Below are positions 1 through 64,000 of a stretch of DNA of 64,000 bases, in pieces (the first letter of the stretch is position 1; each line of letters starts with the position of its first letter). Position numbers and translations under genes: made by a program. A model generated the notes under the pieces. That model ran no database searches. It saw only the letters and a list, made by a program, of their open reading frames with translations, and had not been told where the DNA came from. This DNA is from Alphaproteobacteria bacterium (GTDB lineage Bacteria > Pseudomonadota > Alphaproteobacteria > Ferrovibrionales > Ferrovibrionaceae). The DNA lies in the NCBI GenBank assembly GCA_017307375.1, contig JAFKFH010000009.1, positions 1 to 64,000 of the forward strand, written 5' to 3'.

Positions 1-149
1 CGGCAAACGCCCCGACCATGTACAGCGAACCCTGCGCCAGGTTGATCAGCCCCATGATGCCGAACACCAGGGTCAGACCGGCCGCCAGCAGGAACAGCAT
101 AACGCCGAACTGCAGGCCGTTCAGCAACTGCTCAAGGAATAGAAGCATC
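1..149 (-). CDS. Liv-type ABC transporter permease (LivH family), 5' end only
   Basis: Only the first 49 codons are inside the window; the gene runs off the left edge on the minus strand. The start ATG is at 149. The visible N-terminus contains GLTLVFGIMGLINLAQG, the first membrane helix and conserved N-terminal pattern of LivH-type inner-membrane permeases for branched-chain amino acids and aromatic acids. It lies 41 bases downstream of the binding-protein gene at 191-1270, so the two are very likely one operon with the gentisate genes. The rest of the transporter is presumably beyond the edge. The family is clear; the substrate is inferred only from neighbours. Confidence 0.85.
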
Positions 150-190
150 GCCGCGCCCGGTTGCCGCCGCCTTTCTTATCGCCCCAGACC

Positions 191-1270
191 TCAGTTCCAC
201 TTCAGCTTGCAATCCTTGGCGTAGGCGTCGCCATGATTGGTCAGCACCTTGCCGGTGGTCTTGAGCGACAGCTTGCCGCCGTCATTGGCGACGCCCAGCG
301 CATACCAGTCCTGGATCGGATGCTGGTTGTTGGCAAACTTGAACGCCCCGCGCACCGCCTGGAAATCGGCCTTGCGCAAGGCGCCGCGGAAGGCCGCGGC
401 ATCCTCGACCTTGCCGCCCGTGGCCTTCAGCGCCGAGGCGATCAGCCGCGCGGTGTCGTAGCCCTGGCTGGCGGCGAAGGTCGGCAGGCGGTTGTACTTC
501 TTCTGGAAATCGGCGACGAACTGCTGCGAGGCGGGATTGTCGAAATCGGCATTCCACTGCGAGGTGAGCTGGACGCCGAGCGCCGCGTCGCCCACCGCCT
601 CGAGGATCCGGCTGTCGAGCGACGGGGCCGGCACGACCATCGGGATCGTCTGCTTCAGCCCGGCCTGGACGTACTGCTTCATGAAGGTGATGCCGAGCCC
701 GCCGGGATGGAACTGGAACACCGCGTCCGGCTTGGCCGCGCGGATCTGGGCCAGTTCGGCCGAGAAGTCGGTCTGGTCGAGCTTGGTGTAGATCTCGGCG
801 ACGACCTCGCCCTTGTACATCCGCTTGAACCCGGCCAGCGCATCCTTCTGCCAGGACGCGACGAAGTAGTTTTCGTCGCAATCCTTGCCGGCGAAGTTCG
901 ACGGGGCGGCGTTCGGGCTGACGTAGAAGGCGCCGGCCTCGAGGATGTCGGGCAGCACCGCCGACAGCACGTTCGAGAAATTGATGCCGGTGATGATCTT
1001 GGCCTTCTCGGACTTGATGAACTTCTCGGCGACCTGCTTGGCGGTACCCGGCTTCAGCGCATCATCCTCGACCAGCAATTGCACCGGCACGCCGCCGAGC
1101 TTGCCGCCTTCCTGCTCGATCGCCAGGGCGAAGGCATCGCGAATGTCTTCGCCGAGATAGCCGCCGGGGCCGGACAGCGTCGTGATCATCCCGATCTTGA
1201 CCTGGGCGGAGGCGGCGGTGGCGGTCAGCGCGACGAGCGCGCTGCCGAGCAACAGAGCAAGCTTGGTCAT
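191..1270 (-). CDS. Liv-type periplasmic substrate-binding protein with internal 30-residue deletion
   Basis: A 359-residue periplasmic binding protein (Peripla_BP_6 / LivK family) with a Sec signal peptide ending near ASA-Q at residue 22. It starts its mature part with VKIGMITTLSGPGGYLG. It is closely similar along its length to the 389-residue protein at 29659-30828, except that exactly 30 residues are missing between Q141 and K142 (genomic junction near 847). The missing block begins NDNPAEASGQ and ends LAPNYQAG in the paralogue, and would normally contribute a strand and helix of the second lobe. The frame is intact. It lies between a flavin-reductase-like gene and a LivH gene, so it should feed that transporter, but the deletion makes function doubtful. 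Confidence 0.85.
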   Translation of the reverse strand: MTKLALLLGSALVALTATAASAQVKIGMITTLSGPGGYLGEDIRDAFALAIEQEGGKLGGVPVQLLVEDDALKPGTAKQVAEKFIKSEKAKIITGINFSNVLSAVLPDILEAGAFYVSPNAAPSNFAGKDCDENYFVASWQKDALAGFKRMYKGEVVAEIYTKLDQTDFSAELAQIRAAKPDAVFQFHPGGLGITFMKQYVQAGLKQTIPMVVPAPSLDSRILEAVGDAALGVQLTSQWNADFDNPASQQFVADFQKKYNRLPTFAASQGYDTARLIASALKATGGKVEDAAAFRGALRKADFQAVRGAFKFANNQHPIQDWYALGVANDGGKLSLKTTGKVLTNHGDAYAKDCKLKWN

Positions 1271-1294
1271 CTGGAGTTCCTTCCCCTCAAAGGT

Positions 1295-1939
1295 TCATTC
1301 CGCGGGCGGCTGCGCCGCCAGCCAGTCGGCATAGGTCACCCGGTCCATCTGGAACAGGTCGGTCGAGCGGGCGTACCAGCCCGCCCCGTGCATGCGCGCG
1401 ATCAGGCCCAGCGACGGCGTGTCGACATGGCAGCGCTTGGCATCGATCACGGCCTCGTCGGCGATATGAATGACCAGCACCTGGCCGACCGCCAGCAACT
1501 GGCGCGGGCCGGTCTCGATATTGTGCAGGCTGCGGCATTCGATCTGGACGGGCGAACCGGCGATGCGCGGCGGCGCCACCTTGAACGACGGCTCGTGACC
1601 GAGCCTGGCGGCCGCCAGTTCGTCCACCTCGGGCGGTGCATCCATGCAGGTGATCGACATCTGCGGCCCGAGCGCCTCGGGTACCAGGTTCACCACGAAC
1701 TCGCCGGTCGCCAGAATGTTGGCCGCGGTGTCCTTGAAGGCGCCCTGCCCGTTCTTCATCATGCCCAGGCAGACGATCGGCGGATCCGAGCCCATCGCAT
1801 TGAAGAACGAGTAGGGCGCGGCGTTGATCACCCCGGCGGGCGACAGCGTCGTCACCCAGCCGATCGGACGCGGCGTCACCGTCGAGGTGAGGAGCTTGTA
1901 GCCGTCGTTCACCGAAAGCTCGGACAGATCGAACCGCAT
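1295..1939 (-). CDS. Flavin reductase-like / FMN-binding split-barrel protein
   Basis: A 214-residue protein of the flavin reductase-like (DIM6/NTAB) family. The N-terminal half has the family pattern TPRPIGWVTTLSPAGVINAAPYS (given in part: RPIGWVTT, then INAAPYSFFN), followed by PPIVCLGM and ANILATGEFVVNL, typical of FMN-binding split barrels that reduce FMN with NAD(P)H or bind it tightly. ATG at 1939 is the natural start. It is 27 bases downstream of the FAH-family gene and 24 upstream of the binding protein, in the gentisate operon. Single-component aromatic hydroxylases do not need a reductase, so its partner in this pathway is unclear; it may instead be an unusual isomerase or oxidoreductase. 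Confidence 0.8.
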   Translation of the reverse strand: MRFDLSELSVNDGYKLLTSTVTPRPIGWVTTLSPAGVINAAPYSFFNAMGSDPPIVCLGMMKNGQGAFKDTAANILATGEFVVNLVPEALGPQMSITCMDAPPEVDELAAARLGHEPSFKVAPPRIAGSPVQIECRSLHNIETGPRQLLAVGQVLVIHIADEAVIDAKRCHVDTPSLGLIARMHGAGWYARSTDLFQMDRVTYADWLAAQPPAE

Positions 1940-1966
1940 GGCCCTCTCCCTCGACCGTGGTTGCCG

Positions 1967-2872
1967 TCAGGCGCCGACGACGGTGTTGCGCAGGGTACCG
2001 ATCCCCTCGACCTCGACGACGACCTCGTCGCCGGCCTTGAGGAACTGCGGCGGATCATAGGAAATGCCGACGCCGGCCGGCGTGCCGGTGGCGATGACGT
2101 CGCCGGGCTCGAGCGTCACGCCGCGCGTGATATGCTCGATCAGCGCGCCGGTCTTGAAGATCATGTAGGACGTGTTCGAATCCTGCTTCTGCACGCCGTT
2201 GACCTTGATGCCGATCTTCAGATCGTGCGGATCGGCGATCTCGTCGGCGGTGACGAGCCACGGCCCCATCGGGCAGAACGTGTCCTGGCCCTTCGAGAAC
2301 CCCCACTGGCCGCCGTAGCGCATGTCACGCGCCGAGATGTCGTTGACGCAGGTATAGCCGAAGACATGGTCGCGCCAGTCGGCCTCGGCGACGTTGCGGC
2401 AGCGCGTGCCGATGACCACGGCCAGCTCAGCTTCCCAGTCGAGCTGCTGGGTCTGCTTCGGGTTGTGGACGATCGCGGCCTCCGGCCCGATGATCGAGGT
2501 CGACGGCTTGATGAAGGTCACCGGATGGGTCGGCAGTTCCTTCTGGGTCTGCATCGCACGATTCGATTCGGCGACATGCTCGACATAGTTCAGGCCGATG
2601 CCGATCACCCCCTTGGGCGGGCGCGGCACCGGCGCCAGCAGCGTCGCGCCGGCCAACGGCGTCGTGGTGCCGGCGGGCCACTTGCCCTCGTGCGCGGCGA
2701 TCAGCGCCTTGGCGCGATCGAGTGCCGCCGGGCTCTGCTCGATGAAGGTGACGATGTCGCCCGGCAGGCTCTGCCCGGCGGCGGCGGCGAGGTCGACCAG
2801 ATCGACGATGTCGGCGCCGACCACGGCACCGAAGCGGGCGGCGTCGCCGCGGCGATAATTGACGAGCTTCAT
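1967..2872 (-). CDS. Fumarylacetoacetate hydrolase family protein (fumarylpyruvate/maleylpyruvate hydrolase candidate)
   Basis: A 301-residue FAH-family protein. Residues from about 90 on match the family core: GVIGIGLNYVEHVAES, the metal-binding acidic run DWEAELAVVIG, then VNDISARD and TGTPAGVG. The open frame extends upstream to 3022 into the dioxygenase gene, but ATG at 2872 begins the family-typical N-terminus MKLVNYR, so it is the chosen start. The gene follows gentisate 1,2-dioxygenase by 19 bases, which suggests it hydrolyses the ring-cleavage product, either fumarylpyruvate after isomerisation or maleylpyruvate directly, to pyruvate plus a C4 acid. No maleylpyruvate isomerase gene is visible in the window. 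FAH proteins are diverse, so the exact substrate is an inference from context. Confidence 0.85.
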   Translation of the reverse strand: MKLVNYRRGDAARFGAVVGADIVDLVDLAAAAGQSLPGDIVTFIEQSPAALDRAKALIAAHEGKWPAGTTTPLAGATLLAPVPRPPKGVIGIGLNYVEHVAESNRAMQTQKELPTHPVTFIKPSTSIIGPEAAIVHNPKQTQQLDWEAELAVVIGTRCRNVAEADWRDHVFGYTCVNDISARDMRYGGQWGFSKGQDTFCPMGPWLVTADEIADPHDLKIGIKVNGVQKQDSNTSYMIFKTGALIEHITRGVTLEPGDVIATGTPAGVGISYDPPQFLKAGDEVVVEVEGIGTLRNTVVGA

Positions 2873-2891
2873 TGTTGTCCCCAGAGGATGA

Positions 2892-4001
2892 TCAGGCGGC
2901 GACGGCTTGGCGCCCGCCATTTTCGGCATAGGCCTCCTCGGCATAGATGCCGAGCGAGCGCATGACCGGCAGGTCGTTGAAGGTGAAAAGGCAGGCGTCC
3001 TCGGTTTCCGAGGCGTTGGCATGTTCGTGCAGTGCCCAGGACGGCACGACGAAAATGTCTTTTTCTTCCCAGTCGAAACGCTTGCCGGCGATGATCGAGT
3101 AACCGCGACCCTTGGCGACCTGGTAGACGAAGGAGCCGGTATGGCGATGGGCCAGCGTGTGCTGGCCTGGGCGCAGCAGCTGCATCGAGGCGCCGATCGT
3201 CGGCATCACCGCGCCGCCGGTCAGCGGGTTGACGTATTCCATGATGACGCCGTCGAACGGCGACCCCTCGACCATCCTCGACGCACGGACCAGCGCCTCG
3301 TAGGTCGGCTCCCACGGGAACTTCAGCATCGGCGAATAGGGCTTCTGCCAGTTCTTGCGGGCATCCGACGGCTGGATGAACCCGGCGCCATGCAGGGCGT
3401 AGGAGGAATCGACCGGCCTGGTCTGTTCCTGGGCCAGATTGGGATGGACCGCGTAGAAGTTGGCATCCAGCGTATTGATCAGCGGGATGTCGAGGCCGTC
3501 CTGCCAGATCGACAGGCTGCCGTCGGCGTCGACGCCGTGCTCGTGCCAGGTGCCGTTCGGCGTCAGCACGAAGTCGCGGGCGCCGAGGGTCATGCGCTCG
3601 CCGTCGACGATCGTATAGGCACCGCGCCCCTCCATGATGAAGCGCAGGGCCGAAGCCATGTGGCGATGGGCCGAGGCCGCCTCGCCGGCATTCATCACCT
3701 GGACGCCGGTATAGAGCAGGCCCACTGCGGCAGACAGCTCGCGCCGGCCGGGATTGACCAGCATGACGACGCGGCGCCCCGCATCCTCGGGCCGCACCAT
3801 CTCGACCGCCTTGACCACATGCGGGCGAATGTCGCGATAGCGCCACAGAACCGGCACCGAGCGCGGCTGCGGAAACCACGGCTCGATCTCGTTGGCGACG
3901 GTCCAAAGCGCACCGGCCTCGAGCGTCTGCAGCGCATCGTAATAGGCGCGCAGCTCGGGCGTTTCGGCGACGTTCGCGCGCCCGGGAATATCTTCCATCA
4001 T
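2892..4001 (-). CDS. Gentisate 1,2-dioxygenase (bicupin)
   Basis: A 369-residue bicupin enzyme that would open the ring of gentisate (2,5-dihydroxybenzoate) with Fe(II) and O2 to maleylpyruvate. The first cupin holds the iron-ligand pattern with H112 and H114 in SAHRHMASALRFIMEG, and the second cupin has a related AHRHTGSFVYQV segment. Length and the HRH-x3-AxRF signature fit gentisate dioxygenases and related salicylate or 1-hydroxy-2-naphthoate dioxygenases. I start it at ATG 4001 because a GGGGAGGG Shine-Dalgarno sits just upstream; an earlier ATG at 4028 lacks one. It is the first gene of the minus-strand operon, divergent from a GntR regulator. Confidence 0.9.
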   Translation of the reverse strand: MMEDIPGRANVAETPELRAYYDALQTLEAGALWTVANEIEPWFPQPRSVPVLWRYRDIRPHVVKAVEMVRPEDAGRRVVMLVNPGRRELSAAVGLLYTGVQVMNAGEAASAHRHMASALRFIMEGRGAYTIVDGERMTLGARDFVLTPNGTWHEHGVDADGSLSIWQDGLDIPLINTLDANFYAVHPNLAQEQTRPVDSSYALHGAGFIQPSDARKNWQKPYSPMLKFPWEPTYEALVRASRMVEGSPFDGVIMEYVNPLTGGAVMPTIGASMQLLRPGQHTLAHRHTGSFVYQVAKGRGYSIIAGKRFDWEEKDIFVVPSWALHEHANASETEDACLFTFNDLPVMRSLGIYAEEAYAENGGRQAVAA

Positions 4002-4077
4002 GGTCAAACCCTCCCCAATCGGGACCAACCGCAGATTGTTGCCCCGACGGTAGCCACGGTTTTTCCCAAAGGCAACT

Positions 4078-4091
4078 GATTTTCGAAAATC
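4078..4091. promoter_or_regulatory. 14-bp perfect palindrome, candidate GntR operator
   Basis: GATTTTCGAAAATC is a perfect 14-base palindrome in the 133-bp divergent gap between the gentisate dioxygenase gene (start 4001) and the GntR gene (start 4135). The surrounding bases are AT-richer than the window. Its position between divergent starts is where an autoregulating GntR/FCD repressor would bind. Binding is inferred. Confidence 0.55.
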
Positions 4092-4134
4092 TTCTGACCT
4101 TGCGAATTATTGGGGGATTTTGTAGGTTGGTGCC

Positions 4135-4869
4135 ATGGGACAGGCAGCGGGAAAAGCGCCGGGGATGACGGCGGAGATGGCCGACGAGGTCGAGGGCGGC
4201 GCCGCGACGCTGTCCGAACAGGCCTACCGGCTGATGCGGCGCGACATCGTCGACGGCCTGCTGGCGCCCAACCAGCCGCTGCGCTTCGAGTTTCTGAAGG
4301 ACCGTTACGGCTTTTCGTTTTCGCCGCTGCGCGAGGCGCTGGCGCAGCTGCAGTCCGAGCGGCTGGTGGTCGCCACCGCGCAGCGCGGCTACCGGGTGGC
4401 CGACGTCTCGCTCGACGAAATGTGGGACGCGATCAATACCCGCGTGCTGATCGAGACCCAGGCGCTGCGCGAGGCGATCGTCCATGGCGACGACGACTGG
4501 GAAGGCGCGATCGTCTCGGCCTATCACGCGCTGAGCCGCAGCCGGGCCCGGCATGCCGGCACCGCCACCGACGAGGCGGCGATGGAAGAGGTCGAGCGGC
4601 GCCACCGCGTCTTCCACCGCAGCCTGATCGGCGCCTGCCGCTCGCGCTGGCTGCTCGACCTGTCAGCGCTGCTCTACACCCAGACCGAACGCTATCGCCG
4701 GCCGCTGCTGGCCAAGATGCGCGCCGACATCAGCCGCGACCGCGAGATCGACGACCATCACAAGGAAATCATGGACGCGACGCTGATCCGCGACGCCGCG
4801 ACCGCGACCGACCTGCTTGCGGCCCATCTGCGCCGGACCGGCAATTACATCGAGCGCATCCAGGGCTGA
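4135..4869 (+). CDS. GntR family transcriptional regulator (FCD subfamily)
   Basis: A 244-residue regulator with an N-terminal winged helix (about residues 25-95; TLSEQAYRLMRRDIVDG and SPLREALAQLQSERLV are the GntR HTH signature) and an all-helical C-terminal effector domain of the FCD type (VERRHRVFHRSLIGAC, then DHHKEIMDATLIRD), where the histidines would bind a metal and a carboxylate ligand. It is divergent from the gentisate dioxygenase operon and ends 5 bases before the convergent aldo/keto reductase gene. It is the obvious candidate regulator of the gentisate operon, probably sensing an aromatic acid or pathway intermediate. A second in-frame ATG at 4165 is possible. Confidence 0.9.
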   Translation: MGQAAGKAPGMTAEMADEVEGGAATLSEQAYRLMRRDIVDGLLAPNQPLRFEFLKDRYGFSFSPLREALAQLQSERLVVATAQRGYRVADVSLDEMWDAINTRVLIETQALREAIVHGDDDWEGAIVSAYHALSRSRARHAGTATDEAAMEEVERRHRVFHRSLIGACRSRWLLDLSALLYTQTERYRRPLLAKMRADISRDREIDDHHKEIMDATLIRDAATATDLLAAHLRRTGNYIERIQG

Positions 4870-4874
4870 ACCGG

Positions 4875-5885
4875 TCAGCCCTGGCGGGGCTGCCGGCCCA
4901 GTACCGGATACATCGGATCGGTATAGCCAGGGGTCGACGGATGGCCGGCCGGCACCATGCCGGCAACCAGCGCCTCGTCCTCGGCCGTGAACGGCTTGTC
5001 CAGCGCCCCGAGATATTCGCTCCATTGCTCCATCGTCCGCGGCCCGGCCAGCACCGAGGTGACCAGGCGGTTGTTCAGCACCCAGAGCAGCGCGAACTGC
5101 CCCGCGGTCAGGCCGCGCGCCTCGGCATGGGCCTTGATCCCGGCGGCCATCTTCAGCGATTCCGGGCGGAATTCGGTGGTCAGCATGCGCTGGTCGCTGC
5201 GCCCGGCGCGGCTTTCGGCCGACGGCGCCGCGCCGGCCTCGTACTTGCCGGTCAGGACGCCGCGCGCCAGCGGGCTGTAGGGGACGACGCCAAGGCCGTA
5301 GTGGTCGCAAGCCGGCAGCAGTTCCACTTCCGGCATGCGGTTCATCGCGTTGTAGTAGGGCTGCAGCACCACCGGCTGCGGCACGCCCAGCGCCCGGCAC
5401 ATTTCGGTGAAGGCAGCGATCCGCCAGGCGCGGAAGTTGGAAAGGCCGATATAGCGCACCTTGCCCGCCCGGATCAGGTCGCCCAGCGCCAGGACGGTTT
5501 CCTCCAGCGGCGTTTCCATATCGTCGCGATGCAGGTAGTAGATATCGGTATAATCGGTGCCGAGCCGGGCCAGCGAGGCGTCGCAGCCGCGCACCAGCCA
5601 GCGCCGGCCGGCACCGCGGTCGTTGGGATCGTCGCCCATCGGATTGTTGATCTTGGTGGCAAGGATCCAGCGCGACCGGTCCTCGGCGATCAGCCGGCCG
5701 GTGATCCTTTCGGATTCGCCCCGGGCATAGACATCGGCGGTATCGATGAAATTGATGCCGGCGGCGCGGGCCGAGGCGACGATCTCGCCCGCGGCCGCCG
5801 CATCGGTCCGGTCCCCGAACATCATCGTGCCGAGGCAGATCGGCGAGACCTTGATGCCGGAACGGCCGAGCCTGCGATAGTCCAT
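4875..5885 (-). CDS. Aldo/keto reductase
   Basis: A 336-residue NAD(P)H-dependent aldo/keto reductase with a TIM-barrel fold. It opens with MDYRRLGRSGIKVSPICLG, carries the catalytic aspartate and tyrosine in FIDTADVYARGESE, the lysine in ILATKINNP, and the histidine in DIYYLHRDD. ATG at 5885 follows a strong AGGAGGG ribosome site; the frame is open to 5954 but upstream residues do not belong to the family. It lies 65 bases downstream of the CoA ligase gene on the same strand and may be the last gene of that operon. Its substrate is unknown; a role in reducing an aromatic aldehyde or pathway carbonyl is a guess. Confidence 0.9.
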   Translation of the reverse strand: MDYRRLGRSGIKVSPICLGTMMFGDRTDAAAAGEIVASARAAGINFIDTADVYARGESERITGRLIAEDRSRWILATKINNPMGDDPNDRGAGRRWLVRGCDASLARLGTDYTDIYYLHRDDMETPLEETVLALGDLIRAGKVRYIGLSNFRAWRIAAFTEMCRALGVPQPVVLQPYYNAMNRMPEVELLPACDHYGLGVVPYSPLARGVLTGKYEAGAAPSAESRAGRSDQRMLTTEFRPESLKMAAGIKAHAEARGLTAGQFALLWVLNNRLVTSVLAGPRTMEQWSEYLGALDKPFTAEDEALVAGMVPAGHPSTPGYTDPMYPVLGRQPRQG

Positions 5886-5950
5886 GGTCACCCTCCTGAA
5901 ACGACGGAGGGGAACCCTAGACGCTGGCGCGGCGCTCCGCCACCCGGTCC

Positions 5951-7540
5951 TCACGCCTCATCGATCTTGCGCAGGCCCTGGCGGTCGATCTTGCCGGTAC
6001 CGGTCTTGGGCAGTTCGTCCAGCACGGTGAACAGCCGCGGCGCCTTGTAGGGGATCAGCGTGCGCTTGACGTGGTCGCGCAGGCTGGCGGTCAGGGCCTC
6101 GACATCCCCGCCGGGCTCGCGCGGCACGACATAGGCGCGCAGCGCCATGCGCCGATCTTCCAGTTCGACGCCGAGCACGGCGACCTCGCGCAGGGCCGGA
6201 TGCTCGGCGAGGCACAGTTCGACCTCGAGCGGGTGGACCCACTGGCCGGACACCTTGATCAGGTCGTCGGCCCGGCCGCGGAAATAGTGAAAACCGTCGG
6301 CATCGCGGGTGAAGCGGTCGCCGGTCCAGATCCAATCGCCGCGCATCGTCTCGGCGGTCTTGTCCGGGCGGTTCCAGTAGAACGGGGCGTTCGACTGGCC
6401 GCGGACCCAGAGAATGCCTTCCTCGTCGTCGCCGACCAGCCGTCCGTCGGGATCGCGCAGTTCGATCTCGTAGCCCGGGACGCGACGGCCGGCCGAACCG
6501 TGCCGCTGCTCCGACGCGTCGTTGGAAAGATAGATGTGCAGCACCTCGGTCGAACCAAGCCCCTCGACGATCGGCAACCCGGCAAGGCGCGTCCAGGCCC
6601 CCGCGACCTCGGCCGACAGCACCTCGGCCGCCGACAGGCACAGGCGCAGGCTGCCGAGTTCGGCGGTGGCCGCGGCCGGCGACTGGACCAGCGCGGTATA
6701 AAGCGTGGGCAGGCCGTAGAACACCGTCGGCCGGTGTGCCGCGATCGTCGCGAAGACCGTGTCGGGCTCAGGCCGGCCGGGCATCAGCACGCTGCAGGCA
6801 CCGGCGGCGAAGGGAAAGGTCAGGCTGTTGCCCAGCCCATAGGCAAAGAAGATCTTCGGCACCGAGAAACAGACGTCGTCGGGCCGCAGCTTGAGGACAT
6901 GCGCACCGAACGACTGCGCCGTGTAGGCCATGTCGTGATGCAGATGGACGATACCCTTCGGCCGGCCGGTCGAGCCCGAGGAGTACATCCAGAACGCCAT
7001 GTCGTCGCGCCCGGTATCGGCCGCCGGCAGTTCGGCCGGAAAGCCGTCGAGCCAGTCGGCGGCGCGATGGCAGGCAAGGCCGGCCACGCGGCCATCGCCG
7101 ACCACGATTGCGGTGGCGAGCGTTCCGCCGGCCGTGACGTTGCCGGCCAGCCCGCCATCGAGCACGATCACGCGCGCCGCGCTGTCGGCGGCGTAGTAGG
7201 CGAGCAACTCGGCCGGCGTCAGGGTGTTGAGCAGCACCGGCACGAGGCCGGCGCGCAACGCGCCGTAGAGAAAGGCCGGATAGTCCGGCCCGTCATCGAG
7301 CAGCAGCAGCACGCGCTCGCCGGGTTCGAGGCCGAGCGAGAGCAGGGCGTTGCCGGCCTGGCCGGCGCGGGCACAGAGTTCGGCATAGGTCATCTGGCCC
7401 CAGGGGCCACGAATCGCGGGGCGGCCACCGTTGCCGCGAGCGAGATTGTCGAAGAGGATCGACGCCGCGTTGTAGCGCGGCGGACAGCCGAAGCCGATCT
7501 CGCGGGCGCCCGGGCAATCGTCGGAGACGGGATCGATCAT
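5951..7540 (-). CDS. Benzoate-CoA ligase family aryl-CoA ligase
   Basis: A 529-residue AMP-forming acyl-CoA ligase. It shows the ATP P-loop YSSGSTGRPKGIVH, the A5 region YEIELRDPDGRLV, the hinge motif WIWTGDRFTRDADGF and the C-terminal lysine motif KTGTGKIDRQGLR. Overall organisation resembles benzoate/2-aminobenzoate-CoA ligases rather than fatty-acid ligases. Its ATG overlaps the stop of the upstream flavoprotein gene by four bases (ATGA, 7537-7540), so the two are translationally coupled. Together with the salicylyl-CoA-hydroxylase-like flavoprotein it should activate a hydroxy- or aminobenzoate to its CoA thioester before hydroxylation. The exact acid is inferred. Confidence 0.88.
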   Translation of the reverse strand: MIDPVSDDCPGAREIGFGCPPRYNAASILFDNLARGNGGRPAIRGPWGQMTYAELCARAGQAGNALLSLGLEPGERVLLLLDDGPDYPAFLYGALRAGLVPVLLNTLTPAELLAYYAADSAARVIVLDGGLAGNVTAGGTLATAIVVGDGRVAGLACHRAADWLDGFPAELPAADTGRDDMAFWMYSSGSTGRPKGIVHLHHDMAYTAQSFGAHVLKLRPDDVCFSVPKIFFAYGLGNSLTFPFAAGACSVLMPGRPEPDTVFATIAAHRPTVFYGLPTLYTALVQSPAAATAELGSLRLCLSAAEVLSAEVAGAWTRLAGLPIVEGLGSTEVLHIYLSNDASEQRHGSAGRRVPGYEIELRDPDGRLVGDDEEGILWVRGQSNAPFYWNRPDKTAETMRGDWIWTGDRFTRDADGFHYFRGRADDLIKVSGQWVHPLEVELCLAEHPALREVAVLGVELEDRRMALRAYVVPREPGGDVEALTASLRDHVKRTLIPYKAPRLFTVLDELPKTGTGKIDRQGLRKIDEA

Positions 7541-8652
7541 GACGCCCTCGCGGCACGGTAGGTGGCGACGAACTGCGGCGAGATCCGGGCGAGGCGATCG
7601 AGGTCGATGCGGCCGGACCGGGTGATGTAGCTCATCGCGAAATCGAGCGGCGCCAGCCCCATGTGGGTGGCGAAGTTCTCATACCAGGATGCGCTTGCCT
7701 CGGCCGCGCCGACCAGCTTGTCCAGGATCGGCTTGCGCGCCGCGACGAAAGCGGGCAGCGCGGCGGCAACGTCGTCGCCGTTCTGTTCGAGGGCGCGGGC
7801 GAGCGCGATCGCATCCTCCATCGCCAGCCGGGTGCCCGACCCGATCGAGAAATGTGCGGTATGCAAGGCGTCGCCGATCAGCACGCGGTTGCCGACCGCC
7901 CAGTTCCGGTTGGCAAGCTTGGGAAACTGCCGCCAGATCGTGCGATTGGAGATCAGCCCGTGACCATCGAGCACGTCGGCGAAGACTTCCTCGCAGATCG
8001 CCTGGCCGCGCGCCTGGTCGAGACCGGCGAAGGTCGCGGCATCGACCTCGACGATGAACGTGCTCATCTCGGGCGAGTAGCGGTAGTGATGGGCGTTGAA
8101 ATTGCCGTAGGCGGATCGGCGGAAGGTCTGGGTCAAGGTTTCGAACCGCTTCGTCGTGCCGAACCACGCGAAGCGGTTGGTCATCAGCGGGCTGGTCGTG
8201 CCGAAGGCCGCCTCGTCCTGGCGCCGGATCAGCGAATTGACGCCGTCGGCACCGACCACGAGATCGGCGGGGCCGAGATCGGCGGGGTCATTGACGACAT
8301 GCTCGAAATGCAGTTCGACGCCTGCCGCCGCGGCGCGGGCCTGGAGCAGTTCGAGCAGCTTGAGCCGCCCGACCGCGGCAAAGCCGATACCGTCGATGCG
8401 GACGACGTCGCCCGCCAGATCCAGCGTGATGTCGCGCCAGGTCTCGAGATGCGGGGTAATCGCCGCGACCGTTTCCGGATCGTCGTCGGCGAGAAATTCG
8501 AGGGCGCGGTCGGAGAAGACGACGCCGAAGCCGAACGTCGCGTCACGCGCATTCTGCTCGAATACCTGGACTGTCAGGTCCGGCCGCCGCCGCTTCAGCA
8601 GATAGCCGAGATAGAGGCCCGCAGGGCCCGCCCCAAGGATGACCACACGCAT
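7537..8652 (-). CDS. FAD-dependent aryl-CoA hydroxylase (salicylyl-CoA 5-hydroxylase-like)
   Basis: A 371-residue class A flavoprotein monooxygenase. The FAD-binding GAGPAG is at residues 7-12, the DG motif is GADGVNS, and the second FAD motif is LIGDALHTAHFSIGSGTRLAMEDA. The FGFGVVFSDRALEFLADDD-type stretch and the HTAHFSIGSGT segment are characteristic of the N-terminal half of anthraniloyl-CoA / salicylyl-CoA monooxygenases, which act on CoA thioesters. In known bacteria salicylyl-CoA is 5-hydroxylated to gentisyl-CoA. Downstream overlap with an aryl-CoA ligase and a nearby gentisate dioxygenase supports that route. Bifunctional relatives are about twice as long; this is the stand-alone hydroxylase form. 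Start 8652 follows GGGAGGG. Confidence 0.85.
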   Translation of the reverse strand: MRVVILGAGPAGLYLGYLLKRRRPDLTVQVFEQNARDATFGFGVVFSDRALEFLADDDPETVAAITPHLETWRDITLDLAGDVVRIDGIGFAAVGRLKLLELLQARAAAAGVELHFEHVVNDPADLGPADLVVGADGVNSLIRRQDEAAFGTTSPLMTNRFAWFGTTKRFETLTQTFRRSAYGNFNAHHYRYSPEMSTFIVEVDAATFAGLDQARGQAICEEVFADVLDGHGLISNRTIWRQFPKLANRNWAVGNRVLIGDALHTAHFSIGSGTRLAMEDAIALARALEQNGDDVAAALPAFVAARKPILDKLVGAAEASASWYENFATHMGLAPLDFAMSYITRSGRIDLDRLARISPQFVATYRAARAS

Positions 8653-8670
8653 GGTCCGTCCCTCCCATAG

Positions 8671-8688
8671 TTTTCTGATATATGAAAA
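8671..8688. promoter_or_regulatory. Candidate IclR operator (TTTTC-N8-GAAAA)
   Basis: In the 90-bp gap between divergent starts at 8652 and 8743, TTTTC (8671-8675) and GAAAA (8684-8688) form a short inverted repeat around eight AT-rich bases. The position suits an IclR-type regulator controlling the hydroxylase-ligase operon and itself. The repeat is short, so the call is weak. Confidence 0.35.
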
Positions 8689-8742
8689 ACATTTTATATG
8701 ATGCAAAATCAAGTCGGAAAAGACGACGGGAGGAAAATGGCG

Positions 8743-9543
8743 ATGGCAGCACGCGACGACGACGACGGACATGGCGGCATCCAGTCGCTCGATCTGGCGC
8801 TGGGCCTGTTGCGGGTGCTGGCCGAGCAGCCGGGGCCGGTCGGCCTGTCAGACCTTGCACGGCTCGCCGGCATGCCGCCGTCCAAGGCACATCGCTATCT
8901 CGCAAGCTTCGCCCATGCCGGGCTGGTGACCCAGCGCGGCCGGTCCGGGCGCTATGATCTGGGCAAGGGCGCGGTCGAGCTGGGGCTGGCCGCGATGGCG
9001 CGCTTCGATCTGGTCAATCGCGCGGCCGACCGGCTGGAAGACCTGGTCGAGGCGACCGGGGCCGCCGCGCTTCTGGCGGTATGGGGCAATGCCGGGCCGA
9101 CGGTCGTGCGCTGGCAGCGGACGGCCAGTTTCGTCTTCACCTCGCTGGGCCTGGGCACCACCCTGCCGCTGCTGAATTCCGCCACCGGCCGCATCTTCCT
9201 CGCCTTCGCGCCCAAGCGGATGGTGACGCCGATGGCCGATCAGGAACTGGCGCGGGCCGCCCGGCTGAAGCTGTCCTGGCCGGATCTGGCGCCGACGCGA
9301 CCGGCCCTGGCAAGGCTGGTCGACGGGGTGAAGGCCAAGGGCCATGCGGCGGTCGACGGCCGCTTCATTCCCGGGCTGAACGCGATCAGCGCCCCGGTCC
9401 TGAACTGGCAGGGCGAAGCCGAGGCCGCCCTGACCATCACCAGCCCCGATCCCGGCGTCCTCGACGAGGCCGGCCAGGCGCTGAGCCTGCTGCGCGATGC
9501 CTGCCGCGACCTGTCGGTGATCAGCCCGGAAGCAGGTCGCTGA
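8743..9543 (+). CDS. IclR family transcriptional regulator
   Basis: A 266-residue IclR-type regulator with an N-terminal winged helix (GIQSLDLALGLLRVLAEQ and LARLAGMPPSKAHRYLASF) and a C-terminal ligand-binding domain (LATGAAALLAVWGNAGPTVV-like core, then GLNAISAPVLNWQGEAEAALTI). In-frame starts exist at 8698, 8701 and 8737; I choose ATG 8743 because ACGGGAGG lies at ideal spacing upstream. It is divergent from the aryl-CoA hydroxylase/ligase operon and is the likely regulator of it. Its 3' end overlaps the convergent MarR gene by 23 bases. Confidence 0.88.
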   Translation: MAARDDDDGHGGIQSLDLALGLLRVLAEQPGPVGLSDLARLAGMPPSKAHRYLASFAHAGLVTQRGRSGRYDLGKGAVELGLAAMARFDLVNRAADRLEDLVEATGAAALLAVWGNAGPTVVRWQRTASFVFTSLGLGTTLPLLNSATGRIFLAFAPKRMVTPMADQELARAARLKLSWPDLAPTRPALARLVDGVKAKGHAAVDGRFIPGLNAISAPVLNWQGEAEAALTITSPDPGVLDEAGQALSLLRDACRDLSVISPEAGR

Positions 9544-10018
9544 CCCAGCGGCGGTCCTCGGGCCGCATCATCGCCTCGAGCGTCCGCCAGAAGCCCTGGA
9601 GATCGCCGGGCGACACGCGATCATAGGCGGCGGCGATCATTTTGAACTGGGCCTGGGCGACCCGGTCGTAGAGCCGCATGCCCTTCGGCGTGACGAAATG
9701 GCCACGACGCCGGCGGTCGGCGGTATCGAGGCGCTGAACGATCAGTTCCTGCGCCATCAGCTCCTTCAGCGGCCGGGCCAGGCCCTGATTGGTGACGCGC
9801 AGGATCGACAGGATGTCGTTGACGGTGATGCCGGGATGGCGCGCCGCCAGGTAGAGAATGCGGTGATGCGACCGGCTTAGGCCGTGTTCGGCCAGCACGG
9901 CATCGGCCACCGCCGCCATCTCCATATGCGTATAGAAGACGAGCTCGAGGCCACGGCGCCAAGCGACCTCGTCGTCGGACGGCGGATCGGCGGGCTCAGG
10001 CTGGCGGGCGCGGGTCAT
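9521..10018 (-). CDS. MarR family transcriptional regulator
   Basis: A 165-residue MarR-type dimeric winged-helix protein. The recognition region is GITVNDILSILRVTNQGLARPLKELMAQ and the wing contains RLDTADRRRRGHFVTPKG, where the D-R pair is the family hallmark. It is 27 bases downstream of the CoA ligase gene on the same strand, so it is probably the last gene of the transporter-ligase operon that starts at 16011. MarR proteins in such operons often sense aryl-CoA thioesters; that is inference here. The AT-rich palindrome at 16081-16103 in front of the operon is a plausible binding site. Confidence 0.88.
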   Translation of the reverse strand: MTRARQPEPADPPSDDEVAWRRGLELVFYTHMEMAAVADAVLAEHGLSRSHHRILYLAARHPGITVNDILSILRVTNQGLARPLKELMAQELIVQRLDTADRRRRGHFVTPKGMRLYDRVAQAQFKMIAAAYDRVSPGDLQGFWRTLEAMMRPEDRRWVSDLLPG

Positions 10019-10045
10019 CTGCCTTCCTTAGCCGCAAATCCCGCC

Positions 10046-11590
10046 CTAGACCAGCCGCGTCCTTCCGGCCCAGAAATGTTCGCGGATCTTGCGCTTCAGC
10101 ACCTTGCCGACCGCCGAACGCGGCAGGGCCGTCCAGATCTCGACGGCCTTCGGTGCCTTCACCGGGCCAAGCCGCGCCCGGCACAGCGCGATCAGCTCGC
10201 CCGGCTCGACCGACTGGCCGGGCTTCAGCTCGACACAGGCGGTGACCGCCTCGCCCCATTTCTCGTCGGGCGCGCCGACGACCGCGCAATCCTGCACCGC
10301 GGGATGCGACCAGATCACCTGCTCGATCTCGGAGGGAAAGACGTTGAACCCACCGGAGATGATCATGTCGCGCTTGCGGTCGACAATGTAGATGTAGCCG
10401 TCGGGGTCGGCATAGCCGATGTCGGAGGTGTGGTGCCATCCGTGTTCGGACGCCGCGGCGGTGGCCTCGGGGTTTCTGTAGTACTCCTTCATCACCAGCG
10501 GCCCGCGCACCACGATCTCGCCGGCCTCGCCCGGCGGCAGCAGCCGTCCGTCATCGGCCATGATCGCCACCTCGGTCAGCAGGGTCGAGCGTCCGCAGCT
10601 GGCCAGCCGCTTTTCCCGCGCCGGATCGCCGAGCACGTCGTGGTCGGCCGGGGTCAGGCAGGTGCACAGCATCGGCGCCTCGGCCTGGCCGAAGGTCTGG
10701 GCCATGACCGGGCCGAAGGCCTGGACCGCCTCCTTCAGTTTCTCGACCGACATCGGGGCGGCGGCGTAGATGAAGTAGTCGAGCGACGAGTAGTCGTGGC
10801 GCCCGAGATCGGGATGCGCCAGCAGCATGTAGATCGCGGTGGGTGGCAGGAACAGATGCGTCACGCGGTATCGCTCGATCGCCTCCATCACGGCCTTGGC
10901 GTCGAACCCCGGCAGGATCACCTGGGTCGCGCCCGACGCCATCAGCATCAGCGCGACGCCGCCGGCGGCATGGGTCATCGGGGCGATCACCAGATGTACC
11001 GGCGGCTTCCTGACCGGCAGCGCGCAATGGAGGTTGGCGATCATCGTCATCCAGGTCAGGTTGGTCCAGACCGCGCCCTTGGACAGACCGGTCGTGCCGC
11101 CGGTCGGGAACACCGCGGCCAGCGCGTCGAGCCCCAGGCCGAGATCGGACGGCGCCCTGTCGGCCACCCCGGCCGTCAGGGCGGACAGCGTCCCCTCGCC
11201 CTCGCCGTCCATCCGGATCAGACGGATCGCCGGAACCTCGGCCACATAGGCCTCGACCTGGGCAGAGAACGAGCCGTGATAGAATAGGTATTCGACATCG
11301 AACGCCCGCAGGATATGCACATTTTCCTCGATGCCGTTCTTGGCGTTGAGCGGCGTCCAGGCGGCCCCCGCGCGCAAGAGGCCGAGAATGCATTCGAAGG
11401 CCACGGCAAGATTGGGCGAGAACACCGCCACCTTGGTCGCGGGCTGGCAGCCGGCCGCGATCAGGCCGTTGGCGATGCGATGGCTATGCGCCTGCACCTG
11501 CGCGTAGCTGCGCGTGCCGGTTTCGTCGATCAGGAACGCGCGCCCGGGATCACGATCGGCGGAACGGTCGAAATAGTCGATCAATCGCAT
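10046..11590 (-). CDS. AMP-dependent acyl-CoA ligase
   Basis: A 514-residue acyl/aryl-CoA synthetase of the ANL superfamily: P-loop FPTGGTTGLSKGAVW, GQAEAPMLC as the A5-type motif, TSDIGYADPDGYIYIVDRK as the hinge region, and LPRSAVGKVLKRKIRE with the catalytic lysine. It more closely resembles fatty-acyl or feruloyl-type ligases than the benzoate ligase at 5951. ATG at 11590 immediately follows the stop of the LivF gene (one base between), so it is co-transcribed with the Liv transporter. The transporter therefore probably imports the acid that this enzyme activates. The substrate cannot be read from the sequence. Confidence 0.88.
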   Translation of the reverse strand: MRLIDYFDRSADRDPGRAFLIDETGTRSYAQVQAHSHRIANGLIAAGCQPATKVAVFSPNLAVAFECILGLLRAGAAWTPLNAKNGIEENVHILRAFDVEYLFYHGSFSAQVEAYVAEVPAIRLIRMDGEGEGTLSALTAGVADRAPSDLGLGLDALAAVFPTGGTTGLSKGAVWTNLTWMTMIANLHCALPVRKPPVHLVIAPMTHAAGGVALMLMASGATQVILPGFDAKAVMEAIERYRVTHLFLPPTAIYMLLAHPDLGRHDYSSLDYFIYAAAPMSVEKLKEAVQAFGPVMAQTFGQAEAPMLCTCLTPADHDVLGDPAREKRLASCGRSTLLTEVAIMADDGRLLPPGEAGEIVVRGPLVMKEYYRNPEATAAASEHGWHHTSDIGYADPDGYIYIVDRKRDMIISGGFNVFPSEIEQVIWSHPAVQDCAVVGAPDEKWGEAVTACVELKPGQSVEPGELIALCRARLGPVKAPKAVEIWTALPRSAVGKVLKRKIREHFWAGRTRLV

Positions 11591-11591
11591 G

Positions 11592-12283
<692 letters not shown>

Positions 12284-12284
<1 letters not shown>

Positions 12285-13039
12285 CAGGCGGCCTCGCCGT
12301 CGCCGAGATAGGCACGGCGCACGGTGGGATCGGCCCGCACGCTGGCCGGATCGCCGCGCATCAGCACCTGGCCCGCCATCATCACCACGATCTCGTCGGA
12401 CAACGCCATCACCACGTCCATGTTATGCTCGATCAGCAGCACTGTGCGGCCGCGGCGAACGCGGTCGATCAGCGCCACGGTCGCGGCCAGCTCCTGCCGG
12501 CCGACGCCGGCCAGCGGTTCGTCGAGCAGCAGGACACGGGGCTCGGCCATCAGCGTCAGGCCGAGTTCCAGCGCCCGCTGGCGGCCATGGCTCAGCCGGC
12601 CGACCGGCTGGTCCAGCATGTCGGCCAGGCCCACCATCTCGGCCATCGCCCTCGCCTGCGCCGCCAGCTCCGGCCAGGCCGCGGCCGGCCGCCAGAACGG
12701 CTGCAGCCGGAAGCGATGGGCCTGGGCGCCGATCCGCAGGTTCTGCTCGACCGTCATGTCGGGAAAGATGTTGATGATCTGGAAGCTGCGGCCGAGCCCC
12801 GCCCGCGCGCGCGCATGGGCCGGCAACCCGGTAATGTCGCGGCCGTCGAGCGCGATGGTGCCGGCGGCCAGCGCGACCCGGCCGCTCAGCGCATTGATCA
12901 ACGTCGTCTTGCCCGCCCCATTCGGCCCGATCAGGGCGATGGTCGCGCCGGCGGCGACGTCGAGGCTGACCCCGGAGAGGGCGGTGAAGTCGCCGAAGCG
13001 GACCGTCACGTCGCGGCAGGACAGTGCCGGGGCGGTCAT
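12284..13039 (-). CDS. livG: Liv-type ABC transporter ATP-binding protein LivG
   Basis: A 251-residue ABC ATPase with Walker A GPNGAGKTT, the LivG-specific segment GLGRSFQIINIFPDMTVEQN, a signature written LSHGRQRALELGLTLM, and Walker B VLLLDEPLAGV followed by LLIEHNMDVVM. LSHGRQR is a mild departure from the usual LSxGxQ but keeps the key Ser and Gly. An uninterrupted frame continues upstream to 14059, but those codons are the antisense-free shadow of the LivM gene; ATG 13039 sits in a four-base ATGA overlap with the LivM stop and begins the family N-terminus. It pairs with LivF. Confidence 0.93.
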
Positions 13040-13962
13040 GCGCGGGCCTTCCACAGGCCGGCGATACCCCGCGGCAGGTAAAGCGTGCAGAGGATGATGA
13101 TCAGGCCGATCAGGCCATAGGTGTGTTGGGTATAAAGCGACAGCCATTCCCGCAGCGCCTCGACCAGGACGACGCCGAGCACCGGGCCGATCAGCGTGCC
13201 GCTGCCGCCCAGCACCGCCATGATCACGACATCGCCGGAAATGCGCCAGCCGAGCGTCTGGGGCCCGGCATACATCATCAGCCCGGCGAGCAGGGCGCCG
13301 GCAAGGCCCGAGAAGGCGCCCGATACCGTCACCGCGATCAGCCTGTGCAGCGCAACATCGAGACCGAGCTGGCCGGCCCGGACCGGATTCTGCCGCACCG
13401 CCAGCAGCGCCTGCCCCAGCGGCGAGCGGCGCAGCAGGCCGCAGGCGAGCAAGGTGAGCAGGAACAGCGCGAGGACGACCCAGTAGAAATGGCGGTTTTC
13501 GAAGAAGTCGACGCCGAACCAGTCGGGGCGCGGCACTCCGGGCAGGCCGTCGACCCCGCCGGACAGGCCGCGCAGCCGCGTCGTCATGATCAGCGAGACG
13601 AGTTCGCCGAGCATCAGGGTCATCAGCGCGAAGAACAGCCCGGAAACGCGGGTCGCGAGCGCGGCGAAGGCCAGCGCCAGGACGGCGCCCATCAGCATCG
13701 CCGCGGCAAGGCCGGTACCGAAGCCGGCCCCGCCCCGCTGCATGGTCCAGGCGGCGGCATAGGCCCCCATGCCGAAGAAGGCGGCATGGCCGAACGACAG
13801 CAGTCCGGTCAGCCCGAAGCTGATGTCGTAGCCCAGCGCGAAGATCGACCAGATCATCACCAGCATCGCGAAATAGAGGGTGCCGTCGTCGGGCCAGAGG
13901 AGACGCACGCTCAGCGCCACCGCGCCCAGCGTCAGGGCGGCAAGGGTTTCGCGTGCGATCAT
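13036..13962 (-). CDS. livM: Liv-type ABC transporter permease LivM
   Basis: A 308-residue inner-membrane permease with eight to ten predicted hydrophobic segments. The stretch FALGYDISFGLTGLLSFGHA, then FFGMGAYAAAW, is the LivM/LivH core signature, and GRPARGxAGL-like cytoplasmic loop residues (RRSPLGQALLAVRQNP) are the coupling helix region for the ATPases. ATG 13962 overlaps the LivH stop as ATGA. It forms the translocation channel with LivH. Confidence 0.92.
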   Translation of the reverse strand: MIARETLAALTLGAVALSVRLLWPDDGTLYFAMLVMIWSIFALGYDISFGLTGLLSFGHAAFFGMGAYAAAWTMQRGGAGFGTGLAAAMLMGAVLALAFAALATRVSGLFFALMTLMLGELVSLIMTTRLRGLSGGVDGLPGVPRPDWFGVDFFENRHFYWVVLALFLLTLLACGLLRRSPLGQALLAVRQNPVRAGQLGLDVALHRLIAVTVSGAFSGLAGALLAGLMMYAGPQTLGWRISGDVVIMAVLGGSGTLIGPVLGVVLVEALREWLSLYTQHTYGLIGLIIILCTLYLPRGIAGLWKARA

Positions 13963-14816
13963 GCCAGACGCTCCTTGGCCGCGAACAGGCCCTGCGGCCG
14001 GACCAGCAGCACGGCGAGCAGCACCACATAGGTCGCGATATCGATCCATTCCGGGGCATAGAGCTGGCCGAAGGCCCGGGTCATGCCGATCAGCAGCGCG
14101 CCGAACACGGCGCCCTTGATATTGCCCAGCCCGCCGATGACGACGACGATGAAGCAGTCGAGAATGATGGTGAAACCCATGCTGAGCTGGATCGGGAGCA
14201 GCGGGCCGGCAATCGTCCCGCCGATGCCGGCGAGGCCCGCGCCCAGCGCGAATACCAGGCTGCGCACCAGGTTGACGTCGATGCCGAGAGTTGCCGCCAT
14301 CGTCGGATTGACGCTGGCGGCGCGCAGGACCAGGCCGAGCTTCGTCCGTTCGATACCGAAGAACAGCGCGGCGATGACCGCCGCGCCGAAGCCGATGACG
14401 AAGAGGCGGTATCTGGCAATGTCGCTGCCGAACAGCGCGACACTGCCGGTCAGGCCGGGCGGCGGGGTCAGGTGGCGATAGTCGAGCCCCCAGACGACGC
14501 GCACGACTTCCTCGATGACCAGGATCAGGCCGAAGGTCGCCAGCAGCTGGAATTCATGGGTGCGCGGATAGAGCGGCCGCAGGGTGAGGCGTTCGATCGC
14601 CAGCCCGGCTGCGGCAAGACAGAGCGGGCTGACGATCAGCGCGGGCCAGAACGAGCCGAAGGTCGCATGCGCCTGGAACGCCAGATAGGCGCCGAGCATG
14701 TAGAGCGCGCCATGGGCGAAATTGATCACCCCGAGCATGCCGAAGATCAGGGTGAGGCCCGCCGCCAGCAGGAACAGCAGCATGCTGATGCTGAGGCCGA
14801 TGATCAGGGTGGACAT
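13959..14816 (-). CDS. livH: Liv-type ABC transporter permease LivH
   Basis: A 285-residue permease of the LivH type, recognised by GLTLIFGMLGVINFAHGA at the N-terminus and the central GLVLRAASVNPTMAATLGID, the loop that contacts the ATPases, followed by GAVFGALLIGMTRAFGQ near the end. It is 19 bases downstream of the binding-protein gene and overlaps the LivM start. Length and helix count are normal for the family. Confidence 0.92.
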   Translation of the reverse strand: MSTLIIGLSISMLLFLLAAGLTLIFGMLGVINFAHGALYMLGAYLAFQAHATFGSFWPALIVSPLCLAAAGLAIERLTLRPLYPRTHEFQLLATFGLILVIEEVVRVVWGLDYRHLTPPPGLTGSVALFGSDIARYRLFVIGFGAAVIAALFFGIERTKLGLVLRAASVNPTMAATLGIDVNLVRSLVFALGAGLAGIGGTIAGPLLPIQLSMGFTIILDCFIVVVIGGLGNIKGAVFGALLIGMTRAFGQLYAPEWIDIATYVVLLAVLLVRPQGLFAAKERLA

Positions 14817-14835
14817 CGCGACGGGCCCCGGCCGG

Positions 14836-16011
14836 TCAGGAACAGGGCTTGAACAAAGTCTCGGCCCCGAAGGTTTCGGTGATCTTCATCGTCACCGGCG
14901 GCAGTTCGCCGGTGCCGGCGACGGCCGTGCCGAACAGGCCGATCTGCGAGGCCTGGTTGTCGCACCTGCGCATCTTCTTCACGCCCTCGACCGAATCGAA
15001 GCGCGTCGAATTGGCGAAGGCGTCGACCCATTTTTCCTTGTCCCAGCCGCCCGTCGTCTCGACGGTATCGAGCCACCAGGAGAGGCCGTCATAGGCTTCG
15101 CCGGCATACTGGCTGGGATATTCGTTGTACTTGGCGCGATAGGCGGCGACGAACTTCTGGTTGCGCGGGCTGCGCTCGGTGAAGTGGTAGCGCAACGTCG
15201 AGTTGATGCCGATCGAGCCCGGCCCGACCGCCTGGCCGAGCGTCTCGTCCATCAGCATCGTGCCGAACACCTTCATCTTGTCCTTGATGCCGACATCGGC
15301 GCCCTGCTTCAGCGAGGTCACGACGTCGCCGCCGACCACCAGCAGCATCAGCCCGTCCGCCCCGGACTTCGATGCCTTGTCCAGCAGGATCGAATAATCC
15401 TTGGTGCCGATGGGGGTAAAATCCTCGCCGGCGATCGCGATGTTCTTGGTGGCCAGGTCGGCCTTCAGCGCCGTCCACATGTCGCGGCCGACCTGATAGT
15501 CGGCAACGATGCCGTAGACCTTGGCGATCTTCTGGCGCCGGGCGAACTCGCCGATCATCGCGTTTTCCATCGCCACCGAATTCGAGGTGCGGAAGGCGTA
15601 GCGGGTCTTGTCGGCGCCGGTGATGCGGTCGTCGGCCGACAGGGTGACGATATGCGGCACCTTGCGCTGCTCGGTCAGCTTCATCATGGCGAGCGTGGAG
15701 CCCGAGGAGACTTCGCCGAAGATCGTGTGAACGCCCTGCGACAGAAGACGCGTCGTCTTCTGCACCGCCACCTGGGTCGAGGTTTCGGAATCCTCCCAGA
15801 TCACCTGGATCGGCTTGCCCAGCACCTTGTTGTCGCGCTCTTCCAGCGCGATGACGGCGCCGCGCCGCATGTTCTCGCCGACGATGCCGAAGGCACCGCT
15901 GAGCGGCAGCACACCACCGATCTTGAAGCTGTCCTGCGCCATGGCGGGACCGACACAGGCCATCAGCGTCGCGACCGTCGCGGCCGCGATCCCGGAGACA
16001 CGCATGCGCAT
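14836..16011 (-). CDS. Liv-type periplasmic substrate-binding protein
   Basis: A 391-residue ABC binding protein with a Sec signal peptide (MRMRVSGIAAATVATLMA, cleavage after PAMA) and the mature start QDSFKIGGVLPLSGAFG. The Peripla_BP_6 fold is shown by GAVIALEERDNKVLGKPI, the DSETSTQVAVQ segment and AGEAYDGLSWW near the end. Two cysteines lie in the last 40 residues (CDNQASQIG and the terminal KPCS), possibly a disulfide. ATG 16011 follows GGGAGGAAA; the frame is open to 16074 but has no ribosome site there. It is the first gene of the SBP-H-M-G-F-ligase-MarR operon, and its 5' region carries two strong palindromes. Confidence 0.92.
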   Translation of the reverse strand: MRMRVSGIAAATVATLMACVGPAMAQDSFKIGGVLPLSGAFGIVGENMRRGAVIALEERDNKVLGKPIQVIWEDSETSTQVAVQKTTRLLSQGVHTIFGEVSSGSTLAMMKLTEQRKVPHIVTLSADDRITGADKTRYAFRTSNSVAMENAMIGEFARRQKIAKVYGIVADYQVGRDMWTALKADLATKNIAIAGEDFTPIGTKDYSILLDKASKSGADGLMLLVVGGDVVTSLKQGADVGIKDKMKVFGTMLMDETLGQAVGPGSIGINSTLRYHFTERSPRNQKFVAAYRAKYNEYPSQYAGEAYDGLSWWLDTVETTGGWDKEKWVDAFANSTRFDSVEGVKKMRRCDNQASQIGLFGTAVAGTGELPPVTMKITETFGAETLFKPCS

Positions 16012-16032
16012 GTCCGTTTCCTCCCATTTTCT

Positions 16033-16054
16033 CGACCAGTCAGGTGACTGGTCG
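16033..16054. promoter_or_regulatory. 22-bp near-perfect palindrome, candidate operator
   Basis: CGACCAGTCA, two bases GG, then TGACTGGTCG: two perfect 10-base arms, 22 bases upstream of the binding-protein start codon and just 5' of its ribosome site. A protein bound here would block transcription, or the transcript would fold over the leader. Arm length and GC composition are typical of a TetR-type operator. No TetR gene is adjacent. Confidence 0.6.
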
Positions 16055-16080
16055 CAATCGCATTTATCACGCAATATCTA

Positions 16081-16103
16081 TTATAACAATAATGTTGTTA
16101 TAA
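16081..16103. promoter_or_regulatory. AT-rich 23-bp palindrome, candidate MarR operator
   Basis: TTATAACAA, five bases TAATG, then TTGTTATAA: perfect 9-base arms in a very AT-rich stretch of an otherwise GC-rich window, 70 bases upstream of the binding-protein start. It probably overlaps the promoter of the Liv/ligase operon. Size, symmetry and composition fit MarR-family sites, and a MarR gene closes this operon. Confidence 0.6.
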
Positions 16104-16473
16104 AAATCCAATCACGCCGATGCGCGACCCGGATCGCGGGCCTCGGCACAAGCATCAAGGTCTCGAGGAAGTGGCGGGCCCGCCTGTGTGGCCAATATGG
16201 GGGAGGAGCGGCGGGCCCGGCCAAAGTCTTTGGTCGACGGGATCGTCCGTCGACCGGATCGTTAGCGACGCGGTCTTGGTGACCGTGCGCCCCTAATGAT
16301 TATCCCTTTGGACTACCGCTGCCAACCGCTGATTGTCCGGAAGGCGAAGATTCTACATTCGTTCAGCGACAGAGGCGGTTGGAACCATCGAGGCGGTGGA
16401 GCGCTTAGCGCCGCTGTCGATCATCGGGTAAGATACCGGTCATCGCGTCGCAACAGCCTGAGAGGCATCCTGC
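16104..16473. other. Gene-free, palindrome-rich spacer
   Basis: No convincing gene, tRNA or mobile element is seen here. The segment 16173-16255 holds several overlapping dyads: GGCGGGCCCGCC (16173-16184), a partial copy GGCGGGCCCG (16210-16219), CCAAAGTCTTTGG (16221-16233) and the stem GGTCGACGG / CCGTCGACC with a six-base loop (16232-16255). None is followed by a T-run. The region may be a REP-like element, a structured leader or small RNA; the sequence does not decide. The last 60 bases supply the ribosome site for the small membrane gene at 16474. Confidence 0.6.
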
Positions 16474-16668
16474 GTGTTCAATCTGGGTTCGTCGTACAGC
16501 GGCATCTTCGGCCTGATCGTGCTGATCGCCGACGTCTATGCCATCGTCAAGATCGTGCAGTCGGGCGCCTCGACCGGATCCAAGGTGGTCTGGATCGTGG
16601 TGATCCTGCTGCTGCCCGTCCTCGGCTTCATCCTGTGGCTGCTGTTCGGGCCGGCATCGCGACGGTGA
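16474..16668 (+). CDS. Small PLDc_N-type membrane protein
   Basis: A 64-residue protein starting at GTG 16474 behind GAGAGG. It has two hydrophobic helices; the second, KVVWIVVILLLPVLGFILW, ends in LLFGPASRR and fits the PLDc_N domain (the membrane anchor found at the N-terminus of cardiolipin synthases and as stand-alone small proteins), with its W-x(n)-P-x-x-G-x-x-x-W/Y pattern. Its role is not known; it presumably sits in the inner membrane. It is convergent with the next small membrane gene, four bases apart. Confidence 0.75.
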   Translation: MFNLGSSYSGIFGLIVLIADVYAIVKIVQSGASTGSKVVWIVVILLLPVLGFILWLLFGPASRR

Positions 16669-16672
16669 CCGG

Positions 16673-16870
16673 TCAACGGCTGGCAAACCAGCTTGCCGCG
16701 GCGATCAGCAGAACGACGATGAACTGGAACAGCACCCGCATCCGCATCAGCCGGTTCGACCAGTTCGCGCCGAACTTGCCGCCGCGGAACAGGGCGACGA
16801 TGCCGATCAGCAGGACCAGGAAGGTAATGCCGGTAAAGACCGGAATCAGGGTGTTCAGAACCGCGCTCAT
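16673..16870 (-). CDS. HIG1-domain / twin transmembrane protein
   Basis: A 65-residue protein with two hydrophobic helices joined by FGANWSNRLMRMRVLFQ, which matches the HIG1-domain loop (SN-x-L-M-x-x-R-V-x-x-Q) found in small alphaproteobacterial and mitochondrial inner-membrane proteins associated with cytochrome oxidase. ATG at 16870 is the only sensible start. It is alone, convergent with the PLDc_N gene on one side and 73 bases downstream of the methylsuccinyl-CoA dehydrogenase gene on the other. A respiratory-complex role is known for the family in mitochondria; here it is inference. Confidence 0.8.
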   Translation of the reverse strand: MSAVLNTLIPVFTGITFLVLLIGIVALFRGGKFGANWSNRLMRMRVLFQFIVVLLIAAASWFASR

Positions 16871-16943
16871 CGCGCCAATCTAGGCTGCCGGGGGTGGCTG
16901 CGCCACCCCCATTTGAACCACAAGATCCGCCTGCCGGCGGACG

Positions 16944-18647
16944 TCAGCCGTTGCGCTGCTCGAGCAGGCGGCGGGCGATGACCTGGGCCTGGATCTCGGC
17001 CGCCCCCTCGAAGATATTGAGGATGCGGGCGTCGCACAGCACCCGGCTGATCTGATACTCCTCGGCATAGCCGTTGCCGCCGTGGATCTGCAGTGCATTG
17101 TCGGCGTTCGACCAGGCGATGCGGGCGGCCAGCAGCTTGGCCATGCCGGCCTCGAGGTCGCAGCGCCGGCCGGCATCCTTCTCGCGGGCGGCAAAATGGC
17201 TGAGCTGACGGGCCATCATCACCTCGACCGCGGCCAGCGCCAGCTTGCCGTGGACCCGCGGGAACGAGAAGATCGGCTTCTGGAACTGGACGCGGTCCAT
17301 CGCGTAGGCCAGGCCGAGCTCGAGCGCGTTCTGGGCGACGCCCAGCGCGCGGGCGGCTGTCTGGATGCGCGCGCTCTCGAAGGTTTCCATCAGCTGCTTG
17401 AAGCCCTGGCCCTCGGCCCCGCCGAGCAGATTGGCCGCAGGGACCTCGAAACCGTCGAAGCCGATCTCGTATTCCTTCATCCCGCGATAGCCGAGCACCT
17501 TGATCTCGCCGCCGGACATGCCGGGGGTCGGGAACGGGTTTTCGCCGGTACCGCGCGACTTGGGCGCCAGCAGCATCGACAGGCCCTTGTAGCCGGGCTG
17601 CGCCGGATCGGTGCGCGCCAGCAGCGTCATCAGGTCGGCGCGCGCCGCGTGGGTGATCCAGGTCTTGTTGCCCGTCACCTTGTAGACGTCGCCCTCGCGG
17701 ATCGCGCGGGTCCGCAGCGAGCCGAGATCGGACCCGGTATTGGGCTCGGTGAACACGGCGGTCGGCAGGATCTCGCCCGAGGCGATCTTGGGCAGCCACG
17801 TCGCCTTCTGCTCGGGCGTGCCGTTCCTGAGGATCAGCTCGCAGGCGATCTCGGCCCGGGTGCCGAGCGAACCGACGCCGATATAGGCGCGGCTCAGTTC
17901 CTCCGAGACCACGCACATCGCGGTCTTGCCCATGCCGTGGCCGCCGAATTCCTCCGGGATGGTCAGGCCGAACACACCCAGCTCGGCCATCTCGGCATAA
18001 ACCTCGAGCGGGATCAGCTCGTCGCGGACATGCCAGCCGTGGGCATGGGGGATGACCTTGGCCTCGGCGAATTTGCGGAAGGTGTCGCGCACCATGCCGA
18101 GGGTCTCGTCGAGGCCGTGATCGCCGAAATGGCCGGTCGCGCGGCCTTCGGCGAGATGCCGCGCTATGGCGCCCCGCACCGCCGGGGTATTGCCGATCGC
18201 GATCAGCCTCGCCACCGCCGTGTCGCCGAGATAGGCGGCGACCGGTTCCGCCCCGATGCCGAGGTCGGCGGGGCGCACGATCTCGGACTGGCTCATCGCT
18301 AGGCCGTGGCCGAGCTGGGCGAGATATTCGCCGAAGCCGCAGCGCAGGATCAGCGTCTCGAGCTCGGTCAGCCGGCCTTCGTCCTTCAGCGCGCGGGCCC
18401 AGGCCAGCGTCTGGCGCAACGTCTCGACATAGGTGGCGGCCCAGGCCAGGCCGTGGGCAGCCGACTGCTCCTGTTCCAGGATGCGGGCATCGATCGCGCC
18501 GTCACGGCCACGCACCAGCTCGGCGACCGAGGCGGTGGCCGCGGCCAGCAGACGATCGGCACCGGCAAGGGCCTGGTCGGCCAGGGTGAACAGTTCTACT
18601 GCGTCCAGCGCATCCGGGGCGGCGGCAATCGGCGCGTGCATGCTCAT
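16944..18647 (-). CDS. mcd: Methylsuccinyl-CoA dehydrogenase
   Basis: A 567-residue acyl-CoA dehydrogenase family flavoprotein. Residues from about 190 on carry the usual domains (FGLTIPEEFGGHGMGKTAMC, FTEPNTGSDLGSLRTRA, and the C-terminal NALQIHGGNGYAEEYQISR); the catalytic glutamate is in ILNIFEGAAEIQ. An extra N-terminal domain of about 170 residues distinguishes it from ordinary 380-residue acyl-CoA dehydrogenases and matches methylsuccinyl-CoA dehydrogenase, which oxidises (2S)-methylsuccinyl-CoA to mesaconyl-CoA in the ethylmalonyl-CoA pathway. Crotonyl-CoA carboxylase/reductase and ethylmalonyl-CoA mutase are immediately upstream. Start ATG 18647 has GAAGAGA before it; a terminator separates it from ccr. 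Confidence 0.92.
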   Translation of the reverse strand: MSMHAPIAAAPDALDAVELFTLADQALAGADRLLAAATASVAELVRGRDGAIDARILEQEQSAAHGLAWAATYVETLRQTLAWARALKDEGRLTELETLILRCGFGEYLAQLGHGLAMSQSEIVRPADLGIGAEPVAAYLGDTAVARLIAIGNTPAVRGAIARHLAEGRATGHFGDHGLDETLGMVRDTFRKFAEAKVIPHAHGWHVRDELIPLEVYAEMAELGVFGLTIPEEFGGHGMGKTAMCVVSEELSRAYIGVGSLGTRAEIACELILRNGTPEQKATWLPKIASGEILPTAVFTEPNTGSDLGSLRTRAIREGDVYKVTGNKTWITHAARADLMTLLARTDPAQPGYKGLSMLLAPKSRGTGENPFPTPGMSGGEIKVLGYRGMKEYEIGFDGFEVPAANLLGGAEGQGFKQLMETFESARIQTAARALGVAQNALELGLAYAMDRVQFQKPIFSFPRVHGKLALAAVEVMMARQLSHFAAREKDAGRRCDLEAGMAKLLAARIAWSNADNALQIHGGNGYAEEYQISRVLCDARILNIFEGAAEIQAQVIARRLLEQRNG

Positions 18648-18684
18648 CGCGATATCTCTTCAGGCTTAATGAAGTGCAGGCATG

Positions 18685-18716
18685 AAAAACCCCGGCCGAG
18701 ACGGGCTCGGCCGGGG
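18685..18716 (-). terminator. Rho-independent terminator after ccr
   Basis: Read on the minus strand, an 11-bp perfect GC stem (CCCCGGCCGAG / CTCGGCCGGGG) with a five-base loop is followed by TTTTT. It lies 11 bases past the ccr stop and 38 bases before the mcd start, so mcd must have its own promoter or depend on read-through. Confidence 0.88.
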
Positions 18717-18726
18717 CAAGGCCGGA

Positions 18727-20070
18727 TCAGCCCCGGTTCTGCTCGATGACGTCTTCGAGCGTGCGGGCACCGGGGAACTTGGAATTGACCAGCACGGCCA
18801 TGTTGCCGGGCTTGTGCTGGTTCTTCCACATCTTGGTATGGGCGCGCGGAATCTCGTCCCAGGAGAAGACTTCGGACATGCAGGGATCGATACGCCGCTC
18901 GATCACCAGCTGGTTGGCCTGGCTGGCCTGCAGCAGATTGGCGAAATGGCTGCCCTGGATGCGCTTCTGGCGCATCCACACGAAGCGCGCATCCATCGTC
19001 AGGTTGTAGCCGGTGGTGCCGGCGCAGAACACGACCATGCCGCCGCGCTTCACGACGAAGCAGGAGACCGGGAAAGTCTGCTCGCCGGGATGTTCGAAGA
19101 CGATGTCGACGTCGTTGCCCTTGCCGGTGACGTCCCAGATCGCCTTGCCGAACTCGCGGCACTTCTTCATGTAGTCGCCGTAGACCGCGGCGTCCTGGAC
19201 CGGGGGAAGCTGGCCCCAGCAATTGAACTTGTTGCGGTTGATGACGCCCTTGGCGCCGAGGCTCATGACAAAATCGGTCTTGGTCTCGTCGGAGATGACA
19301 CCGATCGCGTTGGCACCGGCGGTCGCGATCAGCTGGATCGCCATCGAGCCGAGGCCGCCGGCGGCCCCCCAGACCAGCACGTTCTGGCCGGGACGCAGGA
19401 TATGCGGGCGATGGCCGAACAGCATGCGGTAGGCGGTGGCGAGCGTCAGGGTGTAGCAGGCGCTCTCTTCCCAGGTCAGGTGCAGCGGCCGCTTCATCAG
19501 CTGGCGGCCCTGGACGCGGCAGAACTGCGCGAACGAGCCGTCCGGGGTTTCGTAGCCCCAGATGCGCTGCGACGACGAATTCATCGGGTCGCCGCCGTTG
19601 CATTCCTCGTCGTCGCCGTCATCCTGGTTGCAGTGGACGACAACCTCGTCGCCGACCTTCCAGCGCTTCACGCGGCTGCCCACCGCCCAGATGATGCCCG
19701 AGGCGTCGGAGCCGGCGATGTGGAAAGGCGCCTTGTGCACGTCGAACGGCGAGATCGGAATCCCCAGGCCGGCCCAGATGCCGTTGTAGTTGACACCGGC
19801 CGCCATCACCAGGACCAGCACCTCGTCCGGATCCAGCGTCGGGGTCGCCACGACCTCGTGCTGCATCGACTGTTCGGGCGGACCATGGCGGTCGCGGCGG
19901 ATGACCCAGGCATGCATCTGCTTGGGCACATGACCCAGCGGCGGAATCTCGCCGATGTCGTAGAGATCCTTCAGGATGGTGTCGGGCCCGGCCGACGCCG
20001 CCGGCTCGGACAGGGCGGTTGCTGCGGCGGGACGCAGCGGGGTAACGGTCGCGGTTTCGCTTTGTGCCAT
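18727..20070 (-). CDS. ccr: Crotonyl-CoA carboxylase/reductase
   Basis: A 447-residue MDR-family enzyme that reductively carboxylates crotonyl-CoA with NADPH and CO2 to ethylmalonyl-CoA, the key step of the ethylmalonyl-CoA pathway. The family N-terminus ILKDLYDIGEIPPLGHVPKQ, the GVNYNGIWAGLGIPISPFD segment, the nucleotide-binding GAAGGLGSMAIQL and the CO2-pocket region NRNKFNCWGQLP and FEHPGEQTFPVS are all present. ATG 20070 follows AGGAGAGAG; 32 further in-frame codons upstream (to 20166) have no family similarity. It is divergent from ecm and ends in its own terminator. Confidence 0.97.
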   Translation of the reverse strand: MAQSETATVTPLRPAAATALSEPAASAGPDTILKDLYDIGEIPPLGHVPKQMHAWVIRRDRHGPPEQSMQHEVVATPTLDPDEVLVLVMAAGVNYNGIWAGLGIPISPFDVHKAPFHIAGSDASGIIWAVGSRVKRWKVGDEVVVHCNQDDGDDEECNGGDPMNSSSQRIWGYETPDGSFAQFCRVQGRQLMKRPLHLTWEESACYTLTLATAYRMLFGHRPHILRPGQNVLVWGAAGGLGSMAIQLIATAGANAIGVISDETKTDFVMSLGAKGVINRNKFNCWGQLPPVQDAAVYGDYMKKCREFGKAIWDVTGKGNDVDIVFEHPGEQTFPVSCFVVKRGGMVVFCAGTTGYNLTMDARFVWMRQKRIQGSHFANLLQASQANQLVIERRIDPCMSEVFSWDEIPRAHTKMWKNQHKPGNMAVLVNSKFPGARTLEDVIEQNRG

Positions 20071-20365
20071 CACTCTCTCCTCGGCCACTCCTGACGAAGG
20101 CCCGCGGACTGGCTGGCGGGCCATGCAGATCCCTGGTTGTCGCCTCCGCCGGCGGCGTTGGTTCACCGCACGACCCGGCAGTTCTTTACGCTACGCGTCT
20201 TGCCACGACCGTGAAGTGGCGCCACGATCGATCCTGACGATGATCCGACGGCTTCTTCGCGGCTGCAAGAAAGTTTTGCAGCGCAGCGATGGTTAGTATA
20301 TTTCTAACCCCACTGGCAAGACGAAATTTTTGGTCGACAATCACCCGATAGGACGGAACTTTGTT
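20071..20365. promoter_or_regulatory. ccr-ecm divergent control region with several dyads
   Basis: This 295-bp gap separates the divergent ccr and ecm starts and contains no credible gene. Dyads seen: GTGGCGCCAC (20216-20225), GCTGCAA-N7-TTGCAGC (20262-20282) and GGTTAG-N7-CTAACC (20291-20309), the last in the only AT-rich stretch. The middle one contains TGCAA half-sites reminiscent of TTTGCAAA elements bound by short-chain acyl-CoA regulators, but it does not match them exactly. They are candidate operators for co-regulating the two genes. Confidence 0.5.
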
Positions 20366-22384
20366 ATGAACCGCCCCAATCCGCCACAGAACAGTAACGG
20401 AAGCCTTCGCGAACGCGACAAGCCCTGGCTGTTCCGCACCTATTCGGGCCACTCCTCGGCCAAGGCTTCGAACGCGCTCTATCGCACCAACCTCAAGCGC
20501 GGCCAGACCGGCCTTTCCGTCGCCTTCGACCTGCCGACCCAGACCGGTTACGACAGCGACCATGTCCTGGCCCGCGGCGAGGTCGGCAAGGTCGGCGTGC
20601 CGATCAGCCATCTCGGCGACATGCGCACGCTGTTCGACGAGATCCCGCTCGGCCAGATGAACACCTCGATGACGATCAACGCGACGGCGCCCTGGCTCCT
20701 GTCGCTCTATATCGCCACGGCCGAGGAACAGGGCGTCGATCGCGCGGTCCTGCAGGGCACGACGCAGAACGACATCATCAAGGAGTACCTATCGCGCGGC
20801 ACCCATATCTTCCCGCCGGGCCCCAGCCTGAAACTGACCACCGACGTGATCAGTTTCACCTACCGCGAAATTCCGAAGTGGAACCCGGTGAACATCTGTT
20901 CCTATCACCTGCAGGAAGCCGGCGCGACGCCCGTCCAGGAACTGGCCTTCGCCCTGGCCAATTCGATCGCCGTGCTCGATGCGGTGAAGGCTTCGGGCCA
21001 GGTTCCCGCGGCCGAGTTCGGCCAGGTGGTCGGACGCATCTCGTTCTTCGTCAATGCCGGCATCCGCTTCCTGACCGAAGTGTGCAAGATGCGCGCCTTC
21101 GCCGAGATGTGGGAAGAGCTCTGCCACAACCGCTACGGCATCACCGATCCCAAGCAGACGCTGTTCCGCTATGGCGTGCAGGTCAACAGCCTGGGACTGA
21201 CCGAGCAGCAGCCCGAGAACAACGTCTACCGCATCCTGATCGAGATGCTGGCGGTGACCCTGTCCAAGCGCGCGCGGGCCAGGGCGGTGCAATTGCCGGC
21301 GTGGAACGAGGCGCTGGGCCTGCCGCGGCCGTTCGACCAGCAATGGTCGCTGCGGCTGCAGCAGATCGTCGCCTATGAAACCGACCTGCTGGAATTCGAC
21401 GACATCTTCGACGGCAACCCGGCGATCGCGGCCAAGGTCGCCGAGCTGCGCGCTGGTGCGGAGGCCGAACTGGCGCGCATCGCCGCGATGGGCGGGGCGG
21501 TCGCGGCGGTCGAATCGGGCTACATGAAGGAATCGCTTGTCGAATCGAATGCCCGCCGGCTGCGCGACATCGAGGCCGGCACGATGACCGTGGTCGGCGT
21601 CAACAAATTCACCGAGAGCGCGCCGTCGCCGCTGACCGCTTCCGACGACGGCGGCATCCTGGTGGTCGACGAGAAGGCCGAGGCCGAGCAGATCGAGCGG
21701 CTGCAGGCCTGGCGCGCCGAGCGTGACGGCACGCGGGTCGAGGCGGCACTGAAGGACCTGCGCGAGGCGGCGCAGGAAGGCCGCAACCTGATGCCGGTCT
21801 CGATCGCGGCGGCCAAGGCCGGCGTCACCACCGGCGAATGGGCCGAGACGCTGCGCCGGGTCTATGGCGAGTATCGCGCCCCCACCGGCATCGCCGGTGC
21901 CGCCGTCGCCGCCGACGGGCCGGAGATGACCGCGCTGCGTGCCCAGGCGGGCGAGGTCGCCAAGCGCCTCGGCCGTCCGGTCAAGCTGCTGATCGGCAAA
22001 CCCGGCCTGGACGGCCATTCGAACGGGGCCGAGCAGATCGCGGTCAAGGCGCGCGATTGTGGCATGGAAGTCGTCTATGAAGGCATCCGCCTGACGCCCG
22101 AGCAGATCGTCAACGCGGCGCTGGAAGAAGGCGTCCACCTGGTCGGGCTGTCGATCCTGTCGGGCAGCCATGTGCCGCTGGCGACCGAGGTGATCGAGCG
22201 CATGAACAAGGCCGGGCTGAGCGACATCCCCGTCATCGTCGGCGGCATCATCCCGCCGGAGGATGCCAAGCGGCTGAAGGCCGGGGGCATCACCGCGGTC
22301 TATACCCCGAAGGACTACGACTTGTCGGCGATCATGAAGGACATCCTGGGGCTGATCGATACCCGTTTCGGCGAAGCCGCCTAG
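20366..22384 (+). CDS. ecm: Ethylmalonyl-CoA mutase
   Basis: A 672-residue coenzyme-B12-dependent mutase converting ethylmalonyl-CoA to methylsuccinyl-CoA. The N-terminal catalytic barrel begins near KPWLFRTYSGHSSAKASN and GQTGLSVAFDLPTQTG; the C-terminal cobalamin domain has the base-off motif D549-x-H551-x-x-G554 within GKPGLDGHSNGAE. The length and the RDKPWLFRTYSGH/ASNALYRTNL opening distinguish Ecm from the longer methylmalonyl-CoA mutase. ATG 20366 has AGGACGGA upstream at good spacing; an in-frame ATG at 20330 lacks it. It is divergent from ccr, and its stop overlaps the convergent secreted-protein gene by four bases (CTAG). Confidence 0.96.
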   Translation: MNRPNPPQNSNGSLRERDKPWLFRTYSGHSSAKASNALYRTNLKRGQTGLSVAFDLPTQTGYDSDHVLARGEVGKVGVPISHLGDMRTLFDEIPLGQMNTSMTINATAPWLLSLYIATAEEQGVDRAVLQGTTQNDIIKEYLSRGTHIFPPGPSLKLTTDVISFTYREIPKWNPVNICSYHLQEAGATPVQELAFALANSIAVLDAVKASGQVPAAEFGQVVGRISFFVNAGIRFLTEVCKMRAFAEMWEELCHNRYGITDPKQTLFRYGVQVNSLGLTEQQPENNVYRILIEMLAVTLSKRARARAVQLPAWNEALGLPRPFDQQWSLRLQQIVAYETDLLEFDDIFDGNPAIAAKVAELRAGAEAELARIAAMGGAVAAVESGYMKESLVESNARRLRDIEAGTMTVVGVNKFTESAPSPLTASDDGGILVVDEKAEAEQIERLQAWRAERDGTRVEAALKDLREAAQEGRNLMPVSIAAAKAGVTTGEWAETLRRVYGEYRAPTGIAGAAVAADGPEMTALRAQAGEVAKRLGRPVKLLIGKPGLDGHSNGAEQIAVKARDCGMEVVYEGIRLTPEQIVNAALEEGVHLVGLSILSGSHVPLATEVIERMNKAGLSDIPVIVGGIIPPEDAKRLKAGGITAVYTPKDYDLSAIMKDILGLIDTRFGEAA

Positions 22385-22881
22385 GGTCTTTCCACCCGGT
22401 ACCAGATGTCACGCCGGTAGCCGCGGCGGTCGACCTCGCCGTTAGCCTTGCCGCGCACCGCCTTGCCATCGCGGCAGGACCAGTCGAACAGCGTTTCGTG
22501 CCCGGCCGCGAAGGCGGGCACGAAATCGCTGTTCGGGTTGTCGCGGCACCAGTTTTCGGCACCGGGATTGCGTTCCGAGCGGTCGGCTTTGGCCGCGCAG
22601 GGCAGGTTCGCCCCGACCGAGCAGACCCAGACCGCCTTGTCCATGCAGCGCCAGTAGAGACCGGCCGGCGGCAATTGCGCGTCGGCGGGCAGACCCATGG
22701 CCTGCGGGATCAACGGCAGCAGCGCCGCCGGCACCGGGTTCGGCCGGAAACCGCCCGACGGCCGGTCGACCGTGCCCTTCGCGGCGCAGTAGGCGAAGGG
22801 ATCCTTGTCCTGGCCGGGCGGCGCGGCCAGCGCCGGGGCAGCAAGGCAGCATGTCAGGAGCAACGCTGCGGGAATTTTCAT
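22381..22881 (-). CDS. Secreted cysteine-rich protein of unknown function
   Basis: A 166-residue protein with a clear Sec signal peptide (MKIPAALLLTCCLAAPALA, cleavage about residue 19). The mature part contains six cysteines (in FAYCAAK, YWRCMDK, VWVCSVG, LPCAAK, NWCRDN, WSCRDG), an even number that suggests three disulfides in the periplasm or outside. I do not recognise the family. ATG 22881 follows GAGGTG. It is convergent with ecm and eight bases downstream of the DUF429 gene, so it may be the last gene of that short operon, though no functional link is evident. Confidence 0.75.
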   Translation of the reverse strand: MKIPAALLLTCCLAAPALAAPPGQDKDPFAYCAAKGTVDRPSGGFRPNPVPAALLPLIPQAMGLPADAQLPPAGLYWRCMDKAVWVCSVGANLPCAAKADRSERNPGAENWCRDNPNSDFVPAFAAGHETLFDWSCRDGKAVRGKANGEVDRRGYRRDIWYRVERP

Positions 22882-22889
22882 CTCACACC

Positions 22890-23582
22890 TCAGCACCAGA
22901 TCGCGATCGGCAGGCCATGGGCATCGCGGGGCGGCTGGCCCGGATAGGATACCGCCTCGCCACGATACAGTCGACGCGCGGCGATCGCACAGGCCAGTGC
23001 GTCCAGGACATCATCGACGGCCGCGCCGCGCGGCACCGGGCCATCCACCGCTAAGCCGGCGAGGCCGAGCAGGCTGCGCCGAGCGAGAGCGCCTGCTGCC
23101 GTCTTCTTCTTCGGCGGGGGCAACCCGCCGTTCAGCCGGCAGAAGGTCAGTTCCGGGTGGCTCTCGAAGACACGGGCGGCTGCCGCCGGATCGGCCCGAA
23201 GCGCCGCATCGACCTCGCGGATGCGCGGCATGATGTTGAACAACTGCCGCGACAGCGCCCGGGGCGGGTCGGAGGTTGCTCGCGCGATCCGGCACGCCTC
23301 GGCATAGTCGTCCGCCTCGACGGCGGCACGCGACGGCACCGAGAACACCGACGATGAACGGCCGGGCAGCAGGCGCCGCACCAGCCGTTCCGGCCCGCGT
23401 CCGCCGGGCCCGGCGCGTTCCGGCAGGCCGATCGGCATGTCCACCGCGACGATGGCCGGTCCCCCGGCGAGACTGTCGGCAAAGCGCGGGACGACACAGA
23501 TCTGCACCTCGGATCCTTCCGGGCGGACCAGCGCCAGGACCCAGCCGGCGCGACAGCCGTCGACGCCGGCAAGCCAGGTCAC
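22890..23582 (-). CDS. DUF429 family protein (predicted RNase H-like nuclease)
   Basis: A 230-residue DUF429 protein. The hallmarks are the N-terminal GVDGCRAGWVLALV and VAVDMPIGLPE, whose aspartates are thought to form a metal-binding RNase-H-like active site, followed by SHPELTFCRLNGG and a C-terminal DDVLDALACAIAARR helix. The best start is GTG 23582, 31 bases after the stop of the upstream PLP-enzyme gene; the open frame continues to 23804 but those codons lie inside that gene. Family function is not established; it is often annotated as a predicted nuclease. Confidence 0.8.
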   Translation of the reverse strand: MTWLAGVDGCRAGWVLALVRPEGSEVQICVVPRFADSLAGGPAIVAVDMPIGLPERAGPGGRGPERLVRRLLPGRSSSVFSVPSRAAVEADDYAEACRIARATSDPPRALSRQLFNIMPRIREVDAALRADPAAAARVFESHPELTFCRLNGGLPPPKKKTAAGALARRSLLGLAGLAVDGPVPRGAAVDDVLDALACAIAARRLYRGEAVSYPGQPPRDAHGLPIAIWC

Positions 23583-23613
23583 GGCTGTTTCGCCGGCATG
23601 CTGGCGAAGGCGT

Positions 23614-24741
23614 TCACCATCCGCGGAAGCGCGGCCATTCGGCGCGCACACCGTCCGCTCCGACGACGTGATAGCGGTCGTGCTGGGCGCCGGTGGCACA
23701 GGCGTGGTTCGGCAGGATGCGCAACAGCGTGCCGATCGGCAGGTCGGGCAGCGCGCCGGCAGTGCCGGGCCGGCGGGCGACGATGCCGTGCTCCTGGTTG
23801 GCATCGACCACGATCAGATCGTCGAGCCGATGGCCGGCGGCATCGCAGACCAGGCCGTAGCCCTGGTCGACCGCCTGTTTGGCCGTGCCGCGGTCGCGCG
23901 ACATCGCCATCCAGCCGGCATCGACGATGATCCAGCCCTTGTCGCGGCGATGGCCGATCACCGTGGTCAGCACCGACAGCGCGACGTCGTCCGGCGTGCA
24001 GACGCCGATGCCGGCCATGACCAGGTCGAAGAAGACGAACACGCCGGCGCGCACCTCCGTCACCCCGGTCAGGTCGCGGGCGAAATGCGCCGTGGGCGTC
24101 GAGCCGACGCTGACCACCGGGCATGTCAGCCCGGCGCCGCGCAGGATCCCGGCCGCCGCCACCGCCCCGGCGCGCTCCTGCTCGGCGCAAGCCTCCAGCG
24201 CCGCGGTGCCTCGCGCGCCGTAGCTGTCGCCGGCATGGGTAAGCACGCCGCGCAGGATCGCGCCGCCGTCGACCAGCGTCTGGCCGACCGCAACGATCGC
24301 CGCAGCATCGTCGGGGCGCAGGCCCGAACGGTGCCCGTCGCAGTCGATCTCGATCAATGCCGGGATCGCCGCCCCGGCCGCCGCGACCGCCTGTGCCTGC
24401 TCGACCGAATCGAGCACGACGGCAAGATCGACCCCCTGCTGCCGCAGCGCTAGCACGCGATCGAGTTTCGACGGCGCGATGCCGACGGCATAGACCAGGT
24501 CGCGGAAGCCACCGGCGGCGAACTCTTCCGCCTCGCGCAGGGTCGAGACCGTCGCCGGTCCCGGGGTTAGGCGGCGGGCGACGTCGAGCGACTTGGCCGT
24601 CTTCAGATGTGGCCGCAAGGCGACTCCGAACGGTTCGAGCCGGCCGCGCAGCCGCGCGATATTGGCCATCATCCGGTCTTCTTCCAGCAGCAGGCAGGGC
24701 GTCGGCAAGGCGGTCAGGTCGGCAGGCATCTTGGCATCCAT
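23614..24741 (-). CDS. D-serine dehydratase-like / D-threonine aldolase family PLP enzyme
   Basis: A 375-residue fold-type III PLP enzyme. The PLP lysine is K47 in LRPHLKTAKS, the barrel continues with IEIDCDGHRSGL and SVGSTPTAHF, and the Zn ligands of the eukaryotic-type D-serine dehydratase/D-threonine aldolase family are H346 and C348 in PNHACAT. It would deaminate or cleave a D-hydroxy-amino acid, such as D-serine, D-threonine or D-3-hydroxyaspartate. It is divergent from an IclR regulator that probably controls it. No other beta-hydroxyaspartate-cycle genes are adjacent, so a role in that cycle is not supported. ATG 24729 is an alternative start. Confidence 0.85.
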   Translation of the reverse strand: MDAKMPADLTALPTPCLLLEEDRMMANIARLRGRLEPFGVALRPHLKTAKSLDVARRLTPGPATVSTLREAEEFAAGGFRDLVYAVGIAPSKLDRVLALRQQGVDLAVVLDSVEQAQAVAAAGAAIPALIEIDCDGHRSGLRPDDAAAIVAVGQTLVDGGAILRGVLTHAGDSYGARGTAALEACAEQERAGAVAAAGILRGAGLTCPVVSVGSTPTAHFARDLTGVTEVRAGVFVFFDLVMAGIGVCTPDDVALSVLTTVIGHRRDKGWIIVDAGWMAMSRDRGTAKQAVDQGYGLVCDAAGHRLDDLIVVDANQEHGIVARRPGTAGALPDLPIGTLLRILPNHACATGAQHDRYHVVGADGVRAEWPRFRGW

Positions 24742-24784
24742 GTCGTTGGCCGGGCGCGATCAAACCGCGCCGCCGCGACGCTGG

Positions 24785-24800
24785 CAAGCCCGCAGGCTTG
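24785..24800. promoter_or_regulatory. Candidate IclR operator (CAAGCC-N4-GGCTTG)
   Basis: A perfect inverted repeat with 6-base arms and a CGCA spacer in the gap between the divergent PLP-enzyme (24741) and IclR (24843) starts. The central position between divergent promoters fits an IclR autoregulatory site. It is short, so chance is possible. Confidence 0.4.
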
Positions 24801-24842
24801 ACGGGCTGACGACTTCGTGGCTGAAAGGCGGGATGATGACAG

Positions 24843-25694
24843 ATGCCGATCACGCTGCGCCTCCGAAGCCCGGGCCGTCACGGCCGGTCGCGCACTGACA
24901 TGGCCGCCAAACGCCCGAGGCGGGCCAAGGCCGCCCCGGTCCGCGGCGGTCAGGTCCAGTCGCTGACCCGGGCGCTGGCCATCCTCGGCGCGGTTGCCGA
25001 AAGCCATGAAGGCATGGCCCTGACCGACATCGCCGAGGTCGTCGGCCTGGCGCCGTCGACCACCCATCGCCTGCTGACGACGCTGGAGGCCGAGCGCTTC
25101 ATGCGTTTCGATGCCCAGGCACGGCTGTGGCAGATCGGCATCCGCGCCTTCACGGTCGGCAATGCCTTCGCCCGCACCCGCGACATCGTCGCCATCGCGC
25201 GGCCGGCGATGCGGCGGCTGATGGAAGAGTCGGGCGAGACGGTGAACCTCTATGTCGAGGAAGACGGCGAGGCGATCTGCATGGGCCAGGTCGAATCGCG
25301 GCAGATGATGCGCGCCATCGCCCGGCCGGGCGGCCGGGTCAAGCTGCACTGTTCGGGCGCCGGCAAGGCGATGCTGGCCCATATGCGCGATGACGAGCTG
25401 AGCCGGATCCTGCAGGCGCACGGCCTGACACGGATTACCGACAAGACGCTGGATACGCCGCGGCGGCTGCGCGCCGATCTCAAGATCGTTCGCGAACGGG
25501 GCTATGCGATCGACGACGAGGAGCACGAGGTCGGCTTGCGTTGCATTGCCGCCGCGATCGTCGACGAGCATGGCCGGCCGGTCGCCGCCGTATCGCTGTC
25601 GGGTCCGACCGCCCGCCTGACCGATGCCGAGGTCGCCGGGCTGGGGCCGCTGGTCGCCCGCGCCGCCAGCGCAATCTCCGCAGCCTACGGCTAG
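24843..25694 (+). CDS. IclR family transcriptional regulator
   Basis: A 283-residue IclR regulator. The winged helix spans about residues 35-95 (VQSLTRALAILGAVAES, then IAEVVGLAPSTTHRLLTTLEAE); the effector domain includes GETVNLYVEEDGEAICMGQVES, KLHCSGAGKAMLAHM and the C-terminal EVGLRCIAAAIVDEHG, where the cysteines and acidic residues line the ligand pocket in the family. ATG 24843 has AGGCGGGA before it; an internal ATG at 24900 begins MAAKRPRR and is also possible. It is divergent from the D-serine-dehydratase-like gene, its probable target, and shares a CTAG stop overlap with the convergent AraC gene. Confidence 0.9.
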   Translation: MPITLRLRSPGRHGRSRTDMAAKRPRRAKAAPVRGGQVQSLTRALAILGAVAESHEGMALTDIAEVVGLAPSTTHRLLTTLEAERFMRFDAQARLWQIGIRAFTVGNAFARTRDIVAIARPAMRRLMEESGETVNLYVEEDGEAICMGQVESRQMMRAIARPGGRVKLHCSGAGKAMLAHMRDDELSRILQAHGLTRITDKTLDTPRRLRADLKIVRERGYAIDDEEHEVGLRCIAAAIVDEHGRPVAAVSLSGPTARLTDAEVAGLGPLVARAASAISAAYG

Positions 25695-26629
25695 TCTGGC
25701 CCGCGACCCGCCAGCCGCCACTGGCGCGGCGTCATCGCAAAACGCTGGCGGAAGCATTTGTTGAAATGCGACAGGTCGTTGAAACCCCAGCGATAGGCGA
25801 TCTCGGCAATGCCGGCAGCCGCCTGGTCCGGCGCCCGCAGCGTCGCGGCGCAGGCATCGAGCCGGGCGGCCAGCAGCCACCGCCCGAAACTGGTTTCGAG
25901 CGACGCAAAGCGCAGATGCACGGTCCGCAGCGAAATCCCGAAATGGTCGGCGACCCGCTGGGGCGACAGTTCGGGGTCGGCCAGGTTGCGGCGGCAGAAC
26001 GCGGCGATGGCGGCAGCCTGGGCTGCCGGATTGGCCTCGGCCGCTTCCGCGCCCCCGGTCGCCAGCGCCAGCAGGTTGCACAGATTGTCGGCGAGCATGC
26101 CCGCGGCCGTCCCGTTCAGCTCGGGCCCGCGATCCGCCATGTGGCCGAGATGGGCACGCGCCAGATCGGCATAGACCGCGCCGGCACCGATGCGCCGACC
26201 CGGCGCACGGCGCAGCCACGGCGCGCGGGTGTCGAGCATGCGCCGCGGCACCACGGCAATCACCCGGCTCACCGGCGCGGGAAAGGAAATGCGGAACGGG
26301 CGCTGGCCGTCGATCACCGCGATCTCGCCGGGATCGAGCGGGAACTCGGCCCTCTCCTGCACGATGCGGCTCTGCCCTCGCCGCTGCAGGCTGATCAGGT
26401 AGTGATCGGCCGGCGCACGCGCCAGCAACTGCCGGCTGCGCTCGATCTCGTGACCTGAGGAATCGAAGGCCGCAACCCGCAGCGCCCCGAAATCGGCGCC
26501 CGAAATCGAGCCGCGAAACCCCTGCTCGCGCGCGTGGGTCGCGACATTGAGCACCGCCTGACAGACGACCTCGCGCCAATAGGCGAAGCCATCGCCCGGC
26601 ATCACGGTATCGGTCGACCAGGTTCCCAC
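25691..26629 (-). CDS. AraC family transcriptional regulator (AraC_binding_2 type)
   Basis: A 312-residue regulator with an N-terminal AraC_binding_2 ligand domain (YWREVVCQAVLNVATH, then SLQRRGQSRIVQERAEF) and a C-terminal double HTH (SPQRVADHFGISLRTVHLRF and GIAEIAYRWGFNDLSHFNKCFRQRFAMTPRQWR, quoted in part). Regulators with this sensor often control aromatic or aliphatic acid catabolism as activators. The start is uncertain: GTG 26629 follows GGGGGG, ATG 26602 is the next choice, and the longer frame has only a TTG. It is divergent from the Fe-S/flavoprotein operon, and two direct repeats lie between them. Confidence 0.85.
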   Translation of the reverse strand: MGTWSTDTVMPGDGFAYWREVVCQAVLNVATHAREQGFRGSISGADFGALRVAAFDSSGHEIERSRQLLARAPADHYLISLQRRGQSRIVQERAEFPLDPGEIAVIDGQRPFRISFPAPVSRVIAVVPRRMLDTRAPWLRRAPGRRIGAGAVYADLARAHLGHMADRGPELNGTAAGMLADNLCNLLALATGGAEAAEANPAAQAAAIAAFCRRNLADPELSPQRVADHFGISLRTVHLRFASLETSFGRWLLAARLDACAATLRAPDQAAAGIAEIAYRWGFNDLSHFNKCFRQRFAMTPRQWRLAGRGPD

Positions 26630-26669
26630 CGCGCCCCCCGTGCCAGCGTACCCGGCCCCGACGATACAT

Positions 26670-26702
26670 GGCTTTGCGCTGAGGACCAATCGGCTTGCGC
26701 TG
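26670..26702. promoter_or_regulatory. Two direct repeats 22 bp apart, candidate AraC sites
   Basis: GGCTTTGCGCTG (26670-26681) and GGCTTGCGCTG (26692-26702) repeat in the same orientation with starts 22 bases apart, two helical turns, in the divergent gap between the AraC gene (start about 26629) and the GlcF-like gene (start 26773). Tandem half-sites at this spacing are typical for AraC-family activators. The second repeat ends 70 bases before the Fe-S gene start. Confidence 0.6.
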
Positions 26703-26772
26703 GCGCCCAAGATCGGCCGACCGGTCCGCCGCTAGGGTCAGGCCGACGGGAAAGACATCGACGAGTGACGGC

Positions 26773-28104
26773 ATGCGGACCAATTTCACCTCGGCTCAGC
26801 TGGCCGATCCGGCGATCGCCGAAGCCAACGACATCCTGCAAAGCTGCGTCCATTACGGCTTCTGCACCAATACCTGCCCGACCTATGTCCTGACACGGGA
26901 CGAGAACGATTCGCCGCGCGGTCGCATCGACCTGATCCGCGGCATGCTGGAACGCGGCGGCAGCCCCGATGCGCGCGAGGTGCACCACCTGGATCGCTGC
27001 CTGTCCTGCCTGTCCTGCATGACCACCTGCGCGGTAAAGGTCGACTACGTCCATCTGATCGACCTGGCCCGCAGCCATATCGAGACGGCCTACCGGCGCC
27101 CCTGGGCCGACCGGATGATGCGGGCGATGCTGGCCGCCGTGCTGCCGCGGCCGCGGCTGTTCCTCGCGGCACTGCACCTCGCCGCCCTGGTCCGCGGTCT
27201 CTCGGGGCTGTTGCCGGCGCGCCTGCGACCGTTGTTTGCCATGATGCCCGACCTGCATCCCGACATCCTGGTGCCCCAGCTCTTCCGCGCCGAAGGGGCG
27301 CGACGTGGCCGTGTCGCCCTGCTTGCCGGCTGTGCCCAACAGGCCCTGGACGGGCGGATCAACGCGGCAACCATCCGCGTCCTGCAGCGGCATGGCTATG
27401 ACGTCGTCGTGGCCGATGGCGCCGGCTGCTGCGGGTCGCTGACGCTGCATATGGGCCGGCAAGCGGCTGCCGCCGCCGCAGCGCGGCGCAACGTTGGCGC
27501 CTGGATGCGGGAGGTGCGCGGCGCCGGGCTCGACGCGGTGATCGTCAATGCCTCGGGCTGCGGCACGACGGTCAAGGATTACGGCCATCTGCTGGCCGAC
27601 GACGACGATGCCCGCACGATCGCCGCGCTGGCCCGCGACGTGACCGAATTTCTGGCCGGTATCGGGCTGCGCCCGGCGGCCGCACCGGCACTGACCGTGG
27701 CCTACCACGATCCCTGCTCGATGCAGCATGGCCAGCGCGTCACCAGGCCGCCCCGCGACCTGCTGCGATCCGCCGGCTTCAAGGTCGTCGACGTGCCGGA
27801 AAAGCATTTCTGCTGCGGTTCGGCCGGCACCTACAATCTGCTGCAGCCGGCAATGGCCGAGGCGCTTGGGCGCCGCAAGGCCGCCCATATCGATTCGACC
27901 GCCGCCCAGGTGATCGCCACCGGCAACATCGGCTGCATGGTCCAGATCGGCCGCTATGCCGGGCGACCGGTCGTTCATACCGCCGAACTGCTGGACTGGG
28001 CGACCGGCGGCCCCTGCCCCGCGGCGCTCGTCGGCATCGAGCCGGCCCCTGCCCGAACCGACGCCACCCTTCACGTCCCCGATGCCGACACCGGCATCTG
28101 GTGA
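26773..28104 (+). CDS. GlcF-like (Fe-S)-binding protein, CCG-domain electron carrier
   Basis: A 443-residue protein related to the glycolate oxidase iron-sulfur subunit GlcF. It has two N-terminal ferredoxin-type clusters and two C-terminal CCG (heterodisulfide-reductase-type) domains. The second cluster motif is complete (CLSCLSCMTTC); the first reads C25-V-H-Y28-G-F-C31-T-N-T-C35-P, with Tyr where GlcF normally has the second Cys. The CCG motifs are GAGCCGSLTLHMG and HFCCGSAGTYNLLQP. ATG 26773 is the best start. The flavoprotein gene follows after 23 bases, so the pair should form a membrane-associated dehydrogenase passing electrons from FAD to quinone. GlcE is absent, arguing against an ordinary glycolate oxidase. 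Confidence 0.85.
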   Translation: MRTNFTSAQLADPAIAEANDILQSCVHYGFCTNTCPTYVLTRDENDSPRGRIDLIRGMLERGGSPDAREVHHLDRCLSCLSCMTTCAVKVDYVHLIDLARSHIETAYRRPWADRMMRAMLAAVLPRPRLFLAALHLAALVRGLSGLLPARLRPLFAMMPDLHPDILVPQLFRAEGARRGRVALLAGCAQQALDGRINAATIRVLQRHGYDVVVADGAGCCGSLTLHMGRQAAAAAAARRNVGAWMREVRGAGLDAVIVNASGCGTTVKDYGHLLADDDDARTIAALARDVTEFLAGIGLRPAAAPALTVAYHDPCSMQHGQRVTRPPRDLLRSAGFKVVDVPEKHFCCGSAGTYNLLQPAMAEALGRRKAAHIDSTAAQVIATGNIGCMVQIGRYAGRPVVHTAELLDWATGGPCPAALVGIEPAPARTDATLHVPDADTGIW

Positions 28105-28127
28105 GCCGGGAAACCAACGAGGTAACG

Positions 28128-29630
28128 ATGACCCAGACCGATGCCTTCCTGGCGGAAATCGCCGACGCACTTGGTGCCGACGCGGTCAACCGCAGCGACG
28201 AGACGATCGCGCGCTACGGCGAGAACACGATGCCAGGCGGCGACCGCCCGCCGGCCGCCGTGCTCTATCCCGGATCGGCCGCCGAGGTACAGGCGATCGT
28301 GCGCGCCGCCAACCGCCATCGCATCGCGCTCTATCCGATCGGGACAGGCAACAATATCGGTCTGGGCAGCCGTTCGGCCAACCTGGCCGGCTTCGTCGTC
28401 GTCGATCTCGGCCGGCGGATGAACCGCATTCTCGACATCGACGACCGCCTGGGTTTTGCCGTGGTCGAACCGGGCGTCAGCTACCAGATGCTGCATGACG
28501 AACTGGCGCGGCGGGGCGACAGGCTGATGGTCGACGTGACCTCCGGTCCGCCGCAGGGTGGCATCATCGGCAACGCGCTCGACAAGGGTGCGGGCTACAC
28601 CCCCTATTTCGACCATTTCGGCTCGACCTGCGGCATGGAAGTGGTCCTGGGTACCGGCGAGGTGCTGCGCACCGGCGATGGTGCGCTGGATGGCCAGGAT
28701 GCCGCCAACTGGCATGTGTCCAAGTATTCGTTCGGCCCGATCCTGGACGGGCTTTTCGCCCAGTCGAACTACGGCATCGTCACCCGCGTCGGCATCTGGC
28801 TGATGCCGCGGCCGCCGGCGATCCGCAGCTTCCACTTCACCTATCCCGACGATGCCGATCTCGGCGAGATCGTCGAGCTGTGCCGGCCGTTGAAACTGTC
28901 GAACTACGTGCCGACGCTGTTCCGTGTCGGCAACGATGTCTATCTCTGCGGCTCGGAAAGCGTAAGCCCGACGTACCCGCATGCCTTTACCGACGATGCG
29001 CGGCGGGCGATGCGCGACCGGCACGGCCTGGGATCGTGGACCGTGTCCGGCGCCTTCTACGGTGCCTCCGATGCCGCGCTGGAGCCGCAGATCGAGCGGA
29101 TGCGGGTCCATTTCGGGCGCTCGGGCAAGGCCCGCTACATTCCACACGACGAAGCCGCGGCGATCCCGGCGCTGGAGGTCGCGATCAACGCGTTCTCGGG
29201 CCATCCCAGCGTCGGCGAACTCGGCCTGCTGAAATGGCGGCCAGGCGGCGGCAACACCTGGTTCCTGCCGGGCACACCGATGGACGGCCGCATCGCCAAC
29301 GAGGTGCAGGACGTTTGTCGGCAGATCTATGTCCAGCACGGCATCGACTACATGGTGATGAACGTGTGCGGCGCGCGTTTCGCCCGCGGCCTGCATGTGC
29401 TGGCCTTCAATCGCGACGATCCGGATGAACGCCGCCGCGCCGATGCCTGCTATCGCCAGATGGCCGAGGCGGTCGCCCGGCTGGGCATCTTCGTCGGTCG
29501 GGCGCCGCTCGACTATCACGACCTGCACATGGGCCAGGCCATGCCGGCCTTCGCCCAGGCCTGCGGCGCGATCAAGCAGGCCCTGGACCCCAATGGCGTG
29601 ATCGCGCCCGGCCGCTACGGCATCGCCTGA
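28128..29630 (+). CDS. VAO-family flavoprotein oxidoreductase, 4-cresol-dehydrogenase-like
   Basis: A 500-residue FAD enzyme of the vanillyl-alcohol-oxidase fold. The FAD domain (about residues 40-220) has YPIGTGNNIGLGSRSANLAG-type and DKGAGYTPYFDHFGSTCGME segments, and the C-terminus DPNGVIAPGRYGI is that of 4-cresol dehydrogenase and relatives. From memory of the Pseudomonas PchF sequence, its covalent-FAD Tyr384 (in LYNWRGGG) is Leu here (LLKWRPGGG), and phenol-binding Tyr473 (VYR) is Gly (VGR). So it probably holds FAD non-covalently and does not use a para-cresol-like substrate. ATG 28128 follows CGAGGTAAC. It sits between a GlcF-like Fe-S gene and a binding-protein gene. Confidence 0.82.
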   Translation: MTQTDAFLAEIADALGADAVNRSDETIARYGENTMPGGDRPPAAVLYPGSAAEVQAIVRAANRHRIALYPIGTGNNIGLGSRSANLAGFVVVDLGRRMNRILDIDDRLGFAVVEPGVSYQMLHDELARRGDRLMVDVTSGPPQGGIIGNALDKGAGYTPYFDHFGSTCGMEVVLGTGEVLRTGDGALDGQDAANWHVSKYSFGPILDGLFAQSNYGIVTRVGIWLMPRPPAIRSFHFTYPDDADLGEIVELCRPLKLSNYVPTLFRVGNDVYLCGSESVSPTYPHAFTDDARRAMRDRHGLGSWTVSGAFYGASDAALEPQIERMRVHFGRSGKARYIPHDEAAAIPALEVAINAFSGHPSVGELGLLKWRPGGGNTWFLPGTPMDGRIANEVQDVCRQIYVQHGIDYMVMNVCGARFARGLHVLAFNRDDPDERRRADACYRQMAEAVARLGIFVGRAPLDYHDLHMGQAMPAFAQACGAIKQALDPNGVIAPGRYGIA

Positions 29631-29658
29631 TCCGCAACCGACATTCGGGAGAGCACGC

Positions 29659-30828
29659 ATGAACAAGCTTGGCATGACCACCCTCGCCGCCCTGCTCGCC
29701 ACCTCGCCGGCGCTGGCCCAGGCGCCGGTCAGGATCGGCATGGTCACGACGCTTTCCGGCCCCGGCGGTTATCTCGGCGAGGATGTGCGCGACGCCTTCC
29801 TGCTGGCGATCGAACAAGAGGGAGGCAAGCTCGGCGGCGTGCCGGTCCGGCTGATGGTCGAGGATGACGGGCTGAAACCCGGCACCGCCAAGCAGATCGT
29901 CGACAAATTCGTCAGGACGGAAAAGGCGAAGCTGGTCACCGGCATCATCTTCTCCAATGTCGCGGTCGCCGCGGTCCCTGACGTGCTCGAAGCCGGCGCG
30001 ATCTATCTGAGCCCGAATGCCGGGCCGTCGAATTTCGCCGGCCGCGATTGCCACGAGAACTATTTCGCCACCGCCTGGCAGAACGACAATCCGGCCGAAG
30101 CCTCCGGCCAGCAGGCGACCGTGCTCGGCTTCAAGAAGGTGGCGATCCTCGCGCCCAACTACCAGGCGGGCAAGGACGTGCTGGCCGGGTTCAAGCGTCT
30201 CTACAAGGGCGAGGTCGTGGCCGAACTCTACACCAGGCTCGACCAGACCGACTTTTCGGCCGAGATGGCGCAGATCCGCGCCGCCAAGCCCGATGCGGTG
30301 TTCCAGTTCCACCCCGGCGGCCTGGGCATCACCTTCATCAAGCAATATGCGCAATCGGGCCTGCGCCAGTCGATCCCGATGATCGTCTCGGCCCCGTCGC
30401 TCGACCAGCGGATCGCCGATGCGGTCGGCGACGCCGCGATGGGCGCGCGGCTCACCGCCCACTGGAACGTCGATTTCGACAATGCGCAGAACCGGGCCTT
30501 CGTTGCAGCGTTTCGGGAAAAGTACCAGCGCCTCCCGACCTATTATGCCGCGCATGGCTACGATACCGCGGTCCTGATCGCCTCGGCCCTGAAGGCCACC
30601 GGCGGCAGGATCGACGATCAGGCGGCTTTTCGCGCCGCCTTGCGCAAGGCCGAGTTCCCCTCGCTGCGCGGCAACTTCAAATTCGGCAGCAACCAGCACC
30701 CGATCCAGGACTGGTATGCCCTGTCGGTGGTCAAGGGCGAAGGCGACAGACCAGCCTTCAAGACCGGCGGCAAGATCCTGCTGCACCACGCCGACGTCTA
30801 TGCGGCCGAATGCCGGATGCCGGGGTGA
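29659..30828 (+). CDS. Liv-type periplasmic substrate-binding protein, orphan, full-length
   Basis: A 389-residue Peripla_BP_6 protein with a signal peptide ending near ALAQA. It is a close paralogue of the protein at 191-1270 (shared TTLSGPGGYLGED, SPNAGPSNFAGRDC, DAVFQFHPGGLGITF and NQHPIQDWYAL), but contains the 30 residues that protein lacks, including TVLGFKKVAILAPNYQAG. ATG 29659 follows GGGAGA. It is 28 bases after the flavoprotein gene and presumably co-transcribed. No permease or ATPase gene is adjacent, so it must borrow a transporter, plausibly the one at the left edge of the window. Confidence 0.9.
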   Translation: MNKLGMTTLAALLATSPALAQAPVRIGMVTTLSGPGGYLGEDVRDAFLLAIEQEGGKLGGVPVRLMVEDDGLKPGTAKQIVDKFVRTEKAKLVTGIIFSNVAVAAVPDVLEAGAIYLSPNAGPSNFAGRDCHENYFATAWQNDNPAEASGQQATVLGFKKVAILAPNYQAGKDVLAGFKRLYKGEVVAELYTRLDQTDFSAEMAQIRAAKPDAVFQFHPGGLGITFIKQYAQSGLRQSIPMIVSAPSLDQRIADAVGDAAMGARLTAHWNVDFDNAQNRAFVAAFREKYQRLPTYYAAHGYDTAVLIASALKATGGRIDDQAAFRAALRKAEFPSLRGNFKFGSNQHPIQDWYALSVVKGEGDRPAFKTGGKILLHHADVYAAECRMPG

Positions 30829-30872
30829 CCGTCATTGGGAATCGGCCCCTGCGTGGGCGGCCCGGATGATGA

Positions 30873-31538
30873 TCAGCGGATTCGTCGCCGTGCCGGCTTG
30901 GCCGCCGGTGGCCGATAGGAGAGGGTTCCGCGCAAGGCCGCCAGCAGGGCCTGGATCGCCTCCTCCTCCTCGATCTCGCGCTCCTTGAAATCGATCCTGC
31001 GCGAGACCCAGTTGTAGCAGGCGAACTCGACCATGCCGCACAGGGCCGAGGCGAGCAAAGTTGGATCGACTCCCGGACATGCCCCGTCGTCCTGCATCCG
31101 GCGGATCGAATGCGCGGTCATGCGGATGCCGGAGGCGCGGATCTCGCGCCAGATCTGCTCGTAGGCGGGATCGACCATCGCCGCCTGGAAGATGCCGACG
31201 ATGTCGGCCTGGTACTTCTGATACGCATTCCAATAGCCGCGCAATCCGTCCTCGATCGCCTCCATCGGATCGCTGGCTCCGTTGCCGGCCAGCGCGATGT
31301 TATGCGGCAGTTCGGCGTAGAATTCCTCGATCAGGGCGCGGAGCAGGTCTTCCTTGTCGGTGAAGTAGAGGTAGAACGTGCCGGCAGACTTGCCGGCCTC
31401 GCGCGTGATGTCGTTGATCTTGGCCGAGAGATAGCCGCTGCGCGCGAAGACCCGCCGCGCCGCGGCCTTGAACTCGTCGCGCGTGCGGTCGGATTTTCGC
31501 TGCTTCGGCTCGGCGGGTTTCGCCTTGGCCTTCGGCAT
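30873..31538 (-). CDS. TetR family transcriptional regulator
   Basis: A 221-residue TetR-type regulator. The N-terminal HTH reads TRDEFKAAARRVFARSGYL, then INDITREAGKSAGTFYLYFTDKEDLL, the family signature; the rest is a helical ligand domain with an acidic run EREIEEEEAIQALL near the end. Its ATG (31538) shares one base with the stop of the CoA ligase gene, so it is the last gene of the 13-gene minus-strand unit and probably autoregulates it. Many TetR proteins in aromatic/CoA operons respond to acyl-CoA; the ligand here is unknown. A longer frame upstream lies inside the ligase gene. Confidence 0.9.
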   Translation of the reverse strand: MPKAKAKPAEPKQRKSDRTRDEFKAAARRVFARSGYLSAKINDITREAGKSAGTFYLYFTDKEDLLRALIEEFYAELPHNIALAGNGASDPMEAIEDGLRGYWNAYQKYQADIVGIFQAAMVDPAYEQIWREIRASGIRMTAHSIRRMQDDGACPGVDPTLLASALCGMVEFACYNWVSRRIDFKEREIEEEEAIQALLAALRGTLSYRPPAAKPARRRIR

Positions 31539-33088
31539 CAGCGGCCCTCGGCGTAGTGGATCCGCAACTCGCGCTTCAGCAGCTTGCCGGCAGTGTTGCG
31601 CGGCAGCGTCTCGGCGAAGATCACGCGCTTGGGGAGCTTGAACGGCGCCAGGCGTTGGCGGGCATGATCGATCAGCGCGGCCTCGTCCGGCTGCTGCCCC
31701 GGCCGCAGCACGACGACCGCGGTCACTGCCTCGATCCATTTGGGATCGGGCAGGCCGACGACGGCGACCTCCGACACCGACGGATGGCTGAACAGTGCCT
31801 CCTCGACCTCGCGGCTGGCCACGACGACACCGCCGGTCTTGATGATGTCTTTCACCCGGTCGACGACGAACAGATAGCCTTCCTCGTCGAGATAGCCGAC
31901 ATCGCCGGAATGGAACCAGTCGCCGACAAAGGCTTCCTCCGTCTCGTCCGGCTTGTTCCAGTAGCCGAGGAGAAGCTGGGGTGACCGGTGGACGATCTCG
32001 CCATGGGTACCGGGCGGCACGTCGCGCATCTCGGTATCGACCACCCGCGTCTCCACGTTGACCACCGGACGCCCGGCCGAGGCCGGGCGGGCATCATGCT
32101 CTTCCGGCCGCAGCACGGTGGCGAGCGGGCCGATCTCGCTCTGGCCGTAGCAGTTGAAGGCGCGCACGCCGGGCAGGCGGCGGCGCAATTCCTCGAGCAC
32201 CGGGACGGGCATGATCGAGGCACCGTAGTAGATGTTGCGCAGGCTGGCGAGGTTGCGTCGGTCGAAATCGGGATGGCGCAACAGGCTGATCCACACCGTC
32301 GGCGGGGCGAAAAACGAGGTGATCGCGCGTTCCTCGATCAGGCCGAGGCAGATTTCCGGCACCGGCGACTCGATCAGCGTGGTGACCGCGCCGACCAGCA
32401 GATGCGGCATCAGGAAAACATGCATCTGTGCCGAATGGTAGAGCGGCAGGGCGGCCAGCGAGCGATCGCCGTAAGCCAGCTCGCAATCGACGAGACAGCT
32501 GGCATACTCGGCCAGCAGGGCACGATGGGTCATCATCGCCCCCTTCGGCGCCGCCGTGGTCCCGGAAGTGTAGAGCAATTGAGCCAGGTCGGTCTCGTCG
32601 AGATCGACGAGACCGACGCGCGGCGCCCTCTCGTCCAGCGCCTGGGCCAGCACGTCGATCGCCCCTCCTGCCCCGGCAAACCAGCCGATCGCCAGGTCCC
32701 CGCCCCGCATCTCGTCGACCGCCGCCCGCAACGCGGGATCGGCCAGCAAGGCACGCGCGCCGGACTGCTCGACGATATAGCGCAGTTCGATCGCGGTCAG
32801 CGCGTAGTTGGCCGGCACGTGGACCAGCCCGGCGCGCACGCAGCCGAGCCAGGCCAGCAGATAGGCGTCGGAGTTGCGGCCATAGGCGACGACGCGGTCG
32901 CCCTTGTCCAGCCCCAATGCCAGCAGGCCGGCGGCAACCCGGTCGGCAGCGGCGTCGAGCGCGGCATAGCTCCAGCGCCGATCGCCGAAGGACAGCGCCT
33001 CGCGCGGGCCATGCTTGGCCGCGGCGCGGCGAAAGGCATCGCCGATGGTATTGCGCGACGCCCGGGCCTGGGCCGTGTCGACGGTCAT
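31538..33088 (-). CDS. AMP-dependent acyl/aryl-CoA ligase
   Basis: A 516-residue ANL-superfamily ligase. The P-loop is YTSGTTAAPKGAMMTH (Ala replaces the usual Gly before PKG), the A5 motif NCYGQSEIGPLAT, the hinge SGDVGYLDEEGYLFVVDRVKD, and the catalytic lysine LPRNTAGKLLKRELR. ATG 33088 follows GGAGGAAA. It lies 33 bases after the Rieske oxygenase gene and overlaps the TetR gene. In this operon it would activate an imported or intermediate carboxylic acid as CoA thioester; which acid is not readable. ATG-less upstream codons to 33118 are not needed. Confidence 0.9.
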   Translation of the reverse strand: MTVDTAQARASRNTIGDAFRRAAAKHGPREALSFGDRRWSYAALDAAADRVAAGLLALGLDKGDRVVAYGRNSDAYLLAWLGCVRAGLVHVPANYALTAIELRYIVEQSGARALLADPALRAAVDEMRGGDLAIGWFAGAGGAIDVLAQALDERAPRVGLVDLDETDLAQLLYTSGTTAAPKGAMMTHRALLAEYASCLVDCELAYGDRSLAALPLYHSAQMHVFLMPHLLVGAVTTLIESPVPEICLGLIEERAITSFFAPPTVWISLLRHPDFDRRNLASLRNIYYGASIMPVPVLEELRRRLPGVRAFNCYGQSEIGPLATVLRPEEHDARPASAGRPVVNVETRVVDTEMRDVPPGTHGEIVHRSPQLLLGYWNKPDETEEAFVGDWFHSGDVGYLDEEGYLFVVDRVKDIIKTGGVVVASREVEEALFSHPSVSEVAVVGLPDPKWIEAVTAVVVLRPGQQPDEAALIDHARQRLAPFKLPKRVIFAETLPRNTAGKLLKRELRIHYAEGR

Positions 33089-33121
33089 TCCGATTTCCTC
33101 CACCTCGCTCTCTCGCATCTT

Positions 33122-34405
33122 TTAGATGCCCAACGGTTCTTCCGCCACCATCTCGATGCCGACGGCCGCGGCGAACGCGTCGCGGACCTCCGCCGGCTGC
33201 CCGGCCTGGAACAGATAGCGGGTATAGAAACGCGACAGCAGCGGATCGGCCAGGATCGCCGCCTTGGGCAGGCCGTCGACCAGCATCTCGCGGGCGACGA
33301 TCGGCAAGGTGACGCAATCGTTGGCCGCCGGGTCGCGCAGGACGCCCTTCGGATCCTCGCCCCGCTCCACCGCCTCGATATCCGCCAGGAACCGGCGGCG
33401 GATCATCGCGATGCCGCGATCGGACTGGCCCAGGTTCTCCTGCGCGCGATCGGCGATGCGGCCCTGCCCGACCCAGGCGACGAAATCCTGGTTCATGACA
33501 TGGGTCGTGATCCATTCCCCGGTCCGCGGGTCGCGCAGCGGACCGTGCCAGGTCGGAATCCGGTCCTGGACATAGGGTTCGGCCTCGCGCGGGACACGGG
33601 TAAAGTGCCATGTGACGCTCAAGGTGTTCTCGTCGTCGATCGGCACGCGCCACTCGAAATGATCGCCGGTGAACAGCGCGTTCGGCCACAGGCAGACCCG
33701 GCCGACGGTCCACAACGGATCGGCCGGCGTCGAATTCTGCAGGATGCGGCGATAGACGAAGCCGTGATCGAATTCGTCGAACTCGACCTTCAGGTGACGC
33801 GGCGCGTAGGCGCCCTGCTCGCCGCGCAACCGGCTGCTCCAGTTCAGGTGGGTCCATTCGAAATGGACCGGATCGATCGAGTTTTCCTGGCATTGCAGCC
33901 AGTTGCAGGGCACCTCGGACAGGACGATCTGGACGAAGCCGTTTGACCAGGTGAACGGCTCCCAGTGCGGCAGCAGCGGCGCCGGCTCCGGCCCCAGATA
34001 GGCCCAGACCAGCCCGGCCTTCAGTTCCACGCGATAGCCCTTGATGCGCGGCCGCCGCCTGCCGGGCTGGTCGGCCGAGGCGAGGTCGTCGTAGGGCTGC
34101 TCGGTGCACTGCCCGGCGGCATCGAACAGCCAGCCGTGATAGCTGCAGCGCAGGCCGCAGGCCTCGGGGATGCCGAATGCCATGTCGGCACGGCGATGGG
34201 CGCAATGGCGGTCGATCAAGCCGAAATTGCCCGACAGGTCCTTGTAGAGAACCAGATCCTCGCCCAGCAGGCGCACCGGCTTGGTGGCCCGCGTCTCGAA
34301 CTCGCTGACACCGGCGATCGGTAGCCAGTAGCGGCGCAGCAGGTTGCCCATCGGCGTGTCCGGGCCGACCCGGGTCAGGCGGTCGTTGCGGTCTTGATTG
34401 AGCAT
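33122..34405 (-). CDS. Rieske non-heme iron oxygenase, alpha subunit
   Basis: A 427-residue aromatic-ring-hydroxylating or O-demethylating oxygenase. The Rieske [2Fe-2S] ligands are C68 and H70 (CAHRRADM) and C87 and H90 (CSYHGW). The mononuclear iron site shows NWLQCQENSIDPVHFEWTH, with the bridging Asp and two His. Length and the N-terminal GNLLRRYWLPIAG fit the phthalate-dioxygenase/VanA group, which needs a separate reductase; none is encoded nearby. ATG 34405 lies inside the 3' end of livF with a 31-base overlap in another frame. It may hydroxylate or O-demethylate a substituted benzoate to the catechol used by the LigB-like enzyme. Confidence 0.88.
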   Translation of the reverse strand: MLNQDRNDRLTRVGPDTPMGNLLRRYWLPIAGVSEFETRATKPVRLLGEDLVLYKDLSGNFGLIDRHCAHRRADMAFGIPEACGLRCSYHGWLFDAAGQCTEQPYDDLASADQPGRRRPRIKGYRVELKAGLVWAYLGPEPAPLLPHWEPFTWSNGFVQIVLSEVPCNWLQCQENSIDPVHFEWTHLNWSSRLRGEQGAYAPRHLKVEFDEFDHGFVYRRILQNSTPADPLWTVGRVCLWPNALFTGDHFEWRVPIDDENTLSVTWHFTRVPREAEPYVQDRIPTWHGPLRDPRTGEWITTHVMNQDFVAWVGQGRIADRAQENLGQSDRGIAMIRRRFLADIEAVERGEDPKGVLRDPAANDCVTLPIVAREMLVDGLPKAAILADPLLSRFYTRYLFQAGQPAEVRDAFAAAVGIEMVAEEPLGI

Positions 34406-35145
34406 GGCAGGGTCTCCGTATCGACTGACGCAGCCGCCTCGCGCCGCAGCCCGACCAGGCGGTCGAGCAGCGGGCGATCGGCGAGAAGATCGGCGCTGGG
34501 GCCGTGATGGATCGCGCGCCCGCGGTCGAGCACGAGGGCATTGGCGGTGAGACGCAGCGCAAAGCGGACATGCTGCTCGACCAGGATCACCGCCTGGCCG
34601 GTCTCGGCCACCAGGCGGCGGATGCAATCGCCGACCTCGCGCACGACGATCGGCGCCAGGCCTTCGAGCGGTTCGTCGAGCAGCAGCAGCGACGGGTTGA
34701 GCGTCAGTGCCCGGGCAATGGCGAGCATCTGCTGTTCGCCACCCGAAAGCTGGGTGCCGGTATTGCGCCGCCTCTCGCGCAGCCGCGGGAACAGGCCGTA
34801 GACGCTGTCCCGGGTCCAGGGGCCGGGGCGGGCCGCGAAGGTCAGGTGCTCGTCGACCGTCAGGCTGCGGAAGATCTCGCGCTCCTGCGGCACGAAGGCG
34901 AGACCGGCTCGGACCCGCGCCTGCGGCGCCACCCGGGCAATCTCGGCCTGGCCCAGCCGGACGCTGCCGTCATGCACCCGGACCTGGCCCATCAGGCAGC
35001 GCAGCAGCGTCGACTTGCCGACGCCGTTTCGCCCCAGCACCGCCAGTGCCTCGCCCGGCCGCATGCGGAAGGACAGTTCGTCCAGCACCACGGCGGCGCC
35101 ATAGCCGGCGCGCAGCCGGTCCACGATCAGCAGGTCCGCCGTCAT
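34375..35145 (-). CDS. livF: Liv-type ABC transporter ATP-binding protein LivF
   Basis: A 256-residue LivF-type ABC ATPase: Walker A GRNGVGKST, signature LSGGEQQMLAIARALT, Walker B LLLLDEPLEGLAP, H-loop LVEQHVRF. The C-terminal tail of about 20 residues overlaps the start of the Rieske gene. Its ATG overlaps the LivG stop as ATGA. Second complete Liv transporter in the window, embedded in the meta-cleavage operon, hence probably importing an aromatic acid. Confidence 0.93.
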   Translation of the reverse strand: MTADLLIVDRLRAGYGAAVVLDELSFRMRPGEALAVLGRNGVGKSTLLRCLMGQVRVHDGSVRLGQAEIARVAPQARVRAGLAFVPQEREIFRSLTVDEHLTFAARPGPWTRDSVYGLFPRLRERRRNTGTQLSGGEQQMLAIARALTLNPSLLLLDEPLEGLAPIVVREVGDCIRRLVAETGQAVILVEQHVRFALRLTANALVLDRGRAIHHGPSADLLADRPLLDRLVGLRREAAASVDTETLPCSIKTATTA

Positions 35146-35891
35146 TCGTCGTCCTCGCCCAGATAGACACGGCGTACTTCCGGGTCGCCGGCGATCTCGT
35201 CGGGTGTCCCTTCACGCAGGATGCGACCGGCGACCAGCACGGTGATGCGCTCGGCGAACCGGAAGACCAGTTCCATGTCATGCTCGATGAACAGCACGGC
35301 CACGTCGCGTGGCAGGCCGGCGATCGCGCTCATCAGGATCGCGCTCTCCCGGGCGGGTACACCGGCCGCCGGCTCGTCGAGCAGGAGGACGCGCGGCCGC
35401 GCGGCCAGCGCCAGCGCGATTTCCAGAAGGCGCTGCTGGCCATAGGCCAGTTCGCCGGTCGGGCGATCGCAGACTGCCTCCAGCCCGAAGCGCGCGACCA
35501 GGTCGTGCGCCTCGTCGATCTCAGCCGTGCACCCGGCCAGGCGACGCAGCGGCCTGGCCAGCGCGCCGGTGCGCCGGCAGACCGCGACCAGCACGGCTTC
35601 CAGCGGCGTCAGCCGCGGGAACAGCGTGTTGATCTGGAAGGTGCGCGACAGGCCGCGGGCGACCCGTGCGGCGACGGGCAGGTCGGTGACGTCCTGCCCG
35701 GCCAGCACGACCCGGCCCGCGCTGGGACGCAGCGCGCCGGTCAGCAGGTTGATCAGCGTGCTCTTGCCCGCACCGTTCGGCCCGATCAGCGCGTGCCGGG
35801 CGCCCGGCAGCAGCGCCAGATCGACGCCGGCGGTGACCTCCAGGGCGCCGAACGACCGGCGGAGGTCGCGGGTGGCAAGGACCGCCGTCAT
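35142..35891 (-). CDS. livG: Liv-type ABC transporter ATP-binding protein LivG
   Basis: A 249-residue LivG-type ATPase with Walker A GPNGAGKST, LivG-specific GLSRTFQINTLFPRLTPLEA, signature LAYGQQRLLEIALALA, Walker B LLLDEPAAGV and IEHDMELVF. ATG 35891 overlaps the LivM stop (ATGA); the frame stays open upstream to 36773 but that is a shadow of livM, not a fusion. Confidence 0.93.
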   Translation of the reverse strand: MTAVLATRDLRRSFGALEVTAGVDLALLPGARHALIGPNGAGKSTLINLLTGALRPSAGRVVLAGQDVTDLPVAARVARGLSRTFQINTLFPRLTPLEAVLVAVCRRTGALARPLRRLAGCTAEIDEAHDLVARFGLEAVCDRPTGELAYGQQRLLEIALALAARPRVLLLDEPAAGVPARESAILMSAIAGLPRDVAVLFIEHDMELVFRFAERITVLVAGRILREGTPDEIAGDPEVRRVYLGEDDE

Positions 35892-36871
35892 CGGAACCGC
35901 CCCGGCAGGCGCCGGGCGAGGCCGAGCAGCCCGCCGCGCCCGATCAGGACCACGGCAGCCAGGATCAAGCCAAGCCAGAAGTACCAGTAGACCGGGTCGA
36001 GCCCGGACAGAACGTCGCGGGCGACGATGAACACGGCGGCACCGATCAGCGCGCCGTAGAGATGTCCCGCACCGCCCAGCACCAGCATGATCAGCACGCC
36101 CGCCGACCGCTCGAAACTCAGGACTTCCAGCGCGACCGACTGGGTGACCTGGGCGAGCAGGCCGCCGGCAATGCCGGCCACCACGGCAGACAGGGTGAAG
36201 ACGACCGCCACCTGGCGCTGGACGGCGATGCCGAGGGCGGGAACACGCCGCTCGTTCTCGCGCAGCGCTTCGAGGCCCAGCCCGAACGGGGAATGGACGA
36301 AACGGCGAAGCGCAAGGAACACCAGGAAGCCGACGCCGAGGCAGTAGAGGAACGCGGTGCGGCCGTAAAGGTCGAAGCGGAACAGCCCCAGCACCGGCGC
36401 GACATCGTAGCCGGACAGTCCGTCGTCGCCACCGGTCAGCCAGGTCAGCCGGTTTGCCGCCTCGTGCAGCAGGAGCCCGATCGCCATCGTCACCATCAGC
36501 AGCGCGATCGAGCGCAGCCGCCCGATCAGGAACGAGCAGGCAAAGCCGCAGAGGCCCGCAACCGCCCCGGCGAAAACAAGGCCGGTCAGGGGCTCGGACC
36601 AGCCGGCCAGCGCCAGCCGTGCCGCGGCATAGGCCCCGATGCCGAAGAACGCCGCATGTCCCATCGAGGCAATGCCGCAGAAGCCGAGCAGCAGGTCGAG
36701 CGACAGCGCGAACAGCCCGGCGATCATCACCTGCGCCAGCAGCTGGAGATGCCCGGGGAAGATGACATAGCAAGCGGCAAGCGCCAGCCAGAACACCGTT
36801 TCCGGCCAGCGCCAGCGTCCCCGCGCGGCAATGCGGCTGCGCGGTTCGGCCATCGATATCGCAAGGGTCAT
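35888..36871 (-). CDS. livM: Liv-type ABC transporter permease LivM
   Basis: A 327-residue permease with the LivM core LSLDLLLGFCGIASMGHAAF, then FGIGAYAAARLAL, the coupling loop SPFGLGLEALRENERRVPALG and a C-terminal RGGLLGLARRLPGRFR tail. ATG 36871 is in an ATGA overlap with livH. The open frame to 37798 runs through livH in a non-coding frame. Confidence 0.92.
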   Translation of the reverse strand: MTLAISMAEPRSRIAARGRWRWPETVFWLALAACYVIFPGHLQLLAQVMIAGLFALSLDLLLGFCGIASMGHAAFFGIGAYAAARLALAGWSEPLTGLVFAGAVAGLCGFACSFLIGRLRSIALLMVTMAIGLLLHEAANRLTWLTGGDDGLSGYDVAPVLGLFRFDLYGRTAFLYCLGVGFLVFLALRRFVHSPFGLGLEALRENERRVPALGIAVQRQVAVVFTLSAVVAGIAGGLLAQVTQSVALEVLSFERSAGVLIMLVLGGAGHLYGALIGAAVFIVARDVLSGLDPVYWYFWLGLILAAVVLIGRGGLLGLARRLPGRFR

Positions 36872-37734
36872 GCCAGCCTCCCGAACAGGCCCTGCGGCCG
36901 CCAGTAGAGGACGACGGCGGTCACCGCGAAAATCGCGAAGGCACCGGCTTCGGGCAGAAAGTACTTGCAGGCGACATCGGCGAGGCCGAGCAGCAGCGCC
37001 GCGACCAGCGTGCCGGTCATCGACCCGAAGCCGCCGACCGTCACCACGATCATGATGAAGACCAGGTATTTCAGCGGGAAGGACGGATCGAGGCCGACGA
37101 GATTGACGCTGAGCGCGCCGCCCAACCCGCCGAGACCCGAACCCAGCGCGAAAACCACTGTGAACAATCGACCGACATCGATGCCGCAGGCGGTCGTCAT
37201 GGCCCGGTTGTCGACCGCGGCGCGGATGCGGACGCCGAGCCGCGAACGCTCGAGGGCCGTCACCAGGCCGATGGTGATCGCCGCGCCCAGCGCCAGCAGG
37301 AACAGGCGATAGGCCGAGACCTCGATCGGCCCGAAGGCGACGCGGCCGGTCAGGTAGCCGGGCATAACGATCGCCTGCTGGCCCGCACCGAAACCAAAGG
37401 TCGCTGACGCAATCGCCATGAAGACCACGCCGATAGTCAGCAGCACCTGGTCGAGTTCGCCGGCGGCATGCAGCCGCCGGCAGATCGTCATCTCGAACAG
37501 GGCGCCGGCGATGGCGGCGACGGCAAAGGCAGCCGGCAGCGAGGCGAGGAACGGCAGCCCGAGATCGCGCATCGCGACGACCAGGACATAGCCGCCCAGC
37601 ATCGCCGTCGCGCCATGGGCGAGGTTGGCGAATCCCATCAGCCCCATGGTGATCGACAGGCCGCAGGCCATGAAGAACAGCACGATGCCATAGGCCAGGC
37701 CGTTGAAGCCGAGCTCGGCCAGCTCGGCGATCAC
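36868..37734 (-). CDS. livH: Liv-type ABC transporter permease LivH
   Basis: A 288-residue permease with the LivH N-terminus GLSITMGLMGFANLAHGA and the loop LGVRIRAAVDNRAMTTACGID, ending YWRPQGLFGRLA. The start is GTG 37734, overlapping the stop of the binding-protein gene (GTGA); upstream in-frame ATG codons lie inside that gene and give non-family sequence. Confidence 0.92.
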   Translation of the reverse strand: MIAELAELGFNGLAYGIVLFFMACGLSITMGLMGFANLAHGATAMLGGYVLVVAMRDLGLPFLASLPAAFAVAAIAGALFEMTICRRLHAAGELDQVLLTIGVVFMAIASATFGFGAGQQAIVMPGYLTGRVAFGPIEVSAYRLFLLALGAAITIGLVTALERSRLGVRIRAAVDNRAMTTACGIDVGRLFTVVFALGSGLGGLGGALSVNLVGLDPSFPLKYLVFIMIVVTVGGFGSMTGTLVAALLLGLADVACKYFLPEAGAFAIFAVTAVVLYWRPQGLFGRLA

Positions 37735-38897
37735 GGCAGCCCCGCCGGCGCGACGTTCGGGTAGCTGTCGATCTCGATGTTCTCGAGGCGCCCGCCACGC
37801 CGCTCGACCCGGCGGATATAGACGGTCTGGACGATGTCGCGATCGGCGTTGATCTCGATCGGCCCGCGCATCGAGGCGTGTTTCCACCCCTTCAGCAACT
37901 CGATGGTCCGGTCGGCATCGATCCTGCCCTGCTGGGCCTCGGTCACCTTGTAGATCGCGGCGAGCGCATCGTAGGCAGCGACGGAAGTGAAGTTCGCCCG
38001 GACCTTGCCGCCGCTCAAGCCCTCCAGCTCGCGCACGAAGGCCTGGTTCTCGGGCGTGTCGCGCGCGGTCGAGTAATGGAACGACGTGATCAGGCCGATG
38101 CCGGCATCGCCCAGCGTGTCGATCAGCGTCTCCTCGGTCATGTCGCCGGTTGCCAGCAGCTTGATGCCGGCATCGGCCAGGCCCGCCTCGCGGAACGCCT
38201 TGACGAAGGTCGGGGCCTGCTCGCCCGCCGGGACGAAGACGAAGACGGCATCGGGCTTCACGCCCTTGATGCGCTGCAGGTAGGAGGCGAAATCGGGGCT
38301 GCGCAGCGGCACGCGCACAGCCCCCACGACCTCGCCGCCGTTCTGGCGGAAGGTCTTCTGGAAGGCGGCCTCCGCCTCGATGCCGGGGCTGTAGTCGGAG
38401 ACGACCGTATAGACTTTCTTCACGCCGTTCTTCGATGCCCAGTGGCCCAACGGGCTCGATACCTGCGACAGGGTGAAGGAGACGCGGGCACCGAACGGCG
38501 CCTTGGGCAGAAAGACGGTCGACCCGGCATTCATGCTCACGACCGGGATCCTCGCTTCGGTCGAGACCGCGCCGACCGAGACCGCGTTCGGGGTGAAATC
38601 GAGGCCGGTGAACATCTCGACCTTGTCGCGCGTGACCAGTTCCTGCGCCAGGCGGCGCGAGACGTCGGGGGCAGGCCCGGTGGTGTCGCGCCTGATGATC
38701 TCGACCGGGCGGCCGGCGACCGTGCGGCCGTTCTTGCGGAAGAACAGCTCGATTGCCTGGTCGATCTGCTGCCCGGCCGCGGCATAGGGGCCGGAATAGG
38801 CGAACAGCAATCCGATCTTGAGGGGATCGCCCTCGGCCTGCGCCGGCTGCGACGCGACGAGGGCGGCCACCGCGGCGGCCATGACCAGCTTCTTCAT
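37731..38897 (-). CDS. Liv-type periplasmic substrate-binding protein
   Basis: A 388-residue Peripla_BP_6 protein with signal peptide MKKLVMAAAVAALVASQPAQA and mature start EGDPLKIGLLFAYSGPYAAAG. Core motifs include DTTGPAPDVSRRLAQELV, VSMNAGSTVFLPKAP and KGWKHASMRGPIEI; it belongs to the subgroup often found with aromatic-acid (protocatechuate or gallate-like) catabolic genes. ATG 38897 follows GGGAGGAAA. It is overlapped by livH downstream and lies 29 bases after the first RraA-like gene. Confidence 0.92.
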   Translation of the reverse strand: MKKLVMAAAVAALVASQPAQAEGDPLKIGLLFAYSGPYAAAGQQIDQAIELFFRKNGRTVAGRPVEIIRRDTTGPAPDVSRRLAQELVTRDKVEMFTGLDFTPNAVSVGAVSTEARIPVVSMNAGSTVFLPKAPFGARVSFTLSQVSSPLGHWASKNGVKKVYTVVSDYSPGIEAEAAFQKTFRQNGGEVVGAVRVPLRSPDFASYLQRIKGVKPDAVFVFVPAGEQAPTFVKAFREAGLADAGIKLLATGDMTEETLIDTLGDAGIGLITSFHYSTARDTPENQAFVRELEGLSGGKVRANFTSVAAYDALAAIYKVTEAQQGRIDADRTIELLKGWKHASMRGPIEINADRDIVQTVYIRRVERRGGRLENIEIDSYPNVAPAGLP

Positions 38898-38926
38898 GAT
38901 GTTTCCTCCCGTTTGTTTTGGTTCGT

Positions 38927-39517
38927 TCAGGCGAGGTCGTAGATATCGAGCGTGGTTTCGCCCCCTTTCAGCCGCTCGATGACGGTCGCTTCCTTGGCGG
39001 CGCGCGCGGCCGCACGGTCCAGAATCGCGGCAACGCGCTCTTCCCGAAGGACGACGACGCCGTCCGCATCGCCGACGATGCGATCACCGCGCGCCACGGT
39101 TACGCCCCCGATGGTGACGGGCGCGCCCAATGTGCCGCGGGCATCCCGGTCCTTGCCCGTGCCGCGGATGCACAGGCCGCGGGCAAAGACGGGGAAGCCG
39201 ACCAGGGCCAGGTCGGCCTGGTCGCGCACGCAGCCATCGATGACGAGACCGCCAAGGCCGCGGACCTGCGCCGCCGTGCTCATGATCTCGCCCCAATAGC
39301 CGGCCTCGTGATGGTCGCCGACATGGACCACCAGCACGTCGCCGGGCGCTGCCGCATAGATGGCGCGATGCAGCCAGAGATTGTCGGCCGGCGGGCTCTG
39401 TACGGGAAAGGCCGGCCCGTCGAGGCGCCAGCCGGCCGCGACCGGCTTGATCGCCGAGGGCAGCGCGCCCCACTGGCCGGCCGCCTCGAACAGGGTGGCG
39501 GTCGGGAACGCCGTCAT
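38927..39517 (-). CDS. RraA-family protein / aldolase homologue (copy A)
   Basis: A 196-residue RraA-family protein, the superfamily of class II 4-carboxy-4-hydroxy-2-oxoadipate / 4-hydroxy-4-methyl-2-oxoglutarate aldolases (LigK, GalC). The substrate- and Mg-binding R-D pair is in VIDGCVRDQADLALVGFPV. Unlike copy B, the loop before it reads VHVGDHHEAGYWGEIM rather than the usual D-N-G-G pattern, and the N-terminus is shorter. ATG 39517 overlaps the stop of copy B (ATGA). It is the third of three tandem family members; its separate role is unknown, and it could be a catalytically altered partner subunit or act on another oxo acid. Confidence 0.85.
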   Translation of the reverse strand: MTAFPTATLFEAAGQWGALPSAIKPVAAGWRLDGPAFPVQSPPADNLWLHRAIYAAAPGDVLVVHVGDHHEAGYWGEIMSTAAQVRGLGGLVIDGCVRDQADLALVGFPVFARGLCIRGTGKDRDARGTLGAPVTIGGVTVARGDRIVGDADGVVVLREERVAAILDRAAARAAKEATVIERLKGGETTLDIYDLA

Positions 39518-40164
39518 GACGCCGCCCGCTGCTGCAGGGCATGGTAGCCATGGGCGGTGCGCGCCTCCTTGAGCGACATCCCGGCGGCGACCGCTGCCCG
39601 GATCCTGGCTTCGGCCGCTTCGATCGCCCGCGCCCGCTCGATGATCTCGGCCTCGCGGCTGCGCGGCAGCACGACGACGCCGTCGGCATCGCCGAAGACG
39701 AGATCGCCCGGTTCCACCCGCACGCCGCCGATCGAGACCGGGCCCTGCACCGCCTCCAGCATCACCCGGTCCTTGCCGGTGCGCATGTAGTGGCCGCGCG
39801 AGAAGATCGGGTAGCCGAGTTCGAGGCTGCGGGCACTGTCGCGGCAGACCCCGTCGATGACCGTGCCGGCCAGCCCGCGGGCATGGCCGACCATGGTCAG
39901 GATGTCGCCCCACACGGTCGCGTCGAGGCGGCCGCCATTGTCGATGACGACGACGTCGCCGGGGCCGAGGTCGTCGATGAAGTCGCCGACCGTGCCGCCG
40001 GCCGTCCCGGTCGGCAGATAGCGCAAGGTGAAGGCACGGCCGACGACGCGAAATGCCCGGTCCAGCGGCTTCAGCCCGAGACATTGCCCGGCGACACCGC
40101 AGCGATCGAGGGCGTCGGACACCGTCGAGGTCGAGATTTCGGCCAGCAGGGCCTCGCTGTTCAT
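39514..40164 (-). CDS. RraA-family 4-carboxy-4-hydroxy-2-oxoadipate aldolase candidate (copy B)
   Basis: A 216-residue protein most like the canonical aldolases of the three: STSTVSDALDRCGVAGQCLG at the N-terminus, GDVVVIDNGGRLDATVWGDI with the D-N-G-G loop, and VIDGVCRDSARSLELGYPIF with the R-D pair. The expected reaction is retro-aldol cleavage of 4-carboxy-4-hydroxy-2-oxoadipate to pyruvate and oxaloacetate, the last step after the LigJ-like hydratase encoded in the same operon. ATG 40164 follows GGAGGATT. Its C-terminus has an extra helix RTAHGYHALQQRAAS. Confidence 0.87.
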   Translation of the reverse strand: MNSEALLAEISTSTVSDALDRCGVAGQCLGLKPLDRAFRVVGRAFTLRYLPTGTAGGTVGDFIDDLGPGDVVVIDNGGRLDATVWGDILTMVGHARGLAGTVIDGVCRDSARSLELGYPIFSRGHYMRTGKDRVMLEAVQGPVSIGGVRVEPGDLVFGDADGVVVLPRSREAEIIERARAIEAAEARIRAAVAAGMSLKEARTAHGYHALQQRAAS

Positions 40165-40166
40165 TT

Positions 40167-40820
40167 TCAATCCTCCAGCATGCGTTCGTAATTGCCGGCC
40201 ATCACCTGGCCGACCGGCCGCCCGGCGCGGACCGCCGCGATCATCGCGGCCTCGCGCGCCATCAGCCCTTCCGCGATCGTCACGATCTCGTCGATCCGCG
40301 CTGCCGGCAGCAGCAGGGTGCCGCTGCCGTCGCCGAAGAACCAGTCGCCGGGCGCGGCCAGGATGCCGCCGATGGTGACGGGCTCGCCGAAGGCGATCTC
40401 GATCACCCGGCCGCGCGCGGTCGTCGGCACGGCGCCGCGGGCGAAGACGGCAAAACCGAGCTGGCGGCTCTCGTCGAGATCGCGACACATGCCGTCGACG
40501 ACAACGCCCGCGACACCCTGGTGATGGGCCGCACAGGACAGGATCCCGCCCCAGCCGGCACAGTCGCCGCGGCTGTGATGCTCGACGAGGATGATATCGC
40601 CTGGCGCGGCCGCCTCGACCGCCCGGGTGCCAAGATGGCGTTCGGACGGGCGGCCGTCGGCGGGGCCGAGACGCATGGTGAGGACGGGGCCGAACACCGG
40701 ACGGTCGCCCGACAGGCGGGCGAGGCCCGCGGCAACCCCTTTCAGCCCGATCCGGTCCAGCGCGTCGGACAGCACGCAGCTGTCGAGACGGCCGAGACGC
40801 CGGCGCAGATCCCCGCTCAT
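40167..40820 (-). CDS. RraA-family protein / aldolase homologue (copy C)
   Basis: A 217-residue RraA-family protein. LDSCVLSDALDRIGLKGVAAG aligns with copy B's start, and VVDGMCRDLDESRQLGFAVF keeps the R-D pair, but the active-site loop is VEHHSRGDCAGWGGIL in place of D-N-G-G and W-G-D/E. ATG 40820 overlaps the LigB-like stop (ATGA); a start at 40832 is less likely. It is two bases from copy B's start. Divergence among the three copies suggests old duplication and different specificities or a hetero-oligomer, not a recent repeat. Confidence 0.85.
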   Translation of the reverse strand: MSGDLRRRLGRLDSCVLSDALDRIGLKGVAAGLARLSGDRPVFGPVLTMRLGPADGRPSERHLGTRAVEAAAPGDIILVEHHSRGDCAGWGGILSCAAHHQGVAGVVVDGMCRDLDESRQLGFAVFARGAVPTTARGRVIEIAFGEPVTIGGILAAPGDWFFGDGSGTLLLPAARIDEIVTIAEGLMAREAAMIAAVRAGRPVGQVMAGNYERMLED

Positions 40821-41806
40821 GGTTGCCGCCATTCGGCAAAGCAGATGCCGGTGCCGGTACCGGCCGGCGTGCGATAACCCGGCAGGTAGTCGACCCAGTC
40901 GAGGCTGAGATGTTCGACGGCGCCGGCGACGCAGACCCAGTTGCGGATTTCCGAACTGCCGGCATTGAGCTTGGCGACGGGCAGGCTGCGCAGGGCGTCG
41001 GCATCATGAGCGCGCAGGGCATCGATGATCGCGCGGTCGAATTCCTCGTCGACCAGGAAATGGCTGAGGCCGCCGGAGGCGACGATGCCGACGCGGAGAT
41101 CGTCTGGATAAGCCTCGACCGCCCGGCGGATCGCACGGCCGATATCGTGGCAGCGGCGCGGTGTCGGCTGGCTGGGCGGGTAATAGGTATTGAGGAATAC
41201 CGGCACGACGGGCACCGGGTCGCCGGTCAGCAATCGGCGATGCACGAAACCGAACGCATGCCCCTCACCCATCCCGTCGGGCAGGCCGTTGGCGGTCGCG
41301 ACGTCGAAGTCGTCGGCGATCAACCGGTCGATCACATGCCGCGCCAGCTGATGGTGGACCGGATAGTCGCGCGGACCGTCGGTTTCGAAGTAACCGGGAG
41401 CGGCACGGCCCAGCCATTCCGGACGGTAGCGGCCGTGATAGACATTGTTCCTGATCGTCGCCCCCCAGTAGACGAGCAGCGGCGGCAGGTTGCGATCGTC
41501 GAGCACTTCCTTCTGGTCGTCGCCGACGACGATCAGCGCGTCGAGCCGCGCCGCGGCGATGACCTCGGCCAGTCGGGCGATATCGGCCTGCGCCCGGGCG
41601 TGACGGCCGGCCAGCAGGTCGCCGGCCGCAAGCCCCGCGACTGCCGGCGATGCGGCGGCCAGCAGCGCCGCGTAAGTCGTCGGCCGGCCCTGCCGGTCGA
41701 GATGGTCGATGCCCATGTCGCGTTCGACATAGAGCGGCATGTCCTCGACCGGCGAACTCAGCATCGGCGTGTGGGAGGTGCCGATGCCCAGGACGATACG
41801 GGCCAT
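40817..41806 (-). CDS. LigB-type extradiol ring-cleavage dioxygenase
   Basis: A 329-residue class III extradiol dioxygenase. The N-terminal GIGTSHTPML contains the first iron-ligand histidine, VVGDDQKEVL follows the typical LIVVGDD pattern, and GIVASGGLSHFLVDEEFD near residue 250 is the conserved catalytic-site region of LigB/DesB/GalA proteins. No small LigA-type subunit is encoded beside it. Neighbouring LigJ-like and LigK-like genes predict that the substrate is gallate or a protocatechuate-like diol yielding 4-oxalomesaconate or a close analogue. ATG 41806 is five bases from the hydratase stop. Confidence 0.87.
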   Translation of the reverse strand: MARIVLGIGTSHTPMLSSPVEDMPLYVERDMGIDHLDRQGRPTTYAALLAAASPAVAGLAAGDLLAGRHARAQADIARLAEVIAAARLDALIVVGDDQKEVLDDRNLPPLLVYWGATIRNNVYHGRYRPEWLGRAAPGYFETDGPRDYPVHHQLARHVIDRLIADDFDVATANGLPDGMGEGHAFGFVHRRLLTGDPVPVVPVFLNTYYPPSQPTPRRCHDIGRAIRRAVEAYPDDLRVGIVASGGLSHFLVDEEFDRAIIDALRAHDADALRSLPVAKLNAGSSEIRNWVCVAGAVEHLSLDWVDYLPGYRTPAGTGTGICFAEWRQP

Positions 41807-41811
41807 CGCGC

Positions 41812-42843
41812 TTACTCGGCCGCCGCCGCGGCAGGCAGCTTCAGCCGGCTGAACACGCGCCGGGCGTTGCCCTCGAAGATCGCGTGGCGATCTGCGGCAG
41901 TGAGGCCGGGGATCTCCTCGATCAGCGGCTTGATGTCGTCGAACTGGCGGCCGGTTTCCGGATCGATCGCCGAGCCCGAACCCGGATTTTCGGTACCGAA
42001 CAGCACGCGGTCGCTGCCGACCAGCCGGATCAGCATTTCCAGCGAATTGCGGTTGTGCAGCACCGTGTCGAAGTAGAGGCGCCGCAGGCTGTCGTCGAAA
42101 CTTTCCTTCAGCGGCACGTCCTTGTTCATCTGGGGATGCAGCCGCTCGGCCCGCCAGCGTCCGACCTGATAGGGAATCGAGCCGCCGCCATGGGCGACGA
42201 TGATCTTCAGGGTCGGGAAATCCAGGAAGACGCGCGAATTGGCCAGGGACAGCACCGCCAGGCTTTCTTCCGAGATGAAATGCATCGAATAGGTCTCGCG
42301 ACCCCATTTGCATCCGGTCGAGTGGATCAGCGCGGGCACGTCGAGGGCGCAGAGCTTCTCGTAGAGCGGATACCAGTATTCGTTGTCGAGGGTCGGGGTC
42401 GAATTGTCGCCCTCGCCCGGGTCGGTATCGAGCAGGGTGCCGACGAAACCGAGCTCGGTGACGCAGCGTTCCAGCTCGGCCAGGGCCACCGTCACCGGCT
42501 CGCCACCGACCTGGGGCAGGCCGCAGACCCCGGCAAAGCGGGTCGGATAGGCGCCGACCAGCTCGGCGATGTAGTCGTTCACCGCCATCGTCCAGTGCTG
42601 CACCATCCGGACCGGCTTTTCGCCGTGCATGGCCATGAACGGACGCGGCGACAGCAACTGCAGATCGGTGCCGAACCTGTCCATGATCGCAAGGTTCTTC
42701 AGCGTCTCCGGATGGTCGCGCACCAGTTCGGCCGGCAGGTTCGGGCGCACGAAGCCGTGGGCGCCGCGCGCGCCGAGCAGCGCGGCCTTCCAGGCGTAAA
42801 GCTGGGGGGCCGCAAGGACATGGGCGTGGACGTCGATAATCAT
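41812..42843 (-). CDS. Amidohydrolase-family 4-oxalomesaconate hydratase (LigJ-like)
   Basis: A 343-residue amidohydrolase-fold enzyme. The metal-binding HxH is H6/H8 in MIIDVHAHV, further ligands lie in ALIHSTGCKW and IIVAHGGGSIPYQVGRWR. The C-terminal LFGTENPGSGSAIDPETG and IFEGNARRVFSRL closely follow LigJ (4-oxalomesaconate hydratase), including Glu where typical decarboxylases of the family have Asp. It would hydrate 4-oxalomesaconate to 4-carboxy-4-hydroxy-2-oxoadipate. ATG 42843 follows AGGAG at nine bases; a TTG nine bases earlier is possible. It is the first gene of the 13-gene unit. Confidence 0.85.
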   Translation of the reverse strand: MIIDVHAHVLAAPQLYAWKAALLGARGAHGFVRPNLPAELVRDHPETLKNLAIMDRFGTDLQLLSPRPFMAMHGEKPVRMVQHWTMAVNDYIAELVGAYPTRFAGVCGLPQVGGEPVTVALAELERCVTELGFVGTLLDTDPGEGDNSTPTLDNEYWYPLYEKLCALDVPALIHSTGCKWGRETYSMHFISEESLAVLSLANSRVFLDFPTLKIIVAHGGGSIPYQVGRWRAERLHPQMNKDVPLKESFDDSLRRLYFDTVLHNRNSLEMLIRLVGSDRVLFGTENPGSGSAIDPETGRQFDDIKPLIEEIPGLTAADRHAIFEGNARRVFSRLKLPAAAAAE

Positions 42844-43067
42844 CGGCCGCAACTCCTGATCGGATGCAGATGGGGAAGGCGCAGGGAATGGTTTAGCCGC
42901 AGGGCACCAGCCGCACCCGTCGGACCGAAGGGTGCGTCGCTCGACGCCGGCGCTGTCGCTCAGTTCACGTAGCGGGATGCATAAGGCTTATTTTCCTCCC
43001 GGATTATTTCGGCCATTGGCCGCTTGGTTGAGACCAGGAAACCATCGGATTGCTGGGGCGTCAACAA

Positions 43068-43081
43068 AAATGAATTCATTT
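43068..43081. promoter_or_regulatory. 14-bp AT-rich palindrome, candidate operator
   Basis: AAATGAATTCATTT is perfectly palindromic in the 285-bp divergent gap between the LigJ-like gene (start 42843) and the SemiSWEET-like gene (43129). It is the natural candidate for the TetR protein encoded at the end of the 13-gene operon. It lies 225 bases from the hydratase start, so a long leader would be needed. Confidence 0.5.
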
Positions 43082-43093
43082 CCAGTTTTTGGA

Positions 43094-43110
43094 CCGGAAC
43101 CCCGTTCCGG
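43094..43110. promoter_or_regulatory. Inverted repeat CCGGAAC-N3-GTTCCGG
   Basis: Perfect 7-base arms around CCC, 18 bases before the SemiSWEET-like start codon. It could form a hairpin in that gene's leader or be an operator. No T-run follows, so it is not a terminator. Confidence 0.4.
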
Positions 43111-43128
43111 GCGCTGCGTTGCAGCATC

Positions 43129-43392
43129 ATGTGGACCGAACTGATCGGCTGGCTGGCTGCCGGCATCTTGCTTGCGACCGTGGCGCGCCAGGTCTATGCG
43201 CAATGGCGCAGCGGCAGCGCGCAGGGGGTCTCGAAATGGCTGTTCGTCGGCCAGATCGTCGCCTCGGTCCTGTTCGTCGCCTATTCCTGGCTTGTCGGAA
43301 ACTGGGTCTTCGTCTCGACCAATATCCTGATGCTGATCACCGCCATCGTCGGCCAGGCGATCTACCTGCGGAACCGTCAGCGGCGGGCGTAA
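43129..43392 (+). CDS. SemiSWEET / PQ-loop family small transporter
   Basis: An 87-residue protein with three hydrophobic helices arranged as in SemiSWEET half-transporters, which dimerise to move sugars across the membrane. The first helix and loop (GWLAAGILLATVARQVYAQW) and the second (QGVSKWLFVGQIVASVLFVAY) match the family layout, with R-Q in place of the PQ pair; the third helix is STNILMLITAIVGQAIYL. ATG 43129 is chosen because upstream in-frame codons do not resemble the family; the ribosome site is weak. It precedes the metal ATPase by 82 bases but a functional link is unlikely. Substrate unknown. Confidence 0.75.
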   Translation: MWTELIGWLAAGILLATVARQVYAQWRSGSAQGVSKWLFVGQIVASVLFVAYSWLVGNWVFVSTNILMLITAIVGQAIYLRNRQRRA

Positions 43393-43413
43393 CGGCCATC
43401 ACGCAGTTTCCGC

Positions 43414-43436
43414 TTGAACCTACAGCGACTGGAGGT
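43414..43436 (+). promoter_or_regulatory. MerR-type operator/promoter of the P-type ATPase
   Basis: TTGAAC (43414-43419) serves as a -35 element, and the dyad ACCTACAG-CGA-CTGGAGGT (43418-43436; 7 of 8 positions paired) fills the long spacer, as in Zn/Cd/Pb/Hg MerR-family promoters that RNA polymerase can use only when the regulator underwinds the DNA. The ATPase start codon is 39 bases downstream. The MerR gene at 45717 is the likely regulator. Confidence 0.75.
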
Positions 43437-43474
43437 TGCACGGTCTGCGCAGAGCAAAGCGTGGAGGTCCAGTC

Positions 43475-45574
43475 ATGTCGTCAAATCGTCTGCAATTCGC
43501 CGTCAGCGGGATGGATTGCCCAAGCTGCGTGGGCAAGCTGGAAGCCGCGCTGGGCCGGCTACCCGGAATCTCGGACGTTTCGGTCAACTTCACCGGCGGC
43601 ACGCTGAGCCTGACGGCAGCCCTGCCGGACGACGCCCGGGTCAGCGTCCCGGCGCGGATCGGCGCACTGGGATTTGCCGCGCAGGCGATCGAGGATGCCG
43701 TGCCCGCCGGCGCCACCGATGCGCCCTGGTGGCGGACGATCAAGGGCCGGCTGGTCATCGGTACCGGCGCACTGACCGCCGCAGCCTTCGTCGCCTCGTT
43801 CTTCGATCCCGCGCTGGCGCAATGGCCCTATGTCGCGGCCGCCGCCATCGGCCTGGTACCGTTTGGCCGGCGTGCCCTGGCACTGGCGCGGTCGGGTTCG
43901 CCCTTTTCGATCGAGATGCTGATGACGGTCGCGGCGATCGGCGCGATCGGCATCGGCGCGGCCGAGGAGGCCGCGATCGTGGTTTTCCTGTTCGCGGTCG
44001 GCGAGCTGCTCGAAGGGGTAGCCGCCGGTCGCGCCCGGGCCGGCATCAAGGCGCTGGTCGCCCTGGTGCCGCGCGACGCCCTGGTCGAGAGGGACGGCCA
44101 GGTCGTCACCCGGGCGGCATCGAGCCTGGTGATCGGCGACATCGTCCAGATCCGCCCCGGCGATCGCGTGCCCGCCGACGGCATCATCGCCGAGGGTCGC
44201 TCGACGCTGGACGAATCCGCCGTGACCGGCGAGTCCGTCCCCGTCCAGCGCGGCCCAGGCGACCCGGTCCACGCGGGTACCATCAACGGCGACGGGCGGC
44301 TGCGGGTCGCCGTGACCCGCGATCCGCAGGACAACACCATCGCCCGCATCATCCGGATGGTCGAGGATGCCCAGGGCGCCAAGGCCCCGACCGCGCGCTT
44401 CATCGAGCGTTTCAGCCGCTGGTACACGCCGGCCGCGATGATCGTCGCCGCGCTGGTCGTCGCGGTGCCGCCGCTGGCTTTCGGCGGCGACTGGACGACC
44501 TGGATCTATCGCGGCCTGTCCCTTCTGCTGATCGCCTGCCCCTGCGCACTGGTCCTGTCGACCCCCGCGGCCATCGCCTCCGCCATTGCCGCCGGCGCCC
44601 GGCGCGGCCTGCTGGTCAAGGGCGGCGCCGCGCTGGAAACCCTCGGCCGGGTGCGCCATGTCGCCTTCGACAAGACCGGAACGCTGACCGAAGGGCGCCC
44701 GCGCGTCACCGACCTGGTTCCGCTGGTCCGGGATGTGGACGTGCTGGCCCTTGCCGCCGCGGTCGAGGCGGGGTCGAGCCATCCGCTGGCCCAGGCGATC
44801 ACGCGGGAAGCCGAGCTTCGCCGACTGACGCTGCCGCAGGTGACCGATGCCGGTGCCGTGCCGGGCAAGGCAGCCCATGCCGAGATCGGCGGCATCCGCC
44901 ATGAAGTCGGTTCGCCCCGCCATGCCGGCGCCGCGCTGGACGCCGCCGCCCGCGACCGGATCGCCGTGCTCGAGCAGACCGGCAAGACCGTCGTCGTGCT
45001 GCTGCGCGAGGGTCGCGCCCTCGGCCTGATCGCGCTGCGCGACGAGCCGCGCCCCGACGCTGCGCCGGCCCTTGCACGGCTGCGGCGCCAGGGGCTGGAG
45101 ACGGTGATGCTGACCGGCGACAACGGCCGCACGGCGGCAGCCGTCGCCGGCGGCCTGGGGCTTGCAGCACGGGCCGAGCTGCTGCCGCAGGACAAGCTTG
45201 CCGCGATTGAGGCGCTGCGTGCCGAGGGTGGCGTCGCGATGGTCGGTGACGGCATCAACGATGCGCCGGCCCTCGCCGCCGCCTCGGTCGGGATCGCGAT
45301 GGGCGGGGGCACCGACGTCGCCCTCGATACCGCCGACGCCGCCCTGCTGCATCAGCGGCTGGACGGCGTGGCCGAGCTGATCGCGCTGTCGCGCCGGACC
45401 ATGGCCAACATCCACCAGAACATCGCCATCGCGCTGGGGCTGAAGGCCCTGTTCCTGGCGACCACCCTGGCCGGGGCCACGACGCTGTGGATGGCGATCC
45501 TGGCCGATACCGGGGCGACCGTCATCGTCACGCTGAATGCCCTGCGCCTCCTGCGGCGCGGCCCGGCGGCGTGA
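43475..45574 (+). CDS. Heavy-metal P1B-type ATPase, Zn/Cd/Pb exporter type
   Basis: A 699-residue metal-exporting ATPase of the inner membrane. Domain order: N-terminal HMA metal-binding domain with GMDCPSC (C15, C18), transmembrane helices, actuator loop with TGES, the ion-binding CPC in IACPCAL (about residue 355), the phosphorylated Asp in FDKTGTLTEGRP (about residue 398), the nucleotide-binding SSHPLAQAI and hinge MVGDGINDAPALA. The last helices contain LGLKALFL and ADTGATVIV, the Lys and Asp that mark the P1B-2 group exporting Zn, Cd or Pb rather than Cu. ATG 43475 follows GGAGGT. A MerR-type operator lies in front, and a MerR gene follows. Confidence 0.93.
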   Translation: MSSNRLQFAVSGMDCPSCVGKLEAALGRLPGISDVSVNFTGGTLSLTAALPDDARVSVPARIGALGFAAQAIEDAVPAGATDAPWWRTIKGRLVIGTGALTAAAFVASFFDPALAQWPYVAAAAIGLVPFGRRALALARSGSPFSIEMLMTVAAIGAIGIGAAEEAAIVVFLFAVGELLEGVAAGRARAGIKALVALVPRDALVERDGQVVTRAASSLVIGDIVQIRPGDRVPADGIIAEGRSTLDESAVTGESVPVQRGPGDPVHAGTINGDGRLRVAVTRDPQDNTIARIIRMVEDAQGAKAPTARFIERFSRWYTPAAMIVAALVVAVPPLAFGGDWTTWIYRGLSLLLIACPCALVLSTPAAIASAIAAGARRGLLVKGGAALETLGRVRHVAFDKTGTLTEGRPRVTDLVPLVRDVDVLALAAAVEAGSSHPLAQAITREAELRRLTLPQVTDAGAVPGKAAHAEIGGIRHEVGSPRHAGAALDAAARDRIAVLEQTGKTVVVLLREGRALGLIALRDEPRPDAAPALARLRRQGLETVMLTGDNGRTAAAVAGGLGLAARAELLPQDKLAAIEALRAEGGVAMVGDGINDAPALAAASVGIAMGGGTDVALDTADAALLHQRLDGVAELIALSRRTMANIHQNIAIALGLKALFLATTLAGATTLWMAILADTGATVIVTLNALRLLRRGPAA

Positions 45575-45716
45575 CCGGCGTCGCCTGCTGGCAGCTGGCC
45601 CTGACCACCGCCCACGCGGCAATGGCGACGATCCAGGTGATCGGCAGCATCTGGATCGACCGCCTGTCGCCGGATTGGTCTAAGCTCGATCGGACGGCCG
45701 GGGAGGGCCGCCAGTC

Positions 45717-46193
45717 ATGAATGCATCGGGACGCGCGCTGGGCCTGTCGATCGGCCAGCTGGCCAAGGCGACGGGATCGAAGGTCCAGACCATCCGCTAT
45801 TACGAGCAGCTGGGGCTGATGCCGGCGCCCGAGCGCAGCCAGGGCAACCAGCGCATCTACGGCGCCCGGCACGAGCGGCGGCTGGCCTTCATCCGCCATG
45901 GCCGCGAACTCGGCTTTCCGCTGGATGCGATCCGGCAATTGCTGTCGCTCGCCGACCAGCCGGACCGCCCCTGCGCCGAGGCCGACGCCATCGCGCAGGA
46001 ACAGCTAGCGGCGGTGCGCTCCAAGATCGCCAGGCTGCGGGCACTGGAAGACGAGCTGGAGCGCATGGTTGCCTGCTGTGCCAGCGGCACGATCGGCGAC
46101 TGCCACGTCATCGAGGTGCTGGCCGATCTGAGTCACCAGCACTGCCTGACCCCGGATCACCGGGGCCAGGACAGCGAGTTCGGCGACGCTTAG
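45717..46193 (+). CDS. MerR family metal-responsive regulator (ZntR/CadR/PbrR group)
   Basis: A 158-residue MerR-type regulator with the N-terminal HTH and wing (SIGQLAKATGSKVQTIRYYEQLGLMP, part shown, then RSQGNQRIYG), a dimerisation helix, and metal-ligand cysteines: one in DRPCAEAD and three in the C-terminal loop ACCASGTIGDCHVIE. This spacing matches Zn/Cd/Pb sensors rather than the Cu sensor CueR. It is 142 bases downstream of the P-ATPase gene; the dyad at 43418-43436 is its probable target. Its stop overlaps the convergent oxidoreductase gene by four bases. Confidence 0.9.
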   Translation: MNASGRALGLSIGQLAKATGSKVQTIRYYEQLGLMPAPERSQGNQRIYGARHERRLAFIRHGRELGFPLDAIRQLLSLADQPDRPCAEADAIAQEQLAAVRSKIARLRALEDELERMVACCASGTIGDCHVIEVLADLSHQHCLTPDHRGQDSEFGDA

Positions 46194-47326
46194 GCCTTGG
46201 CCGGGTTGATCAGGTATTTCTCGCCGGTCGCCCGCCGGGCATAGGCAGCGAGGATTTCGGGGCGCAGCGCCTCGGCCAGCGAGATTTCCGCGGTGTAGTG
46301 GCTGGCGAAGGTGGTCTTCAGCTCGGCCGCCACGCGCTGGCGCAGCGCCGCGACGCCGTCGCCGCCGATCTTGACCAGGAACGGGATCAGCAACCAGCCG
46401 CCGACGCCCCAGGTCAGGCCGAAATTGCGCACCAGTTCCGTCGGCCGCGTATCCAGGCTGCCGTAGATGTAGACCTGCTTGTAGACCGACGAGCCATAGC
46501 GGCTGTAGGCGGTGGCACGGCGGTTCGCCGCCGCCTCCATGCCGCCCAGGATCTGGCTGGCCAGCCGGCCGCCGCCGATCGCGTCGAAGGCGATGGTCGC
46601 CCCGGTCGCCACCAGCGCCTCGGTCAACTCGTCGGTGAAGGTGGGGCTGGTCGAATCGACGACGTGGACCGCGCCCTGGTCGCGCAACAGGGCTGCCTGG
46701 GCCGCCGAGCGCACGATGTTGACGAGGCCGATGCCGTCCTTCAGGCAGATGCGATTCAGCATCTGGCCGAGATTGGAGGCCGCCGCGGTATGAACCAGTG
46801 CCGTATGCCCCTCGCGGCGCATGGTTTCGGTCATGCCGAGTGCGGTCATCGGATTGACGAAGCAGGAGGCGCCGTCGGCCGCCGTCGCACCGTCGGGCAG
46901 CACCAGGCAGTCGTCAGCCTTGACCACGCGATATTGCGCATACATGGCACCCGCCAGCACGGCGACGAGCTTGCCGATCAGGCCCTCGGCCCCAGGCCCC
47001 GCCGCGATGACCGTGCCGGCCCCCTCGTTGCCGATCTGCATCGACTGGTCGAGACGGGCGGTGACGGCCTTGAGATGCTGGGGCGCGACGGTGGCGGTAA
47101 TGGTCGGGCGCGCCGCGGTGCCGCCCGCCACCATCGTCGCCAGATCGGCCGGGCCGACCAGCAGCCCCAGGTCGGACGGATTGATCGGGGTCGCCTCGAC
47201 CCGGACGACCACCTGGCCGGGTTCGGGCGCCGGCACCGGCACTTCGGCCAGCGAGAGTTCGAGCCGGCCGGCGGCGGTGATGCACGAGCGCAGCTCGAGC
47301 CCGGTAAGATTGCTGATATCGGTCAT
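46190..47326 (-). CDS. Zinc-binding-dehydrogenase-like MDR oxidoreductase
   Basis: A 378-residue medium-chain dehydrogenase/reductase. The GroES-like N-terminal half has VVVRVEATPINPSDLGLLVG and QIGNEGAGTVIAAG; the nucleotide-binding half contains ALVHTAAASNLGQML and a TIAFDAIGGGRLASQIL strand-turn. The catalytic-zinc ligands of alcohol dehydrogenases are not apparent, so it is closer to quinone-oxidoreductase-type enzymes. ATG 47326 follows AGGGATGA; the frame is open to 47545 but the added codons are not family-like. Its substrate is unknown and neighbours give no clue. Confidence 0.85.
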   Translation of the reverse strand: MTDISNLTGLELRSCITAAGRLELSLAEVPVPAPEPGQVVVRVEATPINPSDLGLLVGPADLATMVAGGTAARPTITATVAPQHLKAVTARLDQSMQIGNEGAGTVIAAGPGAEGLIGKLVAVLAGAMYAQYRVVKADDCLVLPDGATAADGASCFVNPMTALGMTETMRREGHTALVHTAAASNLGQMLNRICLKDGIGLVNIVRSAAQAALLRDQGAVHVVDSTSPTFTDELTEALVATGATIAFDAIGGGRLASQILGGMEAAANRRATAYSRYGSSVYKQVYIYGSLDTRPTELVRNFGLTWGVGGWLLIPFLVKIGGDGVAALRQRVAAELKTTFASHYTAEISLAEALRPEILAAYARRATGEKYLINPAKA

Positions 47327-47363
47327 TGGATCATCCCTGGAAAGAGTGGCGACCGATCGACCA

Positions 47364-47759
47364 TCAGGCCGCCGCGCCATCATCGGCATCGGCCATCGCC
47401 TCGACCAGCGTGACCACGCGCTCCCGCATAGCATTATCCGCGATCCGGTTGAAGGCGCGGGCGAGAGTGAGGATCTGGCGGCGGGCCTGGTCACCGGCCG
47501 GCAGCGGGACCGGATCAGGCTCGGCCGCAGGCGCGGCGAGGTCACCGAAGAACCAGGCCGGCGGCACCCCCAGCGCGGCCGAAAGCGCCATCAGGCACGC
47601 CGGGTCGATGCGATTGACGCCGTTTTCGTATTTCTGGATCTGCTGGAAGGTCAGGCCGGTGCGTTCGGCAAGCTGCCGCTGGCTCCAGCCCAGCATCATC
47701 CGCCGGTTGCGCACCTTGGCACCCACTTTGTGATTGAAGGGATGAAGGCGTGGCGGCAT
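47364..47759 (-). CDS. XRE-family helix-turn-helix regulator
   Basis: A 131-residue DNA-binding protein. Residues 10-65 are a Cro/C1-type HTH (KVRNRRMMLGWSQRQLAERT, then TFQQIQKYENGVNRIDP), preceded by HKVGAKVR; the C-terminal helix RQILTLARAFNRIADNAMRE may dimerise. This layout (HTH followed by a short helical tail) is widespread in alphaproteobacteria, where some members govern the general stress or cell-cycle programme, but no specific role can be assigned. ATG 47759 follows GGGAGGG. It is 37 bases upstream of the MDR gene, possibly co-transcribed, and divergent from the CopD-like membrane gene. Confidence 0.88.
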   Translation of the reverse strand: MPPRLHPFNHKVGAKVRNRRMMLGWSQRQLAERTGLTFQQIQKYENGVNRIDPACLMALSAALGVPPAWFFGDLAAPAAEPDPVPLPAGDQARRQILTLARAFNRIADNAMRERVVTLVEAMADADDGAAA

Positions 47760-47897
47760 GGCACCCTCCCGCAGTTTGTTTAGTTGTAGTTCCTCGGTAT
47801 GATTAGTCCAATTTCGCGTAGAGGCAATGGCCGCGCCTGTCATCGACGGTAATTTGCCCGCCGCGACAACCCGCCTCCTTTCGCTCCGGTCGGTCGC

Positions 47898-47918
47898 GGT
47901 GCCTAATCGCCAGGCACC
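47898..47918. promoter_or_regulatory. Inverted repeat GGTGCCT-N7-AGGCACC
   Basis: Perfect 7-base arms around AATCGCC, 49 bases before the start of the membrane-protein gene at 47968, in the 208-bp divergent gap. It could be an operator for that gene or a leader hairpin. The HTH-proximal half of the gap is AT-richer and probably holds that gene's promoter. Confidence 0.4.
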
Positions 47919-47967
47919 CCGGGGAGGCTGCTCACGCGGCCGTCCCGCCTGGGCCGGAGGTTGAACG

Positions 47968-48429
47968 ATGGACGATGTCGCGCTGATGCGGGCCCTGCAT
48001 GTCCTGGCCATCGTCCACTGGATCGGCGGGCTGGGTTTCGTCACGCTGGTCGTGCTGCCGCTGGCGGCGGCGGAAGGCAGGCTGGCGCTGTTTGAAATCG
48101 TCGAGCGGCGATTTTCGGCCCAGGTCCGCCTGTCGGTTCCGGTCGCAGGGTTGACCGGGCTGTGGATGGCCTGGCGCCTAGACCTTTGGGAAAGTTTTGT
48201 CGACCCGGCATCCTGGTGGCTCGCAGCGATGGCCGGGCTGTGGCTCGTCTTCATGCTGATCCTGTTCGTCGTCGAACCGCGGCTGCAGGCCCGCTTTGCC
48301 GGCCTGGTACGTGCCCGGCCGGACGCAGCGCTGCGCATCGTCACCTTCGCGCATTGGGGCCTGCTGGCCCTGGCGGCCGTGACCGCATTTGGCGTCGTCG
48401 GCGGCGTGCATGGCCTGTTCGCGCGCTGA
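47968..48429 (+). CDS. Four-helix integral membrane protein, CopD-like
   Basis: A 153-residue membrane protein with four hydrophobic helices. The first, LMRALHVLAIVHWIGGLGFV, has the H-x7-W-x-G-G pattern seen in CopD and related small membrane proteins; further helices are VPVAGLTGLWMAW, WWLAAMAGLWLVFMLILFVV and HWGLLALAAVTAFGVVGG. ATG 47968 follows GGAGGTTGAAC. It precedes a DUF305 copper-type protein by 76 bases, which makes a copper-related role reasonable but unproven. Confidence 0.65.
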   Translation: MDDVALMRALHVLAIVHWIGGLGFVTLVVLPLAAAEGRLALFEIVERRFSAQVRLSVPVAGLTGLWMAWRLDLWESFVDPASWWLAAMAGLWLVFMLILFVVEPRLQARFAGLVRARPDAALRIVTFAHWGLLALAAVTAFGVVGGVHGLFAR

Positions 48430-48444
48430 GACGGAAATCAGGGA

Positions 48445-48475
48445 TTGACCTTGCCATGGTGGGAAGCCCTAGAGC
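48445..48475 (+). promoter_or_regulatory. CueR-like MerR-family promoter of the DUF305 gene
   Basis: A -35 TTGACC (48445-48450), a 19-base spacer holding ACCTTGCC...GGGAAGCC, and TAGAGC (48470-48475) as a -10. The long spacer and ACCTT...GGAAG core resemble copper-responsive CueR/HmrR promoters, with an imperfect right arm. The DUF305 start codon is 31 bases downstream. Confidence 0.6.
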
Positions 48476-48505
48476 GACGACAGGCAGAGACAAAAGGAGA
48501 TTCTC

Positions 48506-48904
48506 ATGAAGGTGCTCACCCCGCTCGTCGCCGCCGGTGCCATTCTGGTGGCTGCGGGATTTGCCGTCGCGCAGAGTCCGATGCCTGGCCATTCGATGTC
48601 GGGCCATTCGATGTCAGGACAGACGACGCCGACGCAGGCTGCCGCCGACGCCCCGTCGACCAAGGCCTATCTCGCCGCGAACGACCGCATGCACAAGGAC
48701 ATGATGATCGACTTCAGCGGCGATGCCGACGTCGACTTCATGCGCAGCATGATTCCCCACCACCAGGGGGCGATCGACATGGCCCGCGTCGTCCTGCAGT
48801 ACGGCCGCGATCCGGAGGTGCGCAAGCTGGCGCAGGAGGTGATCCGCGCCCAGGAAGGCGAGATCGCGATGATGAAGGACTGGCTCGCCGCCCGCGGAAA
48901 GTGA
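48506..48904 (+). CDS. DUF305 family periplasmic protein, probable copper-binding
   Basis: A 132-residue secreted protein with a signal peptide ([22 protein letters not shown]), then a Met/His-rich repeat [16 protein letters not shown], typical of copper ligands, and a C-terminal DUF305 helical domain with the hallmark [16 protein letters not shown] and a later [17 protein letters not shown]305 proteins form small four-helix bundles; several bind copper in the periplasm. ATG 48506 follows AAAAGGAG. A CueR-like promoter lies in front, supporting copper induction. Confidence 0.87.
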
Positions 48905-48922
48905 CGGGTCGGCACAAAGCCC

Positions 48923-49408
48923 CTAGAACGGTGCGGGCAGGCTGGCGGCCCGCAGCAGTTCGATCGGTATCTCGTCGCTGCCGACCTGCTGCACCGCCTG
49001 CGGCAGGTCGGAGCCCGGGCCATGGGCGATCAGGTGGATCGTCGTGCAGCCGAGATCGCCGGCGATGACGATCATCTCGTTCAGCAGCAGCGCCCAGAGC
49101 GGCACGGTCCGCAGCAGCTCGGTACAGAAGGCGTGGGGTACCAGCAGGATGCGCCCCAGGCTGAGATGCGGCAGGCGCATGTAGACGAACATGCCGCGCG
49201 GCGTCTGCCGCCTGGTCGCCACGACGATGCCGGTCGAGGGGCGGCCGTCCGCCGGCAGGCCGTCGATCAGCGGTACCGCGAAGGTCCGCCAGGCATCGAG
49301 ATCGAGGCGGTCGACATGGTGCCGGACCAGCGGAAAGACCGACGCGACCCGCTCGGGCGTCAGCACGGCGAGATCGTAGGTCCTGCGGGCGGCGGGGTTA
49401 GCATCCAT
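48923..49408 (-). CDS. Hypothetical protein, possible GNAT-like fold
   Basis: A 161-residue protein of unknown family. The alternation YDLAVLTPERVASVFPLVRH, RGMFVYMRLPHLSLGRILLV and LNEMIVIAGDLGCTTIHLIA resembles the strand-helix order of GNAT acyltransferases or acyl-homoserine-lactone-synthase-like folds, but no acetyl-CoA motif is clear. ATG 49408 is the natural start; a TTG six bases upstream is less likely. A perfect FNR-type box is centred 41.5 bases upstream of this start codon. It is convergent with the DUF305 gene and divergent from arsA. Oxygen-linked expression is suggested by the box only. Confidence 0.65.
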   Translation of the reverse strand: MDANPAARRTYDLAVLTPERVASVFPLVRHHVDRLDLDAWRTFAVPLIDGLPADGRPSTGIVVATRRQTPRGMFVYMRLPHLSLGRILLVPHAFCTELLRTVPLWALLLNEMIVIAGDLGCTTIHLIAHGPGSDLPQAVQQVGSDEIPIELLRAASLPAPF

Positions 49409-49442
49409 GGGCAATTCTTTCTACCCATCCGATGCAAACGGT

Positions 49443-49456
49443 TTGATTAGGATCAA
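49443..49456. promoter_or_regulatory. Perfect FNR/FixK-type box
   Basis: TTGAT-TAGG-ATCAA matches the consensus TTGAT-N4-ATCAA exactly. Its centre is at 49449.5, between the divergent hypothetical gene (start 49408) and arsA (start 49600). For the hypothetical gene the centre is 41.5 bases before the start codon, which would require a leaderless transcript or a downstream start. For arsA it is 150 bases upstream, leaving room for an activated promoter. Confidence 0.65.
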
Positions 49457-49599
49457 GTTCGCCGATTTTTTTCCGATCGAAGCTCAGGGAAGGGCACATG
49501 GCCAGCTGAGCCTTGGAAGAGACCGCGGTCTGCGACACCGAGGCACGGCGACATCGGTCAGTGTTCCACGATAAACTCGGCTACACCTGCGGAGATACA

Positions 49600-51405
49600 A
49601 TGACCGGCATCGAGGCACAGAGCCTGGGCATACTCGACAATCCGGCTCGTTACCTCTTCTTCACCGGCAAGGGCGGGGTGGGCAAGACGACGATTGCCTG
49701 CGCGGTAGCGCTGAACCTGGCGGCGGCCGGCAGGAAGGTACTGCTGGTTTCCACCGACCCCGCCTCCAATCTCGACGAGATGCTCGGCACGGCGCTTGCC
49801 AACGCGCCCCGCCCGGTACCGGGGGCGACGAATCTGTCGGCAATGAACATCGATCCGGAGACGGCGGCTGAAGATTACCGGACCAGGGTGCTGGCCCAGA
49901 TGGACGGCCCGGCCGACCCGGCGGCTATCGCCACCGTGCGCGAGCAGCTTTCGGGCGCATGCACCACGGAGATCGCGGCATTTGACGAGTTCGTCGGCCT
50001 GCTGGCGGGAGACGCCGACGGTTTCGACCATATCGTCTTCGATACCGCGCCGACCGGACATACCTTGCGGCTGCTCAGCCTGCCAAAGGCCTGGACTGGT
50101 TTCCTCGCCGGCAATGAGCGCGGCGCCTCTTGCCTGGGTCCGCGTTCCGGCCTGAAGATGCAGGAAGGGCGCTTTCGGGCCGCGCTGGCTACGCTCGGCG
50201 ACCATGCCATCACGACCATCGTTCTGGTCACGCGCCCCGACACCGGCGCGCTGCGCGAAGCCGCCCGAACCAGTGCGGAACTCCGCGGCCTGGATCTGGA
50301 CAACCAGCGCTTGGTCATCAACGGCGTCTTCCGCGCCACCGCGCCGGACGATCCCGTGGCCCAGGCCCTGGAGCGCCAGGGCGCGGCCTGCCTGAACCAA
50401 CTCCCAGCGCCCCTGTGCGGCCTGCCCCAGGACCGGATCCCGCTGCGCTCCTTCGACATGGTCGGGCTGGACGCGCTGCGCCGCCTCCTTGTGGCAGAAC
50501 AGATCGGCACGGCCGCCGCGGATCCGGTCATCAAGGAACTTGCACTGCCGAGGCTCGATCAACTGATCGACGAGCTGGCGCAGGCGGGGAACGGCCTGGT
50601 CATGGTGATGGGCAAGGGTGGCGTGGGCAAGACGACCGTCGCCGCGGCAATCGCAGTCGGCCTGGTCCAGCGTGGCCACGGCGTCCATCTGTCGACTACC
50701 GATCCGGCCGCGCATCTGGCCGGCACGCTGGACGGGGCGTTGTCCGGCCTCAAGGTCGATCGCATCGATCCCAAGGTCGAGACCGAGCGATATGTCGCGA
50801 AGGTCATGGCTGCGCGTGGAGCGCAGCTCGACCCGGCGGGCCGGGACCTGCTGCGGGAAGACCTCGCATCGCCCTGTACGGAAGAAGTTGCGGTGTTTCA
50901 TGCCTTTTCGCACATCGTGGCCGAGGCCCGGTCGGCTTTCGTGGTGCTCGATACGGCCCCGACCGGCCATACCCTGCTGCTGATGGACGCCACCGGCGCC
51001 TACCATCGGCAGATGACCCACGCCCTGGCCGCCGCCCCCGGACGCGTCGTCACGCCACTGATGCGGCTGCAGGATTCCGCCTACGCAAGGATTGTGCTGG
51101 TTGCCCTGCCCGAAGTCACGCCGGTCTCCGAGGCCGCAGCCCTGGCAGACGATCTTCGCCGGGCAGGAATCGAACCCTACGCATGGGTCATCAACCGCTG
51201 CCTTACCGGATCGGGCACCCATGACCCGCTGCTCCGCAAGCGACTGAAAGGCGAGCAGGCCCAGATCGACCGGGTTCGCCATGGTCTGGCACGGCGGCTG
51301 TTCCTGCTGCCCTGGCAGGCCGATCCCCCGGTCGGGGTGGCGGCCCTTGGCAAGATTGCCGGCAGCGCGGTGGCAGGTGCGACCGAAAATCCGCCAATAA
51401 GGTAA
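49600..51405 (+). CDS. arsA: ArsA-type arsenite-activated ATPase, two tandem ATPase domains
   Basis: A 601-residue soluble ATPase with two homologous halves. Each has a deviant Walker A (TGKGGVGKTT near residue 22 and MGKGGVGKTT near residue 338) and a DTAPTGHTLRLL/DTAPTGHTLLLM signal-transduction motif. The three metalloid-binding cysteines of E. coli ArsA (113, 172, 422) have counterparts C121 (SGACTTEIAAF), C178 (ASCLGPRSG) and C426 (SPCTEEVAVF). It would energise an ArsB-type efflux pump for arsenite/antimonite. No arsB, arsD, arsR or arsC is near, so it is an orphan. ATG 49600 follows GGAG; an upstream frame to 49513 is not needed. Confidence 0.9.
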   Translation: MTGIEAQSLGILDNPARYLFFTGKGGVGKTTIACAVALNLAAAGRKVLLVSTDPASNLDEMLGTALANAPRPVPGATNLSAMNIDPETAAEDYRTRVLAQMDGPADPAAIATVREQLSGACTTEIAAFDEFVGLLAGDADGFDHIVFDTAPTGHTLRLLSLPKAWTGFLAGNERGASCLGPRSGLKMQEGRFRAALATLGDHAITTIVLVTRPDTGALREAARTSAELRGLDLDNQRLVINGVFRATAPDDPVAQALERQGAACLNQLPAPLCGLPQDRIPLRSFDMVGLDALRRLLVAEQIGTAAADPVIKELALPRLDQLIDELAQAGNGLVMVMGKGGVGKTTVAAAIAVGLVQRGHGVHLSTTDPAAHLAGTLDGALSGLKVDRIDPKVETERYVAKVMAARGAQLDPAGRDLLREDLASPCTEEVAVFHAFSHIVAEARSAFVVLDTAPTGHTLLLMDATGAYHRQMTHALAAAPGRVVTPLMRLQDSAYARIVLVALPEVTPVSEAAALADDLRRAGIEPYAWVINRCLTGSGTHDPLLRKRLKGEQAQIDRVRHGLARRLFLLPWQADPPVGVAALGKIAGSAVAGATENPPIR

Positions 51406-51410
51406 TCTAA

Positions 51411-51423
51411 ATATTTGAAATAT
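51411..51423. promoter_or_regulatory. Palindrome ATATTT-G-AAATAT in the malate synthase promoter region
   Basis: A perfect 6-1-6 palindrome in the AT-rich 136-bp gap between arsA and glcB. No stem-plus-T-run terminator for arsA is evident. The palindrome may be an operator for the malate synthase gene, or part of its promoter. Confidence 0.4.
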
Positions 51424-51541
51424 AAATATAATTCCGCGTTATTCCACGATGTGAAAATGCGTTCCGCGGGCATTGTTGCGGCGAGGTCTCCTGCCTATCC
51501 TCCAAAGGCAGGATGAAGACCGCCTTCGGAGGCCCCGCGCC

Positions 51542-53704
51542 ATGACCGCCACCGTCACCCTCGGCAACCTCGCCGTTGCCCGCCCGCTCTACGATTTCGT
51601 CAATCAGGAAGCCCTGCCCGGCACCGGCATCGAGCCGGCAGCGCTGTGGCAGTCGCTGGAAGCCATTCTCGTCGAGCTGATGCCGGTGAACCAGGCGCTG
51701 CTGGCGAAACGCGACGCGCTCCAGGCGCGGATCGACGCCTGGCATCGCGAACGGCGCGGCCAGGCCTTCGACCATCCGGCCTATCGGGCGTTCCTGCGCG
51801 ACATCGGCTACCTGCAGCCCGAGGTGCCCGACTTCAAGGTCGGCACCGCCAATGTCGATCCGGAAATCGCCGAGGTCGCCGGCCCGCAGCTGGTGGTGCC
51901 CGTGATGAACGCGCGCTATGCGCTGAATGCCGCGAACGCGCGCTGGGGCAGCCTGTACGACGCGCTGTACGGGACCGACGCAATCCCGGAGGACGGCGGG
52001 GCGACGCGCGGCGGCGGCTACAACCCGGTGCGCGGCGCCAGGGTGATTGCCCATGCCCGCGCGCTGCTCGACCAGGCCGCACCGCTGGCCGAGGGCTCGC
52101 ACGGCGATGCGGTCGGCTATGCCGTCCGCGACGGGGCGCTGGCGGTCATGCGCGCCGGCGGCGGTGCCGGCGGCCTGAAGAACCCGGCGCAGTTCGTCGG
52201 CTTCCAGGGTGAGGCGGAGACACCGTCGGCGGTGCTGCTGCGGCATAACGGCCTGCATCTGGAAATCCGCATCGATCGCAGCCATCCGATCGGTCGCGAC
52301 GATCCGGCCGGGGTCGCCGACCTCGTGCTCGAATCGGCCTTGACCACGATCCAGGATTGCGAGGATTCGGTGGCGGCCGTCGACGCCGAGGAGAAGGTGG
52401 CCGTCTACCGCAACTGGCTCGGCCTGATGCAGGGCACGCTGGAGGCATCCTTTCCCAAGGGCGGCAAGACTCTCGTGCGCCGGCTCGATGGCGACCGCGT
52501 CTACACCGCGCCCGCCGGCGGCACCCTGACCCTGCCCGGGCGCAGCCTGATGCTGGTGCGCAACGTCGGCCACCTGATGACGATCGACATGGTCAGGCTG
52601 AACGGCGTTGCCGCGCCGGAAGGCATCCTCGATGCCCTGTTCACCTCGCTGATCGCCTTGCATGACCTGCGTGGGCCGAATGCCGGCCGCAACAGCCGCA
52701 CGGGGTCGGTCTACATCGTCAAGCCGAAGATGCACGGGCCAGAGGAAGTCGCCTTCGCCGACACGCTGTTCGCCCGCGTCGAGGATGCGCTGGGCCTGGC
52801 GCGGGCGACGCTCAAGATGGGCATCATGGACGAGGAGCGGCGCACCTCGGTCAACCTGAAGGCCTGCATCGCCGCGGCACGCGACCGCGTGGTGTTCATC
52901 AACACCGGCTTCCTCGACCGCACCGGCGACGAGATCCATACCTCGATGGAAGCCGGCCCGGTGCTGCGCAAGGGCGACATCGCCGGCGCGCGCTGGCTCG
53001 ACGCCTATGAGCGGCGCAACGTCGATATCGGCCTGGCCTGCGGGCTGCAGGGCCATGCGCAGATCGGCAAGGGCATGTGGGCCAAGCCCGACATGATGGC
53101 GGCGATGCTGCAGGCCAAGATCGCCCATCCGAAAGCCGGCGCCAACACCGCCTGGGTGCCCTCGCCCACCGCGGCTACGCTGCACGTGACCCATTATCAT
53201 CAGGTCGATGTCGCGGCGGTGCAGGCCGAGCTGAAATCGCGGCCCGTCGCCTCGCTCGACGACATCCTGACCCCGCCCCTGGCCGACCGCGTCAACTGGT
53301 CGGCCGAGGAGGTGCAGGCCGAACTCGACAACAATGCGCAGGGCCTGCTCGGCTATGTCGTGCGCTGGATCGATGCCGGCATCGGCTGCTCGAAGGTCCC
53401 CGACATCAACAATGTCGGTCTGATGGAGGACCGCGCGACGTTGCGGATCTCCAGCCAGCACATCGCCAACTGGCTGCATCACGGCATCTGCACCGAGGAG
53501 CAGGTGCTGGCCACGCTGAAGCGGATGGCCGCGGTCGTCGACCGGCAGAACGCCGGCGACCCCGACTATCGCCCGATGGCGCCCGGTTTCGACGGCGTCG
53601 CCTTCAAGGCGGCCTGCGACCTGGTCTTCAAGGGCCGCGAACAGCCGAACGGATATACCGAGCCGGTGCTGCATCGCCGCCGGCTGGAAGCCAAGGGAGC
53701 CTGA
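51542..53704 (+). CDS. glcB: Malate synthase G
   Basis: A 720-residue monomeric malate synthase condensing glyoxylate with acetyl-CoA to malate. Family features: [19 protein letters not shown] and YRNWLGLM early in the barrel, [19 protein letters not shown] with the catalytic Arg, and [19 protein letters not shown] with the catalytic Asp near the end. The length is normal for isoform G. ATG 51542 follows GGAGG. It is followed after five bases by a GlcG-like gene, as in glc operons. In this organism it could also use glyoxylate made by the ethylmalonyl-CoA pathway. Confidence 0.97.
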
Positions 53705-53709
53705 AGACC

Positions 53710-54117
53710 ATGCTGACCAGACACGCGCTGAGCCTGGACGACGCCAAGAACGCCGCCGCCGCGGCAGCCAGGGTGGCCGGCGGAAACGGCTGGAAGGTCG
53801 TCATCGCCATTCTCGACGACGGCGGCAACCTCCTGTACCTCGAACGCATCGACGGCACCCAGCCCGGGTCGATCGACGTCGCCATCGCCAAGGGCCGCAC
53901 CGCCGTGATGTTCCGCCGGCCGACCAAGGCGTTCGAGGAGACGGTCGCCGGCGGCCGCCAGGTGATGATGATGCTGCCCGGTGCCACCCCGATCGAAGGC
54001 GGCCTGCCGCTGGTCTACCGGGGCGAGGTGGTCGGCGCAATCGGCGTCTCCGGGGTGCAGTCGTCGCAGGACGGCCAGATCGCCAAGGGCGCGGCGGATT
54101 ACATCGCCGCGCTCTGA
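53710..54117 (+). CDS. glcG: GlcG/HbpS family protein
   Basis: A 135-residue GlcG-type protein (heme-binding HbpS/DUF336 family). The signature stretch is AILDDGGNLLYLERIDGT, then SIDVAIAKGRTAVMFRRPTKAFE and the C-terminal GGLPLVYRGEVVGAIGVSG. Family members bind heme or cobalamin or act as accessory proteins in diol and glycolate operons; GlcG's function in E. coli is unproven. It follows glcB by five bases and is co-transcribed. ATG 53710 has GGGAGC upstream. Confidence 0.87.
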   Translation: MLTRHALSLDDAKNAAAAAARVAGGNGWKVVIAILDDGGNLLYLERIDGTQPGSIDVAIAKGRTAVMFRRPTKAFEETVAGGRQVMMMLPGATPIEGGLPLVYRGEVVGAIGVSGVQSSQDGQIAKGAADYIAAL

Positions 54118-54125
54118 ACCACCGA

Positions 54126-55061
54126 TCAGGCCGTCATCGCCGTCAGCACCGCCCGGCTCAGGTCCGAGCCGGGGATGTTCAGCGCCTCGGGCACTTCGAA
54201 ATGGTTGGTCCCGGCCAGGACCAACCTCGTCCGCAGGCGGCCCATGCCGGCCAGGGCGGTGGCGAACTCGGCCCCCTGGCGCTGGAATTCGGGGCTTTCG
54301 CGATCGCCCCAGGCGACGATGACCGGGCAGGCCACCCGGCCGAGATGCCGCATCGCGCTGAGCGCGCCGACCTCGTCGGGCGACAGTTTGACATAGGCAC
54401 TGCGCGCCGAGAGCAGGACGGGGTAGAGCTCGTACATGCCGCTCAGCGCGACGCCGCCGCGGATCAGGTTTTCCGGCGCGTCATAGCGCCGCCAGTCCGT
54501 CGTCAGCATGACGCCGCAGAGATGGCCGCCGGAGGAATGGCCGCCGACATGGATGCGGCTGGGGTCGCCGCCGAAGCGGGCGATGTTGCGATGGACCCAG
54601 ACCAGCGCCCGGCGGCACTGCTCGGCCATGTCGGGCAGGCGCACGGCTGGGATGTTGTCGAAGTTCAGGGCGATATAGATGCAGCCGGCATCGACGAAGG
54701 TCGGCGCCGGCGCGCTGGCATCCTCCTTGGTCAGCGCCCGCCAGGCGCCGCCATGGATGAACACCATGACCGGCGCGCCCGCAGCCCCGGCCGGGGCGAA
54801 GATGTCGAGCGTTTCGGCCGCGGCTTCGCCATAGCGCTCGGTCCGCGGCGGCAGGCGGTTGCGTACCGCCGCGCTGTCGGTGGCGTAGCGCTCGATGATC
54901 TTCTGGGCATCGGGGGCCCAGACCCGCTGGTCGTAGGCCTTGTCGAGTTCGTCCTGGGTATAGCCGAGGAAAACCATCTGCTGGGCCCGTGCCGGTGAAT
55001 GCAGCAAGGCGGCCGCCATGCCGGCGCCCAGGCCTGCGGTGAAGACGCGACGATCCAGCAT
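54126..55061 (-). CDS. Secreted alpha/beta-hydrolase (esterase/kynurenine-formamidase-like)
   Basis: A 311-residue alpha/beta-hydrolase with an N-terminal export signal containing a twin-arginine (DRRVFTAGLGAGMAAALL). The oxyanion motif HGGAW (in VFIHGGAWRAL), the nucleophile elbow GGHSSGGHL, and the C-terminal DRESPEF and GTNHFEVPEAL give the Ser-Asp-His triad. The layout fits carboxylesterase/kynurenine-formamidase relatives. ATG 55061 follows GGGGG. It is convergent with glcG, and a 32-bp palindrome separates it from cysA upstream, so it is probably controlled independently of the sulfate operon. Confidence 0.85.
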   Translation of the reverse strand: MLDRRVFTAGLGAGMAAALLHSPARAQQMVFLGYTQDELDKAYDQRVWAPDAQKIIERYATDSAAVRNRLPPRTERYGEAAAETLDIFAPAGAAGAPVMVFIHGGAWRALTKEDASAPAPTFVDAGCIYIALNFDNIPAVRLPDMAEQCRRALVWVHRNIARFGGDPSRIHVGGHSSGGHLCGVMLTTDWRRYDAPENLIRGGVALSGMYELYPVLLSARSAYVKLSPDEVGALSAMRHLGRVACPVIVAWGDRESPEFQRQGAEFATALAGMGRLRTRLVLAGTNHFEVPEALNIPGSDLSRAVLTAMTA

Positions 55062-55075
55062 GATGCCCCCGGTCT

Positions 55076-55107
55076 GCCGATTTATTTTAGATATAAAATA
55101 AATCGGC
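55076..55107. promoter_or_regulatory. 32-bp palindrome with 14-base perfect arms
   Basis: GCCGATTTATTTTA, four bases GATA, then TAAAATAAATCGGC. It lies between the cysA stop (55133) and the esterase start (55061). The transcript would form a long stem, but no T-run follows on the minus strand, so it is more likely an operator over the esterase promoter than a standard terminator. The AT-rich inner arms contrast with the surrounding sequence. Confidence 0.65.
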
Positions 55108-55132
55108 GGGCGACGCAACAATCGGCCGCGGC

Positions 55133-56176
55133 TCAGGCCCCCGACAGCACCTGTCCGCCGGTGGACCGCAGCGACACGCGCATGCCGGGCTTCAGCCCGC
55201 GTTCGACATAGACCGATTTCGGCATCTCGACCTCGACCAGCGGCGTATCGCGCCCGGTCTCGACCTCCAGCCGGACGCTGGGACCCGTCAAGGCGACGAA
55301 GCGCACCAGCGCGGTGCCCTCGGCATCGGGCTCGGCGATGATCTCGTGCGGACGCAGATAGGCATGGGCGGCACCGGCCGGCGGGGGGGCGACGCCGTCG
55401 AGCCAGACGCCGCCGGCCGACAGGCGGCCGCCCTGCATCGTCACCGTCAGCCGGTTGACGTTGCCGAGGAACTCGTAGACGAACGGGTTGGCCGGACGCT
55501 CGTAGACATCCTCGGGCGAGCCGATCTGCTCGATCCGCCCCTTGCCCATCACGACGACACGGTCGGCGACCTCGAGCGCCTCTTCCTGGTCGTGGGTGAC
55601 GAAGACCGAGGTGACGTGGATCTCCTCGTGCAGCCGGCGCAGCCAGCGGCGCAGCTCCTTGCGCACCTGCGCGTCCAGCGCGCCGAACGGCTCGTCGAGC
55701 AGCAGCACCTTGGGCTCGATCGCCAGGGCCCGCGCCAGGGCGACGCGCTGGCGCTGGCCGCCGGACAGCTGTGCGGGATAGCGATCGGCCAGCCAGTCGA
55801 TCTGGACGAGCTTGAGCAGGCGATCGACCTTCTCCTTGATCACCGCCTTCGACGGGCGTTCCGAGCGCGGCTTGACGGTCAGGCCGAAAGCGACGTTGTC
55901 GAACACCGTCATGTGCCGGAACAGGGCGTAGTGCTGGAAGACGAAACCGACCCGGCGCTGACGCGGATGCTGCGCGAGCGCGTCCTCACCGTCGAAGGAG
56001 ACGCTGCCCTGGTCGGGCCAGTCGAGACCGGCGATGATCCGCAGCAGCGTCGTCTTGCCCGAGCCCGACGGCCCGAGCAGCGCCAGCAACTCGCCCGACC
56101 GCACGGTCAGGTCGACATTGTCGAGGGCGACGAAGTCGCCGAAGCGCTTGGTGATGCCGTTAAGCTCGATCGACAT
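55133..56176 (-). CDS. cysA: Sulfate/thiosulfate ABC transporter ATP-binding protein CysA
   Basis: A 347-residue ABC ATPase: Walker [10 protein letters not shown], signature [16 protein letters not shown], Walker [22 protein letters not shown]-loop [14 protein letters not shown], and a C-terminal TOBE-like domain that starts near [17 protein letters not shown]. The segment [23 protein letters not shown] is characteristic of CysA. ATG 56176 is seven bases after cysN/C. The matching permeases (cysT, cysW) and sulfate-binding protein are not in the window; this ATPase must work with subunits encoded elsewhere. Confidence 0.93.
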
Positions 56177-56183
56177 GCGGCTC

Positions 56184-58070
56184 TCAGATCCCTTCTGCGA
56201 AGCTGACACGCTCGGCGGTATAATAGGCATCGTCGATCGCCTCGACCAGCCGGTCGACCGCCTCCTCCAACTTCAAGCGGTCGGTATCGATCACCAGGTC
56301 GGCGGCCTCGGGCGCATCATAGGGGGCTGAGATGCCGGTGAAGTTGGCGATCTCGCCCTTGCGCGCCCGGGCATAGAGCCCTTTGGGATCGCGCCGCTCG
56401 CAGGTCTGCAGCGCCGCCTTGACATAGACCTCGCGGAACCCGTCGCCGACGATGGCACGCGCCGCCGCCCGGTCGCCGGCGCGCGGCGCGATCAGCGAGA
56501 CGACGGCGATCAGGCCGGTTTCGGCAAACAGCTTGGCCACCTCGGCCGCGCGGCGGATGTTCTCGGCCCGCGCCTCGTCCGAAAAACCGAGATCGCGATT
56601 GAGGCCGAGGCGCAGGCTGTCACCGTCGATCAGCGCCGCCTGGGCACCGCGATCGGTCAGGCGGCGGATCAGCGCGGTGGCGATCGTCGACTTGCCCGAC
56701 CCCGACAGGCCGGTCATCCAGATCACGCCGCCGCGATGTCCATTGCGCTGGGCGCGTTCCGCCGCAGTGACCGGCGCGTCGACCCGGGTCAGATCGGCCG
56801 AGGTCGACAGCGATTCGACGACGAAGCCGCCGGCCAGCCGCCAATCGCGCACCAGCACGCCCCGGCCGGTGCCGGCGAGCGCCGCATAGCGGTCGAGCGC
56901 GACCGGCTTGGCCAGCGTCAGCGTGATGCGGGCGACGTCGTTCTGGCCGATCGCCTTTCCCGACGCGGTCCCAAGGGTCTCGACATCCAGGACCTCGTCG
57001 ATCGTCGTCACCGCGGCCTCGACCTCGGCGGTGCCGATGCGCAGCCGCAGGCGGTCGCCGACCTGCAGCGCCGAGCGGTCGAGCCAGAACAGGCGCACGC
57101 CCAGCACACGGGCCGAGCGCGGCGCGGCATCGTGGCCGGCGACGATCATGCCCCGCTCGACGAACAATTCCTCGTCGAGGGTCAGCGCGACGCTCTGCCC
57201 GGCGCGGGCACCGGATTTCGGCGCCTCGTTCGGCCAGCTCTCGATCGACTTGATCCGCGCGGTCTGGCGGGTCGGTGCCAGCGTGATCCGGTCACCTACC
57301 TGGAAGGTACCGCTTTCGATACGCCCGACGATGATGCGCTCGTCGCCCTGGCGATAGACATCCTGCACCGGCAGGCGCAGGTCCTGTTCGAACGGCGCCG
57401 GCGGCGGTTCCAGCGCGTCGAGCGCGCCGAGCAGCGTCGGCCCGGCATGCCACGGCGTCGCCGTGCCCGGCGTGGCGATGTTGTCGCCATGGCGGGCCGA
57501 GACCGGGATAATGGCCGCGGTGTTGAGATCGAGGCTGTCGAGATAGCCGCGCACCTCGGCCGCGACCGCGGCGAACCGCGCGGCGTCGTGGCCGATCAGG
57601 TCGATCTTGTTGACCGCGACGACGACCTGGGAAAGGCCGAGCAGCTTGAGCAGGTAGGCGTGCCGCCGGGTCTGCTCGGCAAGGCCCTGCGCCGCATCGA
57701 CGACCAGCACGGCGGCATGGGCCTGTGAGGCCCCCGTCACCATGTTCTTGAGGAATTCCTTGTGGCCGGGCGCGTCGATGATCACATAGCGGCGGCTGGC
57801 CGAGCTGAACCAGATCTGGGTGGTATCGACCGTGATGCCCTGATCGCGCTCGAGCTGCAGCGCATCGAGCAGGAACGACCATTCGATGTCGAGGCCGCGC
57901 TTGGCGGATACTTCCTTGAGCTGGGCGACCTTCTCGGGCGGCAGGCTGTCGGTATCATGCAACAGGCGCCCGACCAGCGTCGACTTGCCATGATCGACGT
58001 GGCCGACGACCACGATCGGGAAGGCGCGGGCGTCCTGGCCCAGCGCGGCACGGTCGAGTTGCACGGTCAT
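56184..58070 (-). CDS. cysNC: Bifunctional sulfate adenylyltransferase subunit 1 / adenylylsulfate kinase (CysN/C)
   Basis: A 628-residue fusion. The N-terminal GTPase (about residues 1-430) has [40 protein letters not shown] and VNKID; with CysD it makes APS from ATP and sulfate. The C-terminal APS kinase (from about residue 440) has [25 protein letters not shown] and [13 protein letters not shown] and makes PAPS. The same arrangement is called NodQ in rhizobia. ATG 58070 shares a base with the cysD stop (TGATG). Located in the cys operon between cysD and cysA. Confidence 0.96.
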
Positions 58071-58876
58071 CACAGATACCCCCCGACGCGCAGACGCTCG
58101 AAGGCGTCTTCCGAATCATGGTCCATTACCCGGCCCGCACGCTCCGGCGCCCGGGTCGCCTTCAGTTCGGCGATGATTGCCGGGATGTCGGCCGCCTCCG
58201 AATCGATCGGCATGGTGATGCCGATCTCGCCCAGCGAGCGGTAGCGCTTGCCCTCCCTGGCGAAATAGAGCGGCACCACGGGGATCGATTCACGCTGGAT
58301 GTAGCGCCAGATGTCGACCTCGGTCCAGGCCAGCAACGGATGGATGCGAACATGGGTGCCCGGGGGGAAATCGGCGTTGTACTGGTCCCAGAATTCGGGG
58401 GGCTGGTCGCGGAAATCCCACTGGCCGTCCATCCGCCGCGGGCTGAATACGCGCTCCTTGGCGCGCGTCGCCTGCTCGTCGCGCCGGATGCCGGCGATCA
58501 GGCCGTTCAGGCCGTAACGCTCGATCGCCTGCGACAGGCCCAGCGTCTTGCGGGCGGCGAGGCGGGCGTTGGCCGGCAGCGTCGGGTCGGTCGCCTCGAT
58601 CGGCGGACAGGGATCGGCGATCAGGTCGAGGCCCCATTCCTTCACGTAGCGGTCGCGGAAGGCATAGGTCTCGGGGAACTCCAGCCCGGTATCGAGATGG
58701 GCGACGGGAAACGGGATCCGGCCCAGGAACGCCTTCCTGGCCAGCCAGATCATCACGTTCGAATCCTTGCCGAGCGACCACAACATCGCGATGGGGCGGA
58801 TGCGGGCATAGGCCTCGCGCAGGATATGGATGCTCTGCGCCTCGAGCCAGTCGAGATCGTTCATGGTCTGGTCCAT
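58070..58876 (-). CDS. cysD: Sulfate adenylyltransferase subunit 2
   Basis: A 268-residue ATP-pyrophosphatase-domain subunit that adenylates sulfate. LWSLGKDSNVMIWLARKAF contains the PP-loop S-x-G-K-D-S; FPVAHLDTGLEFPETYAFRD and FSPRRMDGQWDFRDQPPEFW are CysD signatures, and MPIDSEAADIPAIIAELK is near the end. ATG 58876 (MDQTMN) and ATG 58864 are both possible; neither has a strong ribosome site. It follows cysH by 16 bases and is overlapped by cysN/C. Confidence 0.95.
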   Translation of the reverse strand: MDQTMNDLDWLEAQSIHILREAYARIRPIAMLWSLGKDSNVMIWLARKAFLGRIPFPVAHLDTGLEFPETYAFRDRYVKEWGLDLIADPCPPIEATDPTLPANARLAARKTLGLSQAIERYGLNGLIAGIRRDEQATRAKERVFSPRRMDGQWDFRDQPPEFWDQYNADFPPGTHVRIHPLLAWTEVDIWRYIQRESIPVVPLYFAREGKRYRSLGEIGITMPIDSEAADIPAIIAELKATRAPERAGRVMDHDSEDAFERLRVGGYL

Positions 58877-58892
58877 CGGATGAAGGCAGTCG

Positions 58893-59606
58893 TCAGGCGT
58901 GTTGGGAGGGGCGGCCGGCAGGGAGGTGGATGCCGCATTCGATCTTGGCCGAGCCTCGCCATCGACCGGCGCGGTCGTCCTCGCCGTCGGCGACGCGATC
59001 CGAACACGGCATGCAGCCGATCGAGCGGTAACCGTCTTCGACCAGCGGGTGCGGTGGCAGGTCGTGGCTGGTGAAATAGGCGGCGAGGGCCGCACGGTCC
59101 CAGTCGGCCAGCGGATTGAGCTTGACCTTGCCATCGGCGGTCTCGACCAGGTCGAGATCGGCACGGCTGACGCTTTGATGCCGCTTGCGGCCGTTGATCC
59201 ACGCCTCGAACGGCTCCAGCGCACGAACCAGCGGTTCGACCTTGCGCAGGGCACAGCAGGCATCGGGATCGCGCGCCCACAGGACGCCCTCGGGATCGCG
59301 CTCGGCGACGGCGATCGGGTCGGGCCCGATCGTCCGCACGTCGGTCAGCCCCAGGCGCTCGACCAGCCGATCGCGATAGCGGCGGGTTTCGCCGAACAGC
59401 TTGTCGGTATCGAGAAACAGCACCGGGGTCGCCGGATCGATGCCGGCGACGAGATGCAGCAGCACCGCGGAATCCGCACCGAACGACGAGACCACGGCAA
59501 TACGGCCGGGGAACTCATGCCGGATCGCCTCGGCCAGCATGTCCTCGGTCGACAGCCGGCCGAGACGCCGGGACAGGAGGACTTCGCGGGACGGGGCGTC
59601 GAGCAT
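58893..59606 (-). CDS. cysH: Assimilatory adenylyl-sulfate (APS) reductase
   Basis: A 237-residue thiol-dependent APS reductase. The PP-loop region is VSSFGADSAVLLHLV, the [4Fe-4S] ligands are the CC pair in DACCALRKVEPL and the CxxC in SIGCMPCSDRV, and the catalytic cysteine is in KIECGIHL. The four cluster cysteines mark the APS-using (plant/Pseudomonas-type) enzyme rather than PAPS reductase. ATG 59606 is chosen; the frame stays open to 59699 inside the DUF934 gene. It lies between DUF934 and cysD in the operon. Confidence 0.93.
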   Translation of the reverse strand: MLDAPSREVLLSRRLGRLSTEDMLAEAIRHEFPGRIAVVSSFGADSAVLLHLVAGIDPATPVLFLDTDKLFGETRRYRDRLVERLGLTDVRTIGPDPIAVAERDPEGVLWARDPDACCALRKVEPLVRALEPFEAWINGRKRHQSVSRADLDLVETADGKVKLNPLADWDRAALAAYFTSHDLPPHPLVEDGYRSIGCMPCSDRVADGEDDRAGRWRGSAKIECGIHLPAGRPSQHA

Positions 59607-59610
59607 GGCG

Positions 59611-60117
59611 TCAGGCTCCCTGCCCGTGCAGCCGGCGGCGGAAGACCGGCTCGGCGCCGTCGGCGGCCGGCTGGTAGAACGCGGTGAAGCGACCGACATT
59701 GCGACGGAAGGCTTCGGCCGAGACGGGCTTGGCCGTGTCGAACTGGTCGAAGCCCGAGCGCAGCATGAACATGAGCTGGTCGAGCAGCACGTTGCCGGTG
59801 GCCCGCAGCGCCCCGCGATAGCCGAGGCGCTCGCGCAGGATCCGCGCCTGGCTGTAGGCGCGGCCGTCGGAGAACTTGGGGAAGTTCAGCGTGATCAGGT
59901 CGAAGCGGTTGACGTCGCCGTTCAACCGCTCGACCGACTGGGTGTTGGTGACGGCAAGGCCCAGCGGCGCATTGCGGCGGGCAAGCGTCTCCTGCTCGGC
60001 AAACCAGCGGTCGTAGGAAACGACGATCGGGCTGTCGTCGCCGGGTACGGCCTCGTCGTCGGCAAGCTGGCGCCAGCTGTCGGCAAGCGCCTCGCCGCTG
60101 GTATCAATGAGCGGCAT
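59611..60117 (-). CDS. DUF934 protein of the sulfate assimilation operon
   Basis: A 168-residue DUF934 protein, recognised by LPLGLAVTNTQSVE-like and LNFPKFSDGRAYSQARILR segments and by LRATGNVLLDQLMFMLRSGFDQF. It is regularly encoded between cysI and cysH in proteobacteria and is thought to help sulfite reduction, possibly in electron delivery or assembly, but its biochemical role is not established. ATG 60117 overlaps the 3' end of cysI by 14 bases. It is four bases from cysH. Confidence 0.92.
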   Translation of the reverse strand: MPLIDTSGEALADSWRQLADDEAVPGDDSPIVVSYDRWFAEQETLARRNAPLGLAVTNTQSVERLNGDVNRFDLITLNFPKFSDGRAYSQARILRERLGYRGALRATGNVLLDQLMFMLRSGFDQFDTAKPVSAEAFRRNVGRFTAFYQPAADGAEPVFRRRLHGQGA

Positions 60118-61759
60118 AAAGGGTCTCCTTGAACGGGGCGGCGCCGACGCGGCGATAGGTATCGAGGAAGCGTTCGCCGGGCTGGCGCAGACCGACATAC
60201 GTCTCGACCAGGGTCTCGACCGCGTCGGCGACCTGATCGGCGGCGACGGCCGGGCCGATGATCTGGCCGACCGAGGCATCGAGCGCGGCCGATCCGCCGA
60301 GGGTGATCTGGTAGAATTCCTCACCCTTCTTGTCGACGCCGAGAATGCCGATATGGCCGACATGGTGGTGGCCGCAGGCATTGATGCAGCCGGAAATCTT
60401 GATCTGCAGCTCGCCGACGTCATGGGCGCGGGCAAGATCGGCAAAGCGGGCCGAAACCGCCTGGGCCACCGGAATCGAACGCGCATTGGCCAGCGCGCAG
60501 TAGTCGAGGCCAGGGCAGGCGATGATGTCGCCCACCTGGTCGAGATTGGGCGTGGCGAGGCCCAGATCCTTCAGCGCGGCCCACAGCGCCGGCAGCGCAT
60601 CCTGGCGAACATGCGGGAACACCAGGTTCTGCGCGTGGGTCACCCGCAGCTCGGCCAGCGAATAGGTCTCGGCCAGATCGGCAATGGCATCGAGCTGATC
60701 GGAGGTGACGTCGCCCGGAATGCCACCCAGCGGCTTCAGCGAGATGTTGACGATGGCATAGCCCGGCTCGCGATGCCGCGCGACCTGCGCCTGATGCCAG
60801 CGGGCGAATTCCTTGTTTTCGTACATCGCCTGCGACAGCGCGGCCGGGCGATCGCTCGCCGGGGCGTAGTCGGGCGGGTTGAAGAACGACTTCAGCTCGG
60901 CGATGGTCTCGGCCGGCACCTTGAGCACGCCGTCGCGGATCAATGCCCACTCGGCTTCGACGCGCCGGGTCATCTCCTCGGCGCCGATCTCGTGCACCAG
61001 GATCTTGATCCGCGCCTTGTAGAGATTGTCGCGGCGGCCGGCCTGATTGTAGACCCGCATCACCGCTTCGAGATAGCTGAGCAGATGTTCCTTCGGCAGG
61101 AACCGGCGGATCACCTTGCCGATCATCGGGGTGCGGCCGAGCCCGCCGCCGACGATCACCTCGAAACCGACGTCGCCGGCCTCGTTGCGCAGCATGCGCA
61201 GGCCGACGTCATGCACCTTCACAGCGGCGCGGTCGTTGGGCGAGCCGGTGATGGCGATCTTGAACTTGCGCGGCAGGAAGGTGAATTCGGGATGCAGCGA
61301 CGACCATTGCCGGATCAGCTCGGCATAGGGCCGGGGATCCTCGATCTCGTCGGCGGCGACGCCCGAATACTGGTCGGCGGTGGTATTGCGGATGCAGTTG
61401 CCCGAGGTCTGCAGCGCGTGCATCTCGACCTCGGCCAGTTCGGCGAGGATGTCGGCCGCATCCTCCAGCTTGATCCAGTTGAACTGGATGTTCTGGCGCG
61501 TGGTGAAATGGCCATAGCCACGATCGTAGCGCCGGCCGATATGGGCCAGCTTGCGAACCTGGCGGGAGGACAGCACGCCATAGGGTACGGCAACGCGCAG
61601 CATGTAGGCGTGCAACTGCAGGTAAAGGCCGTTGGTCAGGCGCAGCGGCTTGAACTCGTCCTCGGTCAGTTCGCCGGCCAAGCGGCGGCCAACCTGCTCG
61701 CGGAACTGGTCGACGCGCTGGGCGACAAAATCACGGTCGAAACTGTCATAAGCATACAT
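60104..61759 (-). CDS. cysI: Sulfite reductase hemoprotein (siroheme/[4Fe-4S])
   Basis: A 551-residue nitrite/sulfite reductase family protein. Substrate-binding arginines lie in YGHFTTRQNIQFNW and SGNCIRNTT; the siroheme-[4Fe-4S] cysteines are in ACPGLDYCALANARS and ISGCINACGHHHVGH. It reduces sulfite to sulfide with electrons from ferredoxin or a flavoprotein; no cysJ reductase is in the window. ATG 61759 is chosen; GTG 61774 overlaps the stop of the DUF2849 gene. Siroheme is supplied by cysG at the head of the operon. Confidence 0.94.
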   Translation of the reverse strand: MYAYDSFDRDFVAQRVDQFREQVGRRLAGELTEDEFKPLRLTNGLYLQLHAYMLRVAVPYGVLSSRQVRKLAHIGRRYDRGYGHFTTRQNIQFNWIKLEDAADILAELAEVEMHALQTSGNCIRNTTADQYSGVAADEIEDPRPYAELIRQWSSLHPEFTFLPRKFKIAITGSPNDRAAVKVHDVGLRMLRNEAGDVGFEVIVGGGLGRTPMIGKVIRRFLPKEHLLSYLEAVMRVYNQAGRRDNLYKARIKILVHEIGAEEMTRRVEAEWALIRDGVLKVPAETIAELKSFFNPPDYAPASDRPAALSQAMYENKEFARWHQAQVARHREPGYAIVNISLKPLGGIPGDVTSDQLDAIADLAETYSLAELRVTHAQNLVFPHVRQDALPALWAALKDLGLATPNLDQVGDIIACPGLDYCALANARSIPVAQAVSARFADLARAHDVGELQIKISGCINACGHHHVGHIGILGVDKKGEEFYQITLGGSAALDASVGQIIGPAVAADQVADAVETLVETYVGLRQPGERFLDTYRRVGAAPFKETLYAAH

Positions 61760-61770
61760 GGTGTCGCGTC

Positions 61771-62037
61771 TCACATGACGGTGGGGCCGAAGGCCCGGAT
61801 CCGCTCCTTCAGGGCTGACGGCACCAACCCCTCGGGCCCGGTCGTGACGTCGATCAGATAGGCGCCGACCACCACCGCGGTGGCGACGTGATAGTCGGCC
61901 GTCTTCATCAGTGCATCGGCCTCGGCGCCTTCGGCGGCTACGGCATCGGCCAGGCGTTCCTGCCAGCGCGAGTGTTCGCCGAGGAAGACGACGCGGCCGT
62001 CGATGAGGCGATTGGCGGTGGCGACTTTAAGCGACAT
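61771..62037 (-). CDS. DUF2849 protein
   Basis: An 88-residue DUF2849 protein, recognised by VATANRLIDGRVVFLGEHSRW, TADYHVATAVVVGAYLIDVT and the C-terminal VPSALKERIRAFGPTV. It is almost always encoded between cysG and cysI in alphaproteobacteria, which ties it to siroheme or sulfite reductase function, but no activity is known. It is 18 bases after cysG and 11 before cysI. Confidence 0.92.
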   Translation of the reverse strand: MSLKVATANRLIDGRVVFLGEHSRWQERLADAVAAEGAEADALMKTADYHVATAVVVGAYLIDVTTGPEGLVPSALKERIRAFGPTVM

Positions 62038-62055
62038 CGGTCGGGTACTCTTTCC

Positions 62056-63465
62056 TCAATACGCGGCCTGCCAGGCCAGGTCGGCGGCCAGGGCGGGCGA
62101 TGCCTTGGCCCGCCGCGCGACCTCGCCGATGACCAGCAGCGCGGGCGCGACGATCCGGTTGTCGGCGACCAGCCGGCCAAGCTCGGCAACCGGGCCGGAA
62201 ACCACCCGCTGCTCGGGCCGGGTGCCATTCTCGATCACGGCGACCGGGGTCGCCGGGTTGATGCCGGCCGCGACCAGGCGGTCGGCAATGGTGGCCGCCT
62301 GGGCGATGCCCATGTAGACGACGACGGTCTGATCGGGCCGGGCCGCCGCCTGCCAGTCGATGCGCGGCAGCCCGTCGGCGCCCTGGCCGGTGACCAGGGT
62401 GACGGCGCCGGCATCGCGGCGATGGGTCAGCGGAATACCCGCCGCGGCGGTGGCGCCGAGGGCCGCGGTGATGCCGGGCACGACGACGACGTGGACGCCA
62501 TGCCGCTCGGCATATTCGACCTCCTCGCCGCCACGGCCGAACACGAAGGGATCGCCACCCTTCAGGCGCAGCACCCGCTTGCCGGCACGGGCAGCGGCGA
62601 CGATCATGTCGTTGATCTCGTCCTGGGTGAAGTTGTGCGCACCGGCGCGCTTGCCGACATTGACCCGCTCGGCGTCGCGGCGGACGCGGTCGAGGATTTC
62701 CGGGGTCACCAACTCGTCGTGGAAGACGATGTCGACCTCGGCCATCACGCGGGCGGCCTTGAGCGTCAGCAGTTCGGGATCGCCGGGGCCGGCACCGACG
62801 ATGTAGAGGATGCCGCGCTCGGGCGCGGCCTGCCCCTCGCGCGCGACCAGGGTGGCGAGCTCAGCCTCGACCCCGCGCTCGTCGCCCGAGAGGACACGTT
62901 CGGCCAGGCTCGATCCGAAGAAGCGCTCCCAGAAGCGACGACGGGCGACGGCATCGCGCACGCTCGCCTTGACCTGGTCGCGGAAGCGCGCGGCGATCTC
63001 GGCCAGGCGGCCGAGCCGCGCGGGCAACGCCGCTTCGACGGCGTCGCGCACCCGGCGCGCCAGGACCGGCGCCGTGCCGCCGGTGCCGATGGCGACGACG
63101 ATCTGGCCGCGATCGATGATCGCCGGCATCAGGAAAGACGAATTGTGCGCATCGTCGACGATGTTGAACGGCACGTGATTCGCCGCGGCGGCCGCGCCCA
63201 CCGCCAGATCCTGCGCCCGGTCGCCCGAGGCGGCGAAGACGAGCGCATGGCCGGCAATGTCGGCCGGCGCAAAGTCGCGGGCCGCATGCTCAACGAGATC
63301 GTCTCCCAGCAGCGCGCGAACCTCGGCCGTGACGGCCGGGGCAACGATGGTGACCCGGGCACCGGCGGCGGAAAGCAGTCGCGCCTTGCGTGCCGCGAGT
63401 TCGCCGCCGCCGACGACGAGGGCCGCACGGCCCTTGAGCGTGAGGAAAACCGGGAACTGATCCAT
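62056..63465 (-). CDS. cysG: Siroheme synthase (CysG)
   Basis: A 469-residue multifunctional enzyme. Residues 1-150 are the precorrin-2 dehydrogenase/sirohydrochlorin ferrochelatase (VVGGGELAARKARLLSAAGA as the NAD site, then NIVDDAHNSSFLMPAIIDRG with the catalytic Asp); residues about 215-460 are uroporphyrinogen-III methyltransferase (IVGAGPGDPELLTLKAARV, KGGDPFVFGRGGEE, VPGITAALGATAAAGIPLTH). It makes siroheme for CysI. ATG 63465 has AAGGA upstream. It is the first gene of the minus-strand cys operon. Confidence 0.95.
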   Translation of the reverse strand: MDQFPVFLTLKGRAALVVGGGELAARKARLLSAAGARVTIVAPAVTAEVRALLGDDLVEHAARDFAPADIAGHALVFAASGDRAQDLAVGAAAAANHVPFNIVDDAHNSSFLMPAIIDRGQIVVAIGTGGTAPVLARRVRDAVEAALPARLGRLAEIAARFRDQVKASVRDAVARRRFWERFFGSSLAERVLSGDERGVEAELATLVAREGQAAPERGILYIVGAGPGDPELLTLKAARVMAEVDIVFHDELVTPEILDRVRRDAERVNVGKRAGAHNFTQDEINDMIVAAARAGKRVLRLKGGDPFVFGRGGEEVEYAERHGVHVVVVPGITAALGATAAAGIPLTHRRDAGAVTLVTGQGADGLPRIDWQAAARPDQTVVVYMGIAQAATIADRLVAAGINPATPVAVIENGTRPEQRVVSGPVAELGRLVADNRIVAPALLVIGEVARRAKASPALAADLAWQAAY

Positions 63466-63772
63466 GAGAGGCGGTCCTTCTGCAACCCGCGCGGCGGGTC
63501 GAACTGTGTGAAGGACTATTTCACATCAAACTCCTGCGCTCAATGCCTTTAACAACACATTTGCGAGTGTATTTAAATATAACAGTAAATTAGTGTTTTT
63601 AAGCAATGTGACGGTTTTATAGCCAATTCAAAGATTTAAGCTAAAATCCGATGTTTCTGATTGCCTGGAAACCGGCTTTCGGGCATGCTTGAATGGTTAA
63701 GGAAGCGTTAATCAAACGTCCTTCCCTTCACCGATATGGCCGCCACCCGACCCGTTCCAGGTGCAGATTCAT
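63466..63772. promoter_or_regulatory. Promoter region of the cys operon
   Basis: A 307-bp gene-free, clearly AT-richer gap between divergent cysG and the small gene at 63773. Features seen: GC hairpin ACCCGC-GCG-GCGGGT (63485-63499) in the cysG leader; inverted repeat TGTGAA-N7-TTCACA (63507-63525), a candidate site for a LysR-type CysB-like activator; and AT-rich stretches around 63560-63620 fit for promoters. No regulator gene is in the gap. Confidence 0.6.
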
Positions 63773-64000
63773 ATGGCTGTTCATTTGCCGCTCAAGACCG
63801 CCCACGGCCGGACCTATCTGGCCCCGGAAGCCAACCAGGTGATCAATCAGGCCCGACTGCGCGCCGGCTACGATGCGACGCGGCTGGCCATGCATGTCGG
63901 CCTCGACCGGGTCAAGCTCAACCTGATCATCGGCGGCCAGGACCCGGTGCCGAACGCCCTGCTGGTCAAGCTCAAGGAATTCGTCGCCCGCCACGGCTGA
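63773..64000 (+). CDS. Small HTH-like hypothetical protein
   Basis: A 75-residue protein complete at the window's right edge (TGA at 63998). The central part ARLRAGYDATRLAMHVGLDR, then VKLNLIIGGQDPVPNALLVK, looks like a compact Cro/C1-type helix-turn-helix, but I do not recognise a family. ATG 63773 has AGGTG nine bases upstream; GTG 63761 is an alternative. It is divergent from cysG and may continue an operon beyond the window. Confidence 0.6.
   Translation: MAVHLPLKTAHGRTYLAPEANQVINQARLRAGYDATRLAMHVGLDRVKLNLIIGGQDPVPNALLVKLKEFVARHG

Follow-up and report, generated by a model that had tools for sequence, protein, structure and literature searches.

A VAO/PCMH-type flavoprotein paired with an altered GlcF-like iron-sulfur protein: a likely two-subunit dehydrogenase

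Flavoenzymes of the VAO/PCMH family have been studied extensively for their lignin and cresol chemistry, and to our knowledge the characterised cases pass their electrons to either O2 or cytochrome c. The locus described here, part of a 64,000-nucleotide stretch of contig JAFKFH010000009.1 (the window), raises the question of where a flavoprotein of this family would send its electrons when the gene beside it encodes a GlcF-like iron-sulfur protein. Open reading frames and domain matches bore out the arrangement given in the first-pass annotation, with the two genes 23 bases apart (28105-28127) and an AraC gene in divergent orientation (Table 1). The flavoprotein gene starts with the ATG at 28128, preceded by AACGAGG, and a GTG at 28101 provides an alternative start that would overlap the GlcF-like gene by 4 bases. 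The regulator, which probably starts at the ATG at 26602, scored 156.1 bits against the FeaR profile of NCBIfam, below the cut-off of 199, and the binding protein probably belongs to the same operon as the pair. A Pfam domain search of the genes flanking the pair revealed no cytochrome c, glcD or glcE, in agreement with the earlier claim that neither known partner arrangement is present. An ordinary glcD-glcE-glcF-like gene run of the same genome is located on another contig. A Rieske/LigB/RraA cluster adjoins the region of the pair, and the sequence composition of the window was uninformative.

Table 1. Coordinates of the pair, its sequence features and its neighbours in the window.
Feature	Position	Strand	Description
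Divergent AraC-family regulator, FeaR-like	25691..26710	-	Pfam HTH_18 and AraC_binding_2
GlcF-like iron-sulfur subunit	26773..28104	+	443 aa; Pfam CCG and Fer4; NCBIfam GlcF; two CCG domains and two ferredoxin-type motifs, with Cys replaced by Tyr28 in the first motif; Gly-Ile-Trp at the tail end
First cluster motif of the GlcF-like subunit	26845..26880	+	C25-x5-C31-x3-C35-P; Tyr28 replaces the Cys of ordinary GlcF
C-terminal Gly-Ile-Trp of the GlcF-like tail	28093..28101	+	
VAO/PCMH-family flavoprotein subunit	28128..29630	+	500 aa; Pfam FAD_binding_4; lacks the phenol-binding and FAD-linking tyrosines of PCMH
Type-I periplasmic binding protein	29659..30828	+	Pfam Peripla_BP_6

GlcF lies directly upstream of the flavoprotein gene in 25 of the 27 sequences of at least 63% identity (window included; some are near-copies, such as L036/L039 and L026/L046), and the adjacency is therefore not a matter of chance. 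The two exceptions are L035, located at a contig edge, and L029, in which GlcF is found five genes away on the other strand at a distance of about 4 kb. Over all rows (34 loci plus the window), GlcF is directly upstream in 26 of 35. A scan for CXXCH frames on the same strand, begun with nine paired loci and extended to 40 places of close relatives with 14 repeat loci dropped, gave a single hit (L015), which was rejected as a cytochrome c gene because it sits inside the GlcF gene in a different reading frame. Among distant relatives, a CXXCH frame stands beside 7 of 10 genes, and GlcF is absent from eight loci. The conserved adjacency without pchC or glcE, which the first-pass annotation had proposed to look for, was found in many genera, and the two proteins also co-diverge.

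The GlcF-like protein scored 395.8 bits against the curated NCBIfam GlcF profile, above the cut-off of 333, and shares 63% identity with the ordinary GlcF of the same genome. However, the second cysteine of its first cluster motif is missing, leaving it without two complete CxxCxxCxxxC motifs. Position 28 is Tyr in 27 and Phe in one of the 28 paired GlcFs, compared to Cys in all 30 ordinary GlcFs, and the remaining cysteines of the motifs and CCG domains are kept in both groups alike. A terminal Trp is present in 29 of 30 proteins of the special type (26 of 27 Tyr rows, both Phe rows, and one row cut at the start) and in none of 38 Cys-type rows, with letter-for-letter repeated ends counted once. 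With the altered residue masked, a single branch separates paired from ordinary GlcFs at an SH-aLRT of 90, the starred level being 95. The tree and column counts leave out L001 (a copy of L009), L030 (cut by a contig end), and the rows L013/L014, which were taken to duplicate L040/L041. The most informative features of the pair, the missing cluster cysteine and the Trp tail, do not appear in the first-pass annotation.

The C-x5-C-x3-CP spacing of the altered motif, with the same x5 gap, is that of the [3Fe-4S] site of FrdB, whose ligands are given as C204, C210 and C158 in excerpts of PMC1459171. Judged from this motif, we have moderate confidence that the three-Cys site would hold a [3Fe-4S] cluster. 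Alternatively, the motif might still carry a [4Fe-4S] cluster whose fourth ligand is solvent or a residue other than cysteine, namely an open-coordination cluster. Such open-site clusters occur in other enzymes, and the two states look alike by sequence; nevertheless, the FrdB-type spacing speaks against this reading, as does Phe at position 28 in two proteins, which indicates that the side chain at this position is not itself a needed ligand. Altogether, we consider an open-site cluster unlikely, and a [3Fe-4S] site remains our expectation.

The best solved relatives of the flavoprotein are p-cresol methylhydroxylase (PCMH; E 6.5e-95, with 162 of 482 aligned residues identical) and the eugenol and vanillyl alcohol oxidases (EUGO and VAO). 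Its AlphaFold2 model (pLDDT 87.0) matches 1dii, 9gov and 9ffk over 492-495 residues, with a Z of 45.9 over 494 residues for 1dii. Both the fold and the full-length sequence similarity are those of the VAO/PCMH 4-phenol oxidoreductases, whereas the GlcD profile scored 54.7 bits against a cut-off of 567.9, which assigns the protein to the PCMH/VAO branch and not to GlcD. Compared to PCMH, it keeps Arg474, Arg512 and Glu380, but Tyr95, Tyr384, Glu427, Asp440 and Tyr473 are replaced by Leu, Leu, Met, Val and Gly, respectively. Leu for Tyr95 and Gly for Tyr473 are found in all 26 paired rows counted, with Arg474 kept. The residue at the FAD-linking position (Tyr384 in PCMH; His in VAO/EUGO) is likewise Leu in 26 of 26, and FAD is probably bound non-covalently. 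These counts leave out L035, L054 and L052|15, and one of the counts also the distant rows L020, L023 and L024. Sphingobium boeckii (L054) has Leu and Ser at the Tyr95 and Tyr473 positions, keeps Tyr at the FAD-linking site, and possesses a GlcF of the Tyr type without the Trp tail. The earlier label "4-cresol-dehydrogenase-like" thus holds for fold and sequence, but not for the active site, from which the phenol-binding and FAD-linking tyrosines have gone. We also considered a hydroxy-acid site of the Zn type, like that of D-2-hydroxyglutarate dehydrogenase, and rejected it since the candidate His residues are not conserved within the flavoprotein family.

In VAO, the phenol-binding pair is Tyr108/Tyr503, with Tyr95 of PCMH taken as the equivalent of Tyr108. 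The roles of this pair are described in excerpts of PMC5646868, according to which PCMH, VAO and EUGO all need para-substituted phenols. In principle, the gene pair could encode a dehydrogenase of the p-alkylphenol or vanillyl-alcohol type that uses a new acceptor, as its closest structures are PCMH, eugenol oxidase and the vanillyl alcohol oxidases, and the relatives of the neighbouring binding protein bind 4-hydroxybenzoate. However, the Leu and Gly at the tyrosine positions in all paired rows counted and the phenol requirement of all three enzymes stand against it. As the phenol-binding and FAD-linking tyrosines are lost, p-cresol-type chemistry is unlikely, and we regard this alternative as improbable compared to a dehydrogenase acting on another substrate.

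The closest solved chains to the binding protein in a sequence search are 4evq, 4zpj and 4ey3, and by sequence search, fold search and structure titles its nearest solved relatives include 4-hydroxybenzoate-bound proteins. Its model is of moderate quality (pLDDT 72.1, from four sequences), and the sequence searches were given as much weight as the fold search. This resemblance favours an aromatic substrate and, together with the neighbouring Rieske/LigB/RraA cluster, constitutes the evidence for an aromatic context. The binding protein had been called an orphan, which is true here, where no permeases accompany it, but in both Pusillimonas loci LIV-type permeases follow its homologue. A divergent AraC homologue is located upstream of GlcF in 12 of 34 loci (tblastn). 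Apart from AraC, and in a few cases an SDR or the binding protein, the loci have no catabolic partner in common; the catabolic neighbours vary between genomes and do not fix the substrate. We give an aromatic substrate about an even chance, while its being a non-phenolic benzylic alcohol or hydroxy acid is a tentative and somewhat doubtful proposal.

The pair might also work as a reductase, in which electrons enter via the Fe-S subunit and an unsaturated or keto substrate is reduced at the flavin. In its favour, weak matches relate the GlcF-like CCG proteins to HdrB, a protein that works at low potential, and residues that serve oxidative chemistry in PCMH differ here. By contrast, [3Fe-4S] clusters usually have a high potential, which favours oxidation, and in one locus the pair is followed by an aldehyde dehydrogenase. 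The reductase reading is accordingly quite improbable, and we retain that of an oxidising enzyme.

The distance matrices of GlcF and flavoprotein from 25 pairs (without L029, L030 and loci lacking GlcF) correlate with an r of 0.89, compared to 0.38 for the best of 5000 permutations. Among 385 sampled genomes of the class, the GlcF-Tyr DNA motif was found in four, the same four that carry the close flavoprotein; the motif screen demanded an exact CVHYGFC, so that Phe-type or CQH/CRH-type partners would escape, and the flavoprotein screen scored at most four candidates per genome. Pusillimonas caeni has a second, diverged pair (42-43% identity to the window for GlcF, 58% for the flavoprotein), in which the two genes are still adjacent and GlcF still has Phe28 and a terminal Trp. 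The genome of the window and five of seven pair-bearing genomes also contain an ordinary GlcF of the Cys28 type that lacks the Trp tail; in the remaining two, a 45% Cys28 homologue was found in Pusillimonas and none in Sphingobium boeckii.

There are relatives without GlcF as well. The DNA fetched around seven flavoprotein relatives at 53-57% identity contains no GlcF, so flavoproteins of this lineage are able to function in its absence. Three whole genomes of such relatives have no Tyr/Phe-type GlcF; in two of them the sole match is a Cys28 homologue at 41-44%, and the third gave none. Since the Sphingobium boeckii genome shows no second GlcF, the GlcF-like protein there might have a further partner as well. 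L054 falls outside the unpaired group in the flavoprotein tree, and the label "paired" thus needs two changes. A search of 17 further genomes from the family to which the window belongs turned up no copy of the flavoprotein, a patchy distribution indicating that it may travel with other catabolic genes. As an alternative, the GlcF-like protein could be a spare copy of ordinary GlcF that serves GlcD/GlcE, beside an independent oxidase; this is very improbable given the co-divergence, the ordinary GlcF already held by most pair-bearing genomes and the joint occurrence of the special motif and close flavoprotein in four and only four of 385 genomes, despite its 63% identity to the genome's own GlcF, its score above the GlcF cut-off, the seven relatives without GlcF and the single GlcF of Sphingobium boeckii.

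The two proteins very probably form one complex, which is probably cytoplasmic. The best explanation overall, which we consider likely, is a two-subunit FAD/Fe-S dehydrogenase in which a modified Fe-S subunit leading to quinone replaces cytochrome c. The FAD-containing VAO/PCMH-fold subunit would oxidise a substrate other than a p-alkylphenol, perhaps an aromatic alcohol or hydroxy acid without a free OH at the para position. Electrons would depart singly from FAD through the GlcF-like subunit, whose relay would comprise one ordinary [4Fe-4S] cluster, the three-Cys site with its expected [3Fe-4S] cluster, and the CCG domains, while the Trp-ended tail probably docks the Fe-S subunit on the flavoprotein. 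GlcDEF hands electrons to quinone according to excerpts of PMC13101534, and by this analogy the quinone pool is the fairly likely acceptor, where PCMH uses cytochrome c and the oxidases use O2.

The altered Fe-S partner suggests an undescribed route of electron transfer for the VAO/PCMH-type family. The full proposal is bolder: a third electron exit for VAO/PCMH enzymes through a remodelled GlcF ([4Fe-4S] to [3Fe-4S], convergent with succinate dehydrogenase), with a flexible Trp-ended tether, soluble quinone reduction and a new non-phenolic aromatic substrate; as a whole it is possible but somewhat short of even odds. If true, a branch present in many genera would show how enzyme families exchange electron acceptors, from cytochrome c to GlcF-type Fe-S, and would provide a natural one-residue conversion of [4Fe-4S] to a likely [3Fe-4S], for which ordinary GlcF serves as the built-in control. 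Entries now named "glycolate oxidase subunit GlcF" and "FAD-binding oxidoreductase" could be re-annotated with two simple markers, Tyr28 and the tail.

The first-pass annotation had regarded the combination as not described. In the full-text literature, which leaves most subscription papers outside, we found no description of this pair, its Fe-S change or an equivalent, and neither a characterised homologous pair nor an adjacency limited to this genome, with a GlcE or cytochrome partner in others, emerged from what was searchable. A search of a review on Fe-S flavoenzymes (PMC8097209) for the terms glycolate, vanillyl, cresol, CCG and VAO gave no hit. Compared to PCMH (PchF/PchC) and VAO/EUGO, the flavoprotein is alike in whole-length fold and sequence, including the three retained residues, whereas a GlcF-like partner takes the place of the PCMH cytochrome gene and five active-site residues are replaced. 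The pair shares with GlcDEF a homologous Fe-S subunit and the logic of joining it to a flavoprotein, but it lacks GlcD and GlcE alongside, its flavoprotein is of the PCMH/VAO branch, and its Fe-S subunit has lost Cys28 and gained the Trp tail. In SdhB/FrdB, one CxxCxxCxxxCP motif is similarly without its second Cys, as at the FrdB [3Fe-4S] site in excerpts of PMC1459171. This likeness is one of motif arrangement. The altered motif is the first of two in the GlcF-like protein and the second in FrdB, and no membrane-anchor genes are among the identified neighbours of the pair. Among the full-text literature searched, the nearest described case is the GlcDEF-like heterotrimer of the benzene degraders BzS1 and ORM2, which contains an Fe-S subunit and whose kin, according to its authors in excerpts of PMC13416013 and PMC13101534, are glycolate oxidase and VAO/PCMH. 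This heterotrimer is anaerobic, its ORM2 subunits share no more than 23% identity with GlcDEF (excerpts of PMC13101534), and it is likened to the pair by description.

Sequence search against solved structures revealed that the flavoprotein of the pair is closest to p-cresol methylhydroxylase (PCMH), with an E value of 6.5e-95. Its AlphaFold2 model (mean pLDDT 87.0) superimposes on PCMH, eugenol oxidase, 4-allyl syringol oxidase and a vanillyl alcohol oxidase (VAO) with Z of 45.9-46.5 over 492-495 aligned residues, compared to a Z of about 32 for the D-lactate dehydrogenases on the GlcD side. A separate contig of the same genome carries an ordinary glcD-glcE-glcF-like run, the GlcF of which shares 63% identity with the GlcF-like protein of the window.

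Features of the window at and beside the pair
Feature	Positions	Strand	Remark
AraC-family regulator	25691-26710		divergent
GlcF-like protein, 443 residues	26773-28104	+	two ferredoxin-type motifs and two CCG domains
Flavoprotein, 500 residues	28128-29630	+	23 bases 3' of the GlcF-like gene
Type-I periplasmic binding protein	29659-30828		downstream of the flavoprotein gene
TetR regulator and catabolic/transport set	30873-42843	-	adjoining the pair
Acyl-CoA ligase, Rieske protein with LigXa-type C-terminus, LIV transporter, three RraA-like aldolases, LigB-type extradiol dioxygenase, amidohydrolase	31538-42843	-	

Elsewhere in the window, at 23614-25694, an IclR regulator close to BhcR (318.7 bits, cut-off 350) is divergent from a D-serine dehydratase/3-hydroxyaspartate-aldolase-like gene that scores only 105.7 against 690 for BhcC, and this gene set is possibly a relative of the beta-hydroxyaspartate route. 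A methylmalonyl-CoA-mutase-type protein of 672 aa with a fused B12-binding domain is encoded at 20366-22384.

A genome-collection scan yielded 34 flavoprotein loci, which together with the window make 35 rows. GlcF lies directly upstream on the same strand in 26 of them, and the called gaps range from -4 to 74 bases. At flavoprotein identities of at least 63%, this holds for 25 of 27 rows (window included), so that the adjacency of the two families raised in the first-pass annotation is indeed conserved across genomes. Of the two exceptions, L029 has its GlcF five genes off on the opposite strand, and in L035 the contig holds just 416 bases ahead of the flavoprotein gene. According to their record titles, the close rows come from many alphaproteobacterial genera and from two Burkholderiales. 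No GlcF was found in the DNA fetched around seven unpaired, distant relatives (53-57%; Myxococcota, Pseudonocardia and unassigned Proteobacteria); whole-genome search for three of them returned only a homologue with Cys28 at 41-44% in two and no match in the third. Pairwise distances of flavoprotein and GlcF correlate with r = 0.89 over 25 pairs (best of 5000 permutations, 0.38), which is what joint inheritance predicts, although correlation alone does not prove contact. The special GlcF motif was sought in a sample of 385 genomes from the class by exact matching of a degenerate DNA pattern. Four genomes match, and they are the same four in which the flavoprotein is encoded at an identity of at least 69% (three from one genus); the motif is absent from the other six genomes of this sample with weaker flavoprotein matches. 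The distribution is patchy: within the window's family, the pair is missing from each of the 17 other genomes.

The active sites of 26 paired flavoproteins were compared in PCMH numbering, anchored on Tyr384, at positions that include Tyr95, Glu380, Glu427, Asp440 and Arg512, which we take to be PCMH active-site residues. In all 26, Tyr95 and Tyr384 are replaced by Leu, Glu427 by Met, Asp440 by Val and Tyr473 by Gly, and all retain Glu380 and Arg474; Arg512 is kept in 25, and the remaining one has Lys. PCMH itself has both Tyr95 and Tyr473, as do nine of ten distant relatives. The seven unpaired relatives have also lost this Tyr pair and retain Glu427. The roles of PCMH Tyr384, Tyr473 and their VAO equivalents are described in PMC5646868. 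Judged from these residues, the paired flavoprotein appears to have left phenol chemistry. A CXXCH frame adjoins seven of the ten distant-relative genes (six of eight loci), and no GlcF lies beside any of the ten; on the Novosphingobium plasmid pNL2, the neighbours are annotated as cytochromes. By contrast, such a frame occurs near only one of 40 close-relative places (L015), inside the GlcF gene in another reading frame. With CXXCH beside distant relatives and GlcF beside close ones, the partner changed together with the active site. The GlcF-less relatives at L049 592-2800 and L052 7872-11500 have His in the FAD-linking position, and a glutathione-S-transferase-like gene is encoded close by; in L049 it lies 1 base upstream, judged by called ends.

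Column comparison of 28 paired against 30 ordinary GlcFs showed that the cysteines of both motifs and the CCG domains are conserved in every row of either kind, except at position 28, the second cysteine of the first ferredoxin-type motif. It is Cys in all 30 ordinary GlcFs, compared to Tyr in 27 and Phe in one of the paired. The first motif of paired GlcFs, C-x5-C-x3-C-P, resembles in its missing middle cysteine the [3Fe-4S] site of the fumarate reductase subunit FrdB (C204, C210 and C158), the [4Fe-4S] site of which has C148, C151, C154 and C214 (PMC1459171). Phe at position 28 in two proteins indicates that ligation by this residue is not required, and the altered motif would hold a three-cysteine cluster, probably [3Fe-4S]. 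Four more positions split the two kinds almost cleanly, with Arg42 for Gly, Asp53 for Tyr, Ala87 for Pro and Leu225 for His in paired GlcFs. These also have an extra, weakly conserved C-terminal tail ending in Ile/Phe/Val-Trp; the terminal Trp is found in 26 of 27 Tyr-type, both Phe-type and the single start-truncated GlcF, and in none of 38 Cys-type. In a GlcF tree with the altered residue masked, one branch separates paired from ordinary GlcFs (SH-aLRT 90, not starred).

A second pair in Pusillimonas caeni (L111), on the same contig as the first and with genes 23 bases apart by called starts, shares 42-43% (GlcF) and 58% (flavoprotein) identity with that of the window. Its GlcF retains Phe28 and the terminal Trp, and its flavoprotein shows the Leu/Leu/Gly replacements in the active site, where Ser occupies the positions of Glu427 and Asp440. 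As a semi-independent test, this pair shows that the traits stay linked despite far sequence drift.

The exception is Sphingobium boeckii (L054), the sole Tyr-type GlcF without terminal Trp (n = 27), which branches beside ordinary GlcFs. Its flavoprotein retains Tyr at the FAD-linking place, and a second GlcF was not found in the S. boeckii genome. The flavoprotein tree places L054 outside the paired and unpaired groups combined (support 82; unpaired group 87), so that GlcF loss in the unpaired group and separate acquisition by L054 both fit. It may represent an early stage or a separate case.

We propose that the substrate would be oxidized at the FAD of the VAO-fold subunit, from which single electrons would pass to the GlcF-like subunit via its [4Fe-4S] cluster, three-Cys cluster and CCG domains, and then to quinone in the manner of GlcDEF, whose electrons go to quinone (PMC13101534). 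The terminal-Trp tail is best explained as a docking peptide, which on its flexible linker would replace the GlcD/GlcE contacts. Complex formation, cluster type, acceptor and docking are all what we infer from the sequence facts.

Among solved structures, the nearest relatives of the binding protein are solute-binding proteins, for the most part of R. palustris. Chains of 4evq, 4ey3, 4evs, 4eyg and 4f06 make up seven of the top eight Foldseek rows, and the same entries lead the sequence search. 4-Hydroxybenzoate is named in the titles of 4evq, 4ey3 and 4evs, and the 4eyg ligand is presumably vanillate. The minus-strand genes at 31538-42843 form a set for aromatic ring cleavage. A salicylyl-CoA hydroxylase cluster lies close to the pair of R. 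leguminosarum, and several Rhodospirillaceae-type records show a two-subunit Rieske dioxygenase in the vicinity of the pair. The binding-protein relatives, aromatic neighbours and lost phenol anchor lead us to favour, tentatively and with low confidence, an aromatic substrate that lacks a free para-OH; examples would be aryl hydroxy acids and benzylic alcohols that are O-methylated or carboxylated. Against reading the substrate from context, neighbouring genes vary between genomes, and a binding-protein homologue is near the pair in only five loci (the window, L031, L045, L058 and the second Pusillimonas pair).

Several neighbourhoods deserve separate mention. The minus-strand cluster at 30873-42843 resembles a meta-cleavage route for a methoxylated aromatic acid; its LIV ABC transporter has its own binding protein, and its three tandem RraA-like paralogues are odd. 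Alpha/beta hydrolase and GYD-domain genes lie near the R. leguminosarum pair (L088 9586-13521), and a hydrolase-GYD protein near the pair in Pusillimonas (L045 18796-19965). The second Pusillimonas caeni pair is followed 3' by an aldehyde dehydrogenase, a GMC oxidoreductase, a binding protein with 46% identity to that of the window and two LIV-type permeases, and this region (L111 7760-17000) is the best locus for a substrate hunt.

The component families are known; no description of the flavoprotein/GlcF combination or of the two GlcF modifications was found in the open-access literature searched. The flavoprotein of the anaerobic benzene degraders BzS1/ORM2 is a GlcDEF-like heterotrimer (PMC13416013, PMC13101534), and is distinct from the pair.
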